NCBI GenBank assembly: GCA_900696645.1
Contig: CAADGV010000030.1
Coordinates: 118,767 to 182,766, forward strand
Source: an uncultured Chlorobiota bacterium
GTDB taxonomy: Bacteria > Bacteroidota > Ignavibacteria > UBA10030 > UBA6906
DNA: 64,000 bases
Reading direction: 5' to 3'
Shown here: positions 1 to 64,000 of the stretch, one piece after another
Position numbering within the stretch: the stretch's first letter is position 1
Layout: each line of letters begins with the position of its first letter
Notes under the pieces: generated by a model
What the model was told of the DNA's origin: nothing
The model's database searches: none
Seen by the model: the letters and a program-made list of their open reading frames with translations, nothing else
Position numbers and translations under genes: made by a program

Positions 1-123
1 GACAGCAAAGTTGTGTGGTACGACGGGAATTACTCCGAATATCACGAAGACATGCTGAAGCGGTACGGCATCGAGGCCGACCGTCCGCATCGCATCAAAT
101 ACAAGAAACTGATGAGGGAGTAG
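1..123 (+). CDS. ettA: ABC-F ATPase (EttA-like), C-terminal end, 5' cut by window edge
   Basis: Frame 1 is open from the first base to TAG at 121-123 and gives 40 residues ending KLMRE. The segment VVWYDGNYSEY followed by ADRPHRIKYKKL matches the C-terminal end of EttA-type ABC-F proteins, which have a W[YF]xGNYxEY stretch and a basic RIKY tail after the second ATPase domain. EttA gates entry of the ribosome into elongation according to energy state; that is family knowledge. No catalytic motif is in the window, so the call rests on the tail only. A HAD gene follows 7 bp later in the same direction. Confidence 0.65.
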   Translation, partial: DSKVVWYDGNYSEYHEDMLKRYGIEADRPHRIKYKKLMRE

Positions 124-130
124 CCGCTTC

Positions 131-796
131 ATGTCCCGAACGAAATTCGAGGCGGTGATTTTTGATCTCGATGGCCTCATGATTGACACCGAGCGAATAG
201 CCTCCGATGCATGGTTGCGGGCAAGTTCGGAGATGGGCTATCCGTTAACCGAAAACGTCGTGCACGAAATGATCGGCCGGACGGGTCCCGACTCGGACGC
301 AATTCTTCGCAAGAATCTCGGCGAGGAAGTGGCGTTGGATGAGCTGAAGGCTCTCCGTCTGTCGTACACGGATGATCACATCGCCAACATCGGCATTCCG
401 TTGAAACCGGGATTGCTTGAGTTGCTCGATTTCTTGGATGGTAGGAAGATTCGCAAAGCTGTTGCAACATCATCAACGCAGGAACGTGCCGCAATGAAGT
501 TGAAGCGAACGGGATTGTTCGAACGGTTTCCGGTCGTTATTTCAGGCGACGACGTGCATCGCGGCAAACCTGCGCCCGACATTTATCTTGAGACAGCAGT
601 GCAATTAGGTGTAAGCGCAAACCGGTGTCTTGTTCTTGAAGACTCTGATGCTGGTGCAAGATCAGCGCACGCAGCGGGTATGCAAGTCATCGTCGTGCCG
701 GACATCAAACCTCCGGCCACAGATGTTGTAGCGCTTGCGCTTCGTGTCGAGCAATCGTTGTCGGGTGTTCTCGGTTTTCTGCCTCAGATAATTTAG
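131..796 (+). CDS. HAD-superfamily hydrolase (beta-phosphoglucomutase/phosphatase-like)
   Basis: A 221-residue HAD subfamily IA protein. Motif I is FDLDGLMIDTE, with nucleophile Asp12 and acid Asp14. Motif II is the TSS of AVATSSTQ, motif III is the Lys of GKPAPDIY, and motif IV is LEDSDAGARSA. A helical cap of the beta-PGM type fills roughly residues 18-85. Such enzymes remove or move phosphate on small sugar phosphates in the cytosol; the substrate cannot be read from sequence. It begins 7 bp after the ABC-F stop, so the two are probably cotranscribed. The family is certain and the substrate unknown. Confidence 0.85.
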   Translation: MSRTKFEAVIFDLDGLMIDTERIASDAWLRASSEMGYPLTENVVHEMIGRTGPDSDAILRKNLGEEVALDELKALRLSYTDDHIANIGIPLKPGLLELLDFLDGRKIRKAVATSSTQERAAMKLKRTGLFERFPVVISGDDVHRGKPAPDIYLETAVQLGVSANRCLVLEDSDAGARSAHAAGMQVIVVPDIKPPATDVVALALRVEQSLSGVLGFLPQII

Positions 797-847
797 CCTG
801 CGTAGTACCCGGTGTTTCTTTCACAACATTCATAGGAGAAGAAGTAA

Positions 848-1222
848 ATGGCAAATACAACCATCGGTTTTGGAGTCGTATTGATTCTTGTGGGGTTGGT
901 GAGTTACTTCGCGACAGGCGCCGCGTCGTGGACGGCGCTGATTCCCGCCATCTTCGGCTTGCTGCTGCTGATGTTCGGCATTATCGCGCGCAACGAAAAC
1001 ATGCGCAAACATGCGATGCATGGCGCCGCTGTGATCGGCCTCCTCGGATTTTTCGGCTCGGTCAGCGGTATCTGGCAATTGTTCAAGATGATGGGAGGAG
1101 AGGCGGTTGACAGGCCCGAAGCCGCGGTCGCCCGTTCTATCATGGCGGTGATTTGTCTGGCGTTTGTTGCGTTGACCGTCAAGTCGTTCATAGCTGCACG
1201 AGTGTTGAAGAAAGGCGAATAG
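848..1222 (+). CDS. Small four-helix membrane protein, unknown function
   Basis: A 124-residue protein with four hydrophobic segments (about residues 5-23, 28-47, 58-78 and 96-115) and a basic C-terminal end, VLKKGE. A strong ribosome site, AGGAGAAG, precedes the ATG by a few bases and fixes the start. I do not recognise a characterised family; it resembles short inner-membrane proteins with no assigned role. It follows the HAD gene by about 50 bp in the same direction, and hairpins that could end transcription lie just downstream. Confidence 0.7.
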   Translation: MANTTIGFGVVLILVGLVSYFATGAASWTALIPAIFGLLLLMFGIIARNENMRKHAMHGAAVIGLLGFFGSVSGIWQLFKMMGGEAVDRPEAAVARSIMAVICLAFVALTVKSFIAARVLKKGE

Positions 1223-1230
1223 GAAGAATC

Positions 1231-1312
1231 GGGCTGCATCTTGCAATACAGCCCTTCACGTTGTAGATTTGGACCGGCACACTTGCCTGCGTACCGGCCT
1301 TTTCTTTTCTAT
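1231..1312 (+). terminator. Tandem weak hairpins, possible terminator
   Basis: GGGCTG (1231-1236) pairs with CAGCCC (1249-1254). A second imperfect stem around CCGG (about 1274-1277 with 1294-1297) is followed by a T-rich run, CCTTTTCTTTTCT. Each stem is short, so termination is only possible, but the placement after the membrane protein and before the next ribosome site fits. Confidence 0.35.
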
Positions 1313-1352
1313 TCAACGTTCTCTTACAATCACATTCCACGGAGGCTTCCGT

Positions 1353-2717
1353 ATGACTACCCGCCGCGAATTTCTTCAGCAATCCGCCATTCTTTCGGCC
1401 GGCATTATGCTGTCCGACAAGATGTTCTCCCAATCAAAAAACAGGAAGCCCCGTGTTGTTGTGCTTGGCGCAGGTCTTGCGGGACTTGCAGCAGCCTACG
1501 AACTCACGAAGCAGAACATCGAGGTTGTCGTTCTTGAGGCCCGCAACAGAATTGGTGGCAGGGTTCTCTCCCACGAAATCGATTCAGACAAGAAACTTAC
1601 CATTGAACTCGGAGCCGAATGGGTGGGCAACTCGCACGAACGGGTGATTGCCCTCTGCAAGGAATTCAATCTCGAACTCTTCAACAATCAATTCGAGACA
1701 CATCTCATCTACAAGAACGAATACTCACCGTCCGGCAAATGGGGATATTCGGAGGAATGGAATGCGAAGTTCGGGAAGTTGCTGGCGGAGTTCGGGAAGA
1801 TGTCGGAATCGCAGAAGCGGGCTCTCGACAAAACAGATTGGTGGCGTTACCTGATGAACAACGGAATCAGCGAGCGTGATTTGGATTTGCGTGAACTTGC
1901 CGACAGTACGGACTTCGGAGAGAGTATCCGTCATGTATCCGGCTATCCGGCAATCACCGAGTATGCCGAGTCGAGCCCGAAGAATGAAATGGATTTGAAG
2001 ATTCGCGGTGGCAACAGCAGGCTCCCTCATGCGGTAGCGGAGAAAATCGGGCTCGATAAAATCAAGCTGCAACACAAAGTCACCTCCGTGAAGCAAGAGA
2101 CAAAATCCACCACCGTGACATGTGAGAACGGTTCGACGTTTCTATGCGACTTCGTGATTTGTACAATCCCCACATTCGCCATCGGCAAGATTCACTGGCT
2201 CCCCGAGTTGCCGAAGGAGAAGGTAGCGGCATTGAACGCGCTGCAATACTCGCGCATCAACAAACATGCTGTGCTGTTCGACGAGAGATTTTGGAACGAT
2301 GAAGCATTCGATTTACTGACGGATTCCAACGCCCACTACTTCTATCACGCCACAAAAAGCCAGGAGTCGGGGCAGGGCGTTTTGATTTCGTACTCGATCG
2401 GCGACAAGGCTGACGTCATCGCCCGGCAGAATAACGAGTACCGCAAACGCATCGTCGCCGACGCGTTACGTCCGGGATTCGGCGATGTTGCGGAAAAGAT
2501 CGTCCGGCAAGTGAACTACTACTGGGGCAACGATCCGCATTCGATGGGCGCGTATGCCATCTACGGAAAGGATCAGTGGTTCACGCTTCAGCCCGTTCTG
2601 GCGAAGCCCCACAGGCGGGTATTCTTTGCAGGCGAGCACATTGCGGACTGGCAGGGATTTATGGAAGGCGCGGTGGTGACGGGGGAGGATGCTGCGAAAG
2701 CGGTATTGAATCTGTAA
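1353..2717 (+). CDS. FAD-dependent amine oxidase family protein with Tat signal
   Basis: A 454-residue flavin oxidoreductase of the monoamine oxidase/phytoene desaturase type. The N-terminus TTRREFLQQ followed by a hydrophobic stretch is a twin-arginine export signal, so the folded FAD enzyme probably acts in the periplasm. The dinucleotide fold is seen in VVVLGAGLAGLAAAYEL and in EARNRIGGR. The C-terminal FAD motif is FFAGEHIADWQGFMEGAV. I chose ATG 1353 because GGAGG lies at 1341-1345 and this start places the Tat motif at the N-terminus; an upstream in-frame ATG at 1269 would bury it and overlap the putative terminator. The substrate is unknown. Confidence 0.85.
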   Translation: MTTRREFLQQSAILSAGIMLSDKMFSQSKNRKPRVVVLGAGLAGLAAAYELTKQNIEVVVLEARNRIGGRVLSHEIDSDKKLTIELGAEWVGNSHERVIALCKEFNLELFNNQFETHLIYKNEYSPSGKWGYSEEWNAKFGKLLAEFGKMSESQKRALDKTDWWRYLMNNGISERDLDLRELADSTDFGESIRHVSGYPAITEYAESSPKNEMDLKIRGGNSRLPHAVAEKIGLDKIKLQHKVTSVKQETKSTTVTCENGSTFLCDFVICTIPTFAIGKIHWLPELPKEKVAALNALQYSRINKHAVLFDERFWNDEAFDLLTDSNAHYFYHATKSQESGQGVLISYSIGDKADVIARQNNEYRKRIVADALRPGFGDVAEKIVRQVNYYWGNDPHSMGAYAIYGKDQWFTLQPVLAKPHRRVFFAGEHIADWQGFMEGAVVTGEDAAKAVLNL

Positions 2718-2747
2718 GAAGAGCTTGACCGCAAAGAGGGTGCAGCA

Positions 2748-2780
2748 TTTGAATTTCTTGGGCGGTAATCATATATTTTG
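2748..2780 (+). promoter_or_regulatory. Possible Bacteroidota-type promoter before the TPP riboswitch
   Basis: TTTG (2748-2751) and TATTTTG (2774-2780) lie just upstream of the riboswitch. They resemble the TTTG / TAnnTTTG pattern of Bacteroidota housekeeping promoters, one base short in the -7 element. The position, directly before the leader RNA, is the main argument. Confidence 0.25.
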
Positions 2781-2784
2781 ATAG

Positions 2785-2877
2785 CACCGTTAGGGGTGTC
2801 CCGACGATAACACAGCGGGACTGAGATAAGACCCTAGGAACCTGATCCGGATCATACCGGCGTAGGGAAACGGAACC
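2785..2877 (+). promoter_or_regulatory. TPP riboswitch (THI element) aptamer
   Basis: All conserved THI-box blocks occur in order: GGGGTGT (2793-2799), CTGAGA (2821-2826), ACCCTAGGAACCTGATC (2831-2847) and ACCGGCGTAGGGAA (2856-2869). P1 can form between CCGTT (2787-2791) and AACGG (2869-2873). The aptamer binds thiamin pyrophosphate. It lies 90 bp before a TonB receptor, TPK and symporter, so it should lower thiamin uptake when TPP is plentiful. Confidence 0.95.
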
Positions 2878-2902
2878 AAGTTCGTTCTTGATTTCTTTTT
2901 CT

Positions 2903-2950
2903 GCCGTTTTCCTTTGCAGGTTCGCAACGGAAACGGCATTTGTATTTTTT
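2903..2950 (+). terminator. Riboswitch-controlled intrinsic terminator
   Basis: GCCGTTTTCC (2903-2912) pairs with GGAAACGGC (2929-2937) with one bulged T, and a T-rich run (2939-2950, ending in six T) follows. The 3' arm core GGAAACGG (2929-2936) also occurs at 2866-2873, overlapping the 3' strand of P1. With TPP bound, P1 holds 2869-2873 and the terminator can form. Without TPP, 2866-2873 can pair with 2904-2912 as an antiterminator. Confidence 0.8.
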
Positions 2951-2966
2951 GTAAGAGAAGGAAATT

Positions 2967-5399
2967 ATGAGACGAATGAAAACCACTTTGCGGATTGTGC
3001 CGTGTTTGTTTCTCCTCTTCGCCTTTTCATTTGCAGAAGAAACCGGCACTATAAAAGGGAAAGTCATCGACGCGTCAACGGCGAAACCGCTGTTTGGGGC
3101 CAACATCACGATCAGGGGCACATCTCTCGGCTCGACAACTGATGCCGACGGCGAATTTACGATAGGGAATGTGAAAGCCGGGATGTACGAATTGCGTGCA
3201 TCGTTTGTGGGGTACGCTTCGCTGAGAAAGGAAGTGATCGTGGCGGGAGGCGGAGTTGCTTTCCTCACATTCTCACTTTCTCCGTCGGAGATTATTGGCC
3301 AACCAATAGTCGTTTCAGCTACACGAGGAAGAGAGCGGGAAACCCCGGCAACATTTTCAACTCTGGAACGAGAACACATTCGTGAACGATACTCTACACA
3401 GGATATTCCCGTTCTGCTTTCCGAACTTCCTTCAACAACATTCTACTCCGAAGCAGGCAACGGAATCGGTTACACGTATCTGAACATTCGCGGTTTCGAT
3501 GCGCGGCGCATTGCCGTGATGGTAAACGGCATTCCGCAAAATGATCCCGAAGATCATAACGTGTACTGGCTTGATATTCCGGACATCGCGGCAAGTGTCG
3601 AAGATATTCAGGTTCAGCGCGGGGCGGGCAGCGCATTCTACGGCTCTCCTGCTATCGGCGGCTCGGTCAATCTTGTCACCAATAATTTCGGTCGGGAACG
3701 GCTTTTTCAACTTTCAGGTGGCGTCGGAAGTTACAATACGCGGCGATATTCCGCGTTGTTCAATTCGGGCCTCATCGACAACCAATATGCAATTTACGGA
3801 CGTCTCTCGAAAATTCTGAGTAGCGGCTATCGGGAACGTTCGTGGGTGGATTTCAACAGTTACTTTCTTGGCTTGATTCGATATGACGAGAAGATGACCA
3901 CGCAAGTCAACTTCTATGGCGGACCGGTTTCGGATCACCTCGCATTCTACGGCATTCCGAAAGCCGACGTGAAGGATCGTGAAAAGCGCCGCGCCAACCC
4001 GATTCAAGGCGACGACGAAATCGAGAATTTTTCCCAACCGCATTACGAGTTGTTTCACGAGTGGCGACTTTCGGAAGATCTCACTCTCAATAATACGCTG
4101 TTTCTGATGTTGGGAGACGGCTTCTTTGACTATGACGGATCGTGGGCACCGTATTCGTACTTCCGTATTACACGACAGAACGGATTCGATATTACAGGCG
4201 ATCCTGACACGCTGTACATGTCCCGCGCCCTGATTCATGCAGTCGTCAGCAACAGGCAATGGGGATGGTTGCCGCGGGTGACGTTCTCGCATGAGAACGG
4301 TGAGTTCATCGCGGGGGCAGAGCTTCGTTTGCATCGTTCCGAACATTGGGGTAACCTGAAACGTGCAGACATGCTTCCTGTTGTGCTGCCTGCTAACTAC
4401 CGCTACTATGATTACAAGGGGGCGAAAGATATTGTTTCATTGTATGCGCAGGAGTTGTATCGTTTCCGTCCGGACTTGACGGGAATGTTCAGTGTGCAGT
4501 ATGCCTATAATCGTTATCGATTGTTTGATGAAAAATATGTCGGCACGGATTTTTCCGTTCCGTATCACTTTGTGAATCCTCGCGTCGGGCTGAACTATAA
4601 TCTTGATGAGAATTGGAACAGCTACATCAGCCTTGCATACACTTCCCGCGAACCGCGCTTGAAGAATCTGTACGACGCGGCAGAGGCAAGTACACCCGAA
4701 TCGTGGGGGGCGATTGTGCCGCAGTTTGGCCCGAAGCCGGCTGGCGGATTTGATTTCTCGACGCCGCTCGTGAAGCCCGAACGCCTTCTCGACGTTGAAT
4801 TTGGAGGAGGATTCACCCATGAACGTTTGAAAGTGTTTGCCAATCTCTTTTGGATGGAATTTACGGACGAGATTGTCAAGAGCGGCCAGGTGGATCGTTT
4901 CGGTCAGCCCATCACCGGAAATGCCGAACGTACGCGCCACATCGGCGTTGAGTTCAGCGCACGGGCAAAGCTGACGGATGAGTTTGAAGTAAGCGGCAAT
5001 GCTACATTCAGCCGTAACCGGTTTGTACGCCATACGGATTACTCAACGGGGGTTCCGCTCAATCTCAAAAGGAATCCGATTGCGGGTTTTCCGGATGTAT
5101 TGGGGAATTTGCGGGTCTCGTATCGATACGAGAATCTTCTTCTCTCGTTAAGCGGGCGATATGTCGGCAAACAATACACGGACAATTTCAAAGACGAACA
5201 GAATACTGTTGACGCGTATTTTGTAAGCGATGCTTTGCTGGCTTACAAAATCATGAATGTATTTGACAATGTCGGGCTGGAACTGAAGCTGCATGTCAAC
5301 AATATCTTCGATACACTCTATGCAGCGTACGGGGAGGGGAAGGAGTTCTTTGTCGGGGCCGAGCGGAATATCTTCTTCAATATCGCTATTACATTATAA
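2967..5399 (+). CDS. TonB-dependent outer membrane receptor, predicted thiamin transporter
   Basis: An 810-residue outer-membrane receptor: a signal peptide ending near LFAFSFAEE, a carboxypeptidase-regulatory-like beta domain (about residues 27-110, GTIKGKVIDASTAKPLFGANI), a TonB plug (about 130-235, with YLNIRGFD and QVQRGAGSAFYGSPAIGGSVN) and a 22-strand-type barrel ending in aromatic-rich FFVGAERNIFFNIAITL. It is the first gene after the TPP riboswitch and overlaps the thiamin pyrophosphokinase start by one base (TAATG). Thiamin or a thiamin derivative is therefore the likely ligand, as in the OMR1-type receptors predicted in Bacteroides. No SusD partner is present. The ligand is inferred from regulation only. 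The ATG follows AGAGAAGGA. Confidence 0.9.
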   Translation: MRRMKTTLRIVPCLFLLFAFSFAEETGTIKGKVIDASTAKPLFGANITIRGTSLGSTTDADGEFTIGNVKAGMYELRASFVGYASLRKEVIVAGGGVAFLTFSLSPSEIIGQPIVVSATRGRERETPATFSTLEREHIRERYSTQDIPVLLSELPSTTFYSEAGNGIGYTYLNIRGFDARRIAVMVNGIPQNDPEDHNVYWLDIPDIAASVEDIQVQRGAGSAFYGSPAIGGSVNLVTNNFGRERLFQLSGGVGSYNTRRYSALFNSGLIDNQYAIYGRLSKILSSGYRERSWVDFNSYFLGLIRYDEKMTTQVNFYGGPVSDHLAFYGIPKADVKDREKRRANPIQGDDEIENFSQPHYELFHEWRLSEDLTLNNTLFLMLGDGFFDYDGSWAPYSYFRITRQNGFDITGDPDTLYMSRALIHAVVSNRQWGWLPRVTFSHENGEFIAGAELRLHRSEHWGNLKRADMLPVVLPANYRYYDYKGAKDIVSLYAQELYRFRPDLTGMFSVQYAYNRYRLFDEKYVGTDFSVPYHFVNPRVGLNYNLDENWNSYISLAYTSREPRLKNLYDAAEASTPESWGAIVPQFGPKPAGGFDFSTPLVKPERLLDVEFGGGFTHERLKVFANLFWMEFTDEIVKSGQVDRFGQPITGNAERTRHIGVEFSARAKLTDEFEVSGNATFSRNRFVRHTDYSTGVPLNLKRNPIAGFPDVLGNLRVSYRYENLLLSLSGRYVGKQYTDNFKDEQNTVDAYFVSDALLAYKIMNVFDNVGLELKLHVNNIFDTLYAAYGEGKEFFVGAERNIFFNIAITL

Positions 5400-6070
5400 T
5401 GAAAAAGGCGTCAGCGCGGTTCAAAAGTGCCCTCATTATTTGCAACGGAGAATCTCCGGGTCGAAAGCTGGTTCAGAAGCTTGGACGCCATTCAGACTTG
5501 ATTGTTGCCGCTGATGGCGGAGCAAACGTCGCTCGATTTCTCGGCATCCGTCCAGATGTGATCATCGGCGATCTTGATTCAATCACAAACCAAACGAAAC
5601 GATTTTTCTCGACATCTCAACTCATTCATGTCTCGCGTCAGGATAATACCGACCTTGAGAAAGCGCTCGATTTTCTGGGAGATATTGGAATAAGAAAGGC
5701 GGCAATCGTAGCTGCAACCGGTAAACGACTCGATCACACATTGGGTAACCTCTCCGTAATCTGGAACTACACTTCGTCAATCGATATCGAGTTCGTGGGA
5801 GATGCATGGTACGCTGTGCCGGTAGGGAAGAGAAGAACTTTTTATGCTTCAACCGGAACAGCCATCAGCCTGGTGCCCTTCGGTGCATGTGCCGGGATTA
5901 CTCTTCGCGGGCTTCGCTATCCGCTCACCAACGCATCGATGAAGGTGGGAGAAATTGGTGTCAGTAATGTTGTTGAGAAGTCGCCCTTTACCGTTGAGGT
6001 GAAGAAAGGAAAGATGTTGATGATTGTTTCTTCGACGAATAAGACGATGGAGCTTCCCGATTCATGGTAA
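5399..6070 (+). CDS. thiN: Thiamin pyrophosphokinase
   Basis: A 223-residue TPK that transfers pyrophosphate from ATP to thiamin, giving TPP in the cytosol. Family motifs are visible: AADGGANVAR, PDVIIGDLDS, DNTDLEKAL and GKRLDHTLGN, with a C-terminal beta domain that forms the thiamin pocket (SVNVVEK-like, seen here as GVSNVVEK). Its start overlaps the receptor stop (TAATG) and its stop overlaps the symporter start by 7 bases, so translation is likely coupled. The product TPP is the ligand of the riboswitch upstream, closing a feedback loop: salvage thiamin in, phosphorylate, repress. Confidence 0.95.
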   Translation: MKKASARFKSALIICNGESPGRKLVQKLGRHSDLIVAADGGANVARFLGIRPDVIIGDLDSITNQTKRFFSTSQLIHVSRQDNTDLEKALDFLGDIGIRKAAIVAATGKRLDHTLGNLSVIWNYTSSIDIEFVGDAWYAVPVGKRRTFYASTGTAISLVPFGACAGITLRGLRYPLTNASMKVGEIGVSNVVEKSPFTVEVKKGKMLMIVSSTNKTMELPDSW

Positions 6071-7461
6071 CTTTTTCTCCCATCGACCTTCTGTTGATAG
6101 GGGCTTACTTCGGTGCCGTTCTCCTTATCGGCTTTCTCGCCAAATCCAAAAGTGAAGCAACTGATTTTCTGCTCGCGGGACGTTCGCTGACGCTTCCACT
6201 GTTCGTAATGACGCTTGTCTCAACATGGTACGGCGGCATTTTAGGCGTGGGAGAATTCTCGTATCTGTACGGCATTTCCAATTGGGTTGTGCAAGGAGTG
6301 CCGTATTACATTTTTGCGCTTGTGTTTGCAGTGTTCCTTGCAAAGCGTATTCGTGAGTCCAATCTTCTCACCATCCCCGATAAACTGCAACATGCATACG
6401 ACAGAAAGACTGCACTTCTCGGTTCATTTCTAACATTTCTTCTCACAACACCAGCACCGTATGTGCTGATGCTTGCCGTGCTGCTGCAACTTGTCACTGG
6501 ATTGGGATATGTTGCCTGCTTGTTCATCGGCACAATTCTGACGACGGCGTATTTGTACGCCGGCGGATTCCGGGCTGACGTGCAAACGGACGTATTTGAG
6601 TTCATTCTCATGTTTCTCGGCTTTGCCGTTATTATTCCGTTTGCGTATGACAAGTTCGGCGGATTGGATTTCATCCGGCAGAATGTTCCGGCGTTGCATC
6701 TTACGTGGAACGGCGGTAACTCGATTCAGTTTGTGTTGGTGTGGTTCTTCATTGCGTTGTGGACGCTTGTCGATCCTGCGTTTCATCAACGGTGTTATGC
6801 AGCAAAGTCAGGAAAGGTAGCGCAGAAGGGTATTCTCATCTCCATCATCTTCTGGTTTGTCTTTGATGCAATGACGGCAACCGCCGGATTGTACGCCCGC
6901 GCTGTTCTACCGGCGCTTGAACAGCCGGTGATGGCATTTCCGCTGCTTGCCGAAATCACACTCCCTCCGATTGCAAAAGGGATGTTCTACATCGGGATGC
7001 TTGCCACAATCATGTCGAGTCTCAATACCTTGATGTTCATCTCTGCAACAACGCTGGGCCGCGATATAGTCTGGAGGTGGAGAAGAGAGGAAGATGATTC
7101 GAATGTTGCGCGCTACACAAAAGCCGGACTCATTGTCACGGCCGCGCTTTCCATCGCGTTGAGCATCGCAATTCCTTCCGTTATCAAGCTCTGGTACACG
7201 ATCGGAACGGTGCTTGTGCCGGGGCTATTGATCCCACTGCTTGCGAGTTATTTTCAAAGACTCAAGATACCCTCGGGATTTGCATTTTCCTCAATGCTGT
7301 TCGGGTGGCTGGGGTCACTTTCATGGCTTCTATCGGGTTGGACGAAGGAAATAGGGAGTGCCGCATTTTATCCGTTCGGGATTGAGCCAATCTACCCTGG
7401 CCTGTTGATTTCCTCAACAGTATGGGGCGTCGGGATGATACTCCATCCAGAAAGAAATTGA
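6064..7461 (+). CDS. Sodium:solute symporter (SSS) family, predicted inner-membrane thiamin permease
   Basis: A 465-residue protein with about 12-13 membrane helices, starting directly with helix 1 (IDLLLIGAYFGAVLLIGFLAK). The SSS signature region is seen in TDFLLAGRSLTLPLFVMTLVSTWYGG (split across helix 2) and in the conserved MSSLNTLMF after helix 7. The family couples Na+ entry to solute uptake. Third gene under the TPP riboswitch, it most likely carries thiamin across the inner membrane, in the place usually taken by PnuT in Bacteroidota; the comparable predicted permease ThiV is also SSS-type. The substrate is inferred from context. It overlaps the TPK gene by 7 bases. Confidence 0.85.
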   Translation: MVTFSPIDLLLIGAYFGAVLLIGFLAKSKSEATDFLLAGRSLTLPLFVMTLVSTWYGGILGVGEFSYLYGISNWVVQGVPYYIFALVFAVFLAKRIRESNLLTIPDKLQHAYDRKTALLGSFLTFLLTTPAPYVLMLAVLLQLVTGLGYVACLFIGTILTTAYLYAGGFRADVQTDVFEFILMFLGFAVIIPFAYDKFGGLDFIRQNVPALHLTWNGGNSIQFVLVWFFIALWTLVDPAFHQRCYAAKSGKVAQKGILISIIFWFVFDAMTATAGLYARAVLPALEQPVMAFPLLAEITLPPIAKGMFYIGMLATIMSSLNTLMFISATTLGRDIVWRWRREEDDSNVARYTKAGLIVTAALSIALSIAIPSVIKLWYTIGTVLVPGLLIPLLASYFQRLKIPSGFAFSSMLFGWLGSLSWLLSGWTKEIGSAAFYPFGIEPIYPGLLISSTVWGVGMILHPERN

Positions 7462-7622
7462 AGTGCCAATAGGCTTGCAAATGAGTTCTCCTTTTTACAT
7501 TATTAGTGCGTTGTTCTTTGCAATATGTCGATGAGTTTGAGCATGAGATGTAGAGTGAGTTGAGAGTTTCCGCACTATAGCGGCCAACTAACCATCCAAC
7601 CACAATATATTAAGGAGATGCC

Positions 7623-9404
7623 ATGAAACATTTGGCGAAAGCTTTGCTCATCTGTTTAGTTGCTTTCGCTCCCTTGCTTGCGCAAACACCGGAGGATATT
7701 GCACGTGAAGCAGGCATTGGAGCAGAGGAAATTGTTGACACATCCCCCCGTGCGCAACTCTGGGCCGACATTGTTGCCGCCCGACGCGCAGAAAATCTCT
7801 CCCTCTATGAAACCCTCACAGCGCAGTACAACCAGCAATACCCCAATGCGTTTTCCCGTGTAGCCTCTACCGCAGACGAACCGTACGCCGTGCTGCCCGG
7901 TTTGTCGAACGGAAACGGGACATCCAATGATTGGGGTCCGGGAGACGTTCCGGTTTCAACTGCAAACATCTTGAGCCCGCTTATAGCCGGAAATGCCAAG
8001 AGCCTCAGACTTCGCGTTGATAGTCTGGGGAATAAGTTCGTTGCTTACATTGCCAGCAACAGAGATACGCTCTGTGTTTTCCGGTCAACGGATCAAGGAT
8101 TAACATGGACACGAATTCTGAACGTCCTTCCCGGCGGAACAACGAAGTGGCATTCATTCGATTTCTTTGTCACGGATTCAGTGAACAATCATCTCCTCGG
8201 ATTTGCTGCTGTCCGTACGCTTGCGGCGGCAGGGTATGGCGGACAGTTGTACTGGCTTTCCTGTCTTGAAAACGGATCCGGCTTCAGAGCTGCCGGCATT
8301 GCCACTCGTCCCGCAGGCCGAGGGCACATCAATCCCGCTATTGTTTCCGATGGATACATGTGGAGCGCCAGTTTGACGTATTGGTACACGGCATTCCAAA
8401 ACGTGGATTCGACCACCGGTGTCGGCAATCAAGCCCTCGCGGCATTTTCGACGGATTGGGGAACAACGTGGGCGCTCGACACAGCACGCAACTCGTTCAA
8501 CGATTTTGACCTGGACATCGACTACAACTTCCGGTCGGATACCATTGGGGTGCTGTTGACGAACGATATCACAGCAACAAACCCCAATCTGCGTCTGCAA
8601 CGCATTCCGCTTTCAGGTTTGGGCACGGGATCGACATGGACGCAGCTGAACGTTGGGGCGACAGCAGATCCGGAGTTCGGCGGCTCTTTTGTGTCGAACC
8701 GGCAAAGCAATGCCTTGATGATCATGTATACGCGCACGCAAGCCGGAATCGATAATATAGGCTATGGCATCAGTCCAACGGGAGCGTGGGCACTTGCAAA
8801 CTGGACGTTGAATGAGATTCTCCAACTTCAAGCCAACAACCAGAATCGTGCGGACCTCGATTGCCAGGAGGCTCAGGGTGCTTTCAGAGTTGCCTACGTT
8901 TCGAAGGGGCCGTCGCGCGACACGATTATCTATACGAGCGCATTCACTCCTCCCTTTGCAGGCCACCAGATTGTGAATGAAAATCGCAACGCCAGCACGT
9001 CCACAGCTCCCAGTGTTGCGGGTTTCCGATCTACAGCTGGATTTGGTGGCGGCGTGATCTACTCGGAACTCGGACCCACTGGTGTGTTCTATGACGGTTC
9101 AAACATTAATACGGATGTCCGGCCGACAAATGAACTGCCGGGCACCTTTGCTCTGGAACAGAACTATCCGAATCCGTTTAACCCGTCAACCACAATCAGG
9201 TTCAGCATGCCGCAGACGAGTGAAGTGACACTCAAGGTGTTCGACATGCTCGGTCGGGAAGTGGCAACTCTTGTGAACGACGTGAAGCCGATGGGTACGT
9301 ATGAAGTGACGTGGAACGCGGCCAACCTTGCCAGCGGCATTTACTACTACCGTATGACAGCAGGTTCGTTCAGTGAGGTGAAAAAACTCATTCTGCTGAA
9401 GTAA
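7623..9404 (+). CDS. T9SS-secreted protein with Asp-box (sialidase-like) repeats
   Basis: A 593-residue exported protein. The signal peptide is KALLICLVAFAPLLAQ. The body contains two Asp-boxes, STDQGLTW and STDWGTTW, typical of beta-propeller folds in sialidases and related proteins, but no recognisable catalytic site. The last 85 residues are a type IX secretion tail: LEQNYPNPFNPSTTIRF, then LKVFDMLGREVATLVND, SGIYYYRM and a final LILLK. The product should cross the outer membrane and be attached or released after tail removal. AAGGAG lies just upstream of the ATG. It stands alone between the thiamin operon and a strong terminator. Confidence 0.85.
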   Translation: MKHLAKALLICLVAFAPLLAQTPEDIAREAGIGAEEIVDTSPRAQLWADIVAARRAENLSLYETLTAQYNQQYPNAFSRVASTADEPYAVLPGLSNGNGTSNDWGPGDVPVSTANILSPLIAGNAKSLRLRVDSLGNKFVAYIASNRDTLCVFRSTDQGLTWTRILNVLPGGTTKWHSFDFFVTDSVNNHLLGFAAVRTLAAAGYGGQLYWLSCLENGSGFRAAGIATRPAGRGHINPAIVSDGYMWSASLTYWYTAFQNVDSTTGVGNQALAAFSTDWGTTWALDTARNSFNDFDLDIDYNFRSDTIGVLLTNDITATNPNLRLQRIPLSGLGTGSTWTQLNVGATADPEFGGSFVSNRQSNALMIMYTRTQAGIDNIGYGISPTGAWALANWTLNEILQLQANNQNRADLDCQEAQGAFRVAYVSKGPSRDTIIYTSAFTPPFAGHQIVNENRNASTSTAPSVAGFRSTAGFGGGVIYSELGPTGVFYDGSNINTDVRPTNELPGTFALEQNYPNPFNPSTTIRFSMPQTSEVTLKVFDMLGREVATLVNDVKPMGTYEVTWNAANLASGIYYYRMTAGSFSEVKKLILLK

Positions 9405-9425
9405 AAGTTGTATGCTATAGAACAC

Positions 9426-9455
9426 AAAGAGCGGGGCCATACGGTCCCGCTCTTT
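9426..9455 (+). terminator. Intrinsic terminator after T9SS gene
   Basis: A 13-bp stem (9426-9438 with 9443-9455, one G-T pair) with a four-base loop ends in TTT. It begins 22 bp after the stop codon of the secreted protein. It also lies inside the longer open frame that could extend the next gene upstream, which argues for the downstream start of that gene. Confidence 0.85.
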
Positions 9456-9479
9456 ATATGTTTGCAAAGGAAAGATGGG

Positions 9480-9692
9480 ATGCCCTCAAAACAATCAGCA
9501 GTCGATTGGGTGAATGACGACAAGCGTTCTGCCGAAGAACTTCGTCGTGCATGCAGACTGATGGATTTGCCGGATGATGGGGATCTTGACGCCCTTCGGA
9601 CACGACTCAACAATGCGCTGACTGAAGTCGCCCCTTCTGAAGAAGTCGTATGTTTGAACCCTGGACCGATCACGGCAAAAGGAAGCTTCTAA
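9480..9692 (+). CDS. Small SAP-domain-like protein
   Basis: A 70-residue acidic protein. Residues about 17-47 (SAEELRRACRLMDL, then DLDALRTRLNNAL) match the helix-turn-helix pattern of a SAP motif, a small nucleic-acid-binding unit found in larger DNA-repair proteins and sometimes alone in bacteria. I chose ATG 9480, preceded by AAGGAAAG, because the longer reading frame from 9408 runs through the terminator stem. The gene converges with the SpoU methylase and overlaps its end by four bases. The SAP assignment is by pattern only; whether it binds DNA or RNA is unknown. Confidence 0.5.
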   Translation: MPSKQSAVDWVNDDKRSAEELRRACRLMDLPDDGDLDALRTRLNNALTEVAPSEEVVCLNPGPITAKGSF

Positions 9693-10510
9693 GACGTCCT
9701 TCTTCGTCTTGCCTCATACAGCACCACAGCGCTCGCGCTGGCAACGTTGAGCGAATTCATGCCCGAATGCATCGGTATTCCTATTTTGTCGGTTGCTACG
9801 GACTCGACGTCTGCTGAAACGCCCGCATCTTCGTTTCCGAACACGACGCATATGTTTCCGGAGAAATCTGCCCTGTCAATTGTCTGTTCCGCGTGAGCAT
9901 CGGCGATGATAACACGGGTGTTGTGTGCGATCTTAAGCCAATCAAGTGAATGTGCAAGGTTCTTTGCGTGAAAACAGGGCAGCTTGAAAATTCCGCCCAT
10001 TGAGTTGCGTACTGCACGGCGCAGGTACGGACTTGCCGTTGTTCTGCTCACGAGAATTGCGTCTACCCCAAACGCGGCACAATTTCTTACTACTACTCCA
10101 ACATTCTCGGCATGGACAAGTCCGTCGAGAGCGACAAGGAAGAAGGGAGCCGGAAGTCTCGGAACAAGTTCAGGCAAAGGCAGTTCGGTCGGAGTTCTTC
10201 CAACAGCCATAATTCCCTGATGCAGCGGAAAGCCGACTATCGTCTCAAGCAGCGCCTTCTCGCCGACGAAAATCTCAACCCCGTCTAACCGCCTTTCATC
10301 TGCTGTACGAACAATTTCCTCCAACCATTCCTCCGTGAGCAGAAGAGAGATTGTCTGCCAATCCGAAGAGAGAAAACGACGCACCACTTTCTCGCCCTCG
10401 GCAACAAATATCCCCTGCTCAAGATGATCCTGCGGACGTCGAAGCGTGTGATAGGGCTGAAGCTGCGGAAGTTCGAGTGACGTGATGCGATGAATCGACA
10501 GGTTGCTCAT
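9689..10510 (-). CDS. TrmH/SpoU-family RNA 2'-O-methyltransferase
   Basis: A 273-residue SPOUT methyltransferase. The N-terminal substrate-binding domain (about residues 25-105, with FVAEGEKVVRRFL) precedes the knotted catalytic domain. Motif 1 is DGLVHAENVGVVVRNCAAFG with the conserved N and R. Motif 2 is VVFGNEDAGVS and motif 3 is IPMHSGMNSLNVASASAVVLYE. Such enzymes methylate the ribose 2'-OH of a specific rRNA or tRNA residue using S-adenosylmethionine; the target cannot be told. Its start overlaps the stop of the membrane protein upstream by four bases (ATGA), so the two are translationally coupled. Confidence 0.9.
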   Translation of the reverse strand: MSNLSIHRITSLELPQLQPYHTLRRPQDHLEQGIFVAEGEKVVRRFLSSDWQTISLLLTEEWLEEIVRTADERRLDGVEIFVGEKALLETIVGFPLHQGIMAVGRTPTELPLPELVPRLPAPFFLVALDGLVHAENVGVVVRNCAAFGVDAILVSRTTASPYLRRAVRNSMGGIFKLPCFHAKNLAHSLDWLKIAHNTRVIIADAHAEQTIDRADFSGNICVVFGNEDAGVSADVESVATDKIGIPMHSGMNSLNVASASAVVLYEARRRRTS

Positions 10511-11592
10511 GGTTGCTTCGCAGCAAGCAATGGTTGTTGCTTTAGGTGATAGGGGATTTTCACAAACCTGAACAATACTGTGTGTGAAGCAAGCAACAAC
10601 ACAATCGGATACATTTCATATGCAGCCCGTAGTTCCGTTATCACGCCAGACAAAAGTACCAATACGCCAAGAGGGATCGCCAGTAGAATGGCCTTCCGCA
10701 AGATCTCGTGCTTCTTGCGGAAATCCAGGAAAACCAGCGTCAGGACGAGAGTCCATCCGACTAATGTTATCCAATCATAGCCCATCAGCAGAATGTGCAG
10801 ATTGAGGAAGAGATGAAAATCCATCACAGCCCCTCCATTCCCGACAAATGAGTAGGTGATAACGGCTTTGATAACAGCGAAGATCACCCCTTGTGTCAAT
10901 GCATGAAGAAGCAACGATTTCCGCGGCATTCTCTTCCAATACAACAGCACGAAGAACAGCGAAAGCAAAACCATCGTTTCTTTGTTGAGACATCCGAGAA
11001 TGAACACAGGGTAGTAGAATGTCCACCTTCCGTGTATCATCATTACCATTCCCAGAGTGAAGAAGAAGAGCGCAGGAAGATCGTAGATATAATGCGGCCC
11101 CGTCAGAAAAACCGGTGGCAGCGCCAGGAGAGCTAAGATTGGAATGATATTGGTGATGGCTTGTTCCGTTTCATATAGCGTTGACCAGAGGTTTTTCATA
11201 ACAAACGGAAACCCGAACAAGGCAAGAAATGCAAACGACAGAGCGATCAGATATTCTGCGAAATATTCTATTTCCCATCCTAATCGAGCCGTTTCTTTTT
11301 GAACTTTTGGGAGTTCTAGAACCTTCTGTTCCAATGAGTCAAGAGTCGGGCCTGAGACGGTGAAGTACACAGCACGGGTAAGCATCGGGACAAGTACACG
11401 CTGGACGTACGGTTTGTGTGCCGTTCCGTAGATCAACTCGGAGAGTGTGGAGCGCAGGTCGCTGTTGAACGCGGTTGTCGGAGAATCGGCGCTCCAAACC
11501 CACACACCGAAGACATACATTGAGGCGACAATGTAGAGGATTGCAATGAATGACGTTTTGCGGAATAGAGAGTCGGGGGAGGATAAGGTCAT
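10507..11592 (-). CDS. Polytopic membrane protein, unknown function
   Basis: A 361-residue protein with about nine hydrophobic segments, the first near residues 14-33 (FIAILYIVASMYVFGVWVW), followed by a long non-membrane loop (about 35-105) containing charged and aromatic residues. The layout, with a large external loop after helix 1 and many helices after it, recalls GT-C-type glycosyltransferases or EpsG/DUF2029-like proteins, but I see no catalytic signature. It is upstream of and coupled to the SpoU methylase. No clear ribosome site is seen before its ATG. Confidence 0.7.
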   Translation of the reverse strand: MTLSSPDSLFRKTSFIAILYIVASMYVFGVWVWSADSPTTAFNSDLRSTLSELIYGTAHKPYVQRVLVPMLTRAVYFTVSGPTLDSLEQKVLELPKVQKETARLGWEIEYFAEYLIALSFAFLALFGFPFVMKNLWSTLYETEQAITNIIPILALLALPPVFLTGPHYIYDLPALFFFTLGMVMMIHGRWTFYYPVFILGCLNKETMVLLSLFFVLLYWKRMPRKSLLLHALTQGVIFAVIKAVITYSFVGNGGAVMDFHLFLNLHILLMGYDWITLVGWTLVLTLVFLDFRKKHEILRKAILLAIPLGVLVLLSGVITELRAAYEMYPIVLLLASHTVLFRFVKIPYHLKQQPLLAAKQP

Positions 11593-11669
11593 ATCAACAG
11601 TTCACATTGCATCATCGGCTACGGTAAACTACGAGTTGCGTGCCAATGATGCAATGGTTGTTGAACTGC

Positions 11670-13037
11670 CTAGTTCCAGCGAAGCTGGTATTGCTGGATT
11701 TTTGTGTAGAGTGTCTTCAGGCTGATGCCGAGAATTTTCGCCGTTTCGGTTTTGTTACCGCGCAGGCTTTGCAGCACCGCTTCAATATGCATGCGCTCGA
11801 TTTCCTTCAGCGGAATTGTTGTGCCTACCTTGCTGTCGCGGCCGTTCGTCGAAGGCAGCGTCATCGGTGAATTCGGCAGCGAGAGATCCCGCGGCTCAAT
11901 GATATTGTTCTGGCACAGAATCGCCGCACGCTCGATTACGTTCTCCAGCTCACGGATATTTCCGGGCCAATCGTACGAAAGCAGTACCTCAATGGCCTTG
12001 TCTGAGATCGACTTCGGCACGCGGGTTTTCATTCTTGTTGTGAGGAACGAATTGACAAGGAGCGGAATGTCATCACGTCTCTGCTGCAATGAAGGCAACT
12101 CGATGGTAATGACGTTCAGACGGTACAGCAAATCCTCACGGAAACGTCCCTCTTTCACTTCCTCTTTCAAGTTCTTGTTGGTGGCGGAGAGGATGCGGCA
12201 ATCCGCTTTCAGAATTTGATTTCCGCCAACACGGCGGAATTCACCGCTTTGAATGAAGCGCAGAATCTTCGGTTGCACGATCGGGCTGATGTCGCCGATT
12301 TCGTCGAGGAACAACGTTCCTTTGTCCGCAATCTCGACAATACCCGGCTTCATTTTCTGGGCATCGGTAAATGCGCCCTTTTCATAACCGAACAGTTCGG
12401 CTTCAATAAGCGTATCGGGAATGGATGCACAATTGACTGTCACAAACGGCAATCCGTATCGCTCGCTGCGTTGATAGATGTAGTTTGCGATCAGTTCCTT
12501 GCCGGTACCGCTCGGTCCTTGAATCAACACAGTCGATTCGGTTGGTGCAACTTTGGCCGCAACGTCCAACACTCTGCGAAGGGCGGTGCTTTCGCCGATA
12601 ATGTCGCCGTTTCCTTGCAGCCGTTCAAGCTCGGTTTTCATAACGGCATTATTGCGGATAAGCTGCTGGTGTTCCAGAGCCCGCTCAATCGTTGTAAGAA
12701 GATCATCCGAAGTTGTGGGCTTGAGGATGTGGTCGTACGCGCCGGTTTTCATGCACTCAACGGCAATCCGTACATCGGCTGTTCCGGTAAGCATAACAAC
12801 TTCTGTCCTTGGATAGTTTGTTTTGATGAACTTCAACACTTCGATGCCATCTACCTTCGGCATTCGTACATCACAAAGAACCACGTCGTAGAGATTTGTT
12901 TGAATGGCGTTGATTGCGGCTATGCCGTCGGAGGCTGTCTCAACCGTATATCCTGCTCCCGAAATAAGCGTCGAGAGCATATATCTGAATGTTTCTTCGT
13001 CATCAACCACCAGAATTGTTTGATCCTTCTTTGCCAT
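11670..13037 (-). CDS. NtrC-family sigma-54-dependent response regulator
   Basis: A 455-residue regulator with three domains. The receiver (1-120) has DD12-13, phospho-acceptor Asp56 in LCDVRMPK and Lys in HILKPTT. The AAA+ domain (about 145-375) has Walker A GPSGTGKE, Walker B GTLFLDEIGD and the sigma-54 contact loop GAFTDA. A Fis-type HTH lies at the C-terminus (TETAKILGISLKTLYTKI). It activates sigma-54 promoters when phosphorylated. The contact loop reads GAFTDA instead of the usual GAFTGA. Start 13037 is chosen because GAGAGGG lies six bases upstream; the in-frame ATG at 13052 overlaps that site. No kinase gene is adjacent. The 297 bp between this gene and tkt hold divergent promoters that I cannot place. 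Confidence 0.95.
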   Translation of the reverse strand: MAKKDQTILVVDDEETFRYMLSTLISGAGYTVETASDGIAAINAIQTNLYDVVLCDVRMPKVDGIEVLKFIKTNYPRTEVVMLTGTADVRIAVECMKTGAYDHILKPTTSDDLLTTIERALEHQQLIRNNAVMKTELERLQGNGDIIGESTALRRVLDVAAKVAPTESTVLIQGPSGTGKELIANYIYQRSERYGLPFVTVNCASIPDTLIEAELFGYEKGAFTDAQKMKPGIVEIADKGTLFLDEIGDISPIVQPKILRFIQSGEFRRVGGNQILKADCRILSATNKNLKEEVKEGRFREDLLYRLNVITIELPSLQQRRDDIPLLVNSFLTTRMKTRVPKSISDKAIEVLLSYDWPGNIRELENVIERAAILCQNNIIEPRDLSLPNSPMTLPSTNGRDSKVGTTIPLKEIERMHIEAVLQSLRGNKTETAKILGISLKTLYTKIQQYQLRWN

Positions 13038-13334
13038 GAAATACCCTCTCAAATGTGAACTTTTCTCACTCTAAGCAGCACAATTCTTCAAACTCATCCA
13101 CCTCTGAGCAAGAGTTGTAACGCTTTGGCCGATTTATGTAGAACTTACCTATTCCCATACTGATTATCGGACATAAGGACAGACATCTTTAGTAGTTTTT
13201 ACAAATATGTATGTAGGAATGTGACCCACTTCGTTCAAGCAAGTTCCGGCAGCAAGTAATTGAAAATCATCAAGAAATGCCTATCTTTAGGGGACTCATT
13301 TTCCACCTTTTCCGACGAATTTCAGGGAATTTCA

Positions 13335-15425
13335 ATGTCAAGCATCGCCTCCGGTTCATCTCCTTCAATTTCAATAGACCAATTAGATAAGCTTCCGAAA
13401 CTTCCAAGGCATCCAAGCCAAACGGAGTTGGATGAACTCTGCATCAACACTATTCGTTGTCTTTCGATTGATGCAATACAAAAAGCCAAATCAGGACACC
13501 CCGGAATGCCTATGGGAATGGCGCCCGCCGCATATCTCCTGTGGTCGCGCCATCTCAAGCACAACCCGCGCAACCCAAAGTGGGTGAATCGTGACAGATT
13601 CGTGCTATCCGCGGGACACGGCTGCATGCTTTTGTACTCGTTGCTTCACTTGACGGGTTACGATTTGCCTTTTGATGAGATTCTGAATTTCAGGCAGTGG
13701 GGGAGCAAAACACCGGGGCATCCTGAGTACGGGCACACGACCGGAGTTGAAGTGACAACGGGTCCGTTGGGGCAGGGGATTTCGAATGCGGTCGGGATGG
13801 CGCTGGCGGAGAAGTATCTTGTTGCATACTTCAATCGTGACGGCTTTCCGATTATCGACTACAACATCTATGTGATAGCGGGAGACGGCTGTTTGATGGA
13901 GGGTGTTTCATCGGAAGCGTGTTCGCTTGCCGGAACACTCGGTCTCAACAAGCTCATTGTGCTCTACGACGACAATCATATCTCAATCGACGGAAGCACC
14001 GATCTTGCCTTCACGGAAGATTCGGCGAAGCGGTACGAAGCATACGGGTGGTTCGTTCAAACAGTTGGTGGAGATGGCAACGATCTCGATGCCATCGGGA
14101 AAGCGTTGGTTGCAGCGCAGAACGAAAGGGATCGTCCCTCACTGATCAAGTTGCGGACACACATCGGCTACGGGAGCCCCAACAAACACGACACCGCCGA
14201 TGCACACGGGTCGCCTCTCGGCGATGATGAGATCAAATTGACGAAGAAACAGTTTGGATGGGATCCTGAAAGGAAACTCTTCATTCCTGACGAAGCATTG
14301 AAGGTATTCAGGAAAGAAGTTGAGAAAGGCGCTGCCAAGGAAGCGGAATGGAACACACTGTTTGCCAACTACGAAAAGGCTCATCCCGATTTGGCAAAGG
14401 AATTCAAGCGGGCAGCGGAGCGCAAACTTCCCGAGAACTGGGAAACAATTTGGAAGGAGAATGTTCCGAAATTCGATCCGGCAACGCCGCTTGCAACGCG
14501 TGAGGCGCAAGGAAAAACCCTTGATGCCATCATGCCGAAGTTGCCGCTTGTGCTCGGCGGCTCGGCTGATTTAACTCCATCAAACAATACAAAATTCAAA
14601 GGCTCGACGGACTTCAGCAAGACCAACAGACTCGGACGCTATATCCGGTACGGAGTACGTGAACACGGCATGGGCGCAATTATGAACGGCATTGCCGTCA
14701 GCGACATGCTGATTCCGTACGGGGCGACGTTCTTCGCGTTTACAGATTACATGCGACCCTCAATCAGGCTCGCCGCTCTATCAAAATACCCGACCATTTT
14801 CGTCTTCACCCATGAAAGCATCGGGCTGGGCGAAGATGGCCCGACACATCAGGCGGTTGAGCATTTCGCATCGCTGCGTGCAATGCCCGGCCTGATAATC
14901 CTACGTCCGGCGGATGCCAACGAAACTGCATACGCGTGGAAGTTTGCCCTCGAGCATCGTAAGGGCCCCGTGGTACTCGCAACCACACGCCAGAAACTCC
15001 CTGTTCTTGATCAAACAAAGTTTGCATCCGCGGCGAACCTTTCTCGGGGTGCATACATTCTGATTGGTGAAAAGAACCCGCGTGTATTGCTTCTTGCCAC
15101 CGGGTCGGAAGTATCACTCGCCGTCAAAGCGTACGAGCAGCTTTCCTCTGAAGGAATTCGTGCCCGCGTTGTAAGCATGCCGTCGTGGGAGTTGTTTGAG
15201 GCGCAATCCGGAGAATACAAAGAAAGCGTTCTGCCTCCATCGGTAACTGCGCGCGTGGCAGTTGAAGCAGGAATGAAGTTGGGATGGGAACGATACATCG
15301 GACAGCACGGCGAGTTTGTGGGAATGACAACATTCGGCATGTCGGCTCCCGTTGATGCAGTATTCAAGGGCTTTGGCATCACAGCAGAGGCCGTGGTCGC
15401 TGCAGCAAAAAGGGTGCTTGCATGA
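13335..15425 (+). CDS. tkt: Transketolase
   Basis: A 696-residue TPP enzyme that moves two-carbon units between sugar phosphates. It shows [21 protein letters not shown], the TPP-binding motif [25 protein letters not shown], and in the pyrimidine domain [13 protein letters not shown] with [18 protein letters not shown]. The C-terminal domain ends in [11 protein letters not shown] prefer ATG 13335 (AGGGA 7 bases upstream) to the in-frame ATG 13260, which lacks a ribosome site and would add 25 residues foreign to the family. First gene of a pentose phosphate operon; its stop overlaps rpiB (ATGA). Its cofactor TPP comes from the pathway served by the 2967-7461 operon. Confidence 0.97.
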
Positions 15426-15871
15426 AGATCGCTCTTGCAGGAGATCACGCGGGGTTTTCCCTCAAACAATTTCTTGCCGCAGAATTGAAAAAGGAAGGTC
15501 ATGAAATCGTTGACCTCGGCGCGCACGATGAGTCGGCTTCAGATTATCCCGATTTCGCCCGGAAAATCGGGAAGGCGGTTGCAGCAAAGGAAGTCGAACG
15601 CGGTATCCTCGTCTGCGGCAGCGGAGTCGGCGCTTGCATTGCGGCGAACAAAATCAAAGGCATCCGTGCCGGAGTTGCACATGATACATACTCCGGGCAT
15701 CAGGGCGTCGAGCATGACGATATGAACGTGTTATGTCTCGGTTCACGCGTTATCGGAGTTGCGCCAGCGCTTGAAATAGCGCGGGCATTTCTAGCTGCGC
15801 GATTTACCAATGAAGAGCGGCACATCAGGAGACTGAAGAAAATTCTCGATATTGAACAACAGCAACAGTAA
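15422..15871 (+). CDS. rpiB: Ribose-5-phosphate isomerase B
   Basis: A 149-residue RpiB/LacAB-type isomerase interconverting ribose 5-phosphate and ribulose 5-phosphate. It shows [12 protein letters not shown] at the N-terminus, the catalytic Cys and anion hole in [24 protein letters not shown], and the phosphate-binding [11 protein letters not shown]. Length is normal. It overlaps tkt by four bases (ATGA) and sits 21 bp before tal, so it is the second gene of the operon. Confidence 0.97.
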
Positions 15872-15892
15872 GAAATGTAAGTGAGGAACAAT

Positions 15893-17008
15893 ATGACGAA
15901 TATCCAGAAACTCGAACAACTCGGGCAGAGCATCTGGTATGATAACATTAGCAGAAACGTCCTGCAAACCGGCGAGTTGAAGCGCATGGTAGATGAAGGA
16001 TTACTCGGCGTCACATCCAATCCAACAATTTTCGACAAGGCAATTTCAGGCAGCACGGACTATGACGATCAGATTGCCGGATTGCTTTCCGCGAACCCGG
16101 AAATCGATACTGCGGAGATTATTCGTGCGTTGATGGTGAAAGATATACAGATGGCCTGCGATGTTATGCACGAAGTGTACGAGCGAACAAACGGCAGCGA
16201 CGGATACGTCAGCATTGAGGTGACCCCTTCAAAGGCCCGGATGACGCAAGAAACGGTTGAAGAGGCACGCCTTCTGTGGAATCTTGTTGGCAGGAGGAAT
16301 CTCATGGTAAAAATCCCCGCAACAAAGGAGGGACTTCCTGCAATAGAACAATGTCTCAGTGAAGGCATAAACATTAATGTCACGCTTATCTTCTCCGTTG
16401 ACCGCTATCGGGCGGTTGCGCGGGCATTCATTGCCGGATTGGAACGACGTGCATTGGCGGGACTGTCCGTGCGTGATGTTGCTTCTGTTGCAAGCGTATT
16501 CGTCAGTCGCATTGATACTCTGGTTGATGATCTTCTTTCAAAGAAGAACGATCCTGCAATGCAGACCGTCATGGGCAAGGCAGCAGTTGCCAACACCAAG
16601 TATGTATATCAGGCTTTCAAGGATGTGTTCTCATCAAAACGATGGAAGGCGTTGAAGGCCAAGGGAGCCGTTGCTCAACGTCCGTTGTGGGGAAGTACCG
16701 GAACGAAGAATCCCGCTTATAGCGACTTGCTCTATGTCGAGACACTCGTTGGCCGACAAACGGTGAACACTGTGCCTCCGGCGACATATAACGCGATTCT
16801 CGATCATGCAAAACCTGCGCTTACTGTTGAACGTGACATGGACAAGGCGCTTGAGGCGCTCTGCGATGTTGCGCGTGCAGGTATTGATATGCGATGGGTT
16901 CTGCAAAAGCTCGAGGATGACGGCGTTGCCGCGTTCGAAAAATCATTCGACGGCCTCTATCAGAATCTCCAGAACAAGCGGAATGAATTTGCTGCAGCCC
17001 GCGTGTAA
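15893..17008 (+). CDS. tal: Transaldolase (long form)
   Basis: A 371-residue transaldolase that transfers dihydroxyacetone units between sugar phosphates. Seen are SIWYDNISR, GVTSNPTIFDKAI, VSIEVTPSKARMT, the catalytic Lys in LMVKIPATKEGLPAI, and NVTLIFSVDRY. The length matches the long transaldolase class found in Actinobacteria and Cyanobacteria, not the 316-residue TalB type. ATG 15893 is chosen because GTGAGGA (15881-15887) is its ribosome site; a GTG at 15881 would fall inside it. It lies between rpiB and zwf. Confidence 0.95.
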   Translation: MTNIQKLEQLGQSIWYDNISRNVLQTGELKRMVDEGLLGVTSNPTIFDKAISGSTDYDDQIAGLLSANPEIDTAEIIRALMVKDIQMACDVMHEVYERTNGSDGYVSIEVTPSKARMTQETVEEARLLWNLVGRRNLMVKIPATKEGLPAIEQCLSEGININVTLIFSVDRYRAVARAFIAGLERRALAGLSVRDVASVASVFVSRIDTLVDDLLSKKNDPAMQTVMGKAAVANTKYVYQAFKDVFSSKRWKALKAKGAVAQRPLWGSTGTKNPAYSDLLYVETLVGRQTVNTVPPATYNAILDHAKPALTVERDMDKALEALCDVARAGIDMRWVLQKLEDDGVAAFEKSFDGLYQNLQNKRNEFAAARV

Positions 17009-17050
17009 TCGGCCTGTGATTCGGATTCGTTTCATGTCTATGTGTCCGAA

Positions 17051-17084
17051 AAAGCCTTTCATCCTTTGCGGTGTGGAAGGCTTT
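17051..17084 (+). terminator. Weak hairpin between tal and zwf
   Basis: AAAGCCTT (17051-17058) can pair with AAGGCTTT (17077-17084), with a short T-rich stretch behind. It could reduce readthrough into zwf or cap the tal mRNA, but the stem is only 8 bp with an 18-base loop. Confidence 0.3.
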
Positions 17085-17126
17085 ACTTCTTGCGAGTCAA
17101 GAGTGCTCAATAATCCGTAAACCCCA

Positions 17127-18668
17127 ATGCAATCAGAACTCCTCAATCCCCTCGCTGAATCAAGCCGCATCGAGAAGATGCCCGACCCGTGTACGATGGT
17201 GATTTTTGGTGCTTCGGGCGATTTGACGAAACGGAAACTCATTCCCGCAATCTTCGACCTCGCCCGGCAAGGTGTGCTGCCCTCCGGTTTCACCATTGTT
17301 GGCGCAGGCAGAACAGCCATGTCGCACGAGGTTTTTCGCGAGTACATGTTTAAGGCGCTGAAAGAGTTCGGGAGATTTCAGGAATCCGAAAAGGCTTTGT
17401 GGGAGACGTTCGTTCGCGGATTGTTCTACGTGACTATCGATCCGGGCAAGCCGGAAGAATATGCAAAGCTGAAAAAGGAACTTGAAGTCATCAATGAGGC
17501 AAGAAGGGCAGGGGAGAACGTACTTTTCTATCTTTCAACCCCGCCTGGCATGTATTCACCAATCATAAAAGGCCTTTCGGGCGCGGCGATGAACAAGCCC
17601 GGAGGGCAGAACGCCTGGGTTCGTATCATTATTGAAAAGCCGTTCGGCGTTGATCTGAACTCGGCCCGCCAACTGAATAGAGAAGTGTTGAGTGTGTTCG
17701 ATGAAGAGCAGGTTTACCGCATCGATCATTATCTCGGCAAGGAAACCGTCCAGAATCTTCTGGTATTCAGATTTGCGAACGGAATTTTCGAGCCGATCTG
17801 GAACAGAAACTATATCGATCACATTCAAATCACCGCGGCTGAAACCGTGGGTGTCGAGAATCGCGGCGGATACTACGAACACGCAGGGGCTATGCGCGAT
17901 ATGATTCAGAATCACATGCTGCAATTGCTCGCATTAACTGCGATGGAACCCCCCGTCTTGTTTGACGCCCAACAGGTGCGTGATGAAAAACAGAAGGTGT
18001 TTCAGGCTATCCGCAGCATCCGCCCGGATGAAGTTCACGAGTACTCTGTGCGGGGACAGTATGCGGCGGGGACGGTGAATGGCGCTTCTGTTCTTGCGTA
18101 CAAATCCGAGCGGGGTGTCTCGACCGAAAGCGTGACGGAAACGTACGTAGCGCTGAAACTTCAGATCGACAACTGGCGTTGGGCCGGTGTTCCGTTCTAT
18201 GTTCGTTCGGGAAAGCGGTTGCCGAAACGGGTGACGGAGATTGCCATTCAATTCAAAAAAACTCCCCACCATCTTTTCAGGCATTTGCCTGCGGACTCGC
18301 TCGATCACAACAATATTGTGATTCGTGTTCAACCCGATGAGGGCATCTCCCTCAAGTTCAGCTCGAAAATTCCCGGCTCGTTCATGCGTATGCGCCCCGT
18401 AACAATGGATTTCCGATACGGCTCATCCTTCGGGGGACACTTGACTGACGCGTACACCCGTCTGATACTTGATTGTATGCTCGGCGATGCAACGCTGTAC
18501 GCACGCGGCGACAGTGTTGATGTTGCCTGGCAACTCATCACACCCGTTCATGAGGGGTGGATTTCGAACAAGAATTCTAAAATTCACGACTACACTTCTG
18601 GAACGTGGGGTCCGAAAGAAGCCGATGAGTTGCTCGCAAGGGATGGCCGACGATGGAGGTTGCCGTGA
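17127..18668 (+). CDS. zwf: Glucose-6-phosphate 1-dehydrogenase
   Basis: A 513-residue enzyme that oxidises glucose 6-phosphate with NAD(P)+ and opens the oxidative pentose phosphate branch. The coenzyme fold is FGASGDLTKRKLIPA, the substrate/active-site block is RIDHYLGKETVQNLLVFRFAN with its catalytic His, and EKPFG and PFYVRSGKRLPKR are also typical. Fourth gene of the tkt-rpiB-tal-zwf set, 118 bp after tal. Neither pgl nor gnd follows, so the rest of the oxidative branch must be elsewhere or missing. Its TGA is overlapped by a GTG with a good ribosome site (next entry). Confidence 0.97.
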   Translation: MQSELLNPLAESSRIEKMPDPCTMVIFGASGDLTKRKLIPAIFDLARQGVLPSGFTIVGAGRTAMSHEVFREYMFKALKEFGRFQESEKALWETFVRGLFYVTIDPGKPEEYAKLKKELEVINEARRAGENVLFYLSTPPGMYSPIIKGLSGAAMNKPGGQNAWVRIIIEKPFGVDLNSARQLNREVLSVFDEEQVYRIDHYLGKETVQNLLVFRFANGIFEPIWNRNYIDHIQITAAETVGVENRGGYYEHAGAMRDMIQNHMLQLLALTAMEPPVLFDAQQVRDEKQKVFQAIRSIRPDEVHEYSVRGQYAAGTVNGASVLAYKSERGVSTESVTETYVALKLQIDNWRWAGVPFYVRSGKRLPKRVTEIAIQFKKTPHHLFRHLPADSLDHNNIVIRVQPDEGISLKFSSKIPGSFMRMRPVTMDFRYGSSFGGHLTDAYTRLILDCMLGDATLYARGDSVDVAWQLITPVHEGWISNKNSKIHDYTSGTWGPKEADELLARDGRRWRLP

Positions 18669-18760
18669 TCATCCGAAAGTTCGCAGTAGTCTTCCTCATT
18701 CTTGCCGTGATAGTTTCGTTTCTTTGGCAAATGTCGATTGGGATTTGTCCCGTTCCTTGA
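18665..18760 (+). CDS. Possible 31-residue single-helix membrane peptide
   Basis: A GTG at 18665 overlaps the zwf TGA (GTGA), with GGAGG at 18655-18659 exactly five bases upstream. The product is a basic start (MIIRK), a hydrophobic stretch of about 16 residues (FAVVFLILAVIVSFLW), then QMSIGICPVP. This is the pattern of a translationally coupled small membrane protein. It is too short for a homology judgement, and a chance ORF is possible. Confidence 0.4.
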   Translation: MIIRKFAVVFLILAVIVSFLWQMSIGICPVP

Positions 18761-18852
18761 AGCTGACAGTTACTGTGGCTGGAGCGCCGTTCCCAACTTG
18801 TTCTCCTTGAAAAGAAGTCCGTACTTTTCGCATGTAACGCCAACGTTCCGCA

Positions 18853-19260
18853 ATGTTAACCGACGCAGAGTTGCAGTATTTCTATTTTGGCTTCTACAAA
18901 GTACTGAAGCGGTACCGGCTGACGTCGATTACCGGATGGGTGATTGTCCTGTTGGGATGCTTGAGTATTCCTCTCGGCTGGCAGTTTGGAATGACCACCG
19001 GACTGATCGAGGTCCTGCTTGCCGTAATGACAATGTTTGCCGGACTTGCGGTTGTGTGGCAGAACATTGCTGCCATTGAGGAATACCTTCGCATTCCATT
19101 TCCGCTTTCTTCAGCGGAGGCAACACACGCTTCACTTTCGGAGATCAAAGAGATCATGAAAGATGTTCTTGACGGCGGCTGGCAGGAGGCGTATGAAGCT
19201 ATTGGCAGATTGCGGGCCTTGAAGGTGAAGCACGGTCTGCCGCCGTTGGAATCCCATTAA
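18853..19260 (+). CDS. Membrane protein with two helices and soluble C-terminal tail
   Basis: A 135-residue protein: a basic start (LKRYRLTSITG), two membrane helices (about 29-47 and 53-73), then a soluble helical tail of about 60 residues rich in Glu and Lys, ending PPLESH. I do not recognise the family. It heads a run of five same-strand genes up to 21210, with an AhpD-like gene 19 bp downstream. Confidence 0.65.
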   Translation: MLTDAELQYFYFGFYKVLKRYRLTSITGWVIVLLGCLSIPLGWQFGMTTGLIEVLLAVMTMFAGLAVVWQNIAAIEEYLRIPFPLSSAEATHASLSEIKEIMKDVLDGGWQEAYEAIGRLRALKVKHGLPPLESH

Positions 19261-19279
19261 ACTAGTTCAAGGAGAAAGC

Positions 19280-19639
19280 ATGTCAGGCAGAGTAAAAGAG
19301 TTCAATGACTTCCGTTCGAAAATGAACGAGCGGATTCTCGGCATCGAAAACCGGCCCATCAAAAGGTTCTTTGGTGTCGATACACTGACATACGAGCCGG
19401 GGGCTCTCGATGTCAAGACGAAAGAAATGCTTGGTCTTGTTGCTTCGATGGTTCTTCGTTGCGATGATTGCATTTCTTATCACATCCAACAGTGCCGGAA
19501 GGAAGGCGTGACGAACGAGGAGTTGTATGATGTGTTCAGCGTTGCGTTGGTTGTCGGCGGCTCGATTGTGATTCCGCATATGCGGCGGGCCGTTGCATTT
19601 CTTGATGAATACAATGAACAAGAACAGAACAAAGCGTGA
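19280..19639 (+). CDS. Carboxymuconolactone decarboxylase/AhpD-like protein
   Basis: A 119-residue all-helical CMD-fold protein. The redox pair and partner His of the AhpD class are present as Cys61-x-x-Cys64 and His68 (LRCDDCISYH), after the conserved KTKEMLGLVAS helix. Proteins of this type reduce peroxiredoxins or act as small thiol peroxidases in the cytosol. CAAGGAGA precedes the ATG. It sits between two membrane-protein genes, which says little about its partner. Confidence 0.85.
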   Translation: MSGRVKEFNDFRSKMNERILGIENRPIKRFFGVDTLTYEPGALDVKTKEMLGLVASMVLRCDDCISYHIQQCRKEGVTNEELYDVFSVALVVGGSIVIPHMRRAVAFLDEYNEQEQNKA

Positions 19640-19657
19640 TTGCTGAAAGGCAAACAG

Positions 19658-20323
19658 ATGACGCGTGAACATGTGCCGGTGCGGAAACTCGTCTGGGTAG
19701 TGTTGTTCGCCATTGCCTTTGCGTTTGTCGAATCGAGCATCGTAGTCTATCTGCGGGCGTTGTACTATCCGGATGGTTTCAGCTTCCCGCTGAAAATGAT
19801 CAGCACGACACATCTTGCGGTTGAGTTGATGCGAGAAGCCGCAACGATTGTTATGTTGGTGTCAATCGGGATTGTTGCGGGGGGCAGGGGTTGGCAGAAA
19901 TTCGGCTACTTTTGCATCGCGTTCGGTGTGTGGGATATTTTCTATTATGTATGGCTCAAAGTGATTCTCGATTGGCCGACTTCGCTTACTGACTGGGATA
20001 TTCTTTTTCTGATTCCTGTTCCGTGGATTGGTCCGGTAGTGTCAGCAGGTTTGATTGCGGCTCTTTTGGTTGTGGTTGGTGTTGATATCGTCTATCGCAC
20101 TTCGCTTTACAAATATTTTTCTCCCACCATCCTGAGTTGGTTGCTTGCTTTTCTCGGCACAGCGGTTATTCTCTATTCATTCGTACATGATACGGATGCA
20201 ACAATTCGTGGCAGTATGCCCCAGCCGTATTTGTACGAATTGCTTTATCTTGGACTGGCGTTGTATGTCGGGGGGTATATTGTAGCTTGTAAGCCGCGCA
20301 ACGCATCAAAGGCTGCTGCATGA
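19658..20323 (+). CDS. Six-helix membrane protein, unknown function
   Basis: A 221-residue protein with about six membrane helices, with short loops and a Trp/Tyr-rich region (GVWDIFYYVWLKVILDWPTSL). I do not recognise a described family. ATG 19658 follows GAAAGG; an in-frame TTG at 19640 directly after the previous stop is less likely. Its stop overlaps the EamA start (ATGA), so the two may be coupled and could act together in transport. Confidence 0.65.
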   Translation: MTREHVPVRKLVWVVLFAIAFAFVESSIVVYLRALYYPDGFSFPLKMISTTHLAVELMREAATIVMLVSIGIVAGGRGWQKFGYFCIAFGVWDIFYYVWLKVILDWPTSLTDWDILFLIPVPWIGPVVSAGLIAALLVVVGVDIVYRTSLYKYFSPTILSWLLAFLGTAVILYSFVHDTDATIRGSMPQPYLYELLYLGLALYVGGYIVACKPRNASKAAA

Positions 20324-21210
20324 CTGAACTCGAGCGCATACGCCAGCAGCGTGCGCAAATCCTTCTTCTTTTCGTCGTCTTCATCTGGGCAACCAATTTC
20401 CCGATTGCGAAGTTTGCCATTTCCCATCTTGACGTATTTGTTTTCAACGGCATTCGTTTTGTCGTGGCATTTATTGTTCTGGCGGCGATGTTCTTTTCGA
20501 CATCGGTGTGGACTCCCGTTCAGAAATCCGATTGGAAGAGTATTCTCCGGGCCGGGTTTATTGCTAACGTGTTGTATCAATGCGCGTTCATTATCGGCCT
20601 CTCGCTGACAACAGCGGGCAACGCCGCCATTCTCATGGCGACGTCTCCGCTTTGGACAATTCTCTTTCACGCCCGATTGCACAAAGAGAAAATTCAGGAA
20701 ATGATGTGGCTCGGCATGGGACTTTCCCTTGCCGGCGTGATTATGATTATTGCGGGAAGCGGAAAGAAACTCCAATTCGGCGGGCTTGAAATAATCGGCG
20801 ACCTTGTTTGCCTTGCAGCAGCGATCCTGTGGGGATTCAGCACAAATCTACAGAAACCTCTCCTTGTCCGCTACTCGTCGCTGCACCTTGCAACAATGAT
20901 GATCGGCATCGGGGCGGTGGGACTTGTGCTTGCCGCGATTCCTTCCGCCGTTGTCACGGATTGGAAATCCGTTAGCTGGACGATTTGGGTTGCGTCGGTG
21001 GTCTCCGGCATCCTGTCCATCGGGCTTGCCAATGCGTTCTGGTCGTACGGCGTTCAGCGGTTGGGCCCGGGAAGGACGAGCAGTTTCAGCAATCTTGTTC
21101 CGGTTCTTGCTTTTGTTGTCTCGTATATTGTGCTTGATGAGCAGGTGTTCTTCATACAGGTGATCGGGTCGGCGATAACCATTGCGGGAGTCTGGATTGC
21201 ACGACGCTGA
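20320..21210 (+). CDS. EamA/DMT-family transporter
   Basis: A 296-residue protein with ten membrane helices arranged as two EamA repeats. The first repeat opens with LLFVVFIWATNFPIAKFAI and holds GNAAILMATSPLWTILF; the second begins near LVCLAAAILWGFSTNLQKPLL and ends VIGSAITIAGVWIARR. Members export amino acids or other small metabolites across the inner membrane; the substrate is unknown. Last gene of its cluster. Confidence 0.9.
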   Translation: MTELERIRQQRAQILLLFVVFIWATNFPIAKFAISHLDVFVFNGIRFVVAFIVLAAMFFSTSVWTPVQKSDWKSILRAGFIANVLYQCAFIIGLSLTTAGNAAILMATSPLWTILFHARLHKEKIQEMMWLGMGLSLAGVIMIIAGSGKKLQFGGLEIIGDLVCLAAAILWGFSTNLQKPLLVRYSSLHLATMMIGIGAVGLVLAAIPSAVVTDWKSVSWTIWVASVVSGILSIGLANAFWSYGVQRLGPGRTSSFSNLVPVLAFVVSYIVLDEQVFFIQVIGSAITIAGVWIARR

Positions 21211-21395
21211 AGAGGGAACTGTTTGCCTTTTCCATGCTAGTGCCCCTCCAACTATCTTTTTCTACAAATCGAGGGGCGCAGTGCCGCACCAACATGGAAA
21301 GAACTTCACAGTTTATGTAGAGATATTTAGTTGGAGCGGCGCTACTGATGTATTTTGCGTTTAGATATCTGACAATACATAAGAAGGATGATGCA

Positions 21396-23702
21396 ATGAA
21401 AAAGTTCTTATCGGCAATCTTGCTTCTCGCTGCAACAACAGCTTCTTCTCAACATTCGAACATCGATTTCCGGTTCGATTTTCTCTTCCGTCAAGCTGAA
21501 GCAGGCGGTCAGGTTGCGGCTCCTGTTCCTGCCACCATACGATTTGTCGCGAAGCCAACCGGAGAATTGCTGCAACGGCTCGAGCGTCTCGGAGTTCGGT
21601 TTGAAATCCATAACGGAAAACGACTTGGATCAGAGACGGTTTTTCCGGTTGAAATTCCGTTTGATGTTCTTCCGCAACTTGAAGGCGTAGGCGAAATTAT
21701 TGCCGTCCAACCATCGTGGCGTCCTGTTCGTATACCGCCGCTTGACGTGAGCCGCCCGCAGATTCAGGCCGACACAGTTTGGCAGCGCAACGATCAGCTT
21801 GGAAGGAAGATTACAGGAAAGGGCGCTATCATTGCAAACTTCGATACCGGCGTGGATTTCTTCCATCCGATGCTCTGGTTTGCCGACGGCGATACGCTGA
21901 ATTGGCTTGACGTCAACAGTAACAGTATATTCGATCCGGGAACAGACGCCGTGGACTTGAACGGAAACGGAATTGCCGACCCGAACGAAATTCTCCGCTA
22001 TCGTGAGATTTCGTATTCCGTCAATACCGGCGGTGTGTATGATGTGAATCTTGATTTTCTGTACAACGATGCAAACAACGACGCTTCGAGGAACTACGGT
22101 ACTGGCGCCGGATTCACAGAGGCATCGCCGACATACGGTGAGCAGTGGTTCATTGCGATTGATGCAAACGGCAACAACCGGCTTAACACGGGGGAGAAGT
22201 TGGTTGGCTTGAAGACATCGAAGATTCGTGCAATAAGGGAAACGAACGGCACGGTTCGTCGCCGTGGTGTAGATTTGATCAACGCGAATCCTGATACCGG
22301 GCCGTACGGCGGACACGGAACATCAGTTGCCGGAATTGCTGTCGGTGGGATTGAGGGTGTTCACCGGCTTGCGGGCATAGCGCCGGGTGCAGAGATGATT
22401 TTCGGCTCAATCGAGTACAACAATTCACCCCGCTTCTTCACGGGACTCGCCTCGATGATGGCGTGGGCACAAGCGGAAGGAGCCGATGTATTTTTGGTGG
22501 AAGATGGCGAATGGGTGTGGGAGTATCTGGACGGATCGTCCAACGAAGAAATCATGATCAACGAGTATGCGGCAAACGGCATTGTGCAAGTAATGCCTGC
22601 TGGAAATCTCACCGGCGGATTCATGCAGAACACAGTCACAGTCAATGCAAACGATTCAACAACAATTACCTTCACCGGCGGCTCGTCTTCGCAAGTGTGG
22701 CCTTCGATCCGATGGCTGGGAAATGCGAACGACGTCACTGTTCTACTGCAAGTCGCATCAAGCAGCTTCGTGCCTCTGCCAGGCGACGGCTCGACGATTA
22801 CGATTGGAACAAAATCCGTTTACTCCAACAAAGCCACTTCATCCCGCAACACAACGATGATGGCTGCGTACATCGCGTCAAGCGGCTCAACGACATATAA
22901 TGTCAGACTCATAAATACCACCGGCGCAGCGAAACGAATCGACTGCATGTTGGGCGATAACGGATTCAGTTGGAGCGGATTGGCGCGGTGGATATCTCCT
23001 TCGGAAGACAACACTGCAACCTGGCCTTCCACCGCCGACAGCGCAATCGGCGTTGGCGCATACAAGAACAAATCCAACGACACGAATATCAACACTTTCA
23101 GTGGAAAAGGTACGCGTCTCGACGGCTTTCGTATTGTTGATGTTGCGTCGCCGGGAAGTACAGTGTACACGATTGGCCGGAATGTTACCTATACCGGTTT
23201 TGGCGGGACAAGCTCGGCCGGCCCGCACGTTGCAGGTGCCGCGACGCTTCTCCTTCAAGCCGACACGACGTTGCGCCACAGGCACGTGAAAGCGTTACTG
23301 CAAGCAGGAGCCATCGCTGATCAATATACGGGAACAGTCCCCAACACAACGTGGGGATTCGGAAAGCTTCGCATTACCAATTCGTTGAATCTGATTGTGA
23401 CGGACGTGACGGAGATTCCCGAACTCCCCGCTGCGTTTGTACTTTCTCAAAACTATCCCAACCCGTTCAATCCGACAACAACCATAAAATTCCAAATCCC
23501 AAACCTCAAACCCCAGGCCCACGTGACACTGAAGGTATTTGATATTCTCGGACGGGAAGTTGCAACGCTGGTGAATGAGGTCAAGAATGCGGGGGAGCAT
23601 TCGGTTCAGTTTAATGCTGAAGGTCTTTCCAGCGGCTTGTATATCTACAGAATTGCCGCAAACGGCTTGGTTTCAGCCAGAAAGATGGTAGTGTTGCGAT
23701 AG
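21396..23702 (+). CDS. Subtilisin-like serine protease (S8) with T9SS tail
   Basis: A 768-residue secreted subtilase. The signal peptide is KKFLSAILLLAATTASSQ. The catalytic triad is Asp150 (IIANFDTGVD), His307 (GGHGTSVAG) and Ser606 (GTSSAGPHVAG). The long Asp-His spacing includes calcium-loop-like DVNSNSIFDPGTDAVDLNGNG. A C-terminal T9SS tail has QNYPNPFNPTTTIKF and ILGREVATLVNEVKNAG. ATG 21396 follows AAGAAGGA; the longer frame from 21348 would hide the signal peptide. Within the tail, residues near IPNLKPQA are longer than in the sister tails. It likely degrades extracellular protein. Confidence 0.92.
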   Translation: MKKFLSAILLLAATTASSQHSNIDFRFDFLFRQAEAGGQVAAPVPATIRFVAKPTGELLQRLERLGVRFEIHNGKRLGSETVFPVEIPFDVLPQLEGVGEIIAVQPSWRPVRIPPLDVSRPQIQADTVWQRNDQLGRKITGKGAIIANFDTGVDFFHPMLWFADGDTLNWLDVNSNSIFDPGTDAVDLNGNGIADPNEILRYREISYSVNTGGVYDVNLDFLYNDANNDASRNYGTGAGFTEASPTYGEQWFIAIDANGNNRLNTGEKLVGLKTSKIRAIRETNGTVRRRGVDLINANPDTGPYGGHGTSVAGIAVGGIEGVHRLAGIAPGAEMIFGSIEYNNSPRFFTGLASMMAWAQAEGADVFLVEDGEWVWEYLDGSSNEEIMINEYAANGIVQVMPAGNLTGGFMQNTVTVNANDSTTITFTGGSSSQVWPSIRWLGNANDVTVLLQVASSSFVPLPGDGSTITIGTKSVYSNKATSSRNTTMMAAYIASSGSTTYNVRLINTTGAAKRIDCMLGDNGFSWSGLARWISPSEDNTATWPSTADSAIGVGAYKNKSNDTNINTFSGKGTRLDGFRIVDVASPGSTVYTIGRNVTYTGFGGTSSAGPHVAGAATLLLQADTTLRHRHVKALLQAGAIADQYTGTVPNTTWGFGKLRITNSLNLIVTDVTEIPELPAAFVLSQNYPNPFNPTTTIKFQIPNLKPQAHVTLKVFDILGREVATLVNEVKNAGEHSVQFNAEGLSSGLYIYRIAANGLVSARKMVVLR

Positions 23703-23823
23703 TTGAAGTGTGGAGGACGGGAGATGTTCCGTTCCCCACGTCGGCTTTTGTTGCTGTTCGACATTTGGTGCAGTATATTACGGTTGTCAACTATCCGCAT
23801 TCCTCATCTGAAAGGGAAGAGCC

Positions 23824-25185
23824 ATGACACACTCCCGAACAGAGTGCCTGCTGTTAGTCCCCCTCGCTGCAACCCTCTTGATGTACAATCAAATCGTTGC
23901 GCAGCCAAATGTTGTTTCCGCAAAGCAGGGAACAACCATGTTGCTCCAGATGGACAATCGTGGCGCAATGGGAAAAGTCTCTTACCTTACATCGACACAC
24001 CCGGACTCGATTGGATTGGAATTCCCGGCTGGATCCCGCATTGAACATCTCTATGCTGCCGGAATGTGGATTGGCGGCTTGATTGATACAACAATCAGCG
24101 GGACGGGAGAGAAGATTCGCGTCGTTTCGACAGTGTATGAAGGTTATGCCGGCCCTTTGTATGAATTTTATCCCGGGCCTGCACCGGCAGATTCAATCTG
24201 GAAAGTTTACGGTCAAGGTGCGCCAAAGCCTCCCGGGTGGGATGCGTACTGGTGGTCGTCATTGGCATATACACCGGTGGCAGACCAGAACTTCTTCTGT
24301 CAGTATACAGATTATTATGAGAGGCCGGCGGGTCATATTCCTCAGAATTTGAAAGTGATCCAGAGTTCCTTTACGTGGGATTCACCTTTGAACGAAGGAA
24401 TAGAAATCATCCGCTACCATATCATCAACAACTCCCAACGGGTGGTTGATAGCTGCTATGTTGGTATGTTCGCCGATGCCAGTGTCGGACCCTCAGGTGT
24501 ACCGAACTACTATATACGCAACTACACGGGGTTCTATTTGTCCAGCAGGTTGGCGTTCGTACATAACCCTGTTGACAGTGGTTCAACACCATTTGGCATC
24601 AGTTTGTTGGACCCATTTGCATCAGAGCGACTTACTTTCCAGAGATACCACCTTGCAAACTCGCCGCCAACGGACAGGGCAAAATATGGTGTGATGAGTT
24701 CGGGCGGAATAGCGCCGGACGAATTTCCGTCCTTATCCGACACGCGTTTTCTTCTCGCCATCGGCCCGTTCGTCTTGCAGCCATCCGATACGATGCGCTT
24801 TGCAGTGGCAATTGTATGCGCTTACAATTTAACAGGATTGCAGCATGCGGCGATTCAAGCACTTAATCTCTACAACAACCTTGTTCTTTCGGTGGAGCAG
24901 CACGGCGACGGCAAGCCGAACGAATTCGAACTCGCGCAAAACTACCCCAACCCGTTCAATTCGACAACTACCATCAGTTATCAACTACCAACAGCTGCTC
25001 AAGTGACGCTCAAGGTGCATGACGTGTTGGGGCGGGAAGTGGCGACGCTGGTGAATGAGAGAAGAAACGCCGGAAGGTATTCAGCCCGGTTCGATGCATC
25101 CGGGCAAGCGAGCGGCGTGTACTTCTATCGCCTCAAGACGAGCAACGGACTCTCGGCAGTCAGGAAGATGATCCTGATCCGGTAG
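23824..25185 (+). CDS. T9SS-secreted protein of unknown function
   Basis: A 453-residue exported protein. A hydrophobic signal (LLLVPLAATLLMYNQIVAQ) precedes a beta-rich body with Trp/Tyr/Gly patches, for example GWDAYWWSS, and no catalytic motif I can name. The last 85 residues are a T9SS sorting tail (QNYPNPFNSTTTISY, VLGREVATLVNERRNAGRYSARFD, FYRLK, KMILIR). It lies between the subtilase and the lipoprotein in a run of secreted proteins. A role in adhesion or extracellular binding is possible but not shown. Confidence 0.8.
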   Translation: MTHSRTECLLLVPLAATLLMYNQIVAQPNVVSAKQGTTMLLQMDNRGAMGKVSYLTSTHPDSIGLEFPAGSRIEHLYAAGMWIGGLIDTTISGTGEKIRVVSTVYEGYAGPLYEFYPGPAPADSIWKVYGQGAPKPPGWDAYWWSSLAYTPVADQNFFCQYTDYYERPAGHIPQNLKVIQSSFTWDSPLNEGIEIIRYHIINNSQRVVDSCYVGMFADASVGPSGVPNYYIRNYTGFYLSSRLAFVHNPVDSGSTPFGISLLDPFASERLTFQRYHLANSPPTDRAKYGVMSSGGIAPDEFPSLSDTRFLLAIGPFVLQPSDTMRFAVAIVCAYNLTGLQHAAIQALNLYNNLVLSVEQHGDGKPNEFELAQNYPNPFNSTTTISYQLPTAAQVTLKVHDVLGREVATLVNERRNAGRYSARFDASGQASGVYFYRLKTSNGLSAVRKMILIR

Positions 25186-25312
25186 AGCCCGCGTTGGAGG
25201 GGAAAGCGAATCCGGACCACACCGCCTTGACTTTTGGTGAGGGCATTGCTTAACTTGTATTCGACCTCGCGGCAAGACTCCTCAAGGTTTCAAAGTTCGC
25301 TTTCCCAAACAC

Positions 25313-25723
25313 TTGGTCTTCGTGCTTCATATTCGCGTTCACATCATCATTTCAATCCTGATTACCGCCTTCTTTGCGGGATGTTCTGCCGGGAAGAGCA
25401 AGGAGGACGATCACGGCCTGCATGCTGCCGCCGCGGCGAGGTATGGATATGATTTTGATCTGATACCGAATTCTGCCGGCGATTTTATGTTGTGTGTGAA
25501 GAAAGAAAAACCGCGTGCCGGCATCCAACCGCTCTCATTCTTTGTTTATTCTACGCAGGATGATTCCGTCGTTTATGAACGAGATGTTGAGAACGGAACG
25601 GTAGAGTGGCTGGATGAAAGCAGACTCCTCATTCACCTTATTCCGGGTAACGTCAGCGGCGACGAAAAGCCTGATGCGTTCAGGGAAATCTACGACCTCA
25701 TTACGCGTACGTTAAGCAGATAA
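25313..25723 (+). CDS. Small putative lipoprotein
   Basis: About 136 residues. A basic/hydrophobic leader (RVHIIISILITAFFAGC) ends in a lipobox, FAGC, so the mature protein begins at that Cys and should be membrane anchored. The 100-residue mature part has alternating strands (FFVYSTQDDSVVYERDV, VEWLDESRLLIHLIPG) and no known motif. The start is uncertain: TTG 25313 and GTG 25322 are both in frame and neither has a clear ribosome site. It is flanked by T9SS cargo genes. Confidence 0.6.
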   Translation: MVFVLHIRVHIIISILITAFFAGCSAGKSKEDDHGLHAAAAARYGYDFDLIPNSAGDFMLCVKKEKPRAGIQPLSFFVYSTQDDSVVYERDVENGTVEWLDESRLLIHLIPGNVSGDEKPDAFREIYDLITRTLSR

Positions 25724-25776
25724 GCAACTCAGAGGTATCGTCACTATCATTCACTCAAAAAACGAAAGGTTGTACC

Positions 25777-28700
25777 ATGAGCCGGAAGCTACTCATTGGG
25801 GCCGTTGTCGTGCTGTGCCTATCAATCAGCATAGCGTATGTCGTCGACCTCGGCAGTGTATCAGATAGCGCTGTGCAGTTGACGGAGGACGAAGTGCGTG
25901 AGTACCAGCAGTTGACGAAGTTGCGCACAAAACTTGACCCCGATTCCCCCGAAGGAATCCGGAATGCCGCCCGTCTTCGCACTCTTGAAAAAATCCGACT
26001 GGGCGAGGCTAAAGCGGAAGCCCCGCATCAATTTGCACGCATTCTTCACGAAATGCGCATCCCGTACGGCGCAACGGAGCCTGCCTATCCACCCAATCAC
26101 AAAATGACAGAGTTGACAAAGGCGCGACGTAACAGTCCGCAATCGCCCAACATTCTTCCGTGGATCAGCCGCGGGCCGGGGAATGTACCGGGTCGGGCTC
26201 GAGGAATTGCTGTTGATCCCGGCGATCCCAACTACAACACCTGGTACTTCGGCAGCGTCGGCGGCGGCATTTGGAAGACCACGAATGCCGGCGCAACGTG
26301 GAGAGACTTGACACCCACCATGCCGAATCTTGCAATGTCCGAGGTGATTCAATCGCCCTCCAATCCCAACATCATGTATGCGGGAACCGGTGAAAGCATG
26401 TTCAGTGTGGATGTCGTGAACGGAGACGGCATTCTGAAATCCACTGACCGCGGCGAGACATGGTATCAACTCACAAGCACAACCGGCAATGACAACTTCA
26501 ACAACATTGCCCGGATGATTGTCGATCCCCAGAATCCGGATATTGTACTTGCTGCAACGACGTCGGGACGCTACAAGCAGAATACGGTGAATCGCTCCAG
26601 CATCTACAAAACAACGAACGGCGGAACGACATGGTACCAAGTCTATAATGAAACGGAAATCGGCCAAGCGGGACGAATCAAACGCGTGCTGCACATTGTG
26701 GCAACACCCGGCAACTTCAATATTCAGTACGCCGCAGTACGCGAGAAGGGAATTTTGAAATCGACTAACGCGGGAGAGTCGTGGTTTCTTTCCTCCAACG
26801 GCATCAACGATCTGACGGGACGATACGAACTCGCCATTGCCCCGTCGAATGTGAACAGGATTTATGCCGCGGCCGAAGGAACACCGAACACCAACCTGTA
26901 TGTCACAACCGATGCGGGGGCAAACTGGACGCTGACTACCGTGAGCGGCACAAATGTGAATTGGCTTTCATCGCAAGGTTGGTATGATAACACGATTGTC
27001 GTTCATCCGACGAACGAGAACAGGGTGTACGTCGGCGGCGTCAATCTCTACGTTATCACGATGATATCCGAAACGCAGCGTACTATTGCATCAATGTCTG
27101 CGGGAGCCGTACACGTCGATCATCATAACCTCATGATCATACCGAAGCCGAATAATTCATTCCGCATCATCAACGCAAATGACGGCGGGATGGGAATTTC
27201 GACGGATAGTTCAACCGGCTGGATCAATCCGGGCAACGGAATGATCACGAGCCAATTCTACGGCGTTGACAAGCGTCCCGGTGCCAGTGCGTACTTTGGC
27301 GGCATGCAGGATAACGGTACGTGGCGTTCGCCGATCAATCCCAATGCGCTAACGGGCTGGACGTCGCAAATCGGCGGCGACGGTTACGAAACCTCATGGC
27401 ACTTTGACGATCCGTTGAGACTCATCGGCGGTTCACAATACAACGGCTTGCGACGCTCGACGAATGGCGGCTCCAGCTTTGCTACAGCAACAAGCGGATT
27501 GGCAACCGGGTCGGGCAATGCGCCTTTCATTACAAAAATCGCAAAGACAAACATGGAGCCTGACCTGCTGTTTGCTGTCGGTGCGAGCGGCGTTTACAAG
27601 TCGACCAACTTCGGACAGAATTGGGTGTTGACGTCGATTCCCAGCAGCACGTGGGGACCTATCAGTTCGTTCCTTGATGTGAGAATTTCCCGCGCGAACC
27701 CTGATATAGTATGGGCCGGCTCTCGAATGGATGCAACGGGTAAGATTCATCTCTCAACAAATCGCGGTGTTACTTTCTCTCCCGTACCGGATTTTACAGG
27801 CACAACGATGGGAGGGATTTCGGGAATTTCAACGCATCCGTGGGATGATTCGACTGCGTATGTTCTCTTTAGCTTTGCACAGAAACCGAAGATTCTACGC
27901 ACAACTAATCTCGGGCAAACATGGGAGGATATCAGCGGATTCATCCCTGGACCGTCAAGCAACAACGGCTTTCCTGATGTTGCGGTGTACGATCTTCTTG
28001 TTCTTCCGCATACACCGAATGTCTTGTGGGCCGGAACGGAAATCGGTTTGTTCGAATCCACGAACAGCGGTGCAAGCTGGCATCTCGCAAACAACGGCAT
28101 GCCCGCTGCCTGTATCTGGTTCATGACTCATGTTGAAGACGAGGTTGTTCTCGCTACTCACGGTCGCGGGGTGTGGAGCGTGAACATACCGGGTCTTGCC
28201 GGCGGACAAACGTTCAAGCCGTTGCTGGGAACTATGGCGCAGGCCCCGGATGGGATGCTCTCGATTCCTGTGACACTCCGCGGGTTGTATGATTCGACCA
28301 TCGTTGCGATCAACGATACGCCGTTTGTCAAGCTCGGGGCCAACCCTGTCGCAATGCGCGATACCGTTGTCAAATATCCCGTCTTACAAGCTCGAACGCT
28401 GACGGTCTCCGTAACTTCGTATAAAGGAGGAGTTGTGTATCCCTCTCTTGCGAGAAGTGTTGCTGTTGTTGTGATTGCTCCGGCCCGGGCGGCATACTCG
28501 AACACATTCAACTCGGCCACAAGTGATTTCACCGGAACGGGATTCAGCGTCACGACACCAACAGGATTTACGGACGGAGGAATTCACACCGCCCATCCCT
28601 ATAGCAATAATCTAAACAATACCTACATGCTCACGATTCCGGTGACCGTTGCCGCCTCGAATGCGTATCTGGCGTATGACGATGTGGCGCTTGTTGAGCC

Positions 28701-29316
28701 CGGCGAACCGGGATCGGCGTTCGGCAATCCGTCATTCTACGACTATGTGGTTGTGGAAGGCACACGCGACGGCATCAACTGGATTCCGCTTGCCGACGGA
28801 TATGACGCCGCGTATGACCCGACGTGGCTGAATGCGTACAATACCTCGACACCGGGCAACGCAACCATGTACCGCCATCATGAGGTGAATCTTCGTGACG
28901 TGTTTGGTGCGGGAGAAAATATCTTCATTCGGTTCCGGCTCTATACTGATGCCAGTGTCACCGGATGGGGCTGGGCAATTGACAATCTCGAAATTCAAGA
29001 ACGGATCACGGATGTGGCGGAAGGGAATGGTGTGCCATCCCGTTTTGCCCTCGAACAGAATTTCCCGAACCCCTTCAATCCCGAGACGCGCATCAGCTAC
29101 CAGCTGCCGCGACAGGAGAATGCCGTGCTGAAGATCTTCAATGTTAATGGTCAGGAGCTCCGGACACTCGTCAACGAAACACAGCGGGCGGGATCGTATT
29201 CAGTGATGTGGGATGGGAAGAATGCAAGGGGATTGGCCGTTGCCAGCGGCATCTATTTCTATAGATTATCAGCAGGCACTTTTGCGGAGACGCGGAAGAT
29301 GGTTTTGACCCGATAG
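25777..29316 (+). CDS. Large T9SS-secreted Asp-box beta-propeller protein (sortilin/VPS10-like)
   Basis: 1179 residues. An N-terminal hydrophobic signal (LLIGAVVVLCLSISIAYVV) is followed by a propeller with ten Asp-boxes (among them TTNAGATW, STDRGETW, TTNGGTTW, STNAGESW, TTDAGANW, STNFGQNW, TTNLGQTW and STNSGASW) between about residues 165 and 775. Next come an Ig-like stretch, a jelly-roll domain (about 910-1080, ending GWGWAIDNLEI) and a T9SS tail with NFPNPFNPETRISY. Ten boxes fit VPS10 or tandem GH74-type propellers; I see no catalytic pair. Probably a cell-surface binding or glycan-acting protein. A strong terminator follows. Confidence 0.88.
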   Translation: MSRKLLIGAVVVLCLSISIAYVVDLGSVSDSAVQLTEDEVREYQQLTKLRTKLDPDSPEGIRNAARLRTLEKIRLGEAKAEAPHQFARILHEMRIPYGATEPAYPPNHKMTELTKARRNSPQSPNILPWISRGPGNVPGRARGIAVDPGDPNYNTWYFGSVGGGIWKTTNAGATWRDLTPTMPNLAMSEVIQSPSNPNIMYAGTGESMFSVDVVNGDGILKSTDRGETWYQLTSTTGNDNFNNIARMIVDPQNPDIVLAATTSGRYKQNTVNRSSIYKTTNGGTTWYQVYNETEIGQAGRIKRVLHIVATPGNFNIQYAAVREKGILKSTNAGESWFLSSNGINDLTGRYELAIAPSNVNRIYAAAEGTPNTNLYVTTDAGANWTLTTVSGTNVNWLSSQGWYDNTIVVHPTNENRVYVGGVNLYVITMISETQRTIASMSAGAVHVDHHNLMIIPKPNNSFRIINANDGGMGISTDSSTGWINPGNGMITSQFYGVDKRPGASAYFGGMQDNGTWRSPINPNALTGWTSQIGGDGYETSWHFDDPLRLIGGSQYNGLRRSTNGGSSFATATSGLATGSGNAPFITKIAKTNMEPDLLFAVGASGVYKSTNFGQNWVLTSIPSSTWGPISSFLDVRISRANPDIVWAGSRMDATGKIHLSTNRGVTFSPVPDFTGTTMGGISGISTHPWDDSTAYVLFSFAQKPKILRTTNLGQTWEDISGFIPGPSSNNGFPDVAVYDLLVLPHTPNVLWAGTEIGLFESTNSGASWHLANNGMPAACIWFMTHVEDEVVLATHGRGVWSVNIPGLAGGQTFKPLLGTMAQAPDGMLSIPVTLRGLYDSTIVAINDTPFVKLGANPVAMRDTVVKYPVLQARTLTVSVTSYKGGVVYPSLARSVAVVVIAPARAAYSNTFNSATSDFTGTGFSVTTPTGFTDGGIHTAHPYSNNLNNTYMLTIPVTVAASNAYLAYDDVALVEPGEPGSAFGNPSFYDYVVVEGTRDGINWIPLADGYDAAYDPTWLNAYNTSTPGNATMYRHHEVNLRDVFGAGENIFIRFRLYTDASVTGWGWAIDNLEIQERITDVAEGNGVPSRFALEQNFPNPFNPETRISYQLPRQENAVLKIFNVNGQELRTLVNETQRAGSYSVMWDGKNARGLAVASGIYFYRLSAGTFAETRKMVLTR

Positions 29317-29338
29317 AAGACCATACACTCTACAATGC

Positions 29339-29368
29339 AAAGGGCGAGCCATGAAAAGCTCGCCTTTT
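29339..29368. terminator. Intrinsic terminator between propeller gene and clpX
   Basis: An 11-bp stem with one G-T pair joins 29339-29349 and 29358-29368, and the 3' arm runs into TTTT. It lies between the converging secreted-protein gene and clpX, and on the other strand the arm ends in TTT as well, so it may serve both. Confidence 0.75.
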
Positions 29369-29394
29369 GTGTATCAGGAATTTTCTTCCAATAC

Positions 29395-30654
29395 CTATGC
29401 AGATTGTTTCCTCTCTTCAAACGTGTAGAGAGGATCCTTCTTCCTGAGAATGACATCCTTCGTAATGGTGCAGGTCGCAACATTTTCGCGCTCGGGCAAG
29501 GTATACATGATTTCGAGCATCACTTCCTCTATGATGGAACGCAGCGCCCGTGCTCCGGTTCCGCGTTCGATGGCCTTCTGTACAACCGTCCTGATTGCCG
29601 AGTCTTCAAAATGCAGTTCGACACCTTCCATTCGGAACAACTTCTTGTATTGCTTGACAAGCGCATTCTTCGGTTCGGTAAGGATGTTGCGAAGTGCGTC
29701 TTCACCCAGCGCGTGCAGCGAGGCAATCAGCGGCATGCGGCCGATAAATTCCGGGATGAGCCCGAATTTCATCAAATCTTCGGGCTGCACCAGTTGCAGC
29801 ATATCCGTCCCGTTCGTGTCGTGTTTGCCTTTGATGTCGGCGCCGAATCCCATCGGGTTCTTGTTCACGCGGCGGGCGATGATCTTGTCGAGCCCTTCGA
29901 ACGCGCCGCCGCAGATGAACAGAATATTCCGTGTGTTGATGTTGATGAGGCTCTGTTCGGGATGCTTTCTCCCGCCCTTCGGCGGTACGCCGGCAACAGT
30001 CCCTTCGAGAATCTTGAGAAGCGCTTGCTGCACGCCTTCGCCGGAAACGTCTCGCGTAATGGAGGCGCTGTCGCTCTTGCGGGCGATCTTGTCGATCTCG
30101 TCAATGTAAATAATGCCGCGTTCCGCCTTTTCGACGTCGTATTCGGCGTTCTGGAGAAGATGGACAAGGATTGTCTCGACGTCGTCGCCGACGTATCCGG
30201 CCTCAGTCAGCGTTGTGGCGTCGGCGATTGCGAACGGAAGATCGAGAATTCTGGCAAGTGTCTTGGCGAGAAGTGTCTTTCCGGTTCCCGTCGGACCGAT
30301 GAGGAGAATATTCGACTTCTCGATCTCCACATCGTCGATGTCGAACAGACGATCCTTCTCATCGATGCGTTTATAGTGATTGTATACCGCCACGGCAAGA
30401 CTCTTCTTTGCCTGTTCCTGACCGATGACATATTCATCGAGGGCGTTTTTGATCTGCGACGGCGTCAGTGCGCCTTTCATCCCTTTGCGGGCCGTGAATG
30501 CCGCAAGATTGTTGCGGATAATATCCACCGAACTTGACACGCAGATATCGCAGATGTAGACATCCGGCCCGGCGATGATGCTTTGCACTTCTTCGGGACT
30601 TCTCCCGCAGAACGAGCAATGGATCTTCTCGTTGCCTCGTGTACGCTGATTCAC
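29395..30654 (-). CDS. clpX: ATP-dependent Clp protease ATP-binding subunit ClpX
   Basis: A 419-residue AAA+ unfoldase. The N-terminal zinc domain has CSFCGRS and CDICV. Walker A is GPTGTGKT, Walker B region [11 protein letters not shown], pore loop GYVGDDVE, sensor 2 region [10 protein letters not shown], and IGF-type contact region with ClpP is present in the middle of the chain. It recognises tagged proteins, unfolds them and feeds ClpP in the cytosol. Its ATG overlaps the clpP stop by four bases, and the order tig-clpP-clpX is the classical one. Confidence 0.98.
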
Positions 30655-31265
30655 TTTTTCTCTTTCTCTTTTTTGAAATAGACAGTATCAATCAGTCCGT
30701 AGTTCTTGGCTTCCTCGGCTGCGAGGTAGCGGTCACGATCGGTATCGCGTTCGATGGATTCGAGGGGTTGACCTGTGTGATGCGAGAGAATCTGGTTCAG
30801 ACGCTTTTTTGTTTTCAGAATTTCTTCAGCCTGAATGCTGATATCGGATGCCGTGCCTTGTACGCCTCCCCACGGTTGGTGAATCATGATGCGGGAATTC
30901 GGCAATGCTGCACGCTTTCCTTTTGCTCCGCCTGCCAGCAGCACCGCGCCCATGCTTGCGGCCATGCCAATGCAGATCGTTGCAACATCGGGGCGAATGT
31001 ATTGAATCGTATCGTAAATTGCCAGACCGGATGATACACTTCCGCCCGGACTGTTGATGTAAAGACTGATATCCTTGTCCGGATCTTCCGATTCCAAAAA
31101 TAACAGTTGGGCAATGGAGAGGCTGGCGACTGTATCGTCAATCGGCGTACCGATGAACACAATGCGCTCCTTGAGCAGGCGCGAGAAGATATCGTACGCC
31201 CGCTCGCCGCGTCCGGTTTGTTCGACAACCATCGGTACCAATTGACTGTGTATGTTCAAACTCAT
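30651..31265 (-). CDS. clpP: ATP-dependent Clp protease proteolytic subunit ClpP
   Basis: A 204-residue serine protease forming the 14-mer chamber. Catalytic residues are visible: Ser in [14 protein letters not shown], His in MIHQPWGG and Asp in RDTDRDRYL. The N-terminal gate and the handle helix have normal length. AAAGGA lies upstream of the ATG. It is followed by clpX with a four-base overlap and preceded by tig 41 bp away, so all three probably share a transcript. Confidence 0.98.
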
Positions 31266-31306
31266 CCCCTGTTCCTTTCTATTCGGGTCAAGATACGTAG
31301 ATCGGT

Positions 31307-32590
31307 TTAGCGTGTCTCTTCAATCACTCGTTCCGTGATCTTTGCGTTGTCGCGCAACAACTTCATCAGCTTTTGTCCGACGACCCGCTCCGCACCGACA
31401 TTGGAACTCTTGAAGTAATTCACAACTTGCTCTTTCTCGATGCCAAGTCGCACAGCTTCGTCAGCGGCGTAGTGCTCGATTTCCTCGTCCGTTGCAGCGA
31501 GTTTCTCCTGTTCGATAATCGCTTCCCGTAACAAGCCCCATTTAGCCTGATACGTTGCGTACTGGCGGTTTTCATTTCTGAATTTCCTCTCGTCAAATCC
31601 TTGGGGCAATTTGCCGTCGCGCGATCGCCCCTTCATATCCTCGATAAATGAATCGAGATAGAGTTCAATGAGGGATTCCGGCACAACAACCTCATGTGCC
31701 TTGACGATTTCATCAACGATGGTGTCAGCGACTCTTCGTTCAGACTGTTCCGCCCAATACGCCTGTATATCCGTGCGGACATTTGCAAGAAACTCATCCT
31801 TCGTTGCAATTTGTTCCTGCGTGACCTTCTTGACGAACGCGTCGTCGAAATCGGGCAGTTCTACTTTCTCAATCTTCTTTACGGAAATCGCGATGAAGTG
31901 CGTATGCGTATGGTCACTGTGTTGCTGTTCGAAGCGAACCCGGTACTCAGCACCGACTTCGGCTTTGGCGAGGGCATCTTTGATTTCCCGGACAAGCGTC
32001 TCATCGGAAAGGGAGAACCGCGCATCCTTCGTCTTCTTCCCCACCAACGGCATCCCGTCGTCGGCAAGTTCCTGCACATCGGCAGTGATGACGTGATCGC
32101 CCTCGTCGCGAACGAGTGTCACACCCAGCATTGCTGCATTGATTCTGCGAAGGCGCTCGATTTCCGCATCCACTTCCGCATCCGTTACCGTGTGGACGGG
32201 CTTCTCGACTTCAAGACCTTTGTATTTCTTGAGTTCGACCGTCGGTTTGACTTCGTATTTGATTGTGAACTTGAAATGTTCGCCGCGCCTGAAATCCATA
32301 TCGGTCAACGACGGGCGGCCCAACGGCTCGACATTGCGTTCGATCATTGCCGACCGGAATGACTCGTTAGCGATATCATCCAGCGCGTCCTGCTCAATTA
32401 CCTCTCCGTAAAGCCTCTTGATCATCTCCATCGGCACTTTACCTTTGCGGAACCCTTTGAGTTCCACTTTCGGTGCATATTTCTTATAGGCACGCTCAAA
32501 ATGCGGTTCAAGCTCCTCATGCGTCATGAGGAACTCGGCTTCACGCTGAACATCTGAAACGGTATTGATGGTTACTTCCAACTCACACAT
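31307..32590 (-). CDS. tig: Trigger factor
   Basis: A 427-residue ribosome-bound chaperone. The N-terminal ribosome-docking domain carries the signature GFRKGKVP; a divergent FKBP-type middle domain (about 160-245) and a helical C-terminal arm domain follow. It shields nascent chains at the exit tunnel. The ATG at 32590 sits directly against its AAAAGG ribosome site, which is poor spacing. A TTG nine bases on (32581) is better spaced, and its product begins [11 protein letters not shown], like homologues that start with M-E-[VT]-T-I. The true start may be that TTG. Confidence 0.95.
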
Positions 32591-32634
32591 CCTTTTCTAT
32601 TATTCTTCAAAACGTTGCGTCAACAGACGCCCTG

Positions 32635-32716
32635 TGGGCACGGAGGGACTTGAACCCCCACGGGTTACCCCACTAGATCCTAAGTCTAGCGCGTCTGCCA
32701 ATTTCGCCACGTGCCC
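32635..32716 (-). tRNA. tRNA-Leu (anticodon UAG)
   Basis: The minus strand folds as a class II tRNA: acceptor GGGCACG/CGTGCCC, D-arm region GGCGAAATTGGCAGAC, anticodon stem CTAGA/TCTAG with loop CTTAGGA (anticodon TAG), a long variable arm TGGGGTAACCCGT, and T-loop TTCAAGT. The discriminator base is A, as leucine tRNAs require. CCA is not encoded. It lies between tig and a sensor kinase gene. Confidence 0.97.
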
Positions 32717-32762
32717 AAAAAAGCAGACTTAAGATAAGGTTTTTCGGGTGGAACCACAACGT

Positions 32763-34448
32763 TTACGCACGTTCGAGCGGAAGCAGGATGCGAACGGTTG
32801 TGCCGCGGCCGGGCTCGGAGTCAAGTTCGATGGAACCTTTGTGGTCGTCTACAATTTTCTTGACGATTGCCATGCCGAGTCCGGTGCCATGCTTTTTCCC
32901 CCGCGTGAAGAATGGTTCGAATACTCTTGCTCGTATTTCTTCGGTCATGCCTTGCCCCGTATCGCTGAACTCGAACGAAAGCTTGTCGCCTTTTGGCTTG
33001 ATAGTCAACGTCAGCGTGCCACCTTCGGGCATGGCGTCGGCTGCATTGCCGGCAATGTTCTGGAATACACGCATGATCTTTTCAGCATCCATGAGAACAG
33101 TGCCTGTGTAGTCGAAGTGCTTCACAAACGTGATTCCGCGTTTGCTAAGGTCGTGATCAACAAACGTTAGTATTGCCGGAAGGACATCCTTCAACTCCAC
33201 CGGTTCCACATGCAATTCGCTCACTCCGCGTGAAAAGTCCAATACCTCCTGAGTCATGGTCACGAAACGGTCGACTTGCTTCATCATCAGGTCGGCAATC
33301 TCGGCAGCTTCACTATCCTGGGTTTTGCTTTTGATAACCTGCGCGTAGATGCGCATGGTTGCCATCGGGTTCTTGATGTCGTGAATAATCGTGCTTGCCA
33401 TTCTGCCGATTGCCGAGAGGCGTTCGCTCTGAACGAGTTCCTTTATCATTTGGGCGTTTTGAATGGCTATCGATGCATGAACCGATAATGCATCGATGAA
33501 ATCGACATCCTCTTTGGTAAAGGGGCCGCCGCGTTTGTTCAGCAATTGAAACACGCCGACAATGGTGCCATCTTTGTTGCGCAACGGCATGCACAGCACG
33601 TTATGCGTTCTGTAACCGCTTTTTTTGTCGATCTCGGGATTAAAACGCGGGTCTTTGTACGCATCAACGATGTTCACCGTTTGTCCGGTTTTTGCAACAT
33701 ATCCGGCAAGACCTTTGCCCATCGAGAGGCGGATTTCGACCACATCTTCTCCCTTTACGACTTTCGACCAGAGTTCGTGCGTAACGGGATCGATCAAGTA
33801 CAGCGTGCCGCGATCCGCCCGCAGACTTGTTGTTGCCGCTGTGAGAATGGCATCAAGCAACTCGTCACTGTCCAGCGTTGAGTTGAGCGTTTTGCTTGCC
33901 TCAATCAGCAGTTGCAACTTGTCAACCTGAGCTTGATACGATGCAAGATTCCGTTCAAGTTCGGACACGAACATTTGGTCGATTGTGCGGAGTCGAAGGG
34001 CAAGATGCTGCAAGAGATTCTGTGCAAACGTTCTGCTTTCTTTCAGCAATGCCTGATAGTGGTCGTATCCGAGGCAGATAATCGTGCAATCGCCGACGGC
34101 TTCCGCGCGGGCAGAGCGGGGAAATCCGCCAATGAGAGACAACTCACCGAAAAAGTCCCGTTCATGGAGGACGGCTAAAAGTGATTCCGTTCCGTATTTT
34201 GTATATTTTTTGATGTGAACCTTGCCCGTCAGAATCAGGTACAAATCACGGCCTTTGGTGCTTTCATCAAAAATCGTCTCGCCATCTTTGTAGTGCTGCG
34301 TAACAAGTTTGGAAATGATTCGTTCAAGAGTACGTTTGCTTACATTGGAAAAGAGGGTGTTGCTTTGCACCAATTCTATCAGCACATGCCGGTCGTTCTT
34401 TTTGGCGACGGAGGTACGTTTGGCAGGCTTTCGTTTTTTCGGTTGCAT
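32763..34448 (-). CDS. Sensor histidine kinase with cNMP-binding and GAF domains
   Basis: 561 residues from ATG 34448. An N-terminal Crp-type cyclic-nucleotide-binding fold (about residues 20-140, DGETIFDESTKGRDLYLILTGKV, split as FGELSLIGG further on) leads through a helix to a GAF domain (about 180-335). A HisKA dimer helix follows with the phospho-acceptor His in IIHDIKNPMATMR, then HATPase with N-box NIAGNAADAMPEGG, G1 DTGQGMTEE and G2 GTGLGMAIVKK. No membrane segment, so it is cytosolic. No response regulator is adjacent; the NtrC-type regulator at 11670-13037 also lacks a kinase. An upstream in-frame GTG at 34502 is a possible start; neither has a clear ribosome site. Confidence 0.92.
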   Translation of the reverse strand: MQPKKRKPAKRTSVAKKNDRHVLIELVQSNTLFSNVSKRTLERIISKLVTQHYKDGETIFDESTKGRDLYLILTGKVHIKKYTKYGTESLLAVLHERDFFGELSLIGGFPRSARAEAVGDCTIICLGYDHYQALLKESRTFAQNLLQHLALRLRTIDQMFVSELERNLASYQAQVDKLQLLIEASKTLNSTLDSDELLDAILTAATTSLRADRGTLYLIDPVTHELWSKVVKGEDVVEIRLSMGKGLAGYVAKTGQTVNIVDAYKDPRFNPEIDKKSGYRTHNVLCMPLRNKDGTIVGVFQLLNKRGGPFTKEDVDFIDALSVHASIAIQNAQMIKELVQSERLSAIGRMASTIIHDIKNPMATMRIYAQVIKSKTQDSEAAEIADLMMKQVDRFVTMTQEVLDFSRGVSELHVEPVELKDVLPAILTFVDHDLSKRGITFVKHFDYTGTVLMDAEKIMRVFQNIAGNAADAMPEGGTLTLTIKPKGDKLSFEFSDTGQGMTEEIRARVFEPFFTRGKKHGTGLGMAIVKKIVDDHKGSIELDSEPGRGTTVRILLPLERA

Positions 34449-34567
34449 TGCAGGATGTGCGGTTGATTGTAGCGTGATGGCTGTTCTTAAGAGGAATAGC
34501 ACGCCAAGAATTGCAATGTTAGTATAGTCAAATCACTCAGGAGAATCAAGAATTGTGACGCCGCCGT

Positions 34568-35491
34568 ATGCATGAAGCAGTAGTGTTGCAGACGCATAAC
34601 TTGAGCAAACGATTCAAGAATCGGTGGGCCGTTCACGACCTCAACCTGGAAGTACGACGGGGAGATGTATTCGGTTTTCTCGGACCGAATGGTGCAGGCA
34701 AAAGCACAACCATTCGCATGTTACTCTCGCTTGTGCAGCCCACTGCAGGTGAAATTCTCCTCTTTGAAAAGCGGTTGCGGTCCCATCGCAACGAAATTCT
34801 GTCGCATGTTGGTGGATTGGTCGAAGCGGCCGATTTCTATCTGTATCTGACTGCAAGAAGAAATTTGCAGGTTGTTGCCAGGTTGCGCGGTGGTTGTTCG
34901 GCGAAAGAAATCGACGAGGTGTTGGAACTTGTCGGGTTGCGTGAACGTGCCGATGAAAGGGTGAAGACATTTTCACACGGTATGCGGCAGCGCCTCGGCA
35001 TCGCTCAGGCTCTGCTCGGTTCGCCGGAGTTCATCATTCTGGACGAACCCACAACCGGACTTGATCCTCAAGGAATCAAAGAGGTACGTGAACTCATCAA
35101 GCGCCTCTCAACGGAACGCGCCATCACCATTTTCCTCTCCTCTCATCTTCTCAGCGAAATTGAACAAACGGCAACCTCAATGGCGATCATCAATCGCGGC
35201 AAACTCGTTGTGCAGGGAAGAGTACGCGATTTGCTGGACAACGGCGCGAGTATTGTCAGAATTGATGCACATCCGCAAGAGAACGCGATTGCGGTACTGA
35301 GGCGGCACCCGGCTGTTCACAATGTTCGTGCTCGCAACGAAGGACTTGATGTGACGGTGCCGCCCGAACATATCAGCGAACTGAATGCTATGCTGGTTGC
35401 CGAAGGCGTACAGGTGAGGGCGTTGATTCCGCGACGTTCGCTGGAAGAGTATTTTCTTTCGATCACAGAACATGCATCCGAGGGGCTGTAA
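34568..35491 (+). CDS. ABC transporter ATP-binding protein (CcmA/ABC-2 type)
   Basis: A 307-residue ATPase. Walker A is GPNGAGKST, the signature appears as FSHGMRQRLGIAQALL, Walker B is FIILDEPTTGLD, and the switch His is in FLSSHLLSEIEQ. A C-terminal extension of about 80 residues follows, usual for ABC-2 exporters. The signature has SHGMRQR in place of LSGGQ, a common variant in this subfamily. It pairs with the permease that starts seven bases after its stop. Confidence 0.95.
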   Translation: MHEAVVLQTHNLSKRFKNRWAVHDLNLEVRRGDVFGFLGPNGAGKSTTIRMLLSLVQPTAGEILLFEKRLRSHRNEILSHVGGLVEAADFYLYLTARRNLQVVARLRGGCSAKEIDEVLELVGLRERADERVKTFSHGMRQRLGIAQALLGSPEFIILDEPTTGLDPQGIKEVRELIKRLSTERAITIFLSSHLLSEIEQTATSMAIINRGKLVVQGRVRDLLDNGASIVRIDAHPQENAIAVLRRHPAVHNVRARNEGLDVTVPPEHISELNAMLVAEGVQVRALIPRRSLEEYFLSITEHASEGL

Positions 35492-35497
35492 CAGAAC

Positions 35498-36334
35498 GTG
35501 AATATCATCCTTCGCAACGAACTGCTCAAAACATATCTCAAGTGGCGTACCTATATCGGATTTATCGCCATTGCCGTGCTTGTTCCGCTGGTTGAGATAG
35601 CGCTGAAGCTTGAGGGTGGCGGCATGGTCAGGCGGATGACGCGTGATTTGTCGCAGGATTTCATCTTTGTCGGGAATCTCTTCAACGGTTATTTCGTCAC
35701 CTACTTCATCATGAACAGTCTGTGGGTTCATGTTCCCTTCCTCATAGCTCTTGTCGCCGGCGACCAACTTGCAGGCGAGGCAACGGGCGGCACGTTTCGC
35801 CTTATCCTGATACGTCCTGCTTCGCGTACAAGGATTCTACTGCTGAAGTATCTTGCGACGCTCTTCTATACGTTTTCGCTCATTGTATTCCTTGCAGCAG
35901 TAAGTCTCGGCCTCGGATTGTACTTGTTTGGAAGTGGCGATTTGTTGGTGGCGGGCAAGGTGTTGACGATCCTTCCCGGAAACCAGTTGCCGCTGCGGAT
36001 GCTGCTTGCGTTCGGACTTGCAACGTGGAGTATGTGGTGTGTTGCTTCACTTGCGTATCTGTTCTCGTCGTTGGTAGAGAATGCGATTGGCCCGATCGTC
36101 GGGACGATGACGGTTGTTATCATCTTCTTCATTATTTCCAACATTCAGATCGAATTCTTTGAGTCAGTCAAGCCTTTTCTGTTTACGACATATTTCAACA
36201 TCTGGCAGTTGGCTTTTGAGGAGCCCATTCCGTGGGAGATGATAGCGAGGAATGGCGGTATTCTGGGATCGTTCAGCATTGGCTTTTATGCAGTTACTTG
36301 GTATATTTTTGTGAAGAAGGATGTGTTGAGTTGA
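35498..36334 (+). CDS. ABC-2 type transporter permease
   Basis: A 278-residue protein with about six membrane helices. The first follows a short basic cytosolic start; the loop after helix 2 contains GDQLAGEATGGTFRLILIRPASRTRILLLK (in two parts), typical of ABC-2 permeases where the ATPase docks. Start codon is GTG 35498. With the preceding ATPase it should form an exporter of unknown substrate. An M24 peptidase gene follows about 100 bp later. Confidence 0.88.
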   Translation: MNIILRNELLKTYLKWRTYIGFIAIAVLVPLVEIALKLEGGGMVRRMTRDLSQDFIFVGNLFNGYFVTYFIMNSLWVHVPFLIALVAGDQLAGEATGGTFRLILIRPASRTRILLLKYLATLFYTFSLIVFLAAVSLGLGLYLFGSGDLLVAGKVLTILPGNQLPLRMLLAFGLATWSMWCVASLAYLFSSLVENAIGPIVGTMTVVIIFFIISNIQIEFFESVKPFLFTTYFNIWQLAFEEPIPWEMIARNGGILGSFSIGFYAVTWYIFVKKDVLS

Positions 36335-36434
36335 TACTTTCCACCTGCAGAATGAAGACACAACAAGAGATAAAGTCCAAACTTTCGCAGCACAAGACAG
36401 GAAGCCTTTCAAATCTAAACTCTAGGTTCACATT

Positions 36435-37613
36435 ATGAACATCTCATCAATACAACAAGCACTCCGCGAACGAAAAATCGACGGCTGGCTGCTGTGTGAC
36501 TTCCACAACCGTGATCATCTCGCCTATCGTGTGCTTGGTCTCGACATGACGAAGATGACAACACGCCGGTGGTTTTACTATATTCCGGCAAAGGGCGAGC
36601 CGCGCAAGCTGGTCCACAGCGTCGAGCCCCGCAAGCTGGATTCGCTGCCGGGCAAGAAGGAAATCTTCCTGCCGTGGACCCAACTGCATTCCTCTCTCAA
36701 GAACATGCTCGGTTCGCCGAAGAAGATCGCGATGCAGTATTCTCCGATGAACCATGTTCCTGCCGTATCAATGGTGGATGCCGGAATCGTTGAGCTTGTG
36801 AAGAGTTTCAAGCACAAGGTCGTGTCATCAGCAGACCTTGTGCAATTGTTTGAGGCGACAATCAGCGAAGAAGGATACCGCACACATAAAGAAGCAGGAG
36901 TGATTGTCGACAAGATCCGTGCAGAAGCGTACGATCAAATCCGCAACGCCATTGCGACAAACAGTGAGTTGACTGAATACCAGCTTCAGCAATTTATCAT
37001 GCGACGGTTCAAGGAAAGCGGCCTCGTCACTGTTGATCCTCCGATTGTTGGAACGAACGAGCATCCAGCCGATCCGCATTTCGAATCAACACCGGAAAAC
37101 GCGAGACCCTTCAAGAAAGGCGATACCGTACTGATCGATTTGTGGGCGAAGCTTGACAAACCCGGCTCGATCTACTACGATGTTACGTGGTGCGGCTATA
37201 TTGGTGATGCGCCTTCTCCGAAGTATCAGGAAATATTCAATACCGTGAAGAATGCCCGCAATGCTGCCATTGCGCTTGTGAAAGATCGCTTCGCGAAAGG
37301 AAAGCCTTGCGGCGGCTGGGAAGTTGATGATGCTTGCCGCAACGTGGTGAAGAAAGCAGGCTACGGAAAGTATTTCGTGCACCGGACTGGCCACTCCATC
37401 GGAGAAGAGGTTCACGGCAACGGCGTGAACATTGACAATCTGGAAACAAAGGATGAACGCCAACTCATGCCCGGTTGTTGCTTTTCGATTGAACCCGGCA
37501 TCTACTTACCGGACGAGAATATGGCGTGCCGGACGGAGATCAATATGTTTATCCGCCACGATGGCGTGCCGGAAGTGACGGGGGAGATACAAGAAGAGTT
37601 GATCAAAGTGTGA
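36435..37613 (+). CDS. M24-family metallopeptidase (Xaa-Pro aminopeptidase-like)
   Basis: A 392-residue pita-bread peptidase. The N-terminal creatinase-like domain (about 1-150) is followed by the catalytic domain with the five metal ligands visible: Asp in VLIDLWAK, Asp in YYDVTWCGYIG, His in HRTGHSIGEEVHG, Glu in FSIEPGIYLP and Glu in CRTEINMFI. It likely removes N-terminal residues before proline in the cytosol. The ligands are complete, so activity is expected. A strong terminator follows. Confidence 0.93.
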   Translation: MNISSIQQALRERKIDGWLLCDFHNRDHLAYRVLGLDMTKMTTRRWFYYIPAKGEPRKLVHSVEPRKLDSLPGKKEIFLPWTQLHSSLKNMLGSPKKIAMQYSPMNHVPAVSMVDAGIVELVKSFKHKVVSSADLVQLFEATISEEGYRTHKEAGVIVDKIRAEAYDQIRNAIATNSELTEYQLQQFIMRRFKESGLVTVDPPIVGTNEHPADPHFESTPENARPFKKGDTVLIDLWAKLDKPGSIYYDVTWCGYIGDAPSPKYQEIFNTVKNARNAAIALVKDRFAKGKPCGGWEVDDACRNVVKKAGYGKYFVHRTGHSIGEEVHGNGVNIDNLETKDERQLMPGCCFSIEPGIYLPDENMACRTEINMFIRHDGVPEVTGEIQEELIKV

Positions 37614-37626
37614 GGCTGATACTACG

Positions 37627-37654
37627 AGCCCCGGCGATGTGCCGGGGCTTTGTT
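37627..37654 (+). terminator. Intrinsic terminator after M24 peptidase gene
   Basis: A perfect 9-bp GC-rich stem (AGCCCCGGC, 37627-37635, with 37641-37649), a five-base loop and TTTGTT behind. It starts 14 bp after the stop codon. Confidence 0.9.
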
Positions 37655-37656
37655 CG

Positions 37657-38118
37657 TCAAGTGATCTTTGTCGGATTCCGGTGGGCGAGTTGAATCAGAA
37701 CAATGCCCGCAACAATCGCGATCAATCCCAACCCCGTTTTCAGATCAATCTCCTGCGTTCCCTTCACCAATCCCATTACTGTTCCGGCAATCGGGGAAAG
37801 CGCGAACGCAACGGCCAGCGTAACGCCAAGATTCTCCGAAGTGGCAAGCGATGCATAGAAACTCCACATCCCCAAACTTCCTGCAACGATTCCTCCCCCG
37901 ATAATAATCATCAGCCAACCGTTCACACTTGCCGGGGACGTGTACGTCTTCCAAGCCGGAATTGAGATGAGTCCCAGCAACACGACAGCGACTGCGGTTC
38001 GGAGGAATATTCCGGCAATCGGCGGGAGGCCGAGTTCGCGCAGACCCGATTTTTCAAAATAGCCGCCGATGCCCCATGCTACGCCGGCAAGAATTGCATA
38101 GAGAATATATGGTTTCAT
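37657..38118 (-). CDS. Short EamA-like membrane protein (half-size DMT transporter)
   Basis: A 153-residue protein with about five membrane helices, one EamA repeat in place of two: AGVAWGIGGYFEKSGLRELG, GIFLRTAVAVVLLGLI, GSLGMWSFYASLATSENLG and GIVLIQLAH. Half-size DMT members work as dimers. ATG 38118 puts the first helix directly at the N-terminus; a longer frame to 38181 adds a non-hydrophobic stretch with no ribosome site. The substrate is unknown. It converges on the terminator of the M24 gene. Confidence 0.8.
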   Translation of the reverse strand: MKPYILYAILAGVAWGIGGYFEKSGLRELGLPPIAGIFLRTAVAVVLLGLISIPAWKTYTSPASVNGWLMIIIGGGIVAGSLGMWSFYASLATSENLGVTLAVAFALSPIAGTVMGLVKGTQEIDLKTGLGLIAIVAGIVLIQLAHRNPTKIT

Positions 38119-38426
38119 GAATTCATCTTGTGAGTGAATGTTGGTGGGAAAGTTGTTGCACGGCCAATATACAACATCCACGGGAAAGTTCGAAGGGCTA
38201 TTCGCTCGCAGGGAGCCGGATATCGTTCAACAAATTCAGGAGTTGTTGCACGTGCAGCGGTGTCTGCAAAAATGCTGTCGAATCCTTCCGAATCCTTCCA
38301 GAGAATTATCACAAGGCCCCCTTTCGGTTACGGCCCGAATGGTTGCACAGACGCTTGACGAAATGGAGAAGCGAATGTCGGAGAGAATGAGCGTTTTCCT
38401 TTTCTCTTTAAAATGATTTGGTGATG
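38119..38426. other. 308-bp stretch without a supported gene
   Basis: Short open frames occur in several overlapping frames on both strands, none with a ribosome site, family motif or consistent composition. A ten-base tandem duplication (GGAAGGATTC twice on the minus strand) is present. It most likely carries the promoter of the EamA-like gene and the trailer of the MFS gene. Confidence 0.5.
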
Positions 38427-39692
38427 TCATAGCTTCTTCTGTTGCGTGCTGATGCTTCCCAAAACAATTGCGCCGATGAGCATAATCGCCGCGGCAAAAC
38501 CGAATCCCGCTGCCGGAGAGATCGCAGTCCAAAGCAGGCCCACCAGAACACTCGCACCGAAATCTCCGATGCCGTTGACCGTGCCAAGGACTCCCATGCC
38601 GATTCCGCGCGTTTCCGTCGGGATGAAGTCCGCGGTGATGGCGCTTTCCAACGTATCTTCAGCAGCGATGAAGACGCCGGCGAGGGCAAAGAGGACGAAC
38701 AGGAACGGAATGTTTGTCCATTCAAGATAAAATGCGAGGGCAAACCCGCCTATCGTCACGACGGCCAGAAAATATCCGAGCGCAAGCAACAGGACGCGGT
38801 TCATCGTGTCGGTGAGAGCGCCGATGGGGAACGAGGCAAGCGCGTAGGTGATGTTTCTGACAACGTACATCAATCCGGCGAACTGCGCGGCGTGTGTGAG
38901 TCCGTGTTCGGGTGTGAGCAATGTGGTTGCGGCAAGAATCAGGAGCGTCGGCGCAAAATCACCGAGGCCAAAAATGCCCACGCCGAGAAGGAGTCGTCTG
39001 AACCCGCGGGGAAGCGAGCGGACTGTTCCCCAGAATTTCAGATGATGGTTGGCCGCTCGCTTCCTTTCGACAGTCATAATCCAGAATACAACGGCCGAGA
39101 GGATTCCGGGAATAAGAGTAATAAGGAAGATGCTGCGGAACGGCTGTGACGGATCAAGCAAGGCCGTCGGCTGCCAAATCCCCAACAACCATACGCCAAG
39201 CAGTGGACCGACAAATGCCCCCAGTGTGTCTCCGAACCGGTGAAAGCCGAACGCCTTGCCCCGGACGGCAGCGTCAACAGAGTCCGCGAGCATTGCATCG
39301 CGAATCGGGCCGCGGAAGCCGCGGCCAAACCAGCCGACAACGCGGCCCACGAGCACGAGAAACCACGTTGTTGCAAACGCAAACAACGCCATCGCTATGC
39401 CGGTCAGGAAGTAGCCGAGTGTCACCAGCGTTTTGCGATGTCCGAGTTTATCCGATATCCATCCTCCCCATAACTTGATGAAGCTGGACACGGCGTCCGA
39501 AATACCTTCGATGAACCCGAGCGCGGATGGCGGCGCGCCGATGACGGCGAGAAAGCCCGGCAACACAGTCGTTGCCATCTCGTGCGATGCATCGGAAAGA
39601 AAGCTCGTCACTCCCATGCCGACGACGTTCCGGTTGAGCCAGGTATTGCTGTCTGTTTGTGCGACAGGCCCGGGTTGAATATCCTTGTTCAT
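38427..39692 (-). CDS. Major facilitator superfamily transporter
   Basis: A 421-residue protein with 12 membrane helices. It opens with NVVGMGVTSFLSDASHEMATTVLPGFL, and the loop between helices 2 and 3 has GGWISDKLGHRKTLVTLGY, the MFS motif A. A second loop, GRVVGWFGRGFRGPIRDAMLAD, is typical of a subgroup annotated as drug or multi-solute exporters. Start ATG 39692 is preferred; a GTG at 39740 would add 16 polar residues. The direction of transport and substrate are unknown. Confidence 0.88.
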   Translation of the reverse strand: MNKDIQPGPVAQTDSNTWLNRNVVGMGVTSFLSDASHEMATTVLPGFLAVIGAPPSALGFIEGISDAVSSFIKLWGGWISDKLGHRKTLVTLGYFLTGIAMALFAFATTWFLVLVGRVVGWFGRGFRGPIRDAMLADSVDAAVRGKAFGFHRFGDTLGAFVGPLLGVWLLGIWQPTALLDPSQPFRSIFLITLIPGILSAVVFWIMTVERKRAANHHLKFWGTVRSLPRGFRRLLLGVGIFGLGDFAPTLLILAATTLLTPEHGLTHAAQFAGLMYVVRNITYALASFPIGALTDTMNRVLLLALGYFLAVVTIGGFALAFYLEWTNIPFLFVLFALAGVFIAAEDTLESAITADFIPTETRGIGMGVLGTVNGIGDFGASVLVGLLWTAISPAAGFGFAAAIMLIGAIVLGSISTQQKKL

Positions 39693-39861
39693 CTCAATTT
39701 TAGATGTTGATGTTTTTTGGTTCACGCCTTTCCTGTTCACTTTTTACTCGCGAGGCATCGCATTGTTTAACATTGCGAGCAACTCCCTCAATGCGGCCCG
39801 TTCGACGAAATGATGCGGCAGTGTCAAACGAGACTGCGCTTCAAACGGCAACAACATTGTT

Positions 39862-40602
39862 CTATAGAAACAGTTTCAGGCGTGCAAATCCCGCTCTGCT
39901 TACCTGCAAGCGTGTTCCATCTTTTAGAATGGCAACGCGGCTGTCTTTTGCGTACGGTTCAATCTTGGCAAGGCGTTCGACATTGAGGATGTATGAGCGG
40001 TGAATGCGGATGAATTGTGTTGCATCCAATTGTTCCGCAAGTACTGAGAGTCGTGCTTGCTTCAGAATGTTCCTTCCTTCTGTGCGGATGGAAACGTAAT
40101 CATCTTGTGCTTTGATGTAGTCAATGCTCTCGACGGGAATGATATGCACTTTTGCGCCGTCACGCACAAGAATGCGTTCGAGGGGCGTTGTACGCATAAC
40201 CGATTCCTCGGCAAGGGCATCAAGTCGTTTGGAATCGGGTAATCTCTTCTTTGCCTGTTCCAGTGCCTCATCAAATCGTTCACGGCTGAATGGTTTCAAC
40301 AGGTAGTCGGCGGCGTGGACTTCAAACGCCTTCAGCGCAAATTCATCGTATGCTGTAGTAAAAATAACGGTGACATCGTGATCAATCAGCTCAAGAACTT
40401 CAAAGCCACTCAGTTTCGGCATTTGGATGTCGAGAAAGAGAATATCGGGCTTTGTCTCTGCAATCACCTTCACGGCGTCGAATCCGTTTGCACACTCGGC
40501 AACGATTTCGATATGAGCATGGTGAGAAAGGAACTCACGAACAATCTGACGGGCAAGCTGCTCGTCGTCAACAATCACCGCTTTCAATGGTCCCTGAGTC
40601 AT
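39862..40602 (-). CDS. LytTR-family response regulator
   Basis: A 246-residue regulator. The receiver has DD12-13, phospho-acceptor Asp58 in LFLDIQMPK, and Lys in YLLKPFSRERF. The C-terminal LytTR DNA-binding domain has IDYIKAQDDYVSIRT and FIRIHRSYILNVERLAKIEP (in parts). It starts five bases after the stop of the LytS-type kinase, so the two form a pair. Upstream in the same direction are two LiaF/LiaI-like membrane proteins, suggesting control of envelope-stress genes. Confidence 0.95.
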   Translation of the reverse strand: MTQGPLKAVIVDDEQLARQIVREFLSHHAHIEIVAECANGFDAVKVIAETKPDILFLDIQMPKLSGFEVLELIDHDVTVIFTTAYDEFALKAFEVHAADYLLKPFSRERFDEALEQAKKRLPDSKRLDALAEESVMRTTPLERILVRDGAKVHIIPVESIDYIKAQDDYVSIRTEGRNILKQARLSVLAEQLDATQFIRIHRSYILNVERLAKIEPYAKDSRVAILKDGTRLQVSRAGFARLKLFL

Positions 40603-40607
40603 CGGCT

Positions 40608-41693
40608 CTATGATGCGTGAAAGATCTCCGTAATCTCCTTGCGAGTAACAGGAAGTTTCAACTCAACAGCATATTCGTTTGTACCGTTTGTGATTGCAAC
40701 GTGCGCGTCATTGCCGTAGAGCGTCTCGAGACGTCTCCTGATATTGCCAAGACCCAACCCCGTGCTTTTGCTTCGAGGTCTGTTCGGATCACACGGATTG
40801 CTGACGCGGAGAAGCAAGAGTGATTCGTTCCTGTCTGCAGAGAGTACAATTGTTCCTCCCTCGAGGAGATGGGCTATGCCATGGTTTACCGCATTTTCGA
40901 CGATAGGCTGAAGAATGAGTGAAGGCACGGGAATCGTGCCGCATCCTTCACTCATTCGCTTCTCAAATATCAGTCGTGAACCGAACCGCACGCGTTCGAT
41001 TGCGAGGAATCCCTCTGCCAGCTTGAATTCCTGTTCCAAGGGAATGAACTGCTGCTGTCCTAACTTCAGCGTTGTGCGAAAGAAATCCGCCAGCTGGATC
41101 GACATCGTCCGCGCAGCGGGAGCATCCGAGGCTGTCAATGCGCTGATCGAGTTGAGACTATTGAAAAGGAAATGCGGCTGTATTTGCGAACGCAGCGCCT
41201 TCAACTCTGCTTCCCTTGCCAGCACTTGAAGCTCAAGTGCCTTGCGTTCAGCCGCCCGCGCCGTATCAAAGGCAAGCAACAAGTAGTGGACAACGGTTGC
41301 CAGGACGAACAACAACATCCCGATGCCGAGAAGAAACGGAATGCTGCTGTCGAATTTCGAGTTCAGAGCCGAGAAGAGTTCGAATCGGGTCAGGATTGCG
41401 GCTACACCTTTTCCGACAAGAAGCCATAGCGCCGAACTGAGAAACGATGCCGCGAGCACCGCAAAGAGAGTCTTGAGAAAAGAAGTCTGCTGAAGAGGGA
41501 ACGCCTTGCATACATACAACGACGCGAGACTCATGAATGCGTAGATGAAGGACATCGGCAGTAGAAGTGCAACCGCTTCGCCCCACGTCAGGGCATTCAT
41601 CGTTACCATCAACACACATAACAGCCCGGCAATCATCAGCCAGGCTGTCATGTAAAGTGTTAATCGTTGCTTGTCGGCAAATATAGGATGCAT
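40608..41693 (-). CDS. LytS/YehU-type membrane sensor histidine kinase
   Basis: A 361-residue kinase. Four membrane helices occupy about residues 10-145; a coiled linker (ARAAERKALELQVLAREAELKAL) follows, then the His_kinase domain with the acceptor His in SQIQPHFLFNSLNSISAL and an HATPase region with ILQPIVENAVNHGI and TGLGLGNIRRRLE. It should phosphorylate the LytTR regulator encoded five bases downstream. A heptamer repeat lies in the 90 bp between it and the LiaF-like gene. Confidence 0.94.
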   Translation of the reverse strand: MHPIFADKQRLTLYMTAWLMIAGLLCVLMVTMNALTWGEAVALLLPMSFIYAFMSLASLYVCKAFPLQQTSFLKTLFAVLAASFLSSALWLLVGKGVAAILTRFELFSALNSKFDSSIPFLLGIGMLLFVLATVVHYLLLAFDTARAAERKALELQVLAREAELKALRSQIQPHFLFNSLNSISALTASDAPAARTMSIQLADFFRTTLKLGQQQFIPLEQEFKLAEGFLAIERVRFGSRLIFEKRMSEGCGTIPVPSLILQPIVENAVNHGIAHLLEGGTIVLSADRNESLLLLRVSNPCDPNRPRSKSTGLGLGNIRRRLETLYGNDAHVAITNGTNEYAVELKLPVTRKEITEIFHAS

Positions 41694-41753
41694 GTCACGG
41701 CTGGTGATTATGGATTACAGATTACTGTCCTCGATCCCAAATCCGTAATCCCG

Positions 41754-41785
41754 AATCCAAAATCCAAAATCCAAAATCCAAAATC
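41754..41785. repeat. Short tandem heptamer array (AATCCAA)n
   Basis: Four full copies and one partial copy of AATCCAA run from 41754 to 41785, with degenerate copies upstream to about 41731. The array touches the stop codon of the LiaF-like gene (minus strand). In one plus-strand frame it would read repeated NPKSKIQ-like units, a pattern known from similar repeats in many bacterial genomes. Confidence 0.85.
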
Positions 41786-42497
41786 AATTTCTTACTTCAA
41801 CGCCGCCCATCACGATTGTGCCTCGAAGGATGAGCCGTTGTCGTGCTTCGTTGCCCTGATGAAACGTCTTGTCATCGAAGCCGCCGAGAATCGGTGTTCC
41901 CTCGAAAGAGACTTCCCATTGTTGCGGGACTTTGATTTCGATTCCGCCCCAGAAGGCAAATACACTTATGATCGCCGGGCTCTCGGCAATGGAAGCATTC
42001 CGCAAATCAATATCGCAGCCACCCATTACCGCGGTCAGTTCTCCCCCTCGAAAATCCTTTGTGTGAACGTTTCTTCTTGATCCACCGAGATACGCGGAGG
42101 CATTCACGACTGAATCGTTGTCGATCGTCTTCGTATCCCATTGAGCCTTCCAGGGCCGGGATCCTGCTCGCCCGGTTTTCAGTATCATCATAGCACCAAG
42201 CGCAACCAAAAGCAATGGCCAGAAATCCCAAAGCCTGAAATCAAAAAAATACAACTTGTCTATCAGAAGGGCCGCTCCGACAAACGTGAGTACAAGTCCC
42301 CAGAATTTGCCGCCGTGTGCTTCCGGCTGCAGAAGTTTCACGATGCCGTACACAATCAACAGAGCAGGCCAATAGCGCAGGTAGTCACGCGCATAAATTA
42401 ATTCGAGATTGTCGAGCGTGAACAGAACGCCGACAACGACGATAATGAGTCCCAGAACAAGCTGGGGGGAGATGCGAAATGTTGATTTCTCTTCCAT
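41784..42497 (-). CDS. LiaF-like membrane protein
   Basis: A 237-residue protein. The N-terminal half has four hydrophobic segments in the LiaI/LiaF-TM pattern (GLIIVVVGVLFTLDNLEL, YWPALLIVYGIVKLL, FWGLVLTFVGAALLIDKL, FWPLLLVALGAMMIL). The C-terminal half is a beta-helix-like domain (GGELTAVMGGCDIDLRNA, FWGGIEIKVPQQWEV, GTPILGGFDDK) as in LiaF and related toast-rack proteins. In Firmicutes LiaF restrains the LiaS kinase; here a LytS-type kinase is next. ATG 42497 follows GAGG with good spacing. Confidence 0.85.
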   Translation of the reverse strand: MEEKSTFRISPQLVLGLIIVVVGVLFTLDNLELIYARDYLRYWPALLIVYGIVKLLQPEAHGGKFWGLVLTFVGAALLIDKLYFFDFRLWDFWPLLLVALGAMMILKTGRAGSRPWKAQWDTKTIDNDSVVNASAYLGGSRRNVHTKDFRGGELTAVMGGCDIDLRNASIAESPAIISVFAFWGGIEIKVPQQWEVSFEGTPILGGFDDKTFHQGNEARQRLILRGTIVMGGVEVRN

Positions 42498-42518
42498 AAT
42501 AATCCTCAAAGAAGTAGT

Positions 42519-42893
42519 TCAATGTACAGAAATTGTGCTGGTTTGTTCAAATCTCTTCTTGCGCGCATCCCGCTCGAATGCCTCCCAGATTTGGTAGATG
42601 CCGAACAGGATCAACACAATGGGCCACGTGTCGCGGAACCCGTAATCGTAAATCCGCAACACAGACCATTGAAGCCAGATTCCCAACCCGATAAGCCAAA
42701 AGCCCTCAGCCCGTTTGTACGACTCGAGAAATTTGTTGATGCCGATGACGATGAGAATGACCGGCCAGAATTTCCAGACCGGAAACCGATCCAGAATGCC
42801 GATGTTCATCAAAAGGACGATAGCGCCGAAGACAATCAACGCTGCGCCTATGACGTTTCTTCCGTTCAACCATCGTTGTGCTGCCGTTTCCAT
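42519..42893 (-). CDS. LiaI/LiaF-TM-like small membrane protein
   Basis: 124 residues with four hydrophobic segments of the same pattern as the N-terminal half of the next gene (VIGAALIVFGAIVLLMNIGILD, FWPVILIVIGINKFLES, FWLIGLGIWLQWSVL, TWPIVLILFGIYQIWEAF), without the C-terminal beta domain. AAGGAGG six bases before ATG 42893 fixes the start. It lies 21 bp before the LiaF-like gene and probably begins the operon, which would give small protein, LiaF-like protein, kinase and regulator in order. Confidence 0.8.
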   Translation of the reverse strand: METAAQRWLNGRNVIGAALIVFGAIVLLMNIGILDRFPVWKFWPVILIVIGINKFLESYKRAEGFWLIGLGIWLQWSVLRIYDYGFRDTWPIVLILFGIYQIWEAFERDARKKRFEQTSTISVH

Positions 42894-43050
42894 GAAGTCC
42901 TCCTTGAGTATTGTTCTGCACCAATATACGACGTGCGGCAGTAGATGTTGGGTAGATTCAGGCGAACGGCGGCCTGATGTCGGTAAACGGAGCTTGCCTT
43001 TGAAACTGAAACGGGGTAAGTTGTCTTTGTTCATAGTGGAGACTCTCAGC

Positions 43051-43575
43051 ATGACTCGTCGTTACCCCCGCACACTCTCCGTTGGTGCACACAATACCGT
43101 GATTGCCCTCAACGAGCATGAGGTCGCAAAGTTGTTTACCGGCGACACCCGCTCGGATATCGGCTCAGAAGCAGAAAAGATGCAGTTTGCCAACCGCGTG
43201 AACGGACTTGTTGCCCGGTTTGTGCGTATCGAATACAGCGATGAGCACGGATCGGAGATGTTAGTGATGGAACGTCTCTATCCCATGGACTATCGTGCTT
43301 ACGAGTTCAGCAAGCGTGAGCTTTGGTTTGATGTGTTTGAAGATGAACTGCTGCAGCTGCACAGCGCCGGGTTTGCTCACCGCGACATTCGCCGTCCTTC
43401 CGACATTGGGGGCGAACCGTACGACAATGTTCTGCTGACTTCAAAGGGCCTTCGCCTGATTGATGTCGGCGTTTCAGCTCTCAAAGTGAAAGTCGGGGAA
43501 AAACTCTTTCAGCGATACGTGGAAGAAGAGCTGAAGGAAATCGAACAATTCAAGACCCACTTCCTGTTGCGGTAG
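43051..43575 (+). CDS. Miniature protein-kinase-like protein
   Basis: 174 residues with kinase core elements: a Lys in VAKLF (Lys27), a Glu in the helix after it (Glu39 or Glu42), HRD (110-112), a metal-type Asn126 in YDNVLL and Asp138 in LIDVG, in the place of DFG. The HRD-to-Asn distance is 14 residues where ordinary kinases have five, because of an insert RRPSDIGGEPY. Almost the whole C-lobe after DFG is missing. It may phosphorylate something, or be a nucleotide-binding remnant. It is divergent from the LiaF operon and is followed one base later by a DUF983 gene. Confidence 0.65.
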   Translation: MTRRYPRTLSVGAHNTVIALNEHEVAKLFTGDTRSDIGSEAEKMQFANRVNGLVARFVRIEYSDEHGSEMLVMERLYPMDYRAYEFSKRELWFDVFEDELLQLHSAGFAHRDIRRPSDIGGEPYDNVLLTSKGLRLIDVGVSALKVKVGEKLFQRYVEEELKEIEQFKTHFLLR

Positions 43576-43576
43576 A

Positions 43577-43939
43577 GTGTTGTATCATCTGCACGACGTA
43601 CTTCGCAAAACGATCAGACTCAAGTGTCCCGACTGCGGTGAAGGTTCTCTCTATTCCCGTTGGAATCAGCTTCATGAGCGATGTGCAGTGTGCAGTTGCA
43701 CGTTGCAACGCCGCGAAGAGGAGGGATGGTTCTTTATCTACATGACAACGGCGGGTCTCACCGGCGTCGTCGTTGTTGTGATGTTGTTGATTGATGTGCC
43801 GGATATTTTTCTGGGACAGATTGGCGTTCTTGTTGCTTGGTTTGTCATCATCCTTCTGACTCTGCCAATCAGAAAAGCGATAGCGATCGGGATTGATTAC
43901 TATATTGAACAACGACCCCGCAAGAACGCCGGTACCTAA
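43577..43939 (+). CDS. DUF983 family zinc-ribbon membrane protein
   Basis: 120 residues. The N-terminal part has two Cys pairs (KCPDCGEGSLY and ERCAVCSCTL) that form a zinc-ribbon pattern; two membrane helices follow (about 55-75 and 80-100). This is the layout of DUF983, whose role is unknown, though some members sit near cytochrome oxidase genes. Start codon is GTG 43577, one base after the kinase-like stop, so translation is likely coupled. It converges with priA, leaving seven bases between. Confidence 0.85.
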   Translation: MLYHLHDVLRKTIRLKCPDCGEGSLYSRWNQLHERCAVCSCTLQRREEEGWFFIYMTTAGLTGVVVVVMLLIDVPDIFLGQIGVLVAWFVIILLTLPIRKAIAIGIDYYIEQRPRKNAGT

Positions 43940-43946
43940 AGAACAG

Positions 43947-46475
43947 TTACATCAACCCCACCGGATCAATATCCACCGTCAGCCTCACCGATGATTTTCT
44001 TCTCCCGAAATCCGCAAGCGACTTGCGCAGCGCGTAGCGCAACTCCGTGCCAGCCGGATCCTTCGACTTCAGGTTCTTCACAATAATGTGCCAGCGGTAC
44101 ATGTTCTTGATCTTGCTGATGACAGCAGGCGAGGGTCCGAGTATTGTAAATGTGCCAAGAATTGCGCGGAGGTGTTTGACGAACCGTTCTGCTTCCGCCT
44201 TTACATTGTTCTCATTCTTGCCTTTGAACTCCACAAGCGCAAGCCGTGAAAAAGGCGGGTAGTCGAGTTCCTTCCGTTCTTCCAACTCTATTTCGACGAA
44301 CCCCTTGAAGTTATGGTCGACGACATGCTTGAGCGTATAATGATCCGGTTGATGCGTTTGAATCACCACTTCTCCCTTCAGCGTGCTTCGTCCGGCGCGG
44401 CCTGCGACCTGCGTGAGAAGCTGGAACGTGCGCTCGGAGGCACGGAAATCCGGCAGCAACATCTGCGTGTCTGCCGAAATCACACCGACAAGTGTCACGC
44501 GGGCAAAATCCAATCCCTTTGCTACCATTTGCGTTCCGAGCAGAATATCCGCTTCGCCCGCGCCGAATTTCTCCAGCAGCCGCTGATGCGAGCCTTTGCG
44601 CGTCGTTGTGTCCATATCCATCCGCAGCAACTTTGCGGAAGGGAAGCGTGTGGCAAGTTCCTGCTCGACTCGTTGTGTACCCGCGCCGCGTTGTTGTAAC
44701 GCAATGCTATGGCAATGCGGGCAAACAGGCGGCGGTTGTTGCGTCAATCCGCAGTAGTGACAGCGCAGATGCCGCCGGGTGATGTGGTACGTGAGTGTGA
44801 CGTTGCATTTCGGGCACATCAGTGTGTTGCCGCAATCCATGCACTCGATAAACGGCGCAAAGCCGCGGCGGTTTTGGAGGAGTATGATTCCTTCCTTCTT
44901 GCTCAGACGATCCTGAATCTTCTCGCACAACAGCATCGAGAATGAAGACTGCTGAAACTCACGCAGCTTCATCCTATTCTCCTCCGTTGCCGCTTCTTTC
45001 ATTGCAAAGTACTCTCGTTTGCGTTCTTCCGTCATATCGACAATGAGAACTTCGGGCAGTGAAATCTGCTCCACGCGGTTGGGCATTTCGAGCAGTTCAT
45101 ATTTGCTTTGCAAGACATTGAAATACGACTCCGCCGAAGGCGTTGCGGAGCCGAGAACAACAACGGCATTTGCCATCTTGCCGCGAACAACGGCTACATC
45201 CCGCGCATTGTATCGCGGCACGCCGTCGAATTGTTTGTACGAAGGCTCATGCTCTTCATCCACCACAATCAAGCCGAGATTGGCAAGCGGAGCAAATACC
45301 GCCGACCGCGGCCCGATGATGACGCGGTACTCGCCCCGCCGCGCCCGCTGCCATACTTCATGCCGCTCGTTTGCGGACATGTTGCTGTGCACGACGGCAA
45401 CACGTTCCTCGAAATGACTTTTGAACCGCCGCGCAGTTTGTGGCGTGAGGGAGATTTCCGGCACAAGCACGATGGCCGTTTTTCCTCTTTCTAAACAATG
45501 CCGGATTGTCTCGATATACACCTGCGTCTTGCCGCTTCCCGTGACGCCGTGCAGCAAGAACGTCTTGTTCATTCCCGCATCCATCGCAGCCTGCATTGCG
45601 TTCAGGACGTTCTGTTGCGTCTCGTTGAGCGCAATCGCGAGCGTCTGCTCTTCGGTGCCGAACGACTGCTGCGTCTTTATCTCCCGCTTCTCCACGATAA
45701 GAAGTCCCGACGACCTGAATTCTTTCACCGCAGCGGATGTCGTTCCCGATTTCTTCAGCAAATCGGTCAGAAAAATTTCCTGTGTTCCCTGCTGTTTCAG
45801 CCAATCGAGTGCTTCGAGAAGTAAGCGGGCCTTTTTCTTTTTCTTGGAAAGAGCTGCAAGTGCCGCCGCAAGTTGGCCGGAGTCAAGTTTATCAAGAAGA
45901 ATAACATCCTTCGTCGGCAGTTTGGTTTTTTGTTTGGGGAGAACTTCTTCCGTCTCAATCAATCCGGTCGCAACGAGTTCGTTGAGGACGGTGTTGATAT
46001 TCTTGAGTCCCGTTCTTTTTTGGAGATCGGAAGAAAGGAGTGAGCCGTGTTGTGCGAGAAGATCGAAGAGTCGTGTTCTCTGTTTCGATGCGCGTTTCGC
46101 TTCGGTGACCTGTTCGGGAGTTGCAGCTGCGGCGAGTTTCACCATTCTCTTGCTGGACGAACTGAACCCGTGAGGCAGCGATGCCTTCAACACTTCGCCG
46201 AGCGGGGCGAAGTAGTAGTCGGCAATCCACGTACACAACCGCAGCAATTCATCCGACACAACGGGCGAAGCGTCCAAAACATCTTTGATGGGTTTGAGAG
46301 ATGTGAGAGGAGTTGACTCCGGAAGCTCGACAATCAATCCCGTCGCGTACTTTCTGCCGAACGGGACGACGACGCGTACGCCGATAACGGCAGATTGCTC
46401 AAGCTCCGGCGGGATTTGATACGTGAATGTCGAATCGACTGCAACAGGCAGCGCAACGTTGGCGAGTGATGGCAT
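43947..46475 (-). CDS. priA: Primosomal protein N' (replication restart helicase PriA)
   Basis: An 842-residue 3'-5' DNA helicase that reloads the replisome at stalled forks. The N-terminal 3'-end-binding domain starts VALPVAVDSTFTYQIP; Walker A is GVTGSGKTQVYIE; the DEAH-type box is VDEEHEPSYKQ; the zinc-binding region has CMDCGNTLMCPKCN and CHYCGLTQQPPPVCPHC; and the helicase C-lobe has GTQMVAKGLDFARV and QVAGRAGR. A long helix-rich winged-helix insertion occupies about 120-270, including a Lys-rich KKKKKAR. All motifs are intact. Confidence 0.97.
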   Translation of the reverse strand: MPSLANVALPVAVDSTFTYQIPPELEQSAVIGVRVVVPFGRKYATGLIVELPESTPLTSLKPIKDVLDASPVVSDELLRLCTWIADYYFAPLGEVLKASLPHGFSSSSKRMVKLAAAATPEQVTEAKRASKQRTRLFDLLAQHGSLLSSDLQKRTGLKNINTVLNELVATGLIETEEVLPKQKTKLPTKDVILLDKLDSGQLAAALAALSKKKKKARLLLEALDWLKQQGTQEIFLTDLLKKSGTTSAAVKEFRSSGLLIVEKREIKTQQSFGTEEQTLAIALNETQQNVLNAMQAAMDAGMNKTFLLHGVTGSGKTQVYIETIRHCLERGKTAIVLVPEISLTPQTARRFKSHFEERVAVVHSNMSANERHEVWQRARRGEYRVIIGPRSAVFAPLANLGLIVVDEEHEPSYKQFDGVPRYNARDVAVVRGKMANAVVVLGSATPSAESYFNVLQSKYELLEMPNRVEQISLPEVLIVDMTEERKREYFAMKEAATEENRMKLREFQQSSFSMLLCEKIQDRLSKKEGIILLQNRRGFAPFIECMDCGNTLMCPKCNVTLTYHITRRHLRCHYCGLTQQPPPVCPHCHSIALQQRGAGTQRVEQELATRFPSAKLLRMDMDTTTRKGSHQRLLEKFGAGEADILLGTQMVAKGLDFARVTLVGVISADTQMLLPDFRASERTFQLLTQVAGRAGRSTLKGEVVIQTHQPDHYTLKHVVDHNFKGFVEIELEERKELDYPPFSRLALVEFKGKNENNVKAEAERFVKHLRAILGTFTILGPSPAVISKIKNMYRWHIIVKNLKSKDPAGTELRYALRKSLADFGRRKSSVRLTVDIDPVGLM

Positions 46476-46616
46476 GGGAGAATATCGGGAAAAGGTGAGT
46501 GAAGGGCAAAGGATGCTCAGACGGAATTAAGTCATCTTAACCACTTTACGCTTGAAGAATCGCCGCAACTTCCAGATATTAGTTTGTCTTTACAAACTTT
46601 GAGACGGAGAGCAACC

Positions 46617-48842
46617 ATGAAACGCATCTTTCCACTGATACTCTTTTCATTTCTGCTTGGCGGCTGCGCGGCGTACAAGGAGCTTTCGCCCAAACCAGAG
46701 CTTTCGCCCGCTGAGCGGGGCTACATTGAGTTGAAGGATGGTAAGGATAATTTTACACTTGATAAAGACAAGAAGTACTATATCAAGTTCCCGAGACCGG
46801 AAGGCGACCAATTCGTGCTTGCGATGAAGCTCAACGCGAAGTCTGCTCTCCAATATTTCTTGACGGACAGATTTGACGGCGGCGACGGCTCCTTTCAGAA
46901 GATTCCCGATGAACTCGCAACGCATGACAACACGAGCGCGTACCTTGTCAACAGGCTTCCTCCCGAATACTTCTGGGTGATTGAATCCGTTCCGTACGAT
47001 GTGGAATTGGAGATGGCCTATCGTTACGTGCCGCAATGGCGCTTCACGTTCGAGAACAAATATGAGGCGTACAAGAAGATTCTCGCCGACAATACCATCG
47101 AGCGCGATACCTACAACTCAGTTGACGACCGGTTCAGTTTCTCCGGCTTTGCTTTCGCTGAAAAACTCCGCCAACTCAATGCGGCAACGAAGAACGTACG
47201 CGGCATGAAGGACGAGTTAGTGAAGCTGGAAAACATCTTCCCGCCGAATATTGCCAGTTCCCGCGATACGGCGTACGAGAATTTCATCGCCCTTCGCAAC
47301 AAAACAAACGACGAGCTGCAATTTCAGGAGAACTACACCACAGTTCTGACCATCTTCAAGAAGGAACAGGACTCGCACGGTAGTATCGCTGCTTTCCTTG
47401 AATCGGCTCCTGAGTTTGCGGAATTCGTCTCGCAACGAGACAGATTCCCGCGCCCCATGCTCGAGAAAGCGCGGACAACATTTATCCGTCGGCTGAATGA
47501 TGCGCCCTCGTTCTACGACGATCAACTCCGTGCAAAGAATGATGCAAAGAAAATCAACTTCACTCCTCCGGCGGAAAATGCCCGCAAACTTTACGAAGCC
47601 TGCGGTGTGCAAGTTCCTTCCGATTTCAGAACGTTGATGTCGTTCGTTGACCGCTTCAACGTTGAAGCATCGGGGATGGCGCTCGTGAACGAGAAGTTTC
47701 AACAAATTGATCGCGCATTTGCCGCCAATCCGCCTCTCACAACCGAAGCGCTTTTTTCGGATTTTCTCTCGAAAATCGCCGATGCCCGGTCTAAACTTCC
47801 CGAATCAAGAACGCTTTCGTTTGACAAGTATGGCCGGTATGTTTGTGCTACTATGCTTGATGCGGAGATTCGGAATGCTACCGCCCGCGTAAATGCTTCC
47901 GAAACATTGTTTGGCATGTCGCAACAATTTGTGCAGCGCCTCAATGCAAACTCATGGGCTCCGGCTGAGGCCATCTTGCGGGAAGTTCACTACAATGCGT
48001 CGTTTGCCGGAGTTCCGGCAGTGAACGAACAGAAAAACAGGATCGTGCGCTCTTTCGAAGGAGAGATCTTCAATCGCGTGAAGCAAGTGTCACATCAGCG
48101 GGTTGACGCGTTCGTCAAGGCGAATGAAGCCGCGATTGACAATGTGCCCGCATTGTATCTCGACTCGGCATTCATACCTGTGCATCAGATCAGTTTCTCT
48201 GCAAGCGGCGAGGCGGAAGTGCAGCGCAAGCGGGCAGAAGTGCAGAACTATATCGACAAGCTGAAGTTCAATGATTTCCCCGCCGCGTCGATCACGGCCA
48301 TTTATCGCGACTTCACGCGCAACATCAATGACCGGGGCGTTGACCGGGCGCGTGCCATTGTCGAGCACGGCAAGTACTACAAAGGCACCGACAATCAAAT
48401 TCGTTCGATGGTGAATGAATGCGACCCGAATATTTCAAAATGGATTATCAGGCCGAAAGAGTACCGCAAGTTGTTCGTCGTGCCCGTGACGACAAATCCC
48501 CGCGGAACAAACGAATATCTCTTCAGAGTGACGTTGAAGATTCCGTCGGAGGCGCAATTCCCGGTGTTTGAGATTAACGTCAAGCTTCCGAAGGAAGTGG
48601 CGGAAAAGGCTGGCACTCAGGCATGGTTTGAGTCCATCAAGCTGAACAGAACGGAAATCAAGAACGAGGGTCGCCACACGATCACGTCGCCGACTGCAGA
48701 CAATAATTACGAGTCACAGATATCGCCTGTGCAAATGGACAAAGACGGAAACAACGTGCTTGAAGTCCGCTTCAAGTATCCCGGCTACAAAGTGTTCGAA
48801 GTGAGCACAATGGCACAAGTGCCGATTATCCGTAAGAATTAG
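46617..48842 (+). CDS. Large lipoprotein of unknown function, first gene of the ABC cluster
   Basis: 741 residues. The signal IFPLILFSFLLGGCAAYKEL has the lipobox LGGC, so the mature protein is lipid anchored. The body is rich in helices and charged residues (about 130-560), while the last 130 residues look beta-rich (RKLFVVPVTTNPRGTNEYLF, then YKVFEVSTMAQVPII). I recognise no family. ATG 46617 follows GGAGAG. It lies 17 bp before the membrane-anchored binding-protein gene in a six-gene run, so it probably helps the importer, perhaps as an outer-membrane or periplasmic partner. Confidence 0.75.
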   Translation: MKRIFPLILFSFLLGGCAAYKELSPKPELSPAERGYIELKDGKDNFTLDKDKKYYIKFPRPEGDQFVLAMKLNAKSALQYFLTDRFDGGDGSFQKIPDELATHDNTSAYLVNRLPPEYFWVIESVPYDVELEMAYRYVPQWRFTFENKYEAYKKILADNTIERDTYNSVDDRFSFSGFAFAEKLRQLNAATKNVRGMKDELVKLENIFPPNIASSRDTAYENFIALRNKTNDELQFQENYTTVLTIFKKEQDSHGSIAAFLESAPEFAEFVSQRDRFPRPMLEKARTTFIRRLNDAPSFYDDQLRAKNDAKKINFTPPAENARKLYEACGVQVPSDFRTLMSFVDRFNVEASGMALVNEKFQQIDRAFAANPPLTTEALFSDFLSKIADARSKLPESRTLSFDKYGRYVCATMLDAEIRNATARVNASETLFGMSQQFVQRLNANSWAPAEAILREVHYNASFAGVPAVNEQKNRIVRSFEGEIFNRVKQVSHQRVDAFVKANEAAIDNVPALYLDSAFIPVHQISFSASGEAEVQRKRAEVQNYIDKLKFNDFPAASITAIYRDFTRNINDRGVDRARAIVEHGKYYKGTDNQIRSMVNECDPNISKWIIRPKEYRKLFVVPVTTNPRGTNEYLFRVTLKIPSEAQFPVFEINVKLPKEVAEKAGTQAWFESIKLNRTEIKNEGRHTITSPTADNNYESQISPVQMDKDGNNVLEVRFKYPGYKVFEVSTMAQVPIIRKN

Positions 48843-48859
48843 CAAAGGACAACGAGACT

Positions 48860-50659
48860 ATGGACGAACAAAAGACTCAGGAAGCCGCGATCCCGGCTTG
48901 GGCCCCGCCACCCCCGCTTCAGAAGTCGAACAAGAAGCGGAATATCATCATCGCTTCCAGCGTCGTGCTGCTGCTGTTGATTGCCGGAGGATTGTACTAC
49001 TATCTCACACTCGACAAGCTTCGCGGGATGATCGTCATTCCCTACATCTCCCACCAAAAACCGACGATCGATCCGCATCTGCCGAGTTCTACCGCCTTGT
49101 CGGACAAGTTGGAAGAAATCCAGTTCGACGGACTCTTCAATATCTCGGCTGATGCAAGCGGCGTGATTTACGAGGACGGTTTGGGAGAATTGATCGGTAT
49201 TGATGAAAACAATATTGTGTCGGTTCGGCTCAAAACGAACAAGTACTGGCACGACAGCTACATTGCAACGATGGAGAAGGAAGAACTCAAGTCCATTGAC
49301 AAGACAAGGGAACATCTCTTCACTGCTGCTGATCTGAATTTCACGTTGCGACGCATTCAGGCCCTCGGCAGTCTTTCGCCGGACTATATTCTTGTTTCTC
49401 AAGCGATTGACCCCCTGGCGTTTGAAGGCCCTGACGCAAGCAACGTCATCCGCATGAGATTCCGCGGCGACCGCATCTGGAAAGAAACCGATATCAAGGA
49501 AGTGTTGTCGTTCAAAGTGTTGCCGGACGGTTCCGACATGAATGCGTTGAACTACACCATCGGCAGCAATGCATACCTGATGCTGCCGCCGAAGGAGGGC
49601 GTTTCGAATTATCACAAAAGTCCCGATGGGACAGCAAACATCGCAAACGTCATTCTGTCGCCGTTCATTGATAACAGCACATTCACGACCGAGTTGAAGA
49701 ACAATCGTATCAACGTTCTGCTCGATACGCCGTTCGGCAGCCTCTCGCCGATTCTGAACGACAGTACGAAGTTTTTTGTGAAATCCAATGTCAGCACGAC
49801 GTTGTTTGCCGTGTTGTTCAACACCCAGCGTCTCAATCGGGAACAACGAATGGCCGTCCGTTCGATGCTCAACGGCAAGCAGGTGATCAGCGCACTGTAC
49901 AAAGTCGGTACACCCCAGCAGCGGAGCATTATTGATTACAGGGGAAACAGGAATAACTATGATGATTATGTGAACAAGAGCGTGTTTCCCACATCATCCT
50001 ATTATATTGAAGATAGTGTTGTGACGCCGTTTGTCACCGATATGCCCGTGAACATGGGGATTCTGCCCGATACTGTTCGCATTGCGGCGTGCATGAATTT
50101 TGGATTCCGTGAAGAATATGCCGACTTGATTGATGCGATCAACAGTCCGGCAATCTCCCGCGGCAAGTTGAAAGTGACGGCAATCCAGAATGAAGATATC
50201 AGGAGAGGGAACTACGACGGTTTGCTTGTTGCCATCAGCGGATACCGGAGTAATTTTCTGTTCGACCTGTACGATATTTTTCTACGGGAGCCGGATCTGC
50301 AAACGTACCGTATCAATCTGGTGACAATACCTGGCGGCGGAGGAATCAGCCCGGCTTCATGGAAAGCGGACAAGAATTTCTTCAGGCTCGATGCCGAAAT
50401 GGGCGGGCCTGATCAGGCCGACATCAATCAGTTGCTGCAATATATCTACGGCTTCATGGCGACACGGCAGATTGGAGACAAGCAGGAATTCTCCCGGCGC
50501 ATTGATGTGCTGGAGAATCAGTTGAGTCTCGGCGCGTGGATGTTTTCGCTGCCGTCGCTGGCATACTTCAGCACACAGTTCGACAGCACAAGTATTGATT
50601 TGTACGGCGTAGCCTCGCAGCTCTCGACCATCAAAAAATGGAAAGAGCAACCAAAGTAG
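48860..50659 (+). CDS. Membrane-anchored SBP_bac_5-like substrate-binding protein
   Basis: 599 residues. A cytosolic start with a proline run (AWAPPPP) and a basic patch precedes one membrane helix (about 29-49), so the rest faces the periplasm. The soluble part follows the peptide/nickel-binding family: FDGLFNI near the start, LKTNKYWHDS, FTAADLNFTLRRIQAL (the usual LTAEDV region) and NREQRMAVRSMLNGKQVISAL where the family has its RxAIxxAIDR block. Similarity is weak and an uncleaved anchor is unusual for this family, which normally has a lipoprotein or a free periplasmic form. AAAGGA precedes the ATG. It overlaps the next gene by 22 bases. Confidence 0.75.
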   Translation: MDEQKTQEAAIPAWAPPPPLQKSNKKRNIIIASSVVLLLLIAGGLYYYLTLDKLRGMIVIPYISHQKPTIDPHLPSSTALSDKLEEIQFDGLFNISADASGVIYEDGLGELIGIDENNIVSVRLKTNKYWHDSYIATMEKEELKSIDKTREHLFTAADLNFTLRRIQALGSLSPDYILVSQAIDPLAFEGPDASNVIRMRFRGDRIWKETDIKEVLSFKVLPDGSDMNALNYTIGSNAYLMLPPKEGVSNYHKSPDGTANIANVILSPFIDNSTFTTELKNNRINVLLDTPFGSLSPILNDSTKFFVKSNVSTTLFAVLFNTQRLNREQRMAVRSMLNGKQVISALYKVGTPQQRSIIDYRGNRNNYDDYVNKSVFPTSSYYIEDSVVTPFVTDMPVNMGILPDTVRIAACMNFGFREEYADLIDAINSPAISRGKLKVTAIQNEDIRRGNYDGLLVAISGYRSNFLFDLYDIFLREPDLQTYRINLVTIPGGGGISPASWKADKNFFRLDAEMGGPDQADINQLLQYIYGFMATRQIGDKQEFSRRIDVLENQLSLGAWMFSLPSLAYFSTQFDSTSIDLYGVASQLSTIKKWKEQPK

Positions 50660-51552
50660 TTTTCCGCATCATACGGCACATGTACAGATCAGCGATTGCA
50701 ATCGCATCGCTGCTGCTATCGCTGTCTCCGGTTTCTGCAAACACCAAAACGGACTTTCTCATCCTTGAGGAAGTCCGCACTCTTTTCATCTACAACCAAT
50801 ATCAGCAGCAGATTTCCAGCCTTGAGAAGAGGGAGTTTCTTCCCTTCACTCCGTTCAGAATTCTCAATCCCGACGACATGTTAGGCGACGGCTTCACTCC
50901 GTGCATGAGAGTGGAGTCGGGAAACCGAATCTACTTCTTCGAAAAAGATTCAGGCGGGCAACTTGCAGGAGCGGAGGGTGTTGCGTTTCAGAGAACGTAT
51001 CACAATGCGATTGTGGTTGGCGATACCATAGAAGTTCTGCACGGTAACCGCGTCTTTCTGCACGATCCGGCAAGGACAGAGAAATCGCCGCTTGCTCAAG
51101 GCGCCGTTGTTGTCCGGATGTTCGAGCACCAGGGATTTACGTATGTGAGAGTGCTTGGCTCCGGCAGCCGTTTCGGGTGGATACAATTCGGCGAATCGAG
51201 AGCAGGTCGTGAGTGGCGGGTTCTCAAACAGACGGGCACATCAACACTCGAACAATTGGAACGAACGCTTCCGCTCATACGCGTTCGCGTGCAGGAAGTA
51301 AATGCAAAACTCGTGCAGTTGTATGAATACTTCAATCGGGAATCTTCACGACGGCTGCAGTCACCGCAATGGAAAGTCGAGCAACAGGGCAACGCCGCGG
51401 TGTGTGTGCTTGAATCCGCTGCTCCTGCTGATGCATTTTCCGAGAGTACGCGGCTGTTGGGCAAATCCATCGAGGGCGTGATTCTCGGAACCTTGCTGCG
51501 TGTTTCGAGTGTACCGGGGCGGATAGAGATTAGCGGGGGAGAGAAGAAGTGA
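50638..51552 (+). CDS. Exported SH3-like domain protein
   Basis: 304 residues (290 if ATG 50680 is used). A signal peptide, RSAIAIASLLLSLSPVSAN, should export it to the periplasm. The middle (about 135-185) has the barrel pattern of bacterial SH3 domains (GDTIEVLHGNRVFLHD, GAVVVRMFEHQGFTYVRVL, GWIQFGE), often found in cell-wall-binding proteins. A helix (LEQLERTLPLIRVRVQEVNAKL) follows. It overlaps the genes on both sides (22 and 4 bases), so it belongs to the importer operon. It may link the importer to peptidoglycan or bind its substrate. Confidence 0.65.
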   Translation: MERATKVVFRIIRHMYRSAIAIASLLLSLSPVSANTKTDFLILEEVRTLFIYNQYQQQISSLEKREFLPFTPFRILNPDDMLGDGFTPCMRVESGNRIYFFEKDSGGQLAGAEGVAFQRTYHNAIVVGDTIEVLHGNRVFLHDPARTEKSPLAQGAVVVRMFEHQGFTYVRVLGSGSRFGWIQFGESRAGREWRVLKQTGTSTLEQLERTLPLIRVRVQEVNAKLVQLYEYFNRESSRRLQSPQWKVEQQGNAAVCVLESAAPADAFSESTRLLGKSIEGVILGTLLRVSSVPGRIEISGGEKK

Positions 51553-52664
51553 AGGCACGCTTTGTTGAGCATGCGGTGAGTATTCTGTTGGTGACGGCGT
51601 TGTTTGTCGGCCTTATTTCTCTTATCCAGCAAGAAAATCTGAAGAAGCGGACGGAGCAGAGAAGCGATATTCAGAAATATCTGGCGTTGGAATTTGTTGA
51701 TTTCGGCAATCCGTTGGATCGGGCGCTGTTTCGCGAGTCACTGAATATCTTCTTTCCTGATACTCCGGCAGGGAATGATTCTCTTCTTCGTGCCATTGAC
51801 GATTTCAGGCGGGAACAGTTCACCAACGAAATGTACAAAACCGGAGGAGCGGAACGGGGGCTGACGTTTGCCAAAACACAGGAACTCCTTGGCATGTTTC
51901 TTCAATTTATCATCATCTATGTTGTTGTGCTTGCGCTGAGTTATTACGGAGCCCAGACGTTGGGGATCATCCGATTCGTTCACATGAAGCAAGGCAGATC
52001 ATCGTACCTCGCATCATTCCTCGAGCATATCTCAACATCAGTAAACGGAAATCGGTCGGTTCCACAGGCCGTTGTGCTCTTGGTAAAAGCGCTTGTCAAG
52101 GGAATGGCATACATCGTTCTGTTCGCACCCGCGTACGTGATCGCGTATTCGTTCAAGACGAGATTTGATACCGATTCGTACTTCTTCATGATTCTTCTCG
52201 GCGTGATCTCGAACGGGCTTCTCATCAATTACACAAACCGCTTCTTCACATTTCTCGTTTCGGAGAGCAGGAAGGGGTATGTCGAGACGGCGGTTGTGAA
52301 GAACCTCTACAACTCCTACTTATGGCACGCGGGTGACGGCATTGCAAAAAGCAGCGTCTTCCGGCTTCGCAAGAAGTTTCCGTCACACGTCTTTCAGCAT
52401 ATTTATCTGAATGCACGGCATCAGTTCCAGCCGACCTTAAAGGAACACGCGTCATTTCTCATTACCGGACTTGTCATCATCGAGATGGCACTGAATATTC
52501 AGGGACATCTCAGCTATGAGATGCTGAAGAACATCCTCTACAAGCAGTACGATGTTGTGCTTGCCATTGTGTTGAGCATTTTCCTTCTTGTGAAAGCAAC
52601 AGAAATTGCTGTCGATCTCTGGACGTATCGTCAAGAACGAAAATTCGGGAACAAGGAGGTGTGA
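51549..52664 (+). CDS. Divergent DppB-like ABC permease
   Basis: 371 residues. Helix 1 near the N-terminus is followed by a periplasmic loop of about 90 residues and then five or so helices, the DppB/OppB layout. Near the end, KGYVETAVVKNL is where DppB has its GYVRTARAKGL EAA loop, and the last helix VVLAIVLSIFLLVKATEIAVDLWTYRQE matches the usual VLLLALLFVLVNLLVDLLYAxLDP end. The EAA loop is much altered and extended. It overlaps both neighbours by four bases. The family call depends on layout, position and these two blocks. Confidence 0.65.
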   Translation: MKARFVEHAVSILLVTALFVGLISLIQQENLKKRTEQRSDIQKYLALEFVDFGNPLDRALFRESLNIFFPDTPAGNDSLLRAIDDFRREQFTNEMYKTGGAERGLTFAKTQELLGMFLQFIIIYVVVLALSYYGAQTLGIIRFVHMKQGRSSYLASFLEHISTSVNGNRSVPQAVVLLVKALVKGMAYIVLFAPAYVIAYSFKTRFDTDSYFFMILLGVISNGLLINYTNRFFTFLVSESRKGYVETAVVKNLYNSYLWHAGDGIAKSSVFRLRKKFPSHVFQHIYLNARHQFQPTLKEHASFLITGLVIIEMALNIQGHLSYEMLKNILYKQYDVVLAIVLSIFLLVKATEIAVDLWTYRQERKFGNKEV

Positions 52665-53524
52665 GACTTCTCAAGGCAAATATTTTTCGGGCAAAAGATA
52701 AACTCTGGCTGTGTATCTGGCTTGCGGGCCTCGGCATTCTGTGGTTGTGGAACACACTGTATCTCAACCCTGCGGCATTTGCGCGGCTGAGTGCCGCGTC
52801 ACTCAACACGCTGTTTGTCGGAATCCTTGTGGTGTTTCTTGCCTTTCTGTTCGGATGGCTGGCCGCGTTGGCGCTGCATTTCCTCGACGAAACACGGACG
52901 CGCATCCCGTATCTGTTTCTGACATTCCTTTTCAATCTCATCCGTTCAGTTCCTCAAATTGTCGGCATCTTGATCGGGTATGTCATTCTCACACTGTTTA
53001 TTCAAGGTGATATTCTCAGGGCACAAACTGCACAGCTCGTCTGGATGTCGTTCGTCATCAGCGTGTTTGTCTTTCTCGAAGTAGCCGATGTGATTCGGGA
53101 GCGGATCGCATTCTACATGAAGTCGGATTTCTTTGATGCAATGCTGTGCTGCGGCATCAGTGAAAGCAGAATCATCAATACGGAAATTCTGCTCAAGAAC
53201 AGCCGTGCACATCTGCTGCACAAGCTGATTTCGGTATTTGGCGCGACAATCTTCCTGCTATGCAGCGTGGATTTCATTGTCTCGGTGGGCCTTTCAACCG
53301 ACGTCAGTCTCAGCAATTTTCCCACAACACTCGGTGGACTTCTCGCGACGATGGATAGCAAACAGGATATTCTCGCCATCGGCACGGTTGTGACGAACTT
53401 CAGAAATTTCAGCGCGCTCTTCTTTCAGCACTTGCAGGGCATCAGTACGGCGTGGATAATTGTGTTCACGCTTCTGTGCCTCTACAAAATCTCCAACGGA
53501 TTTGTCAAGAGACACAGATTGTAG
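52661..53524 (+). CDS. Divergent DppC-like ABC permease
   Basis: 287 residues with about six membrane helices. The binding-protein-dependent permease core is seen from NTLFVGILVVFLAFLFGWLA to the EAA-type loop SDFFDAMLCCGISESRII, which corresponds to DYVEAARALGASDLRII in DppC, followed by a further helix and a periplasmic segment with SNFPTTLGGLLA (the usual PPxPSWGxxL position). The start GTG overlaps the previous stop by four bases, and the ATPase ATG follows its stop directly. It should form a heterodimer with the 51549-52664 product. Confidence 0.75.
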   Translation: MRLLKANIFRAKDKLWLCIWLAGLGILWLWNTLYLNPAAFARLSAASLNTLFVGILVVFLAFLFGWLAALALHFLDETRTRIPYLFLTFLFNLIRSVPQIVGILIGYVILTLFIQGDILRAQTAQLVWMSFVISVFVFLEVADVIRERIAFYMKSDFFDAMLCCGISESRIINTEILLKNSRAHLLHKLISVFGATIFLLCSVDFIVSVGLSTDVSLSNFPTTLGGLLATMDSKQDILAIGTVVTNFRNFSALFFQHLQGISTAWIIVFTLLCLYKISNGFVKRHRL

Positions 53525-55057
53525 ATGACCATCAGACGCAACATCAGAATTGCTTCGGGCAAAAGAACCCTCGTCTCGATCGACAACTTCGAGATACCGG
53601 AGAACCGTATTACGATCTTGTTGGGCGAATCGGGAATCGGTAAGTCACTCATGTCAAAAGCGTTATACGGACTCCTCGATCCTGACGAACTCGACATTAC
53701 AATTGATGGCGAGCCCTACCGAACTTATCTTGCGCGCCCGGAAACAGCAACGTTGCAACATGAGAGTTTCTTTGTCTTTCAAGAACCTTCTACCCATCTG
53801 AATCCGTTGATGCCGCTTGCAACGCAAATGCGTGAGGGGAGTCTTGGGTTCTCGAAAAGTGAGGAGGCCATCCTCGGCACGCTGTGGCAACACTCGCCGC
53901 CGGATGATGTCAAGAAGATTTTAGACGTGTATCCGAAACCGCATCGCCCGAGCGGCGGCGAGAAGCAGCGCATCCTGCTGGCGATGGCATTCAAGAAGAT
54001 CGACCTTCTCATCGAACGGAAGCAGCCGTCCGAACATGAGATCTTCGTGTTTGATGAGCCGACCGGAAGTCTCGACAATATGTACCGTGATCTCTTTCTG
54101 GAGATGCTATTCGAGCGGTTCCGCAAAGTGGGCTTTACCTGCTTGCTCATCACACATGATTACTCGATGATCGAGAAAATTCACACGAGTCACAAGGACA
54201 TTGTCGGCAAGCTTGTATTCAAGGAAGTGACTCTCGTCGAAGGTAAGCAGTTGCTTGAGGATTTCGACACCGACGCATACCTCGAATGGCTTCATACGCA
54301 GCATCCTTCCGAGAGCGCCGGAAGCAAGACAAGCCGCAGCATTTTGCTGGCAGTGGAAAATGGCACCCGCGTTTTCAATCGTTCGCTGATCATTTCACGT
54401 GATCGTGAAGGCGAGCATCCTTGTTCATTGGAGTTGCATAGTGGAGACATCGTTTACCTCAAAGCAGCAAGCGGTGTTGGCAAAACAACGCTGGTGAAAC
54501 TTGTGATGGGATTGTTGAGAGCCGAACGCCTGAAAGCGCGGCTTGAGACCATGCAGATGGATGAGCAAACGCCGAGGTCATTCTGGCACAAGAATATTTG
54601 GGGACGCAGAATGACAATGGTGTTTCAGCATGCCGATGAAGCATTGAATCCTGAATCAACTGTGAAGGGAACATTCGAGGGTCTGCCCGCGTTGAAGCGA
54701 GCAACGGAGGCCCGGATTGTCAATATCCTCAATGAACTGTTCGATTCGGCTCTCGATGCAAGTTTCCTGAACAAGAAAGTCAAACATCTTAGTGGCGGGC
54801 AGAAACAGCGACTGAATTTGTTGCGTGGCTTTGCTCTTGATACAGATGTGTTGATTCTCGACGAACCGCTGAACGGCTTGGATTTCGAAAGTGCCGGGAA
54901 GGTCATCGCAATGCTTCAGCGAAAGCAGAACGCCGGCAAAGGGATTTGGCTGATTTCTCACAACGAGGAGATTTTTGACAGGATTGTGAGAAAGGAGAAC
55001 GTGTACTACTTGCGGGCGGAGAGCGGCATAGAAAAAGTCGGGCCGACTCGCAATTGA
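53525..55057 (+). CDS. Single-chain double ABC ATPase (DppD-DppF-like fusion)
   Basis: 510 residues with two complete nucleotide-binding domains. NBD1: Walker A GESGIGKS (34-41), Q86 in VFQEPSTHLNP, signature PSGGEKQR (142-149), Walker B IFVFDEP (173-179), His211. NBD2: Walker A AASGVGKT (314-321), Q368 in VFQHADEALNP, signature LSGGQKQR (422-429), Walker B VLILDEP (442-448), His479. The xLNP after each Q-loop is typical of the Dpp/Opp class. NBD2 has Ala where Walker A normally starts with Gly. NBD1 has about 12 extra residues (IERKQPSEHE) before Walker B. Both sites look catalytic. The C-terminal 4Cys/peptide tail of DppD/F is absent. Confidence 0.88.
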   Translation: MTIRRNIRIASGKRTLVSIDNFEIPENRITILLGESGIGKSLMSKALYGLLDPDELDITIDGEPYRTYLARPETATLQHESFFVFQEPSTHLNPLMPLATQMREGSLGFSKSEEAILGTLWQHSPPDDVKKILDVYPKPHRPSGGEKQRILLAMAFKKIDLLIERKQPSEHEIFVFDEPTGSLDNMYRDLFLEMLFERFRKVGFTCLLITHDYSMIEKIHTSHKDIVGKLVFKEVTLVEGKQLLEDFDTDAYLEWLHTQHPSESAGSKTSRSILLAVENGTRVFNRSLIISRDREGEHPCSLELHSGDIVYLKAASGVGKTTLVKLVMGLLRAERLKARLETMQMDEQTPRSFWHKNIWGRRMTMVFQHADEALNPESTVKGTFEGLPALKRATEARIVNILNELFDSALDASFLNKKVKHLSGGQKQRLNLLRGFALDTDVLILDEPLNGLDFESAGKVIAMLQRKQNAGKGIWLISHNEEIFDRIVRKENVYYLRAESGIEKVGPTRN

Positions 55058-55136
55058 CAATTCGCAATTCCAAATTCCCACATTCCCTGCCCGAAAATCG
55101 GTAGCATTGAAGTCTTCTCTGTATTAGATTTACGCC

Positions 55137-55676
55137 ATGAAATTCACACCGGAAGAAATGATAACGGCAATGCAGAACGACGACACCTCGTACGACGGCA
55201 AGTTCTTCGTTTGCGTCAAGACGACAAGCATATATTGTTTGCCATCCTGCAAAGCAAAACTGCCGAAGCCCGAGAATGTTGTTTTTCTCGAGTCGCGTGA
55301 GCAGGCGATAGTGGCCGGTTTTCGCGGATGCAAGCGTTGCCGGTCCGAGTTCTATCCGAATACTGAACCTGCGTGGCTCGAACCTGTACTGCGAACCATA
55401 CGCCTGTCGCATTCCCGGAAACTGGCTGAGCAAGCCCTTGCGGATGTTGCAGGAGTTGACATCTCAACCATCCGCCGGTATTTCAAGTCGTACAGAAACA
55501 CAACGCCGATGGCGTATCACAGGAGAATCCGGTTGCAATATGCGCATACACTTCTACAGAACGGCGCCGATTACCTCACGGCGGCATACGAGAGCGGGTT
55601 TGAATCGCCGAGCGGATTCCGCGATGCTTATGTCAGACATTATGGTTACCCACCCGGAAAGACCGATGGCCACTAA
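55137..55676 (+). CDS. adaA: AdaA-like methylphosphotriester sensor and AraC-type regulator
   Basis: 179 residues. The N-terminal Ada zinc domain has Cys34, Cys38, Cys65 and Cys68 (YCLPSC and CKRC), the same spacing as Cys38/42/69/72 of E. coli Ada, where the first Cys takes methyl groups from DNA phosphotriesters. An AraC HTH region follows (LADVAGVDISTIRRYFKSY and YESGFESPSGFRDAYV). Methylation should turn it into an activator of its own operon. It overlaps the methyltransferase gene by 11 bases, so Ada is split into two proteins, as in Bacillus. Confidence 0.93.
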   Translation: MKFTPEEMITAMQNDDTSYDGKFFVCVKTTSIYCLPSCKAKLPKPENVVFLESREQAIVAGFRGCKRCRSEFYPNTEPAWLEPVLRTIRLSHSRKLAEQALADVAGVDISTIRRYFKSYRNTTPMAYHRRIRLQYAHTLLQNGADYLTAAYESGFESPSGFRDAYVRHYGYPPGKTDGH

Positions 55677-56196
55677 AGCAATCATCTATACAGTCATACA
55701 GAGTCCGATTGGAGAATTCGTTGCCGGAATGACGGACAAAGGCTGCAGTCTGTTTGAATTTCACGACAGAGGCGGGTTTGAACGCATTGAGGCTCGAATG
55801 CTGAAGCGTTACAATCTTGGGATGAAGAGGGGAATGAATGATCTTCTCCGTGAAATCGAGCGGCAGTCGGGTGAATACTTCAACGGCACGCGAAAAGATT
55901 TCGACTTGCCTCTTGATCAAAAAGGAACGGCATTCGAAAAAGATGTCTGGAATGCGCTTGTCAAAATTCCCTTCGGTGAAACACGATCATACGGGGAAGT
56001 GGCGGCGCAGTTGGGAAAACGGGGCGCTGCCCGCGCAGTCGGCCGCGCAAACGGCATGAATTACATCCCGATCATCATCCCGTGTCACCGCGTGATTGAC
56101 GGTGACGGGAACTTGCACGGTTACGGCGGCGGGTTGTGGCGCAAGCGATGGCTGCTGGAACACGAAGGGGCAATTCCGATGCAGATGTTTGACTGA
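55666..56196 (+). CDS. ogt: Methylated-DNA--protein-cysteine methyltransferase
   Basis: 176 residues. The N-terminal RNase-H-like part is followed by the catalytic domain: GTAFEKDVWNALVKIPFGETRSYGEVA (in parts), RAVGRANGMNYIPIIIPCHR with the acceptor Cys in PCHR, and GYGGGLWRKRWLLEHE. It transfers the O6-methyl of guanine onto its own Cys and is used once. Start ATG 55666 is preceded by GGAAAG and lies inside the adaA end (11-base overlap), so the two are coupled. A longer upstream open frame runs through adaA in another frame and is not the gene. Confidence 0.95.
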   Translation: MATKAIIYTVIQSPIGEFVAGMTDKGCSLFEFHDRGGFERIEARMLKRYNLGMKRGMNDLLREIERQSGEYFNGTRKDFDLPLDQKGTAFEKDVWNALVKIPFGETRSYGEVAAQLGKRGAARAVGRANGMNYIPIIIPCHRVIDGDGNLHGYGGGLWRKRWLLEHEGAIPMQMFD

Positions 56197-56211
56197 ACTT
56201 ACCGCGGAGAG

Positions 56212-56682
56212 CTACTCCATCTCCATTCTATCAAACGCAAGTTCAAGGCTTTCCACCAACACATCCTTTCCTTTTGCCTGTAATGTTGAAAACGAATATC
56301 GTACAGGCCACGCTCTCCTGAATTTCCACGTGAGGACAGTATTCGTTCGATCCTCGTTCTGCAGCGAGATTGTGACATTGCGGAACGCATTCCGGTCGCC
56401 GTTGCGTACCTGATCCAGCCATTGATAAAGATCAAGCGTACCGATGACGCCGCGTCGCAACGTGACATTGCCGTAGTGGGCGCGGCCGGGGAGTTTCCGT
56501 GTTTCCGAGACGCGTTCGTTGCCGTTGCGGTATTCAATCACGTCAATGGAAACGTCGGGCAGCACGACTTCCGAAAATCCCGCCTGCAATGATTGCGGGT
56601 CGCCCGTTCCGAGATTGACAAGATAGTTGTAGTTGCCGTAGGGATCGTTGCGCTGCACAGCCGCTGCAGATTGTTTTGCCAT
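56212..56682 (-). CDS. T4 gp19-like phage tail-tube protein
   Basis: 156 residues matching the conserved tail-tube family (T4 gp19, Pvc1/Afp1): DPYGNYNYLVNLG at the start, AGFSEVVLPDVSIDVIEYRNG, RKLPGRAHYGNVTLRRG, LYQWLDQVRNGDRNAFRNVTISL and FRRAWPVRYS, then ESLELAFDRMEME at the end. Such proteins build the inner tube of contractile tails and injection systems. Nothing else in the window codes for sheath, baseplate or spike. It is the last gene of a three-gene set that starts at 57401; GAGGAG precedes its ATG. Confidence 0.85.
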   Translation of the reverse strand: MAKQSAAAVQRNDPYGNYNYLVNLGTGDPQSLQAGFSEVVLPDVSIDVIEYRNGNERVSETRKLPGRAHYGNVTLRRGVIGTLDLYQWLDQVRNGDRNAFRNVTISLQNEDRTNTVLTWKFRRAWPVRYSFSTLQAKGKDVLVESLELAFDRMEME

Positions 56683-56688
56683 GATGGT

Positions 56689-57144
56689 TCACTCCTCTGG
56701 AATTGTTGGGTTCTGTTTGTAATGCAGGATGATGATATCGGAGTATATTGAGAGGTCGTGATGAAGGATTGCCGAATACCGCTTGCCTTCCCTATCACGC
56801 CACTGCAACGTCGCATCAATCTGCATCGGCTGCTTGCGACGAAAGTAGGAATCGCTGCTGTCGAGAAATGTTCTGATGCTTCGCTCCGGAGCAAGAAAAG
56901 CAATGTTCCGGAACATCACAAGTTGTGACATTTCACATTCACCCCCCAATCCCGTAAACCGCTTGTTGAACTTCGTCTTCACATCAAGCGCAGGCTCATT
57001 CCCGATATTTCTGATCTCGACAGACAAAAGTCCATCTTCAAACACAAAGTCCAGAATAACATCAGGAGATGAGGATGGCGTCTCTTCTTTCCGGTCTGCC
57101 GCAGCGCCTGACGTTGCAGGTTTCTGTTTTCGTTTTCTGATCAT
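56689..57144 (-). CDS. Hypothetical protein beside the tail-tube gene
   Basis: 151 residues. A basic, low-complexity start of about 25 residues (RKRKQKPATSGAAADRKEE) leads to a beta-rich domain (VILDFVFEDGLLSVEIRNIGNEPALDVKTKF) with a sandwich-like pattern that recalls CARDB/Ig-type modules. I do not recognise a named family. Its ATG overlaps the previous stop by four bases and its stop lies six bases before the tail-tube start, so the product probably works with the tube protein. Confidence 0.65.
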   Translation of the reverse strand: MIRKRKQKPATSGAAADRKEETPSSSPDVILDFVFEDGLLSVEIRNIGNEPALDVKTKFNKRFTGLGGECEMSQLVMFRNIAFLAPERSIRTFLDSSDSYFRRKQPMQIDATLQWRDREGKRYSAILHHDLSIYSDIIILHYKQNPTIPEE

Positions 57145-57401
57145 TTCGTGTCCGAAAGATGCGGCGGTTTGAATCCGCGGTATGTGTCGAAGCGTGAATC
57201 ATAGAAAACGATGTTGAAACTACTATCTCTCAACGTGCCGCCTGATGGATAGAGGTAGAATTCAGAGAGTGTGCCGGTAATCTTGTTGACCGGCTTTCCG
57301 TTCTCTGTGTAGAACTTCAGCGTATAGTAGCCGAGCATGAACGGTGCAGTCTTGAGTTGCTCGAGTATGTTCTCGTCCCGAAACAGATAGAGGTCGCCCA
57401 C
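57141..57401 (-). CDS. Small hypothetical protein, first of the tail-tube set
   Basis: 86 residues, apparently a compact alpha/beta protein with aromatic-rich strands (FMLGYYTLKFYTENGKPV, ITGTLSEFYLYPSGG). No family recognised. Start codon is GTG with GGAG about nine bases upstream. It is 13 bp after the SDR stop and overlaps the next gene by four bases. It could be cotranscribed with the SDR and M49 genes further upstream. Confidence 0.6.
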   Translation of the reverse strand: MGDLYLFRDENILEQLKTAPFMLGYYTLKFYTENGKPVNKITGTLSEFYLYPSGGTLRDSSFNIVFYDSRFDTYRGFKPPHLSDTK

Positions 57402-57414
57402 TCATCGTCTCCGC

Positions 57415-58191
57415 TCAAGTGGCTCTTCGATGTACCATTGTCACCGTCGCCTGGTCGGTCGGCGTCAACTGTAATTCATTTATGTTTACATGCGGGGGAC
57501 GTGCAGCGCAGAACACAACCGCTTCCGCTACATCGCGTCCTGTCAGCGGCGTCATGCCGAGGTACGTTTTCGATGCCCGCTCTTTGTCGCCATGAAACCG
57601 TACCCTGCTGAATTCGGTTTCCACCAATCCGGGATCAACGCTGGTGACGCGGATTGCTGTGCCAAGCAGATCCATCCGCAGACTTCGGGTCAGCCCTGTG
57701 ACGGCAAACTTTGTTGCGCTGTAAACATTTCCCATAGGGTAGGTTTGATGTCCGGCAATCGAGCCGATGTTGATGATATGTCCGGTGTTGCGCTTGACCA
57801 TTGCGGGAAGCAGGCAGCGTGTAACATAGAGCAGACCTTTGATGTTGGTATCAATCATCTCCTCCCAATCTTCAACATCTCCCTCATGCAACTTGGCAAG
57901 TCCGCGGGCAAGTCCCGCATTGTTTACGAGGATGTCTATCGTTTTCCACTCATGAGGAAGGGAAGAAAAAGCCCTTTCAACCTCCGTCCGGTTGCGAACA
58001 TCGAGTTGGATCGTGTGGATGTTAATAGAGCAGGATGATCGGAGTTTCTCTGCCAGCGTCTCAATCCGGTCCTTTCTCCTCGCGATAAGAAGGAGATTGC
58101 AACCTTCCCTGGCGAATTCTTCTGCACACGCCGCGCCGATTCCGGCAGACGCTCCGGTGATGCAAACAATCTTTCCTTTGAGCGATTCCAC
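57415..58191 (-). CDS. Short-chain dehydrogenase/reductase (YdfG-like)
   Basis: 258 residues of classical SDR fold. The cofactor motif is CITGASAGIGAACAEE, the central motif is LVNNAGLARG, and catalytic Ser/Tyr/Lys appear in IGSIAGHQTYPMGNVYSATKFAV. Arg residues after strand 2 (IARRKDR) point to NADP preference. The VDPGLVETEFSRVRFHGD region matches YdfG, an NADP-dependent serine/3-hydroxy acid dehydrogenase. Start codon is GTG and overlaps the M49 stop by one base (TAGTG), so the genes are coupled. Confidence 0.93.
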   Translation of the reverse strand: MESLKGKIVCITGASAGIGAACAEEFAREGCNLLLIARRKDRIETLAEKLRSSCSINIHTIQLDVRNRTEVERAFSSLPHEWKTIDILVNNAGLARGLAKLHEGDVEDWEEMIDTNIKGLLYVTRCLLPAMVKRNTGHIINIGSIAGHQTYPMGNVYSATKFAVTGLTRSLRMDLLGTAIRVTSVDPGLVETEFSRVRFHGDKERASKTYLGMTPLTGRDVAEAVVFCAARPPHVNINELQLTPTDQATVTMVHRRAT

Positions 58192-59867
58192 TATTTGACT
58201 CCTTCCGCAAGCGGATAACGCGGAGCAATGTCTGTGGGGATGGACGTCATCTTGTCGAGTGCAGCTTTCATTTCGGGACGCATCACGCCGTAGGTATCGA
58301 GCATTGCTTTCGCCTTGTCGTAACTTCCTTCGGCTTGGATTGTCATGATTGCGGAAGTCAGTTTTGTGACTGCCTGTTTGATCTTGTCAAAATTGACGCT
58401 GAACGTGCCGCTTGCAGCGTCGTGCACAAATGCGCCTTCATCAATCAGATAATTGAACTGAAGTGCAATACCTTTGCCGTGCGCTTCGTTCAACCCGAAC
58501 CGGACCGAACGGAATGCGCTCGCAAGGAATGTCACATACATCTGCCTTTCAAACGATTTGTCGACAACACCCTTGTCGATCAAGTATTGCAACGCCCACA
58601 ATCCGCTGATGTCGGCTTTTGCTTCTTCAAACGCCGAGGAGAGTTCCTTCATTGCCTGACGGACGGTTGTCTGCTTGCCGTCAACCGTAATGCTGTGCGG
58701 CCCGAGGCCGTGCATCAATTCGTGGGCTAAAATGTGAGTGAAGAACGGCTCGAAGGCGATCAGGCCGCGCTCATCCAGAGCAATGGCGACGCTGGAAATC
58801 GGCACAAGGATGTTCCTGAATTTCGCCTCCTGTACGTTTTTCAACATCACCCGCTTGCTTCCTTTTTCCTTTGTTACCTTCTCGTCGTTGGGCAGATTGA
58901 AGGCTGCTGTTTGCACGCCTTTGTTTGCCTCTCCGCCGTTCACAACTACATCAACAACGCGAATAGGGGCCAGCGCTCCGAGTTTCGGATTTCTGTACTT
59001 CTTGTCGATGGGGAGATTGTTTTCCAAATCCTGCAGCTCGTTTGAGAATTTCGAGAGCTTGTTTGTCTCTTCATCGTTGCGCAGCGTGATGAACGCCTCG
59101 AACGCCGCCTTGTAATTAAACAACTCATCCATATAGACTTCGTACGGACCGATAGTCGGTTCAATAGGGGCATCAAGCTCCATCCACGCAACGTCACTGG
59201 CGTAGTAATCGTTGCTCAGGAATGCGTCTGCACGTTTTGTCAGAAAATTCTTCAACGATTTGTTATCGGTCAATGCCGCGGCTTCGCGCAGCAAATCGGC
59301 CGCAGGCTCAAGCCACCGGCGGTATTCGTCGCTGTAGGAGACGAGCTTGAGTTTTCCGTTCTCATCACGACGGATTGTATAGAAGAACCCCCTTGCCTTT
59401 TCTTGATCCTTTTTGGAAAGTGTCCCAACCCATTCCTCAAATTCTTCTTTCGTCATATCTTCCGGGTAGAAGTTCGCGCCCGCCGGTTTCGGATAGGGGA
59501 CGCCTTCCACAAATGCGGAATCGTGGTCGAGTCCTGACCAGGGACCTTTGTTCAGCATGAACATCTTATACCGGAGTTTCCCTTCAGCGGAGGTATCGGC
59601 GGCGAGTTGTTCTTTCAACGCAACATTGCCGCTCCAGACCTGACGGAGGTACACTTCATCCATCAACCGCGAGGCCTCGATGAGTTTGTCGAGTGCCTGG
59701 CGGTCGCCGGCAGAAAGTTGCGAGACATCGGCAGTGATTTCCGTTGGAGCGAAGCGATTGAGTTTTGCTGCGAGGGGTGATTCCATGGTGGTGTCCTGAG
59801 GTTTTGAACATCCGATGATGAGTGTGAACGTACACGCCACAAGCGGCACGACGAGGGAAAGTTTCAT
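58191..59867 (-). CDS. M49-like zinc metallopeptidase lipoprotein
   Basis: 558 residues. The signal SLVVPLVACTFTLIIGC ends in lipobox LIIGC, so it is membrane anchored. Zinc site residues are in ILAHELMHGLGPHSI (HELMH) and in AFEEAKADISGLWAL, the order used by DPP III-type M49 enzymes and their relatives. Classical DPP III has HELLGH, with an extra residue; here the motif is the shorter HELMH. It should cleave peptides at the cell envelope. ATG 59867 follows GAAAGG with good spacing. Confidence 0.82.
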   Translation of the reverse strand: MKLSLVVPLVACTFTLIIGCSKPQDTTMESPLAAKLNRFAPTEITADVSQLSAGDRQALDKLIEASRLMDEVYLRQVWSGNVALKEQLAADTSAEGKLRYKMFMLNKGPWSGLDHDSAFVEGVPYPKPAGANFYPEDMTKEEFEEWVGTLSKKDQEKARGFFYTIRRDENGKLKLVSYSDEYRRWLEPAADLLREAAALTDNKSLKNFLTKRADAFLSNDYYASDVAWMELDAPIEPTIGPYEVYMDELFNYKAAFEAFITLRNDEETNKLSKFSNELQDLENNLPIDKKYRNPKLGALAPIRVVDVVVNGGEANKGVQTAAFNLPNDEKVTKEKGSKRVMLKNVQEAKFRNILVPISSVAIALDERGLIAFEPFFTHILAHELMHGLGPHSITVDGKQTTVRQAMKELSSAFEEAKADISGLWALQYLIDKGVVDKSFERQMYVTFLASAFRSVRFGLNEAHGKGIALQFNYLIDEGAFVHDAASGTFSVNFDKIKQAVTKLTSAIMTIQAEGSYDKAKAMLDTYGVMRPEMKAALDKMTSIPTDIAPRYPLAEGVK

Positions 59868-59934
59868 GATTGCCTTTCGTGATTGCGTATTTTTGATGAG
59901 AGAAATCTTCAAGTTGTCCGGGCTATTCTCAGCA

Positions 59935-60034
59935 AACCGTTAAAACGGTTGGCAATGAAATATTCTAATGGCACCCCACGACTTAAGTCGTGGGCTGGAG
60001 AAGAAAACGAGTTTTGTAATCGTTTCAACGACTT
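59935..60034. repeat. Palindromic dispersed repeat unit (REP/BIME-like)
   Basis: A perfect 20-bp palindrome (CCCACGACTT and its complement, 59975-59994) lies between two related units: AACCGTTAAAACGGTT (59935-59950) and AATCGTTTCAACGACTT (60018-60034). This layout of a central hairpin flanked by shorter inverted units is that of REP/BIME-type repeats. It fills most of the gap between the M49 and YceI genes. Confidence 0.75.
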
Positions 60035-60110
60035 CCCAAGGTTTTCAACCAAGGTAAAGATAGGAAGGGCGGGGGGGAGAAGCAATTTCAACTGTGTGTG
60101 GACGCAAAGC

Positions 60111-60140
60111 AGCCCGCGCAGCATCAAGCTGTCGCGGGCT
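60111..60140 (-). terminator. Hairpin after YceI gene, likely terminator
   Basis: AGCCCGCG (60111-60118) pairs with CGCGGGCT (60133-60140), with part of the loop also able to pair. On the minus strand it is followed by a weak T stretch (GCTTTGCG). It begins 26 bp beyond the YceI stop codon. Confidence 0.5.
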
Positions 60141-60165
60141 GAGTTTCCGGGTGAGAGTTTTACGG

Positions 60166-60711
60166 CTACGCCGCCTTCGATGCCGCCAGGGCTTTTGTAA
60201 ACTCGGCAAGAATTTCTATCTTTACCTCATTGCTTACCACAACTCCGCCGGCTTCCGTTACACCGTTCCATTGCAGACCGAAATCGAACCGGTTCAACTT
60301 TGTACGGATTTCAAATCCCGCTACTTGGATTCCGTCGAAGCTGGATACTGTGCCGTTGTACACGACATCAAGCGAGATTTCCTTCGTAACGCCCCTCATG
60401 GTCAGATTGCCCGAGATCTGCAATTCGTGGTCCGAAATGTTCTTGACGGATGTGGATGTGAATGACAACTTCGGATGCCGTTCTGCATCGAAGAAATCAG
60501 AGGATTTCAGATGCGCATCACGCTGGTCGTTCTTTGTGCTGATGCTTGCGACTTCAGCTTCGAACGAGATCTTCGCATCGCTGAAGTCACCGTTTTCAGC
60601 TTCGATTGATGCATCAAACCGTTCGAACCCGCCCGTTACTGTCGAGATAACGAGATGTTTCACTTTGAAGTTCACTTCGGAGTGGGCTTGATCGATGTTC
60701 CACAGTGCCAT
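60166..60711 (-). CDS. YceI-family protein
   Basis: 181 residues of the lipocalin-like YceI fold, which binds long isoprenoid chains: ALWNIDQAHSEVNFKVKHL at the start, GGFERFDASIEAENGDFSDAKISFEAEVASI in the middle (in parts), HPKLSFTSTSV and GNLTMRGVTKEISLDV. No signal peptide is seen from ATG 60711 (preceded by AAAGGA), so the protein appears cytosolic, although many YceI proteins are exported. A longer frame to 60792 adds Cys-rich residues without a ribosome site. A Crp-type gene lies upstream in the same direction. Confidence 0.92.
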   Translation of the reverse strand: MALWNIDQAHSEVNFKVKHLVISTVTGGFERFDASIEAENGDFSDAKISFEAEVASISTKNDQRDAHLKSSDFFDAERHPKLSFTSTSVKNISDHELQISGNLTMRGVTKEISLDVVYNGTVSSFDGIQVAGFEIRTKLNRFDFGLQWNGVTEAGGVVVSNEVKIEILAEFTKALAASKAA

Positions 60712-60846
60712 GACTTGTTCCTTTCGTATATGGGTTGTTATATGTTGTTTACAAACTAAACAAATATAACACTCGGACATGTGCCTGCACATTCACATAG
60801 GGTAAGAAATAGCGTGAAACCGTAAGAACGCAGGATGTTGAGCCGT

Positions 60847-61431
60847 TCAGCTTTTTGAGGCAAGTTCCTTGCGGATCCGGCTGAGCGATTGAGGCGTAAT
60901 GCCGAGGTAGGATGCAATCTGATGTTGCGGAACCTGCTCGAGCAGGGTGGGGTATGTCTTAACGAACGCGAGATAGCGTTCTTCGGCGGAAGCGCTTAAC
61001 GTTGCATTGATGCGTTTGTGGGCGGCGATTTGGTTCGCTTCGAGAAGCAATCGGAAGAACCGTTCTATTTTCGGGACGGTTTCCATCAAATTTTCCCGGT
61101 CGTTCTTCTCGAGAAGCAGTACTTCGGAATCCTGAAGCGCATCAATATTGTGCACGGAAGGCGTTCCCGAAAGAAAACTGTTGAGGTCGGCAACCCACCA
61201 ATCTGCAACTGCAAACTGAATGATATGCTCATCTCCTTTGTGGTCGACAGAATACTCGCGTAAACATCCGCCCGTTACAAAAGCGAGATGCCTGCATGCA
61301 TCACCTTCTTGGAGCAGGAACTGCCTTTTCTTGAGCTTCTTGGGGACAAAAAACCGCGTACAAATTTCAAATTCCTCTTTGGTGATGTTGATGCGCTTGC
61401 TTAAGTGTGTGTGGAGAATGTCGTACGTCAT
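60847..61431 (-). CDS. Crp/Fnr-family transcriptional regulator
   Basis: 194 residues. The N-terminal cNMP-binding barrel (about 10-120: FLLQEGDACRHLAFVTGGCLREYSV in parts) is joined by a helix to a winged HTH (about 150-190: QHQIASYLGITPQSLSRIRKEL). The ligand pocket lacks the RSA residues of true cAMP binders, as in many Bacteroidota members of this family. It probably controls the YceI gene 135 bp downstream or its own promoter. Confidence 0.92.
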   Translation of the reverse strand: MTYDILHTHLSKRINITKEEFEICTRFFVPKKLKKRQFLLQEGDACRHLAFVTGGCLREYSVDHKGDEHIIQFAVADWWVADLNSFLSGTPSVHNIDALQDSEVLLLEKNDRENLMETVPKIERFFRLLLEANQIAAHKRINATLSASAEERYLAFVKTYPTLLEQVPQHQIASYLGITPQSLSRIRKELASKS

Positions 61432-61492
61432 TCCTTAAGAATCCGAATTGAGGTATGCAAAGGTAGCATGAATCATGAGGAAAATCAAACAA

Positions 61493-61517
61493 AAAGCCCC
61501 GCACAGGGCGGGGCTTT
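61493..61517 (-). terminator. Strong intrinsic terminator downstream of the inserted element
   Basis: A perfect 10-bp GC-rich stem (61493-61502 with 61508-61517), a five-base loop and, on the minus strand, TTTTTGTTTG behind. It sits just beyond the left inverted repeat of the 61544-62544 element and reads in the direction of the T9SS gene that ends at 62545. Before insertion it was probably that gene's terminator. Confidence 0.85.
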
Positions 61518-61540
61518 GAGGTTTGGAAAACTACTAACTA

Positions 61541-62119
61541 TTAGGACATTTGTCCGGTTACTGGTTTTTTGACATTTTTGCGTTGTTGACGTTGCCTCAG
61601 CGGTGGAGCTTTGTCCGGAACCACAACGCGAAGGTCCGGGTGAAAATCTTTTACTAAGCGCAGGTACTGCCGTATCGTGTTCATGCTACGCCCGGTAATC
61701 TGACAAATCGAAATTGCACTGTGCTTCTTCTTCACTAACTGCAGCACCTGTTCGTATGCTTTGATGTAGCGATCAACGGCTGCTTGTGTGTGACCGGTCT
61801 TCAACACAATATCCGCAGGGGATACGGCACGTTCGTACAACGAGATGATGATGCCTTTGTGCGTCGGGTTGCTGCCTTGATCCAGCACGTAGCCCTTCAT
61901 CGGCAGTACTTCACCCGTCTTCTCGAAATACGCCTTCAAATATTTTCCAATCGTCGTCAAGGCGCGGTTCATCAACACACTCAGTTCCGCACCACTCAAC
62001 AATCCACCTTGCACTTTGGCGCTCTTCAGCAGACGCACCATCGTCTCGATATCCCGTGCTTCACGATGACGATAGTTGGAGTTGCGATCTCCCTTCTTGA
62101 AATAGATCCGCCGCTCCAC
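61541..62119 (-). CDS. DUF1670-like protein, intact C-terminal part
   Basis: 192 residues from GTG 62119, which follows AGGAGG. It contains helix-turn-helix-like repeats: AELSVLMNRALTTIGKYLKAY, then PADIVLKTGHTQAAVDRYIKAYE, then ICQITGRSMNTIRQYLRLV. Repeated HTH units suggest DNA binding. The last codons (GQMS and stop) are written by the inverted repeat that bounds the element. If translated alone, this part would still carry most of the DNA-binding modules. Confidence 0.6.
   Translation of the reverse strand: MERRIYFKKGDRNSNYRHREARDIETMVRLLKSAKVQGGLLSGAELSVLMNRALTTIGKYLKAYFEKTGEVLPMKGYVLDQGSNPTHKGIIISLYERAVSPADIVLKTGHTQAAVDRYIKAYEQVLQLVKKKHSAISICQITGRSMNTIRQYLRLVKDFHPDLRVVVPDKAPPLRQRQQRKNVKKPVTGQMS
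61544..61555. repeat. Left terminal inverted repeat
   Basis: GGACATTTGTCC, the exact complement of the copy at 62533-62544. It is itself a near-palindrome (GGACA/TGTCC), so each end can also form a small hairpin. It encodes the last codons of the DUF1670-like frame. Confidence 0.7.
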
Positions 62120-62456
62120 ATCCTCCTGTCGTGTGACCCGTGATCCGCTCGATGTCGCTGTACGTCTTCTGTTCCAAGTACAAGCCCACGATCCATACTT
62201 TGTGGCTGATCCCTTTGCCGATGTCCCGCTGAAGGCCGCGCAAGTACAGTTTCAGATTCTGCCTGCTTGTCAAAGAACGTCTCCTGCACCACCTCCAGAA
62301 TCCCGCGGCTCTCTCGCGGCGATAATTCAAACTCGTGTTCTAACTCGTGAACAAATTGTTGCTCGCGCGTCTTCTGGCGCAACCGTCCATACTCTCGTTG
62401 TCGGTGAATGGACCGACGACCCTGTTGCCGTTGCATCTGTTCTCCATTGTCTAACT

Positions 62457-62481
62457 CCTGCCTGCCCGTCCGGCAGGCGGG
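62457..62481. repeat. GC-rich palindrome (GCCTGCC-type dispersed repeat)
   Basis: GCCTGCC (62460-62466) pairs with GGCAGGC (62472-62478). This short hairpin, which reads LPDGQAG in one frame, is a known type of dispersed palindrome in many environmental genomes. It lies in the leader of the DUF1670-like gene. Confidence 0.6.
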
Positions 62482-62532
62482 CATCGGCGCTCAAGGTAAC
62501 AACCTCGAACGCCGTTTGCAAGGAAAGTAGGA

Positions 62533-62544
62533 GGACAAATGTCC
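62533..62544. repeat. Right terminal inverted repeat
   Basis: GGACAAATGTCC, complement of 61544-61555. The T9SS gene stop codon (TAA on the minus strand, 62545-62547) directly adjoins it. Confidence 0.7.
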
Positions 62545-64000
62545 TTATTTGAGAAGAATCATCTTCTTAATGGTCGAAAAATCTTTCCCGCTTGATGTCC
62601 TTGCTTCAAGCCGGTAGAAGTACACGCCGGTGGCAACCTGCACGCCGGAAAGACTTTGTCCGTTCCATACAGCATCGTATGTACCAATACCCTGTACCCC
62701 GTTGAACAGCGCTGCCACCTCCTGACCGAGAAGATTGTATATCTTCAACGCTACAGTTGACTGTTCGGGGATAGCATACCTGATTGTCGTTGACGGATTG
62801 AAGGGATTTGGATAGTTCTGCGAGAGAGAAAACTCACTCGGCAGCACGTTGCCGACCGGTTCCACTGAGGTCGTGGTCAATTGGAATGCAATGCGTGAGT
62901 TCGCTTCGGGCATTGCTGCAAGAGCGTTCTGCACCGTGTTGTTGAACGTCGCGCTATTGGCCGTCTGCTGAGAAAGAAGTTCGCATACTGCCGGAACGGC
63001 TGAAATCGTCGGTGCATTGAGGCCCAGTGTGTACGTGAACGTTGCGGTTCCCGGGTCCATTGGGCCGTAAACAAATTCTATCTTGTTGGATGTCTCATAC
63101 AGCTTCACTTGGAAATTCATGCTTCCGGCCCCGGAGCTCGAGAAACTCCGTACCCCGATCCACTCAACAGTCAGCACGCGGTTTGGTGCACTACCGTCGA
63201 CCTGATATTTCATCATGTTGGGCTGCAGAGTTCCGGTGGGGAAGATGAGGTCATCGTACAGCGGGCCAAGCGCAAGAAGGGTTCCGGTCGTGGCGGTGAA
63301 CTGCGTGTTCTGATATCCGTACGCAGCGGTGCCCGATCCTGTTGCTGCCGACGAGGAAAAATCGAGGAACCCGTTAGTTGAAGCGCTGAAGGAGGTATAA
63401 TCAACTCCTATATAATTGAAGGTGAAACCGATTGGAGTTGATGCGCTCCGGTTATCGTCAATGCTTGCCGCGTTGCGCCATGCAGCAAAGGAGTTGCCTG
63501 TTGACGAAATGGAAGTGTATGTGATTCCTGTGGAGCGTGTTATGCTGAAGTCGGTAAGGCAGGGTACGGCAACTCTCTTGAATGTGATATTGAACGTCTG
63601 CGTGGAGGCCAGGGAGTCAGTACCCGAATAAGCGTACACCCTCCATTGCCCGACAATGGAATCTCCGATGGCCACTCCCAACCCGGCTATAAGTGAGTCA
63701 AGCTGGGATGTCCGGAACGTGGCAGATGTATCCAATCCTGCAGGAATATTCAGTCGAACAGTTCCTGCAAATGTTGGTGTTGCAAACTTCCACCTGTAGG
63801 ATGCGCCATCTCCCGATTTGCGCCACACTATTTTGACGGGTGTTGTGCTGACAGCATTTGTCACGACTGTCGTTCCCGTCGGCGGCGAAACCAGGCTGAA
63901 GGCCGAGAGCACCGGCCGTCCGCGTTTCAGCGTGATTGCCCTTGGACCGTTGGATGATTTCAGAGAATCGTTTGCCGGCGGGTTGTTTCTGAACGCCCAC
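62545..64000 (-). CDS. T9SS-secreted protein, 5' end beyond the window
   Basis: The frame is open through the window edge (WAFRNNPPANDSLKSS just before a GTG at 63912), so the gene begins outside and only the last 485 residues are seen. The visible part has an Ig/fibronectin-like region (VSPPTGTTVVTNAVSTTPVKIVW in parts; YRWKFATPTFAG), a beta-rich domain with FNYIGVDYTSFSASTNGFLDF that recalls nidogen-like or PEP-type exported proteins, and a T9SS tail (QNYPNPFNPSTTIRY, LLGQEVAALFNGVQ, GVYFYRLEAR, KMILLK). Surface or extracellular role; function unknown. Confidence 0.85.
   Translation of the reverse strand, partial: WAFRNNPPANDSLKSSNGPRAITLKRGRPVLSAFSLVSPPTGTTVVTNAVSTTPVKIVWRKSGDGASYRWKFATPTFAGTVRLNIPAGLDTSATFRTSQLDSLIAGLGVAIGDSIVGQWRVYAYSGTDSLASTQTFNITFKRVAVPCLTDFSITRSTGITYTSISSTGNSFAAWRNAASIDDNRSASTPIGFTFNYIGVDYTSFSASTNGFLDFSSSAATGSGTAAYGYQNTQFTATTGTLLALGPLYDDLIFPTGTLQPNMMKYQVDGSAPNRVLTVEWIGVRSFSSSGAGSMNFQVKLYETSNKIEFVYGPMDPGTATFTYTLGLNAPTISAVPAVCELLSQQTANSATFNNTVQNALAAMPEANSRIAFQLTTTSVEPVGNVLPSEFSLSQNYPNPFNPSTTIRYAIPEQSTVALKIYNLLGQEVAALFNGVQGIGTYDAVWNGQSLSGVQVATGVYFYRLEARTSSGKDFSTIKKMILLK

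Follow-up and report, generated by a model that had tools for sequence, protein, structure and literature searches.

The six genes at 46617-55057 of the window (the whole stretch of 64,000 nucleotides analysed here) probably encode one ATP-driven Dpp/Opp-family importer of type I with a fixed envelope assembly, import being the direction that we infer from the sequences. The unit proved to be genuine and conserved, a variant of the Dpp/Opp importer of which no published description was found; searches for papers on ABC transporters of Chitinispirillaceae and on peptide transporters of Ignavibacteria or Fibrobacterota returned nothing relevant to it. All six reading frames, here called A to F, were open at the coordinates in Table 1, and the gaps from A to F, as first called, were 17, -22, -4, -4 and 0 bases, confirming the gene layout given in the initial annotation. 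The second of these gaps would be altered if C starts at 50680 rather than 50638, as it may; the start 42 bases downstream gave a better-looking signal peptide and replaced the overlap of 22 with a B-C gap of 20. The source genome comprised 4.2 Mb in 46 contigs. Promoter- and terminator-like sites at the locus were at chance level, and no Rfam match was found near it.

Table 1. Genes of the six-gene unit, with positions in the window.
Gene	Coordinates	Strand	Product and features
A	46617..48842	+	741-aa lipoprotein; no Pfam family; AF2 model pLDDT 88.9
B	48860..50659	+	SBP_bac_5-type binding protein; predicted N-terminal transmembrane anchor; no lipobox
C	50638..51552	+	Putative exported protein; alternative start 50680
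D	51549..52664	+	DppB-type permease; TM1, periplasmic region and 5 TMs; EAA loop insertion
E	52661..53524	+	DppC-type permease with 6 TMs; glycine retained in an altered EAA loop
F	53525..55057	+	ATPase, two ABC domains in a single chain; no oligo_HPY domain

Among the window's own six proteins, Pfam recognised F alone, in which ABC_tran was matched twice (1.8e-38). B, D and E fell below the cut-offs, and their family placement rests on the Pfam matches of their relatives. SBP_bac_5 (PF00496) was matched by 17 of 26 relatives of B (best 2.7e-10), and BPD_transp_1 (PF00528) was matched by 7 of 18 relatives of D (best 9.2e-8) and 4 of 16 relatives of E (best 9.3e-8). A weak OppC signal was also seen for E in NCBIfam (E 0.0016). 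Together with the motifs of F, these matches indicate a Dpp/Opp-type core; the earlier assignments of an SBP_bac_5-like binding protein and of DppB- and DppC-like permeases were upheld, and B, D and E did not fall into unrelated families. Further, comparison of the B profile with the clade's ordinary binding proteins gave a probability of 92.6% (E 4.6e-7). Several results count against the importer reading. Profile searches against PDB sequences returned no match for B or for D, the AF2 model of B (pLDDT 52) was too poor for fold comparison, the profile probability between D and the ordinary DppB of its kin was 2% although their motifs were collinear, and residues contacting the peptide ends were untraceable in B. 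In DppA, R383 and D436 hold the peptide ends (PMC12136057); the alignment with B was weak at these positions, and the ordinary receptor of the source genome gave the same picture there, so nothing can be concluded from them about B.

Hydropathy gave every intact B, in both phyla in which the unit was found, one hydrophobic anchor near the N-terminus; no lipobox was present. This anchor has the appearance of an uncleaved transmembrane helix, as the initial annotation had proposed. EAA-type loops were found at their usual place in both permeases, in altered form. In D, the EAA-type motif GYVETAVVKN was followed by an insertion of approximately 20 residues that was present in all 34 members, and in E the motif was changed to DAMLCCG...EILxKN, in agreement with the earlier statement that both EAA loops are altered. 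Each ABC domain of F had a Walker A, Q-loop, signature, Walker B and H-loop, and these ten motifs were all present in nearly every one of the 34 members. The closest PDB chains to F were DppD and OppD of M. tuberculosis, and F was also near NikD/NikE and YejF. No oligo_HPY domain (PF08352) was among the Pfam matches listed for F or for its first half, and the whole chain had two cysteines. Such a domain after the ATPase is the rule but not a universal feature. M. tuberculosis has systems whose joined pair of ABC domains includes an Fe-S domain and others whose pair does not (PMC12136057), so the missing oligo_HPY domain is compatible with membership of F in the Dpp/Opp/Nik group. The fused DppD-DppF-like ATPase described initially was indeed a two-domain chain. 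However, its fusion is not a departure from known systems, since a two-domain ATPase, YejF, is usual in E. coli YejABEF (PMC10924461) and DppD and OppD of M. tuberculosis are also fused (PMC12136057); the premise that ordinary systems consist of five separate genes is not general.

The start of A at 46617 and its lipobox (LLGGC-A) agreed with the 741-residue lipoprotein first described, and the lipobox pattern was also found in most relatives of A. The AF2 model had a beta domain at residues ~35-140, a helical middle at 140-602 and a beta-sandwich at 608-735. When this model was used in fold comparison, the N-terminal beta domain resembled PliG (Z 8.4) and the C-terminal domain resembled a collagen-binding/PPC domain (Z 7.9); both are common folds, and the matches are uninformative on function. 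Matches of the helical middle to a designed protein, SbsC, spectrin and Munc13 were within chance for helical models and were rejected. The profile search of A against PDB sequences retained nothing useful, its match to DpHF7 being to a designed helical repeat.

C is fast-evolving, with approximately 30% identity in kin and 22% between phyla, and its signal peptide suggests export. Its putative SH3-like label is weakly supported. A weak SH3_3-like stretch was located near residues 150-185; SH3_3 (PF08239) was matched by one of 20 relatives at E 0.01, and the comparison of C with the SH3_3 profile gave a probability of 5% (E 0.007), with the right register and worse scores for the controls. The profile search of C against PDB sequences yielded nothing useful. 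The export of C was retained from the initial annotation, and its SH3 module with a link to peptidoglycan was not. The same stretch was the basis of an earlier guess that the unit takes up cell-wall peptides, with C or A holding peptidoglycan and B taking the released muropeptides. The helical part of A resembled the N-terminal part of the S-layer protein SbsC (Z 7.9, within chance for helical models), a likeness on the side of this proposal. However, no recognised peptidoglycan-binding domain was found in A or C by domain scans, and no cell-wall gene was kept beside the unit, making such an importer very unlikely.

The order A-B-C-D-E-F was observed in 28 complete loci and in 3 others cut or broken by assembly, a recurrence far beyond chance. 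These loci occurred in the window's phylum and in Fibrobacterota, the phylum of Chitinispirillaceae; sampling covered these two phyla, and a distribution in at least two phyla is a lower bound. The six genes therefore stay together in relatives, in the same order in about 31 loci, and this conserved block bears out the central proposal that the genes make up a complete importer unit of the Dpp/Opp family in which the binding protein is tethered and envelope proteins have been added. Among 60 related genomes, 18 had A, 18 had B and 20 had D; the three genes shared the same genomes, barring fragments at contig ends, and A was confined to genomes with the six-gene unit. B was found in 11 of 395 sampled genomes of the window's phylum and in 19 of 167 Fibrobacterota genomes; in both phyla all matches were strong (E < 1e-130) with nothing intermediate, and no B match was found on plasmids. 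C was missing from two loci only. In one (G045, locus L032, 11780-12817), C and the first ~100 residues of D were unrecognisable, the missing part of D being most of TM1 and the periplasmic region, and A, B, E and F were intact; in the other (G060), D-E-F preceded A-B and no C was recognisable. One genome (G067) carried A-B-C and D-E-F on separate contigs and retained all six genes, one locus (L078) had A-B only, and two (L072 and L073) had extra DNA between B and C. Outside the six genes, no conserved neighbour was observed across loci.

In the tree of B, Fibrobacterota formed one fully supported clade and the branching elsewhere followed families, indicating that recent spread is unlikely; recent horizontal transfer was accordingly rejected as an explanation. 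Most simply, the unit is an old system that has often been lost. The source genome also encoded, on another contig, one ordinary SBP_bac_5 receptor with a full Pfam score, together with DppB- and DppC-type permeases. Several genomes (G013, G017 and G030) had the six-gene unit without an ordinary SBP_bac_5 receptor, indicating that the unit does not depend on one. That the genes form an ordinary, merely divergent Dpp/Opp operon, with A and C as unrelated passengers, is highly doubtful. YejABEF has a fused ATPase and a core of four genes (PMC10924461), which would fit such an operon. However, A and C were kept in the block at fixed positions in two phyla, the near-constant presence of C and the confinement of A to genomes with the unit do not suit passengers, and the source genome encodes elsewhere an ordinary SBP_bac_5 system that scores fully in Pfam.

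If the six genes encode one importer, F, with two intact ATPase domains, would hydrolyse ATP and drive D and E, which would form the channel and open and close it. B, held at the inner membrane beside the channel by its N-terminal helix, would capture the substrate without being a free shuttle, and the tether would make the receptor non-exchangeable. A and C would join the same complex as a dedicated periplasmic or outer-membrane assembly, which would supply B with substrate or keep the complex in position. By default, the substrate would be one of the ligands of SBP_bac_5 proteins, such as a peptide. It is conceivable, if unlikely, that the arrangement goes further, with outer-membrane A, periplasmic C and tethered B making a standing bridge that replaces the shuttle receptor and passes a specific substrate from the outer membrane to D-E-F; the unit would then be a trans-envelope importer, an ancient FCB system with its own substrate.

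An unlikely alternative is that no substrate is carried and the ATP cycle of F is relayed through D, E and tethered B to A and C, as in an envelope signalling or mechanical device comparable to FtsEX and other mechanotransmission ABC systems. The tether of B and its conservation over the whole length (62% mean column identity, 26 members) point this way, as do the changes in both EAA loops, the lack of transport homologues for the two large accessory proteins and the untraceable peptide-end contacts in B. However, D and E matched the importer family BPD_transp_1 through their relatives, and an FtsX or MacB domain was absent from the Pfam matches of all D and E relatives and was not returned by any scan. 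In these genomes, the ordinary binding protein showed similar conservation (57-58% for G000 against G007 or G010), indicating that the strong conservation of B is nothing special, and conservation was dropped as a mark of a non-receptor role.

The importer reading was compared with known systems. Like the unit, YejABEF, the peptide and microcin C importer of E. coli, belongs to a Gram-negative host and combines a receptor of the oligopeptide-binding type with two permeases and a single ATPase chain of two ABC domains (PMC10924461). However, YejA is exported and its signal peptide is cleaved, whereas B appears to keep its anchor; YejABEF has no counterparts of lipoprotein A or of C, and differs from the unit of the window, in which B, D and E fall below Pfam cut-offs. 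DppABCD and OppABCD of M. tuberculosis share the fused ATPase and a membrane-held receptor (PMC12136057). Their receptor is held by lipid, in contrast to the predicted transmembrane helix of B, OppD has an Fe-S domain whereas none was matched in F, and both systems are without A or C. E. coli DppABCDF resembles the unit in its permeases: D has a DppB-like topology, its TM1 and TM2 being separated by a periplasmic region, and E is DppC-like. The DppABCDF ATPases are separate and each has a [4Fe-4S] C-terminal domain, in contrast to the one chain of F without it (PMC12136057). Further, DppA is soluble whereas B is anchored by prediction, and the EAA loops of DppABCDF are without the insertion of approximately 20 residues seen in D.

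The Mla system (MlaA, MlaC and MlaFEDB) comprises an outer-membrane lipoprotein, an exported protein, an inner-membrane-anchored binding protein, a permease and an ATPase. Its resemblance to the six-gene unit is an analogy of layout only; no homology was seen, and its permease, binding and ATPase families differ from those of the unit. Peptide importers of Gram-negative bacteria are described as consisting of a free periplasmic receptor and a pump. A membrane-held receptor is usual in Gram-positives, where it is held via lipid (PMC12136057), and a receptor with a predicted transmembrane tether in a Gram-negative is the unusual point here. More broadly, what is unusual is the combination of the apparently transmembrane-tethered binding protein, the insertion in the EAA loop of D, the lack of an Fe-S/oligo_HPY domain, the large lipoprotein and C. 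A whole lineage has kept its receptor tethered, together with two envelope proteins of unknown families, as one block in two phyla; the unit is a clear case for how receptor tethering and a changed coupling loop affect an importer. A, B and C represent protein families that are unrecognised or barely recognised by present family libraries.

Other features were observed in the genome and near the unit. On contig C27 of the source genome, the stretch with the ordinary receptor (L089, G000:C27:5000-19637) encoded, at 2176-11178 on the minus strand, this SBP_bac_5 receptor and the DppB- and DppC-type permeases, with a Ser/Thr kinase-AAA-TPR protein of 1259 aa and a sigma-54 activator behind them; the stretch had no ABC ATPase gene. 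The set of receptor, permeases and kinase recurred in two other loci (L092 and L094), and its make-up suggests Dpp-type receptor genes with a link to signalling. In the window, the region adjoining the six-gene unit (56199-57401, minus strand) carried a lone T4 gp19-like tail-tube gene (56212-56682, minus strand, Pfam 5e-35) and two small unknown genes, which may belong to a contractile injection system or be a remnant. A gene for a dipeptidyl peptidase III-like (M49) lipoprotein, with a partial match to the Pfam model, was found at 58191-59912 on the minus strand. Secreted proteins (subtilase, sortilin-like and unknown) with type IX secretion-type C-terminal domains were encoded at 21348-23702, 25777-29316 and 62545-63912.

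What the first reader, a model, noticed from the sequence alone, without database searches (positions are those of the whole stretch)
61544..62544. Putative mobile element with DUF1670-like gene, inverted repeats and a TTA target duplication
A 1001-bp segment is bounded by perfect 12-bp inverted repeats with TTA on both outer sides. It holds just one gene, of a family of unknown function with repeated HTH units. It separates the stop codon of a T9SS gene from a strong same-direction terminator, which is what a recent insertion would do. I know of no insertion element described with DUF1670 as its only gene.
Basis: partly seen in the sequence, partly recalled or inferred. Interest (0 to 1): 0.75.

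Follow-up and report, generated by a model that had tools for sequence, protein, structure and literature searches.

The report
Decayed DUF1670 element at secretion-gene end
The segment is the internally deleted corpse of a small two-gene mobile element with no recognisable transposase; intact relatives insert at the last codon of type IX secretion (T9SS) cargo genes and carry a replacement codon end and stop, so the host gene is left intact.

Summary
The element spans 61537-62548 (minus strand). It is a dead copy of a ~1.75-1.85 kb element with two DUF1670 genes (A and B); two internal deletions removed ~830 bp. Its ends are ATAA-GGACATTTGTCC and GGACAAATGTCC-TAATAGT: 12-bp near-palindromic subterminal repeats with unequal extensions. 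The flanking TTAs belong to those extensions and are not a target duplication. Congeners with an empty site show that the duplication is 2 bp. Most relatives (34 of 40 sites) sit at the last Lys/Arg codon of T9SS C-terminal-domain genes. The element's ATAA/ATAG rebuilds codon and stop, and the original Lys/Arg codon plus stop is found displaced beyond the far end (29 of 33). One genome has at least 4-5 copies, identical over the ~130 bp sequenced at each end, behind unrelated T9SS genes. Other loci show 23-bp solo sites and a nested insertion. Gene A's ribosome-binding site pairs with the element end, probably silencing read-through. Lineages with different end palindromes carry diverged A/B pairs, so A+B most likely drive transposition. 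No catalytic domain was recognised and nothing was tested at the bench.

The parts
61537..62548 (-). Whole element (1012 bp), a decayed copy of a ~1.83 kb two-gene element
   Evidence: Ends match intact elements L026, L027, L028, L040; boundaries set by the empty site
62533..62544 (-). Gene-A-side subterminal inverted repeat GGACATTTGTCC (near-palindrome)
62545..62548 (-). Gene-A-side terminal extension ATAA; it also supplies the last A and the TAA stop of the T9SS gene
61544..61555 (-). Gene-B-side subterminal inverted repeat GGACAAATGTCC
61537..61543 (-). Gene-B-side terminal extension TAATAGT
62549..62550 (-). Target dinucleotide AA (first two bases of the last Lys codon of the T9SS gene)
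61531..61536 (-). Displaced original codon and stop, now TAGTAG (probably AAGTAG with one mutation); its first two bases are the degenerate second copy of the 2-bp duplication
   Evidence: by comparison with 29 of 33 sites that read Lys/Arg codon + stop
62112..62436 (-). Remnant of DUF1670 gene A (residues 1-56 and 154-203 of the L026 homologue; frameshifted, ~282 bp deleted)
61541..62137 (-). Remnant of DUF1670 gene B (C-terminal part, from residue ~100); its stop now lies in the TAATAGT extension
62434..62544 (-). Gene A leader, predicted to fold so that the end repeat pairs with the ribosome-binding site and ATG
   Evidence: z-scores -3.2 to -10.2 in intact relatives
62545..63999 (-). Host T9SS-CTD gene (ends IKKMILLK-stop), open at the window edge
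   Evidence: Pfam FlgD_ig just over its cut-off, CHU_C and Por_Secre_tail just under theirs
61493..61517 (-). Intrinsic-terminator hairpin, presumably of the T9SS gene, separated from it by the element
   Evidence: I4; hairpin followed by a T run (L110)

Best explanation
The feature is the remnant of an insertion-sequence-like element that moves by its two DUF1670 proteins. Shown by sequence: the element has 12-bp near-palindromic subterminal inverted repeats with unequal extensions (ATAR on one side, TAATAGT or an 8-bp sequence on the other). It inserts in a fixed orientation, with a 2-bp duplication, inside the last codon of T9SS-CTD genes (..AARATGNTNNTNNTN|AA|R-stop), and it restores that codon and a stop codon with its own ATAA/ATAG end. 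Inferred: A and B, which are arrays of helix-turn-helix units, bind the palindromic ends and the conserved CTD DNA. They then perform, or directly recruit, strand exchange at a 2-bp core, probably through a circle joined as GGACAAATGTCC-TAATAGT-AA-ATAA-GGACATTTGTCC. Read-through mRNA from the T9SS promoter folds so that the end repeat masks gene A's ribosome-binding site, which would keep the element quiet when it sits behind an active gene. Recombination or deletion between the two palindromes leaves 23-bp solo scars. The window copy has lost most of both genes and should be inert alone, but both ends are intact.
For: Empty site: the L027/L064 copy interrupts a non-T9SS gene that is uninterrupted in four congeners and in a related genus; comparison gives TTGTA|AA|CTAAACC against TTGTA-AA-ATAA..TAATAGT-AA-CTAAACC. 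Multicopy: in G030, four contig starts carry the same left end behind four T9SS-CTD gene ends (the three readable as long ORFs have unrelated cargo), and five contig ends carry the same right end, identical over 127-130 bp. Displaced Lys/Arg codon plus stop at 29 of 33 far ends; AA with Lys and CG with Arg on both sides. Nested insertion of two lineages at one T9SS gene (L029). The target pattern finds 32 sites in G000 and 29 in G030 against 2 and 0 for the control, and unoccupied T9SS ends lack the palindrome. Intact elements contain only A and B. Palindrome sequence differs by DUF1670 lineage: GGACA/CGACA, TATCA/GGTCA, GCCATATGGC. RBS masking: z -3.2 to -10.2.
Against: No catalytic domain was recognised in A or B by Pfam, NCBIfam or PHROGs, and structure searches match only helix-turn-helix domains. 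They could therefore be end- and target-binding partners of a host enzyme. The circle and its excision have not been observed. Solo sites might be deletions unrelated to the element's own activity. Six of 40 sites are not at T9SS genes.
Confidence: 0.76

Rival explanations
1. A and B are DNA-binding architects, and strand exchange is done by a recombinase encoded elsewhere in the host, as with Xer-exploiting elements.
For: No catalytic domain recognised; models are HTH arrays.
Against: Elements occur in FCB-group MAGs (Bacteroidetes/Ignavibacteria, Marinimicrobia, KSB1) and in an archaeal-labelled MAG. A core of 2 bp does not fit Xer dif sites. Gene A alone keeps about 20 invariant residues across lineages.
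Confidence: 0.17
2. The DUF1670 genes are passengers between the ends of a non-autonomous element moved in trans by another transposase, for example an IS110/IS1111-type DEDD enzyme, whose end layout is similar.
For: IS1111-group elements also have 11-13 bp subterminal repeats with 7 bp and 3 bp extensions and strict site specificity (PMC11187229).
Against: Every intact element has the same two genes and nothing else. Palindrome sequence changes together with DUF1670 lineage. A 2-bp duplication is present, whereas IS1111 adds no bases.
Confidence: 0.06
3. DUF1670 genes are ordinary neighbours that regulate T9SS genes, and the palindromes are their operators.
For: HTH proteins, palindromic sites, constant position behind T9SS genes.
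Against: Empty site, identical multicopy ends, displaced codon and stop, nested insertion, insertion into a non-T9SS gene. Most T9SS ends lack the palindrome.
Confidence: 0.01

Closest known systems
IS1111/IS110 group (DEDD transposase, seekRNA/bridge RNA)
   Same: 11-13 bp subterminal inverted repeats with unequal extensions (7 and 3 bp in IS1111); strict, orientation-specific target (PMC11187229)
   Different: Two DUF1670 genes instead of a DEDD transposase; 2-bp duplication; extensions 7 or 8 bp and 4 bp; no long non-coding region in the CGACA lineage
Integrases that use 3' ends of tRNA or protein genes, and Tn7 behind glmS (from own knowledge)
   Same: Uses a conserved gene end as a harmless site and leaves the gene functional; integrases likewise restore the gene end
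   Different: No integrase or Tns genes; the site is a motif shared by dozens of T9SS genes per genome rather than one locus
IS200/IS605 elements (from own knowledge)
   Same: Palindromic ends, fixed orientation next to a host motif, RBS-masking 5' leader
   Different: Inverted repeats present, 2-bp duplication, no Y1 HUH protein recognised
Pfam DUF1670 (PF07900)
   Same: A and B are members (E 1e-39 to 1e-60 in intact copies)
   Different: Listed as unknown function; no paper in the PMC library held here mentions DUF1670 or PF07900

Membership tests
DUF1670 (PF07900) | Match to the Pfam profile above its cut-off | tested here: met
   window ORF 117 bits against a cut-off of 25; intact A and B 134-205 bits
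Insertion sequence (general) | Multiple copies at different sites with the same ends | tested here: met
   G030: 4 left and 5 right ends identical over ~130 bp, at different flanks
Insertion sequence (general) | Empty site in relatives | tested here: met
Insertion sequence (general) | Encodes an identifiable transposase | tested here: inconclusive
   Only DUF1670 and HTH matches; structure search shows HTH only
IS1111/IS110 | DEDD (RuvC-like) transposase | tested here: not met
   No such match to A or B in Pfam or NCBIfam
IS1111/IS110 | Subterminal repeats of 11-13 bp with 7 and 3 bp extensions and no added bases (IS1111) | tested here: not met
   12-bp repeats and a 7-bp extension are met; the other extension is 4 bp and there is a 2-bp duplication
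IS1111/IS110 | Guide RNA from a non-coding region | not tested
   A structured leader of ~90-115 nt exists in the GGACA lineage, but no search for target pairing was made
IS200/IS605 | Y1 HUH transposase | tested here: not met
   No such match to A or B
Serine or tyrosine recombinase elements | Recombinase catalytic domain | tested here: inconclusive
   No profile match; a weak HTH-only structural match to a serine recombinase (rank 48)

The most novel reading that the evidence does not exclude
DUF1670 proteins A and B are themselves a recombinase of an undescribed catalytic type. The pair defines a new class of mobile elements, spread over several phyla, whose FCB members recognise the DNA encoding the T9SS sorting tail and rebuild the codon they break.
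Probability: 0.5. Interest if true: 0.9.

Novelty: new variant of a known kind. Interest (0 to 1): 0.8.

Why it matters
It gives a likely role (DNA transposition) to a Pfam family of unknown function and adds a kind of element without a recognisable transposase. It also shows a safe-harbour strategy that, to my knowledge, has not been described: targeting the conserved end of a large protein family, with dozens of sites per genome, while restoring codon and stop. If A and B act alone, they would be a new site-specific recombination system with a short, known target.

Tried and rejected
TTA or TATT as the target duplication: rejected, because these bases are conserved parts of the ends in unrelated insertions, and the empty site shows 2 bp. 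The palindrome as a native feature of T9SS gene ends: rejected, because most unoccupied ends lack it. Direct orthologue of the window's T9SS gene in the family to find its own empty site: none found. Phage, plasmid and IMG/VR origin: no match. A full second copy in the window's genome: none by nucleotide search. Model of gene B: weak (pLDDT 68), no significant fold match. Model of gene A: pLDDT 80, HTH matches only; this does not show that the N-terminal part lacks a known fold. MAFFT/RNAalifold of the gene A leaders misaligned the short CGACA-lineage leaders and gave no useful consensus; single-sequence folds were used instead. Methanosarcina DUF1670 loci could not be reached.

Full report
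Observation. The 12-bp inverted repeats at 61544-61555 and 62533-62544 are present, and they are part of a longer imperfect repeat (23 nt, 83%). The ORF between them matches DUF1670. The minus-strand gene at 62545-63999 ends IKKMILLK-stop and carries a C-terminal T9SS-type domain. A terminator-like hairpin follows the segment at 61493-61517.

The window copy is a wreck of a two-gene element. tblastn with the two genes of an intact relative (L026, genes A of 284 aa and B of 280 aa) places A residues 1-56 and 154-203 and B residues 100-275 in the segment, in different frames. Alignment with L026, L028 and L040 shows two internal deletions, about 282 and 554 bp, while both ends are kept. Intact elements in the GGACA and CGACA lineages are 1733-1855 bp, with A and B overlapping or abutting and no other gene.

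It is mobile. (a) In genome G104 the element (L027/L064) interrupts a conserved non-T9SS gene. Four congeners and a related genus keep that gene whole, and comparison shows that AA is present once in the empty site and on both sides of the inserted DNA. (b) In G030, four contig starts carry the same left end, identical over 130 bp, behind four T9SS-CTD gene ends; the three that read as long ORFs carry unrelated cargo. Five contig ends carry the same right end, identical over at least 127 bp, with different flanks. That explains why the interior is missing from the assembly. (c) In L029 two lineages are nested at one T9SS gene.

The target. Over 40 sites examined, 34 have a T9SS CTD tail upstream. 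The base before the element's ATAR end is always the second base of the last Lys (AA) or Arg (CG) codon in those genes. Beyond the far extension the next six bases are a Lys or Arg codon followed by a stop at 29 of 33 sites. A random hexamer would be so in under 1% of cases (8/64 x 3/64; somewhat more in AT-rich DNA). In both Arg cases, L040 and L035, the duplicated dinucleotide is CG instead of AA, which supports a real 2-bp duplication. The element therefore splits the last codon and supplies a new A plus TAA or TAG, and the old codon end and stop become an orphan downstream. The pattern AARATGNTNNTNNTNAARTRR finds 32 places in G000 and 29 in G030 against 2 and 0 for the reversed control. 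The 30 inspected are all T9SS CTD ends, and only three of them have the palindrome. The non-T9SS target in L027 mimics the CTD-end DNA, which suggests recognition of DNA sequence.

In the GGACA/CGACA lineages gene A is nearest the T9SS gene. In the TATCA/GGTCA lineages gene B is nearest and the far extension is 8 bp. A third group (L067, L068, L173) has GCCATATGGC palindromes and seems to sit within host inverted repeats; I did not follow this further. Solo sites (nine) keep ATAR-palindrome-extension plus the displaced codon. I read them as scars left by loss of the interior.

Control of expression. In the GGACA, CGACA and related lineages the end repeat is complementary to gene A's ribosome-binding site and start codon, and folds are far better than shuffles in five tested leaders (z -3.2 to -10.2). 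In the TATCA lineage the leader reads ATGATACC..GGAGGTATCATATG, with the same complementarity by eye. Masking of read-through expression is the natural reading, but it is a prediction. The same complementarity could instead be a DNA half-site for autoregulation.

Mechanism and limits. A and B match only DUF1670 and helix-turn-helix profiles; the gene A model (pLDDT 80) matches only HTH domains. The case that A and B drive the reaction rests on their being the only genes and on end palindromes that differ between DUF1670 lineages. The chemistry is unknown. The end layout resembles the IS1111 group (PMC11187229), but the DEDD enzyme is absent.

Distribution. B-type genes were found in 8 of 395 genomes of the phylum sample, and PF07900 in 16 of 245 of the class. 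Assembly breaks hide recent copies, as in G030, so these are lower bounds. No paper in the library held here mentions DUF1670 or PF07900; ISfinder and bioRxiv could not be searched.

Noticed in passing
G000:C4:129309-129326 (L042 at 4316): Another T9SS gene stop in the window's own genome is followed by GGACATTTGTCC but by no far extension or DUF1670 gene; probably a left-end remnant.
   Followed up: partly
G000:C14:2-178 and G000:C5:2-130: DUF1670 fragments at contig ends of the window's genome, of a more distant lineage; repeats may have broken the assembly there.
   Followed up: no
L029:2533-4250: Two DUF1670 elements of different lineages in opposite orientation, stacked behind one T9SS gene, each having reused the regenerated last codon.
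   Followed up: yes
L067, L068, L173: A third DUF1670 lineage with GCCATATGGC palindromes appears to lie between the arms of host inverted repeats (e.g. TTCTGCCCC..GGGGCAGAA), so its target may be hairpin loops.
   Followed up: partly
G030 contigs C3, C4, C13, C16, C7, C8, C9, C12: Nine contig ends of this nearly complete assembly fall inside the same unassembled element.
   Followed up: yes
L197 (G030:C6:209163): T9SS stop followed by GGACATTTATATAG, possibly a decayed scar.
   Followed up: no
L031: A contig labelled as an archaeal MAG carries a T9SS gene end with an intact-looking element; the record may be contaminated.
   Followed up: no
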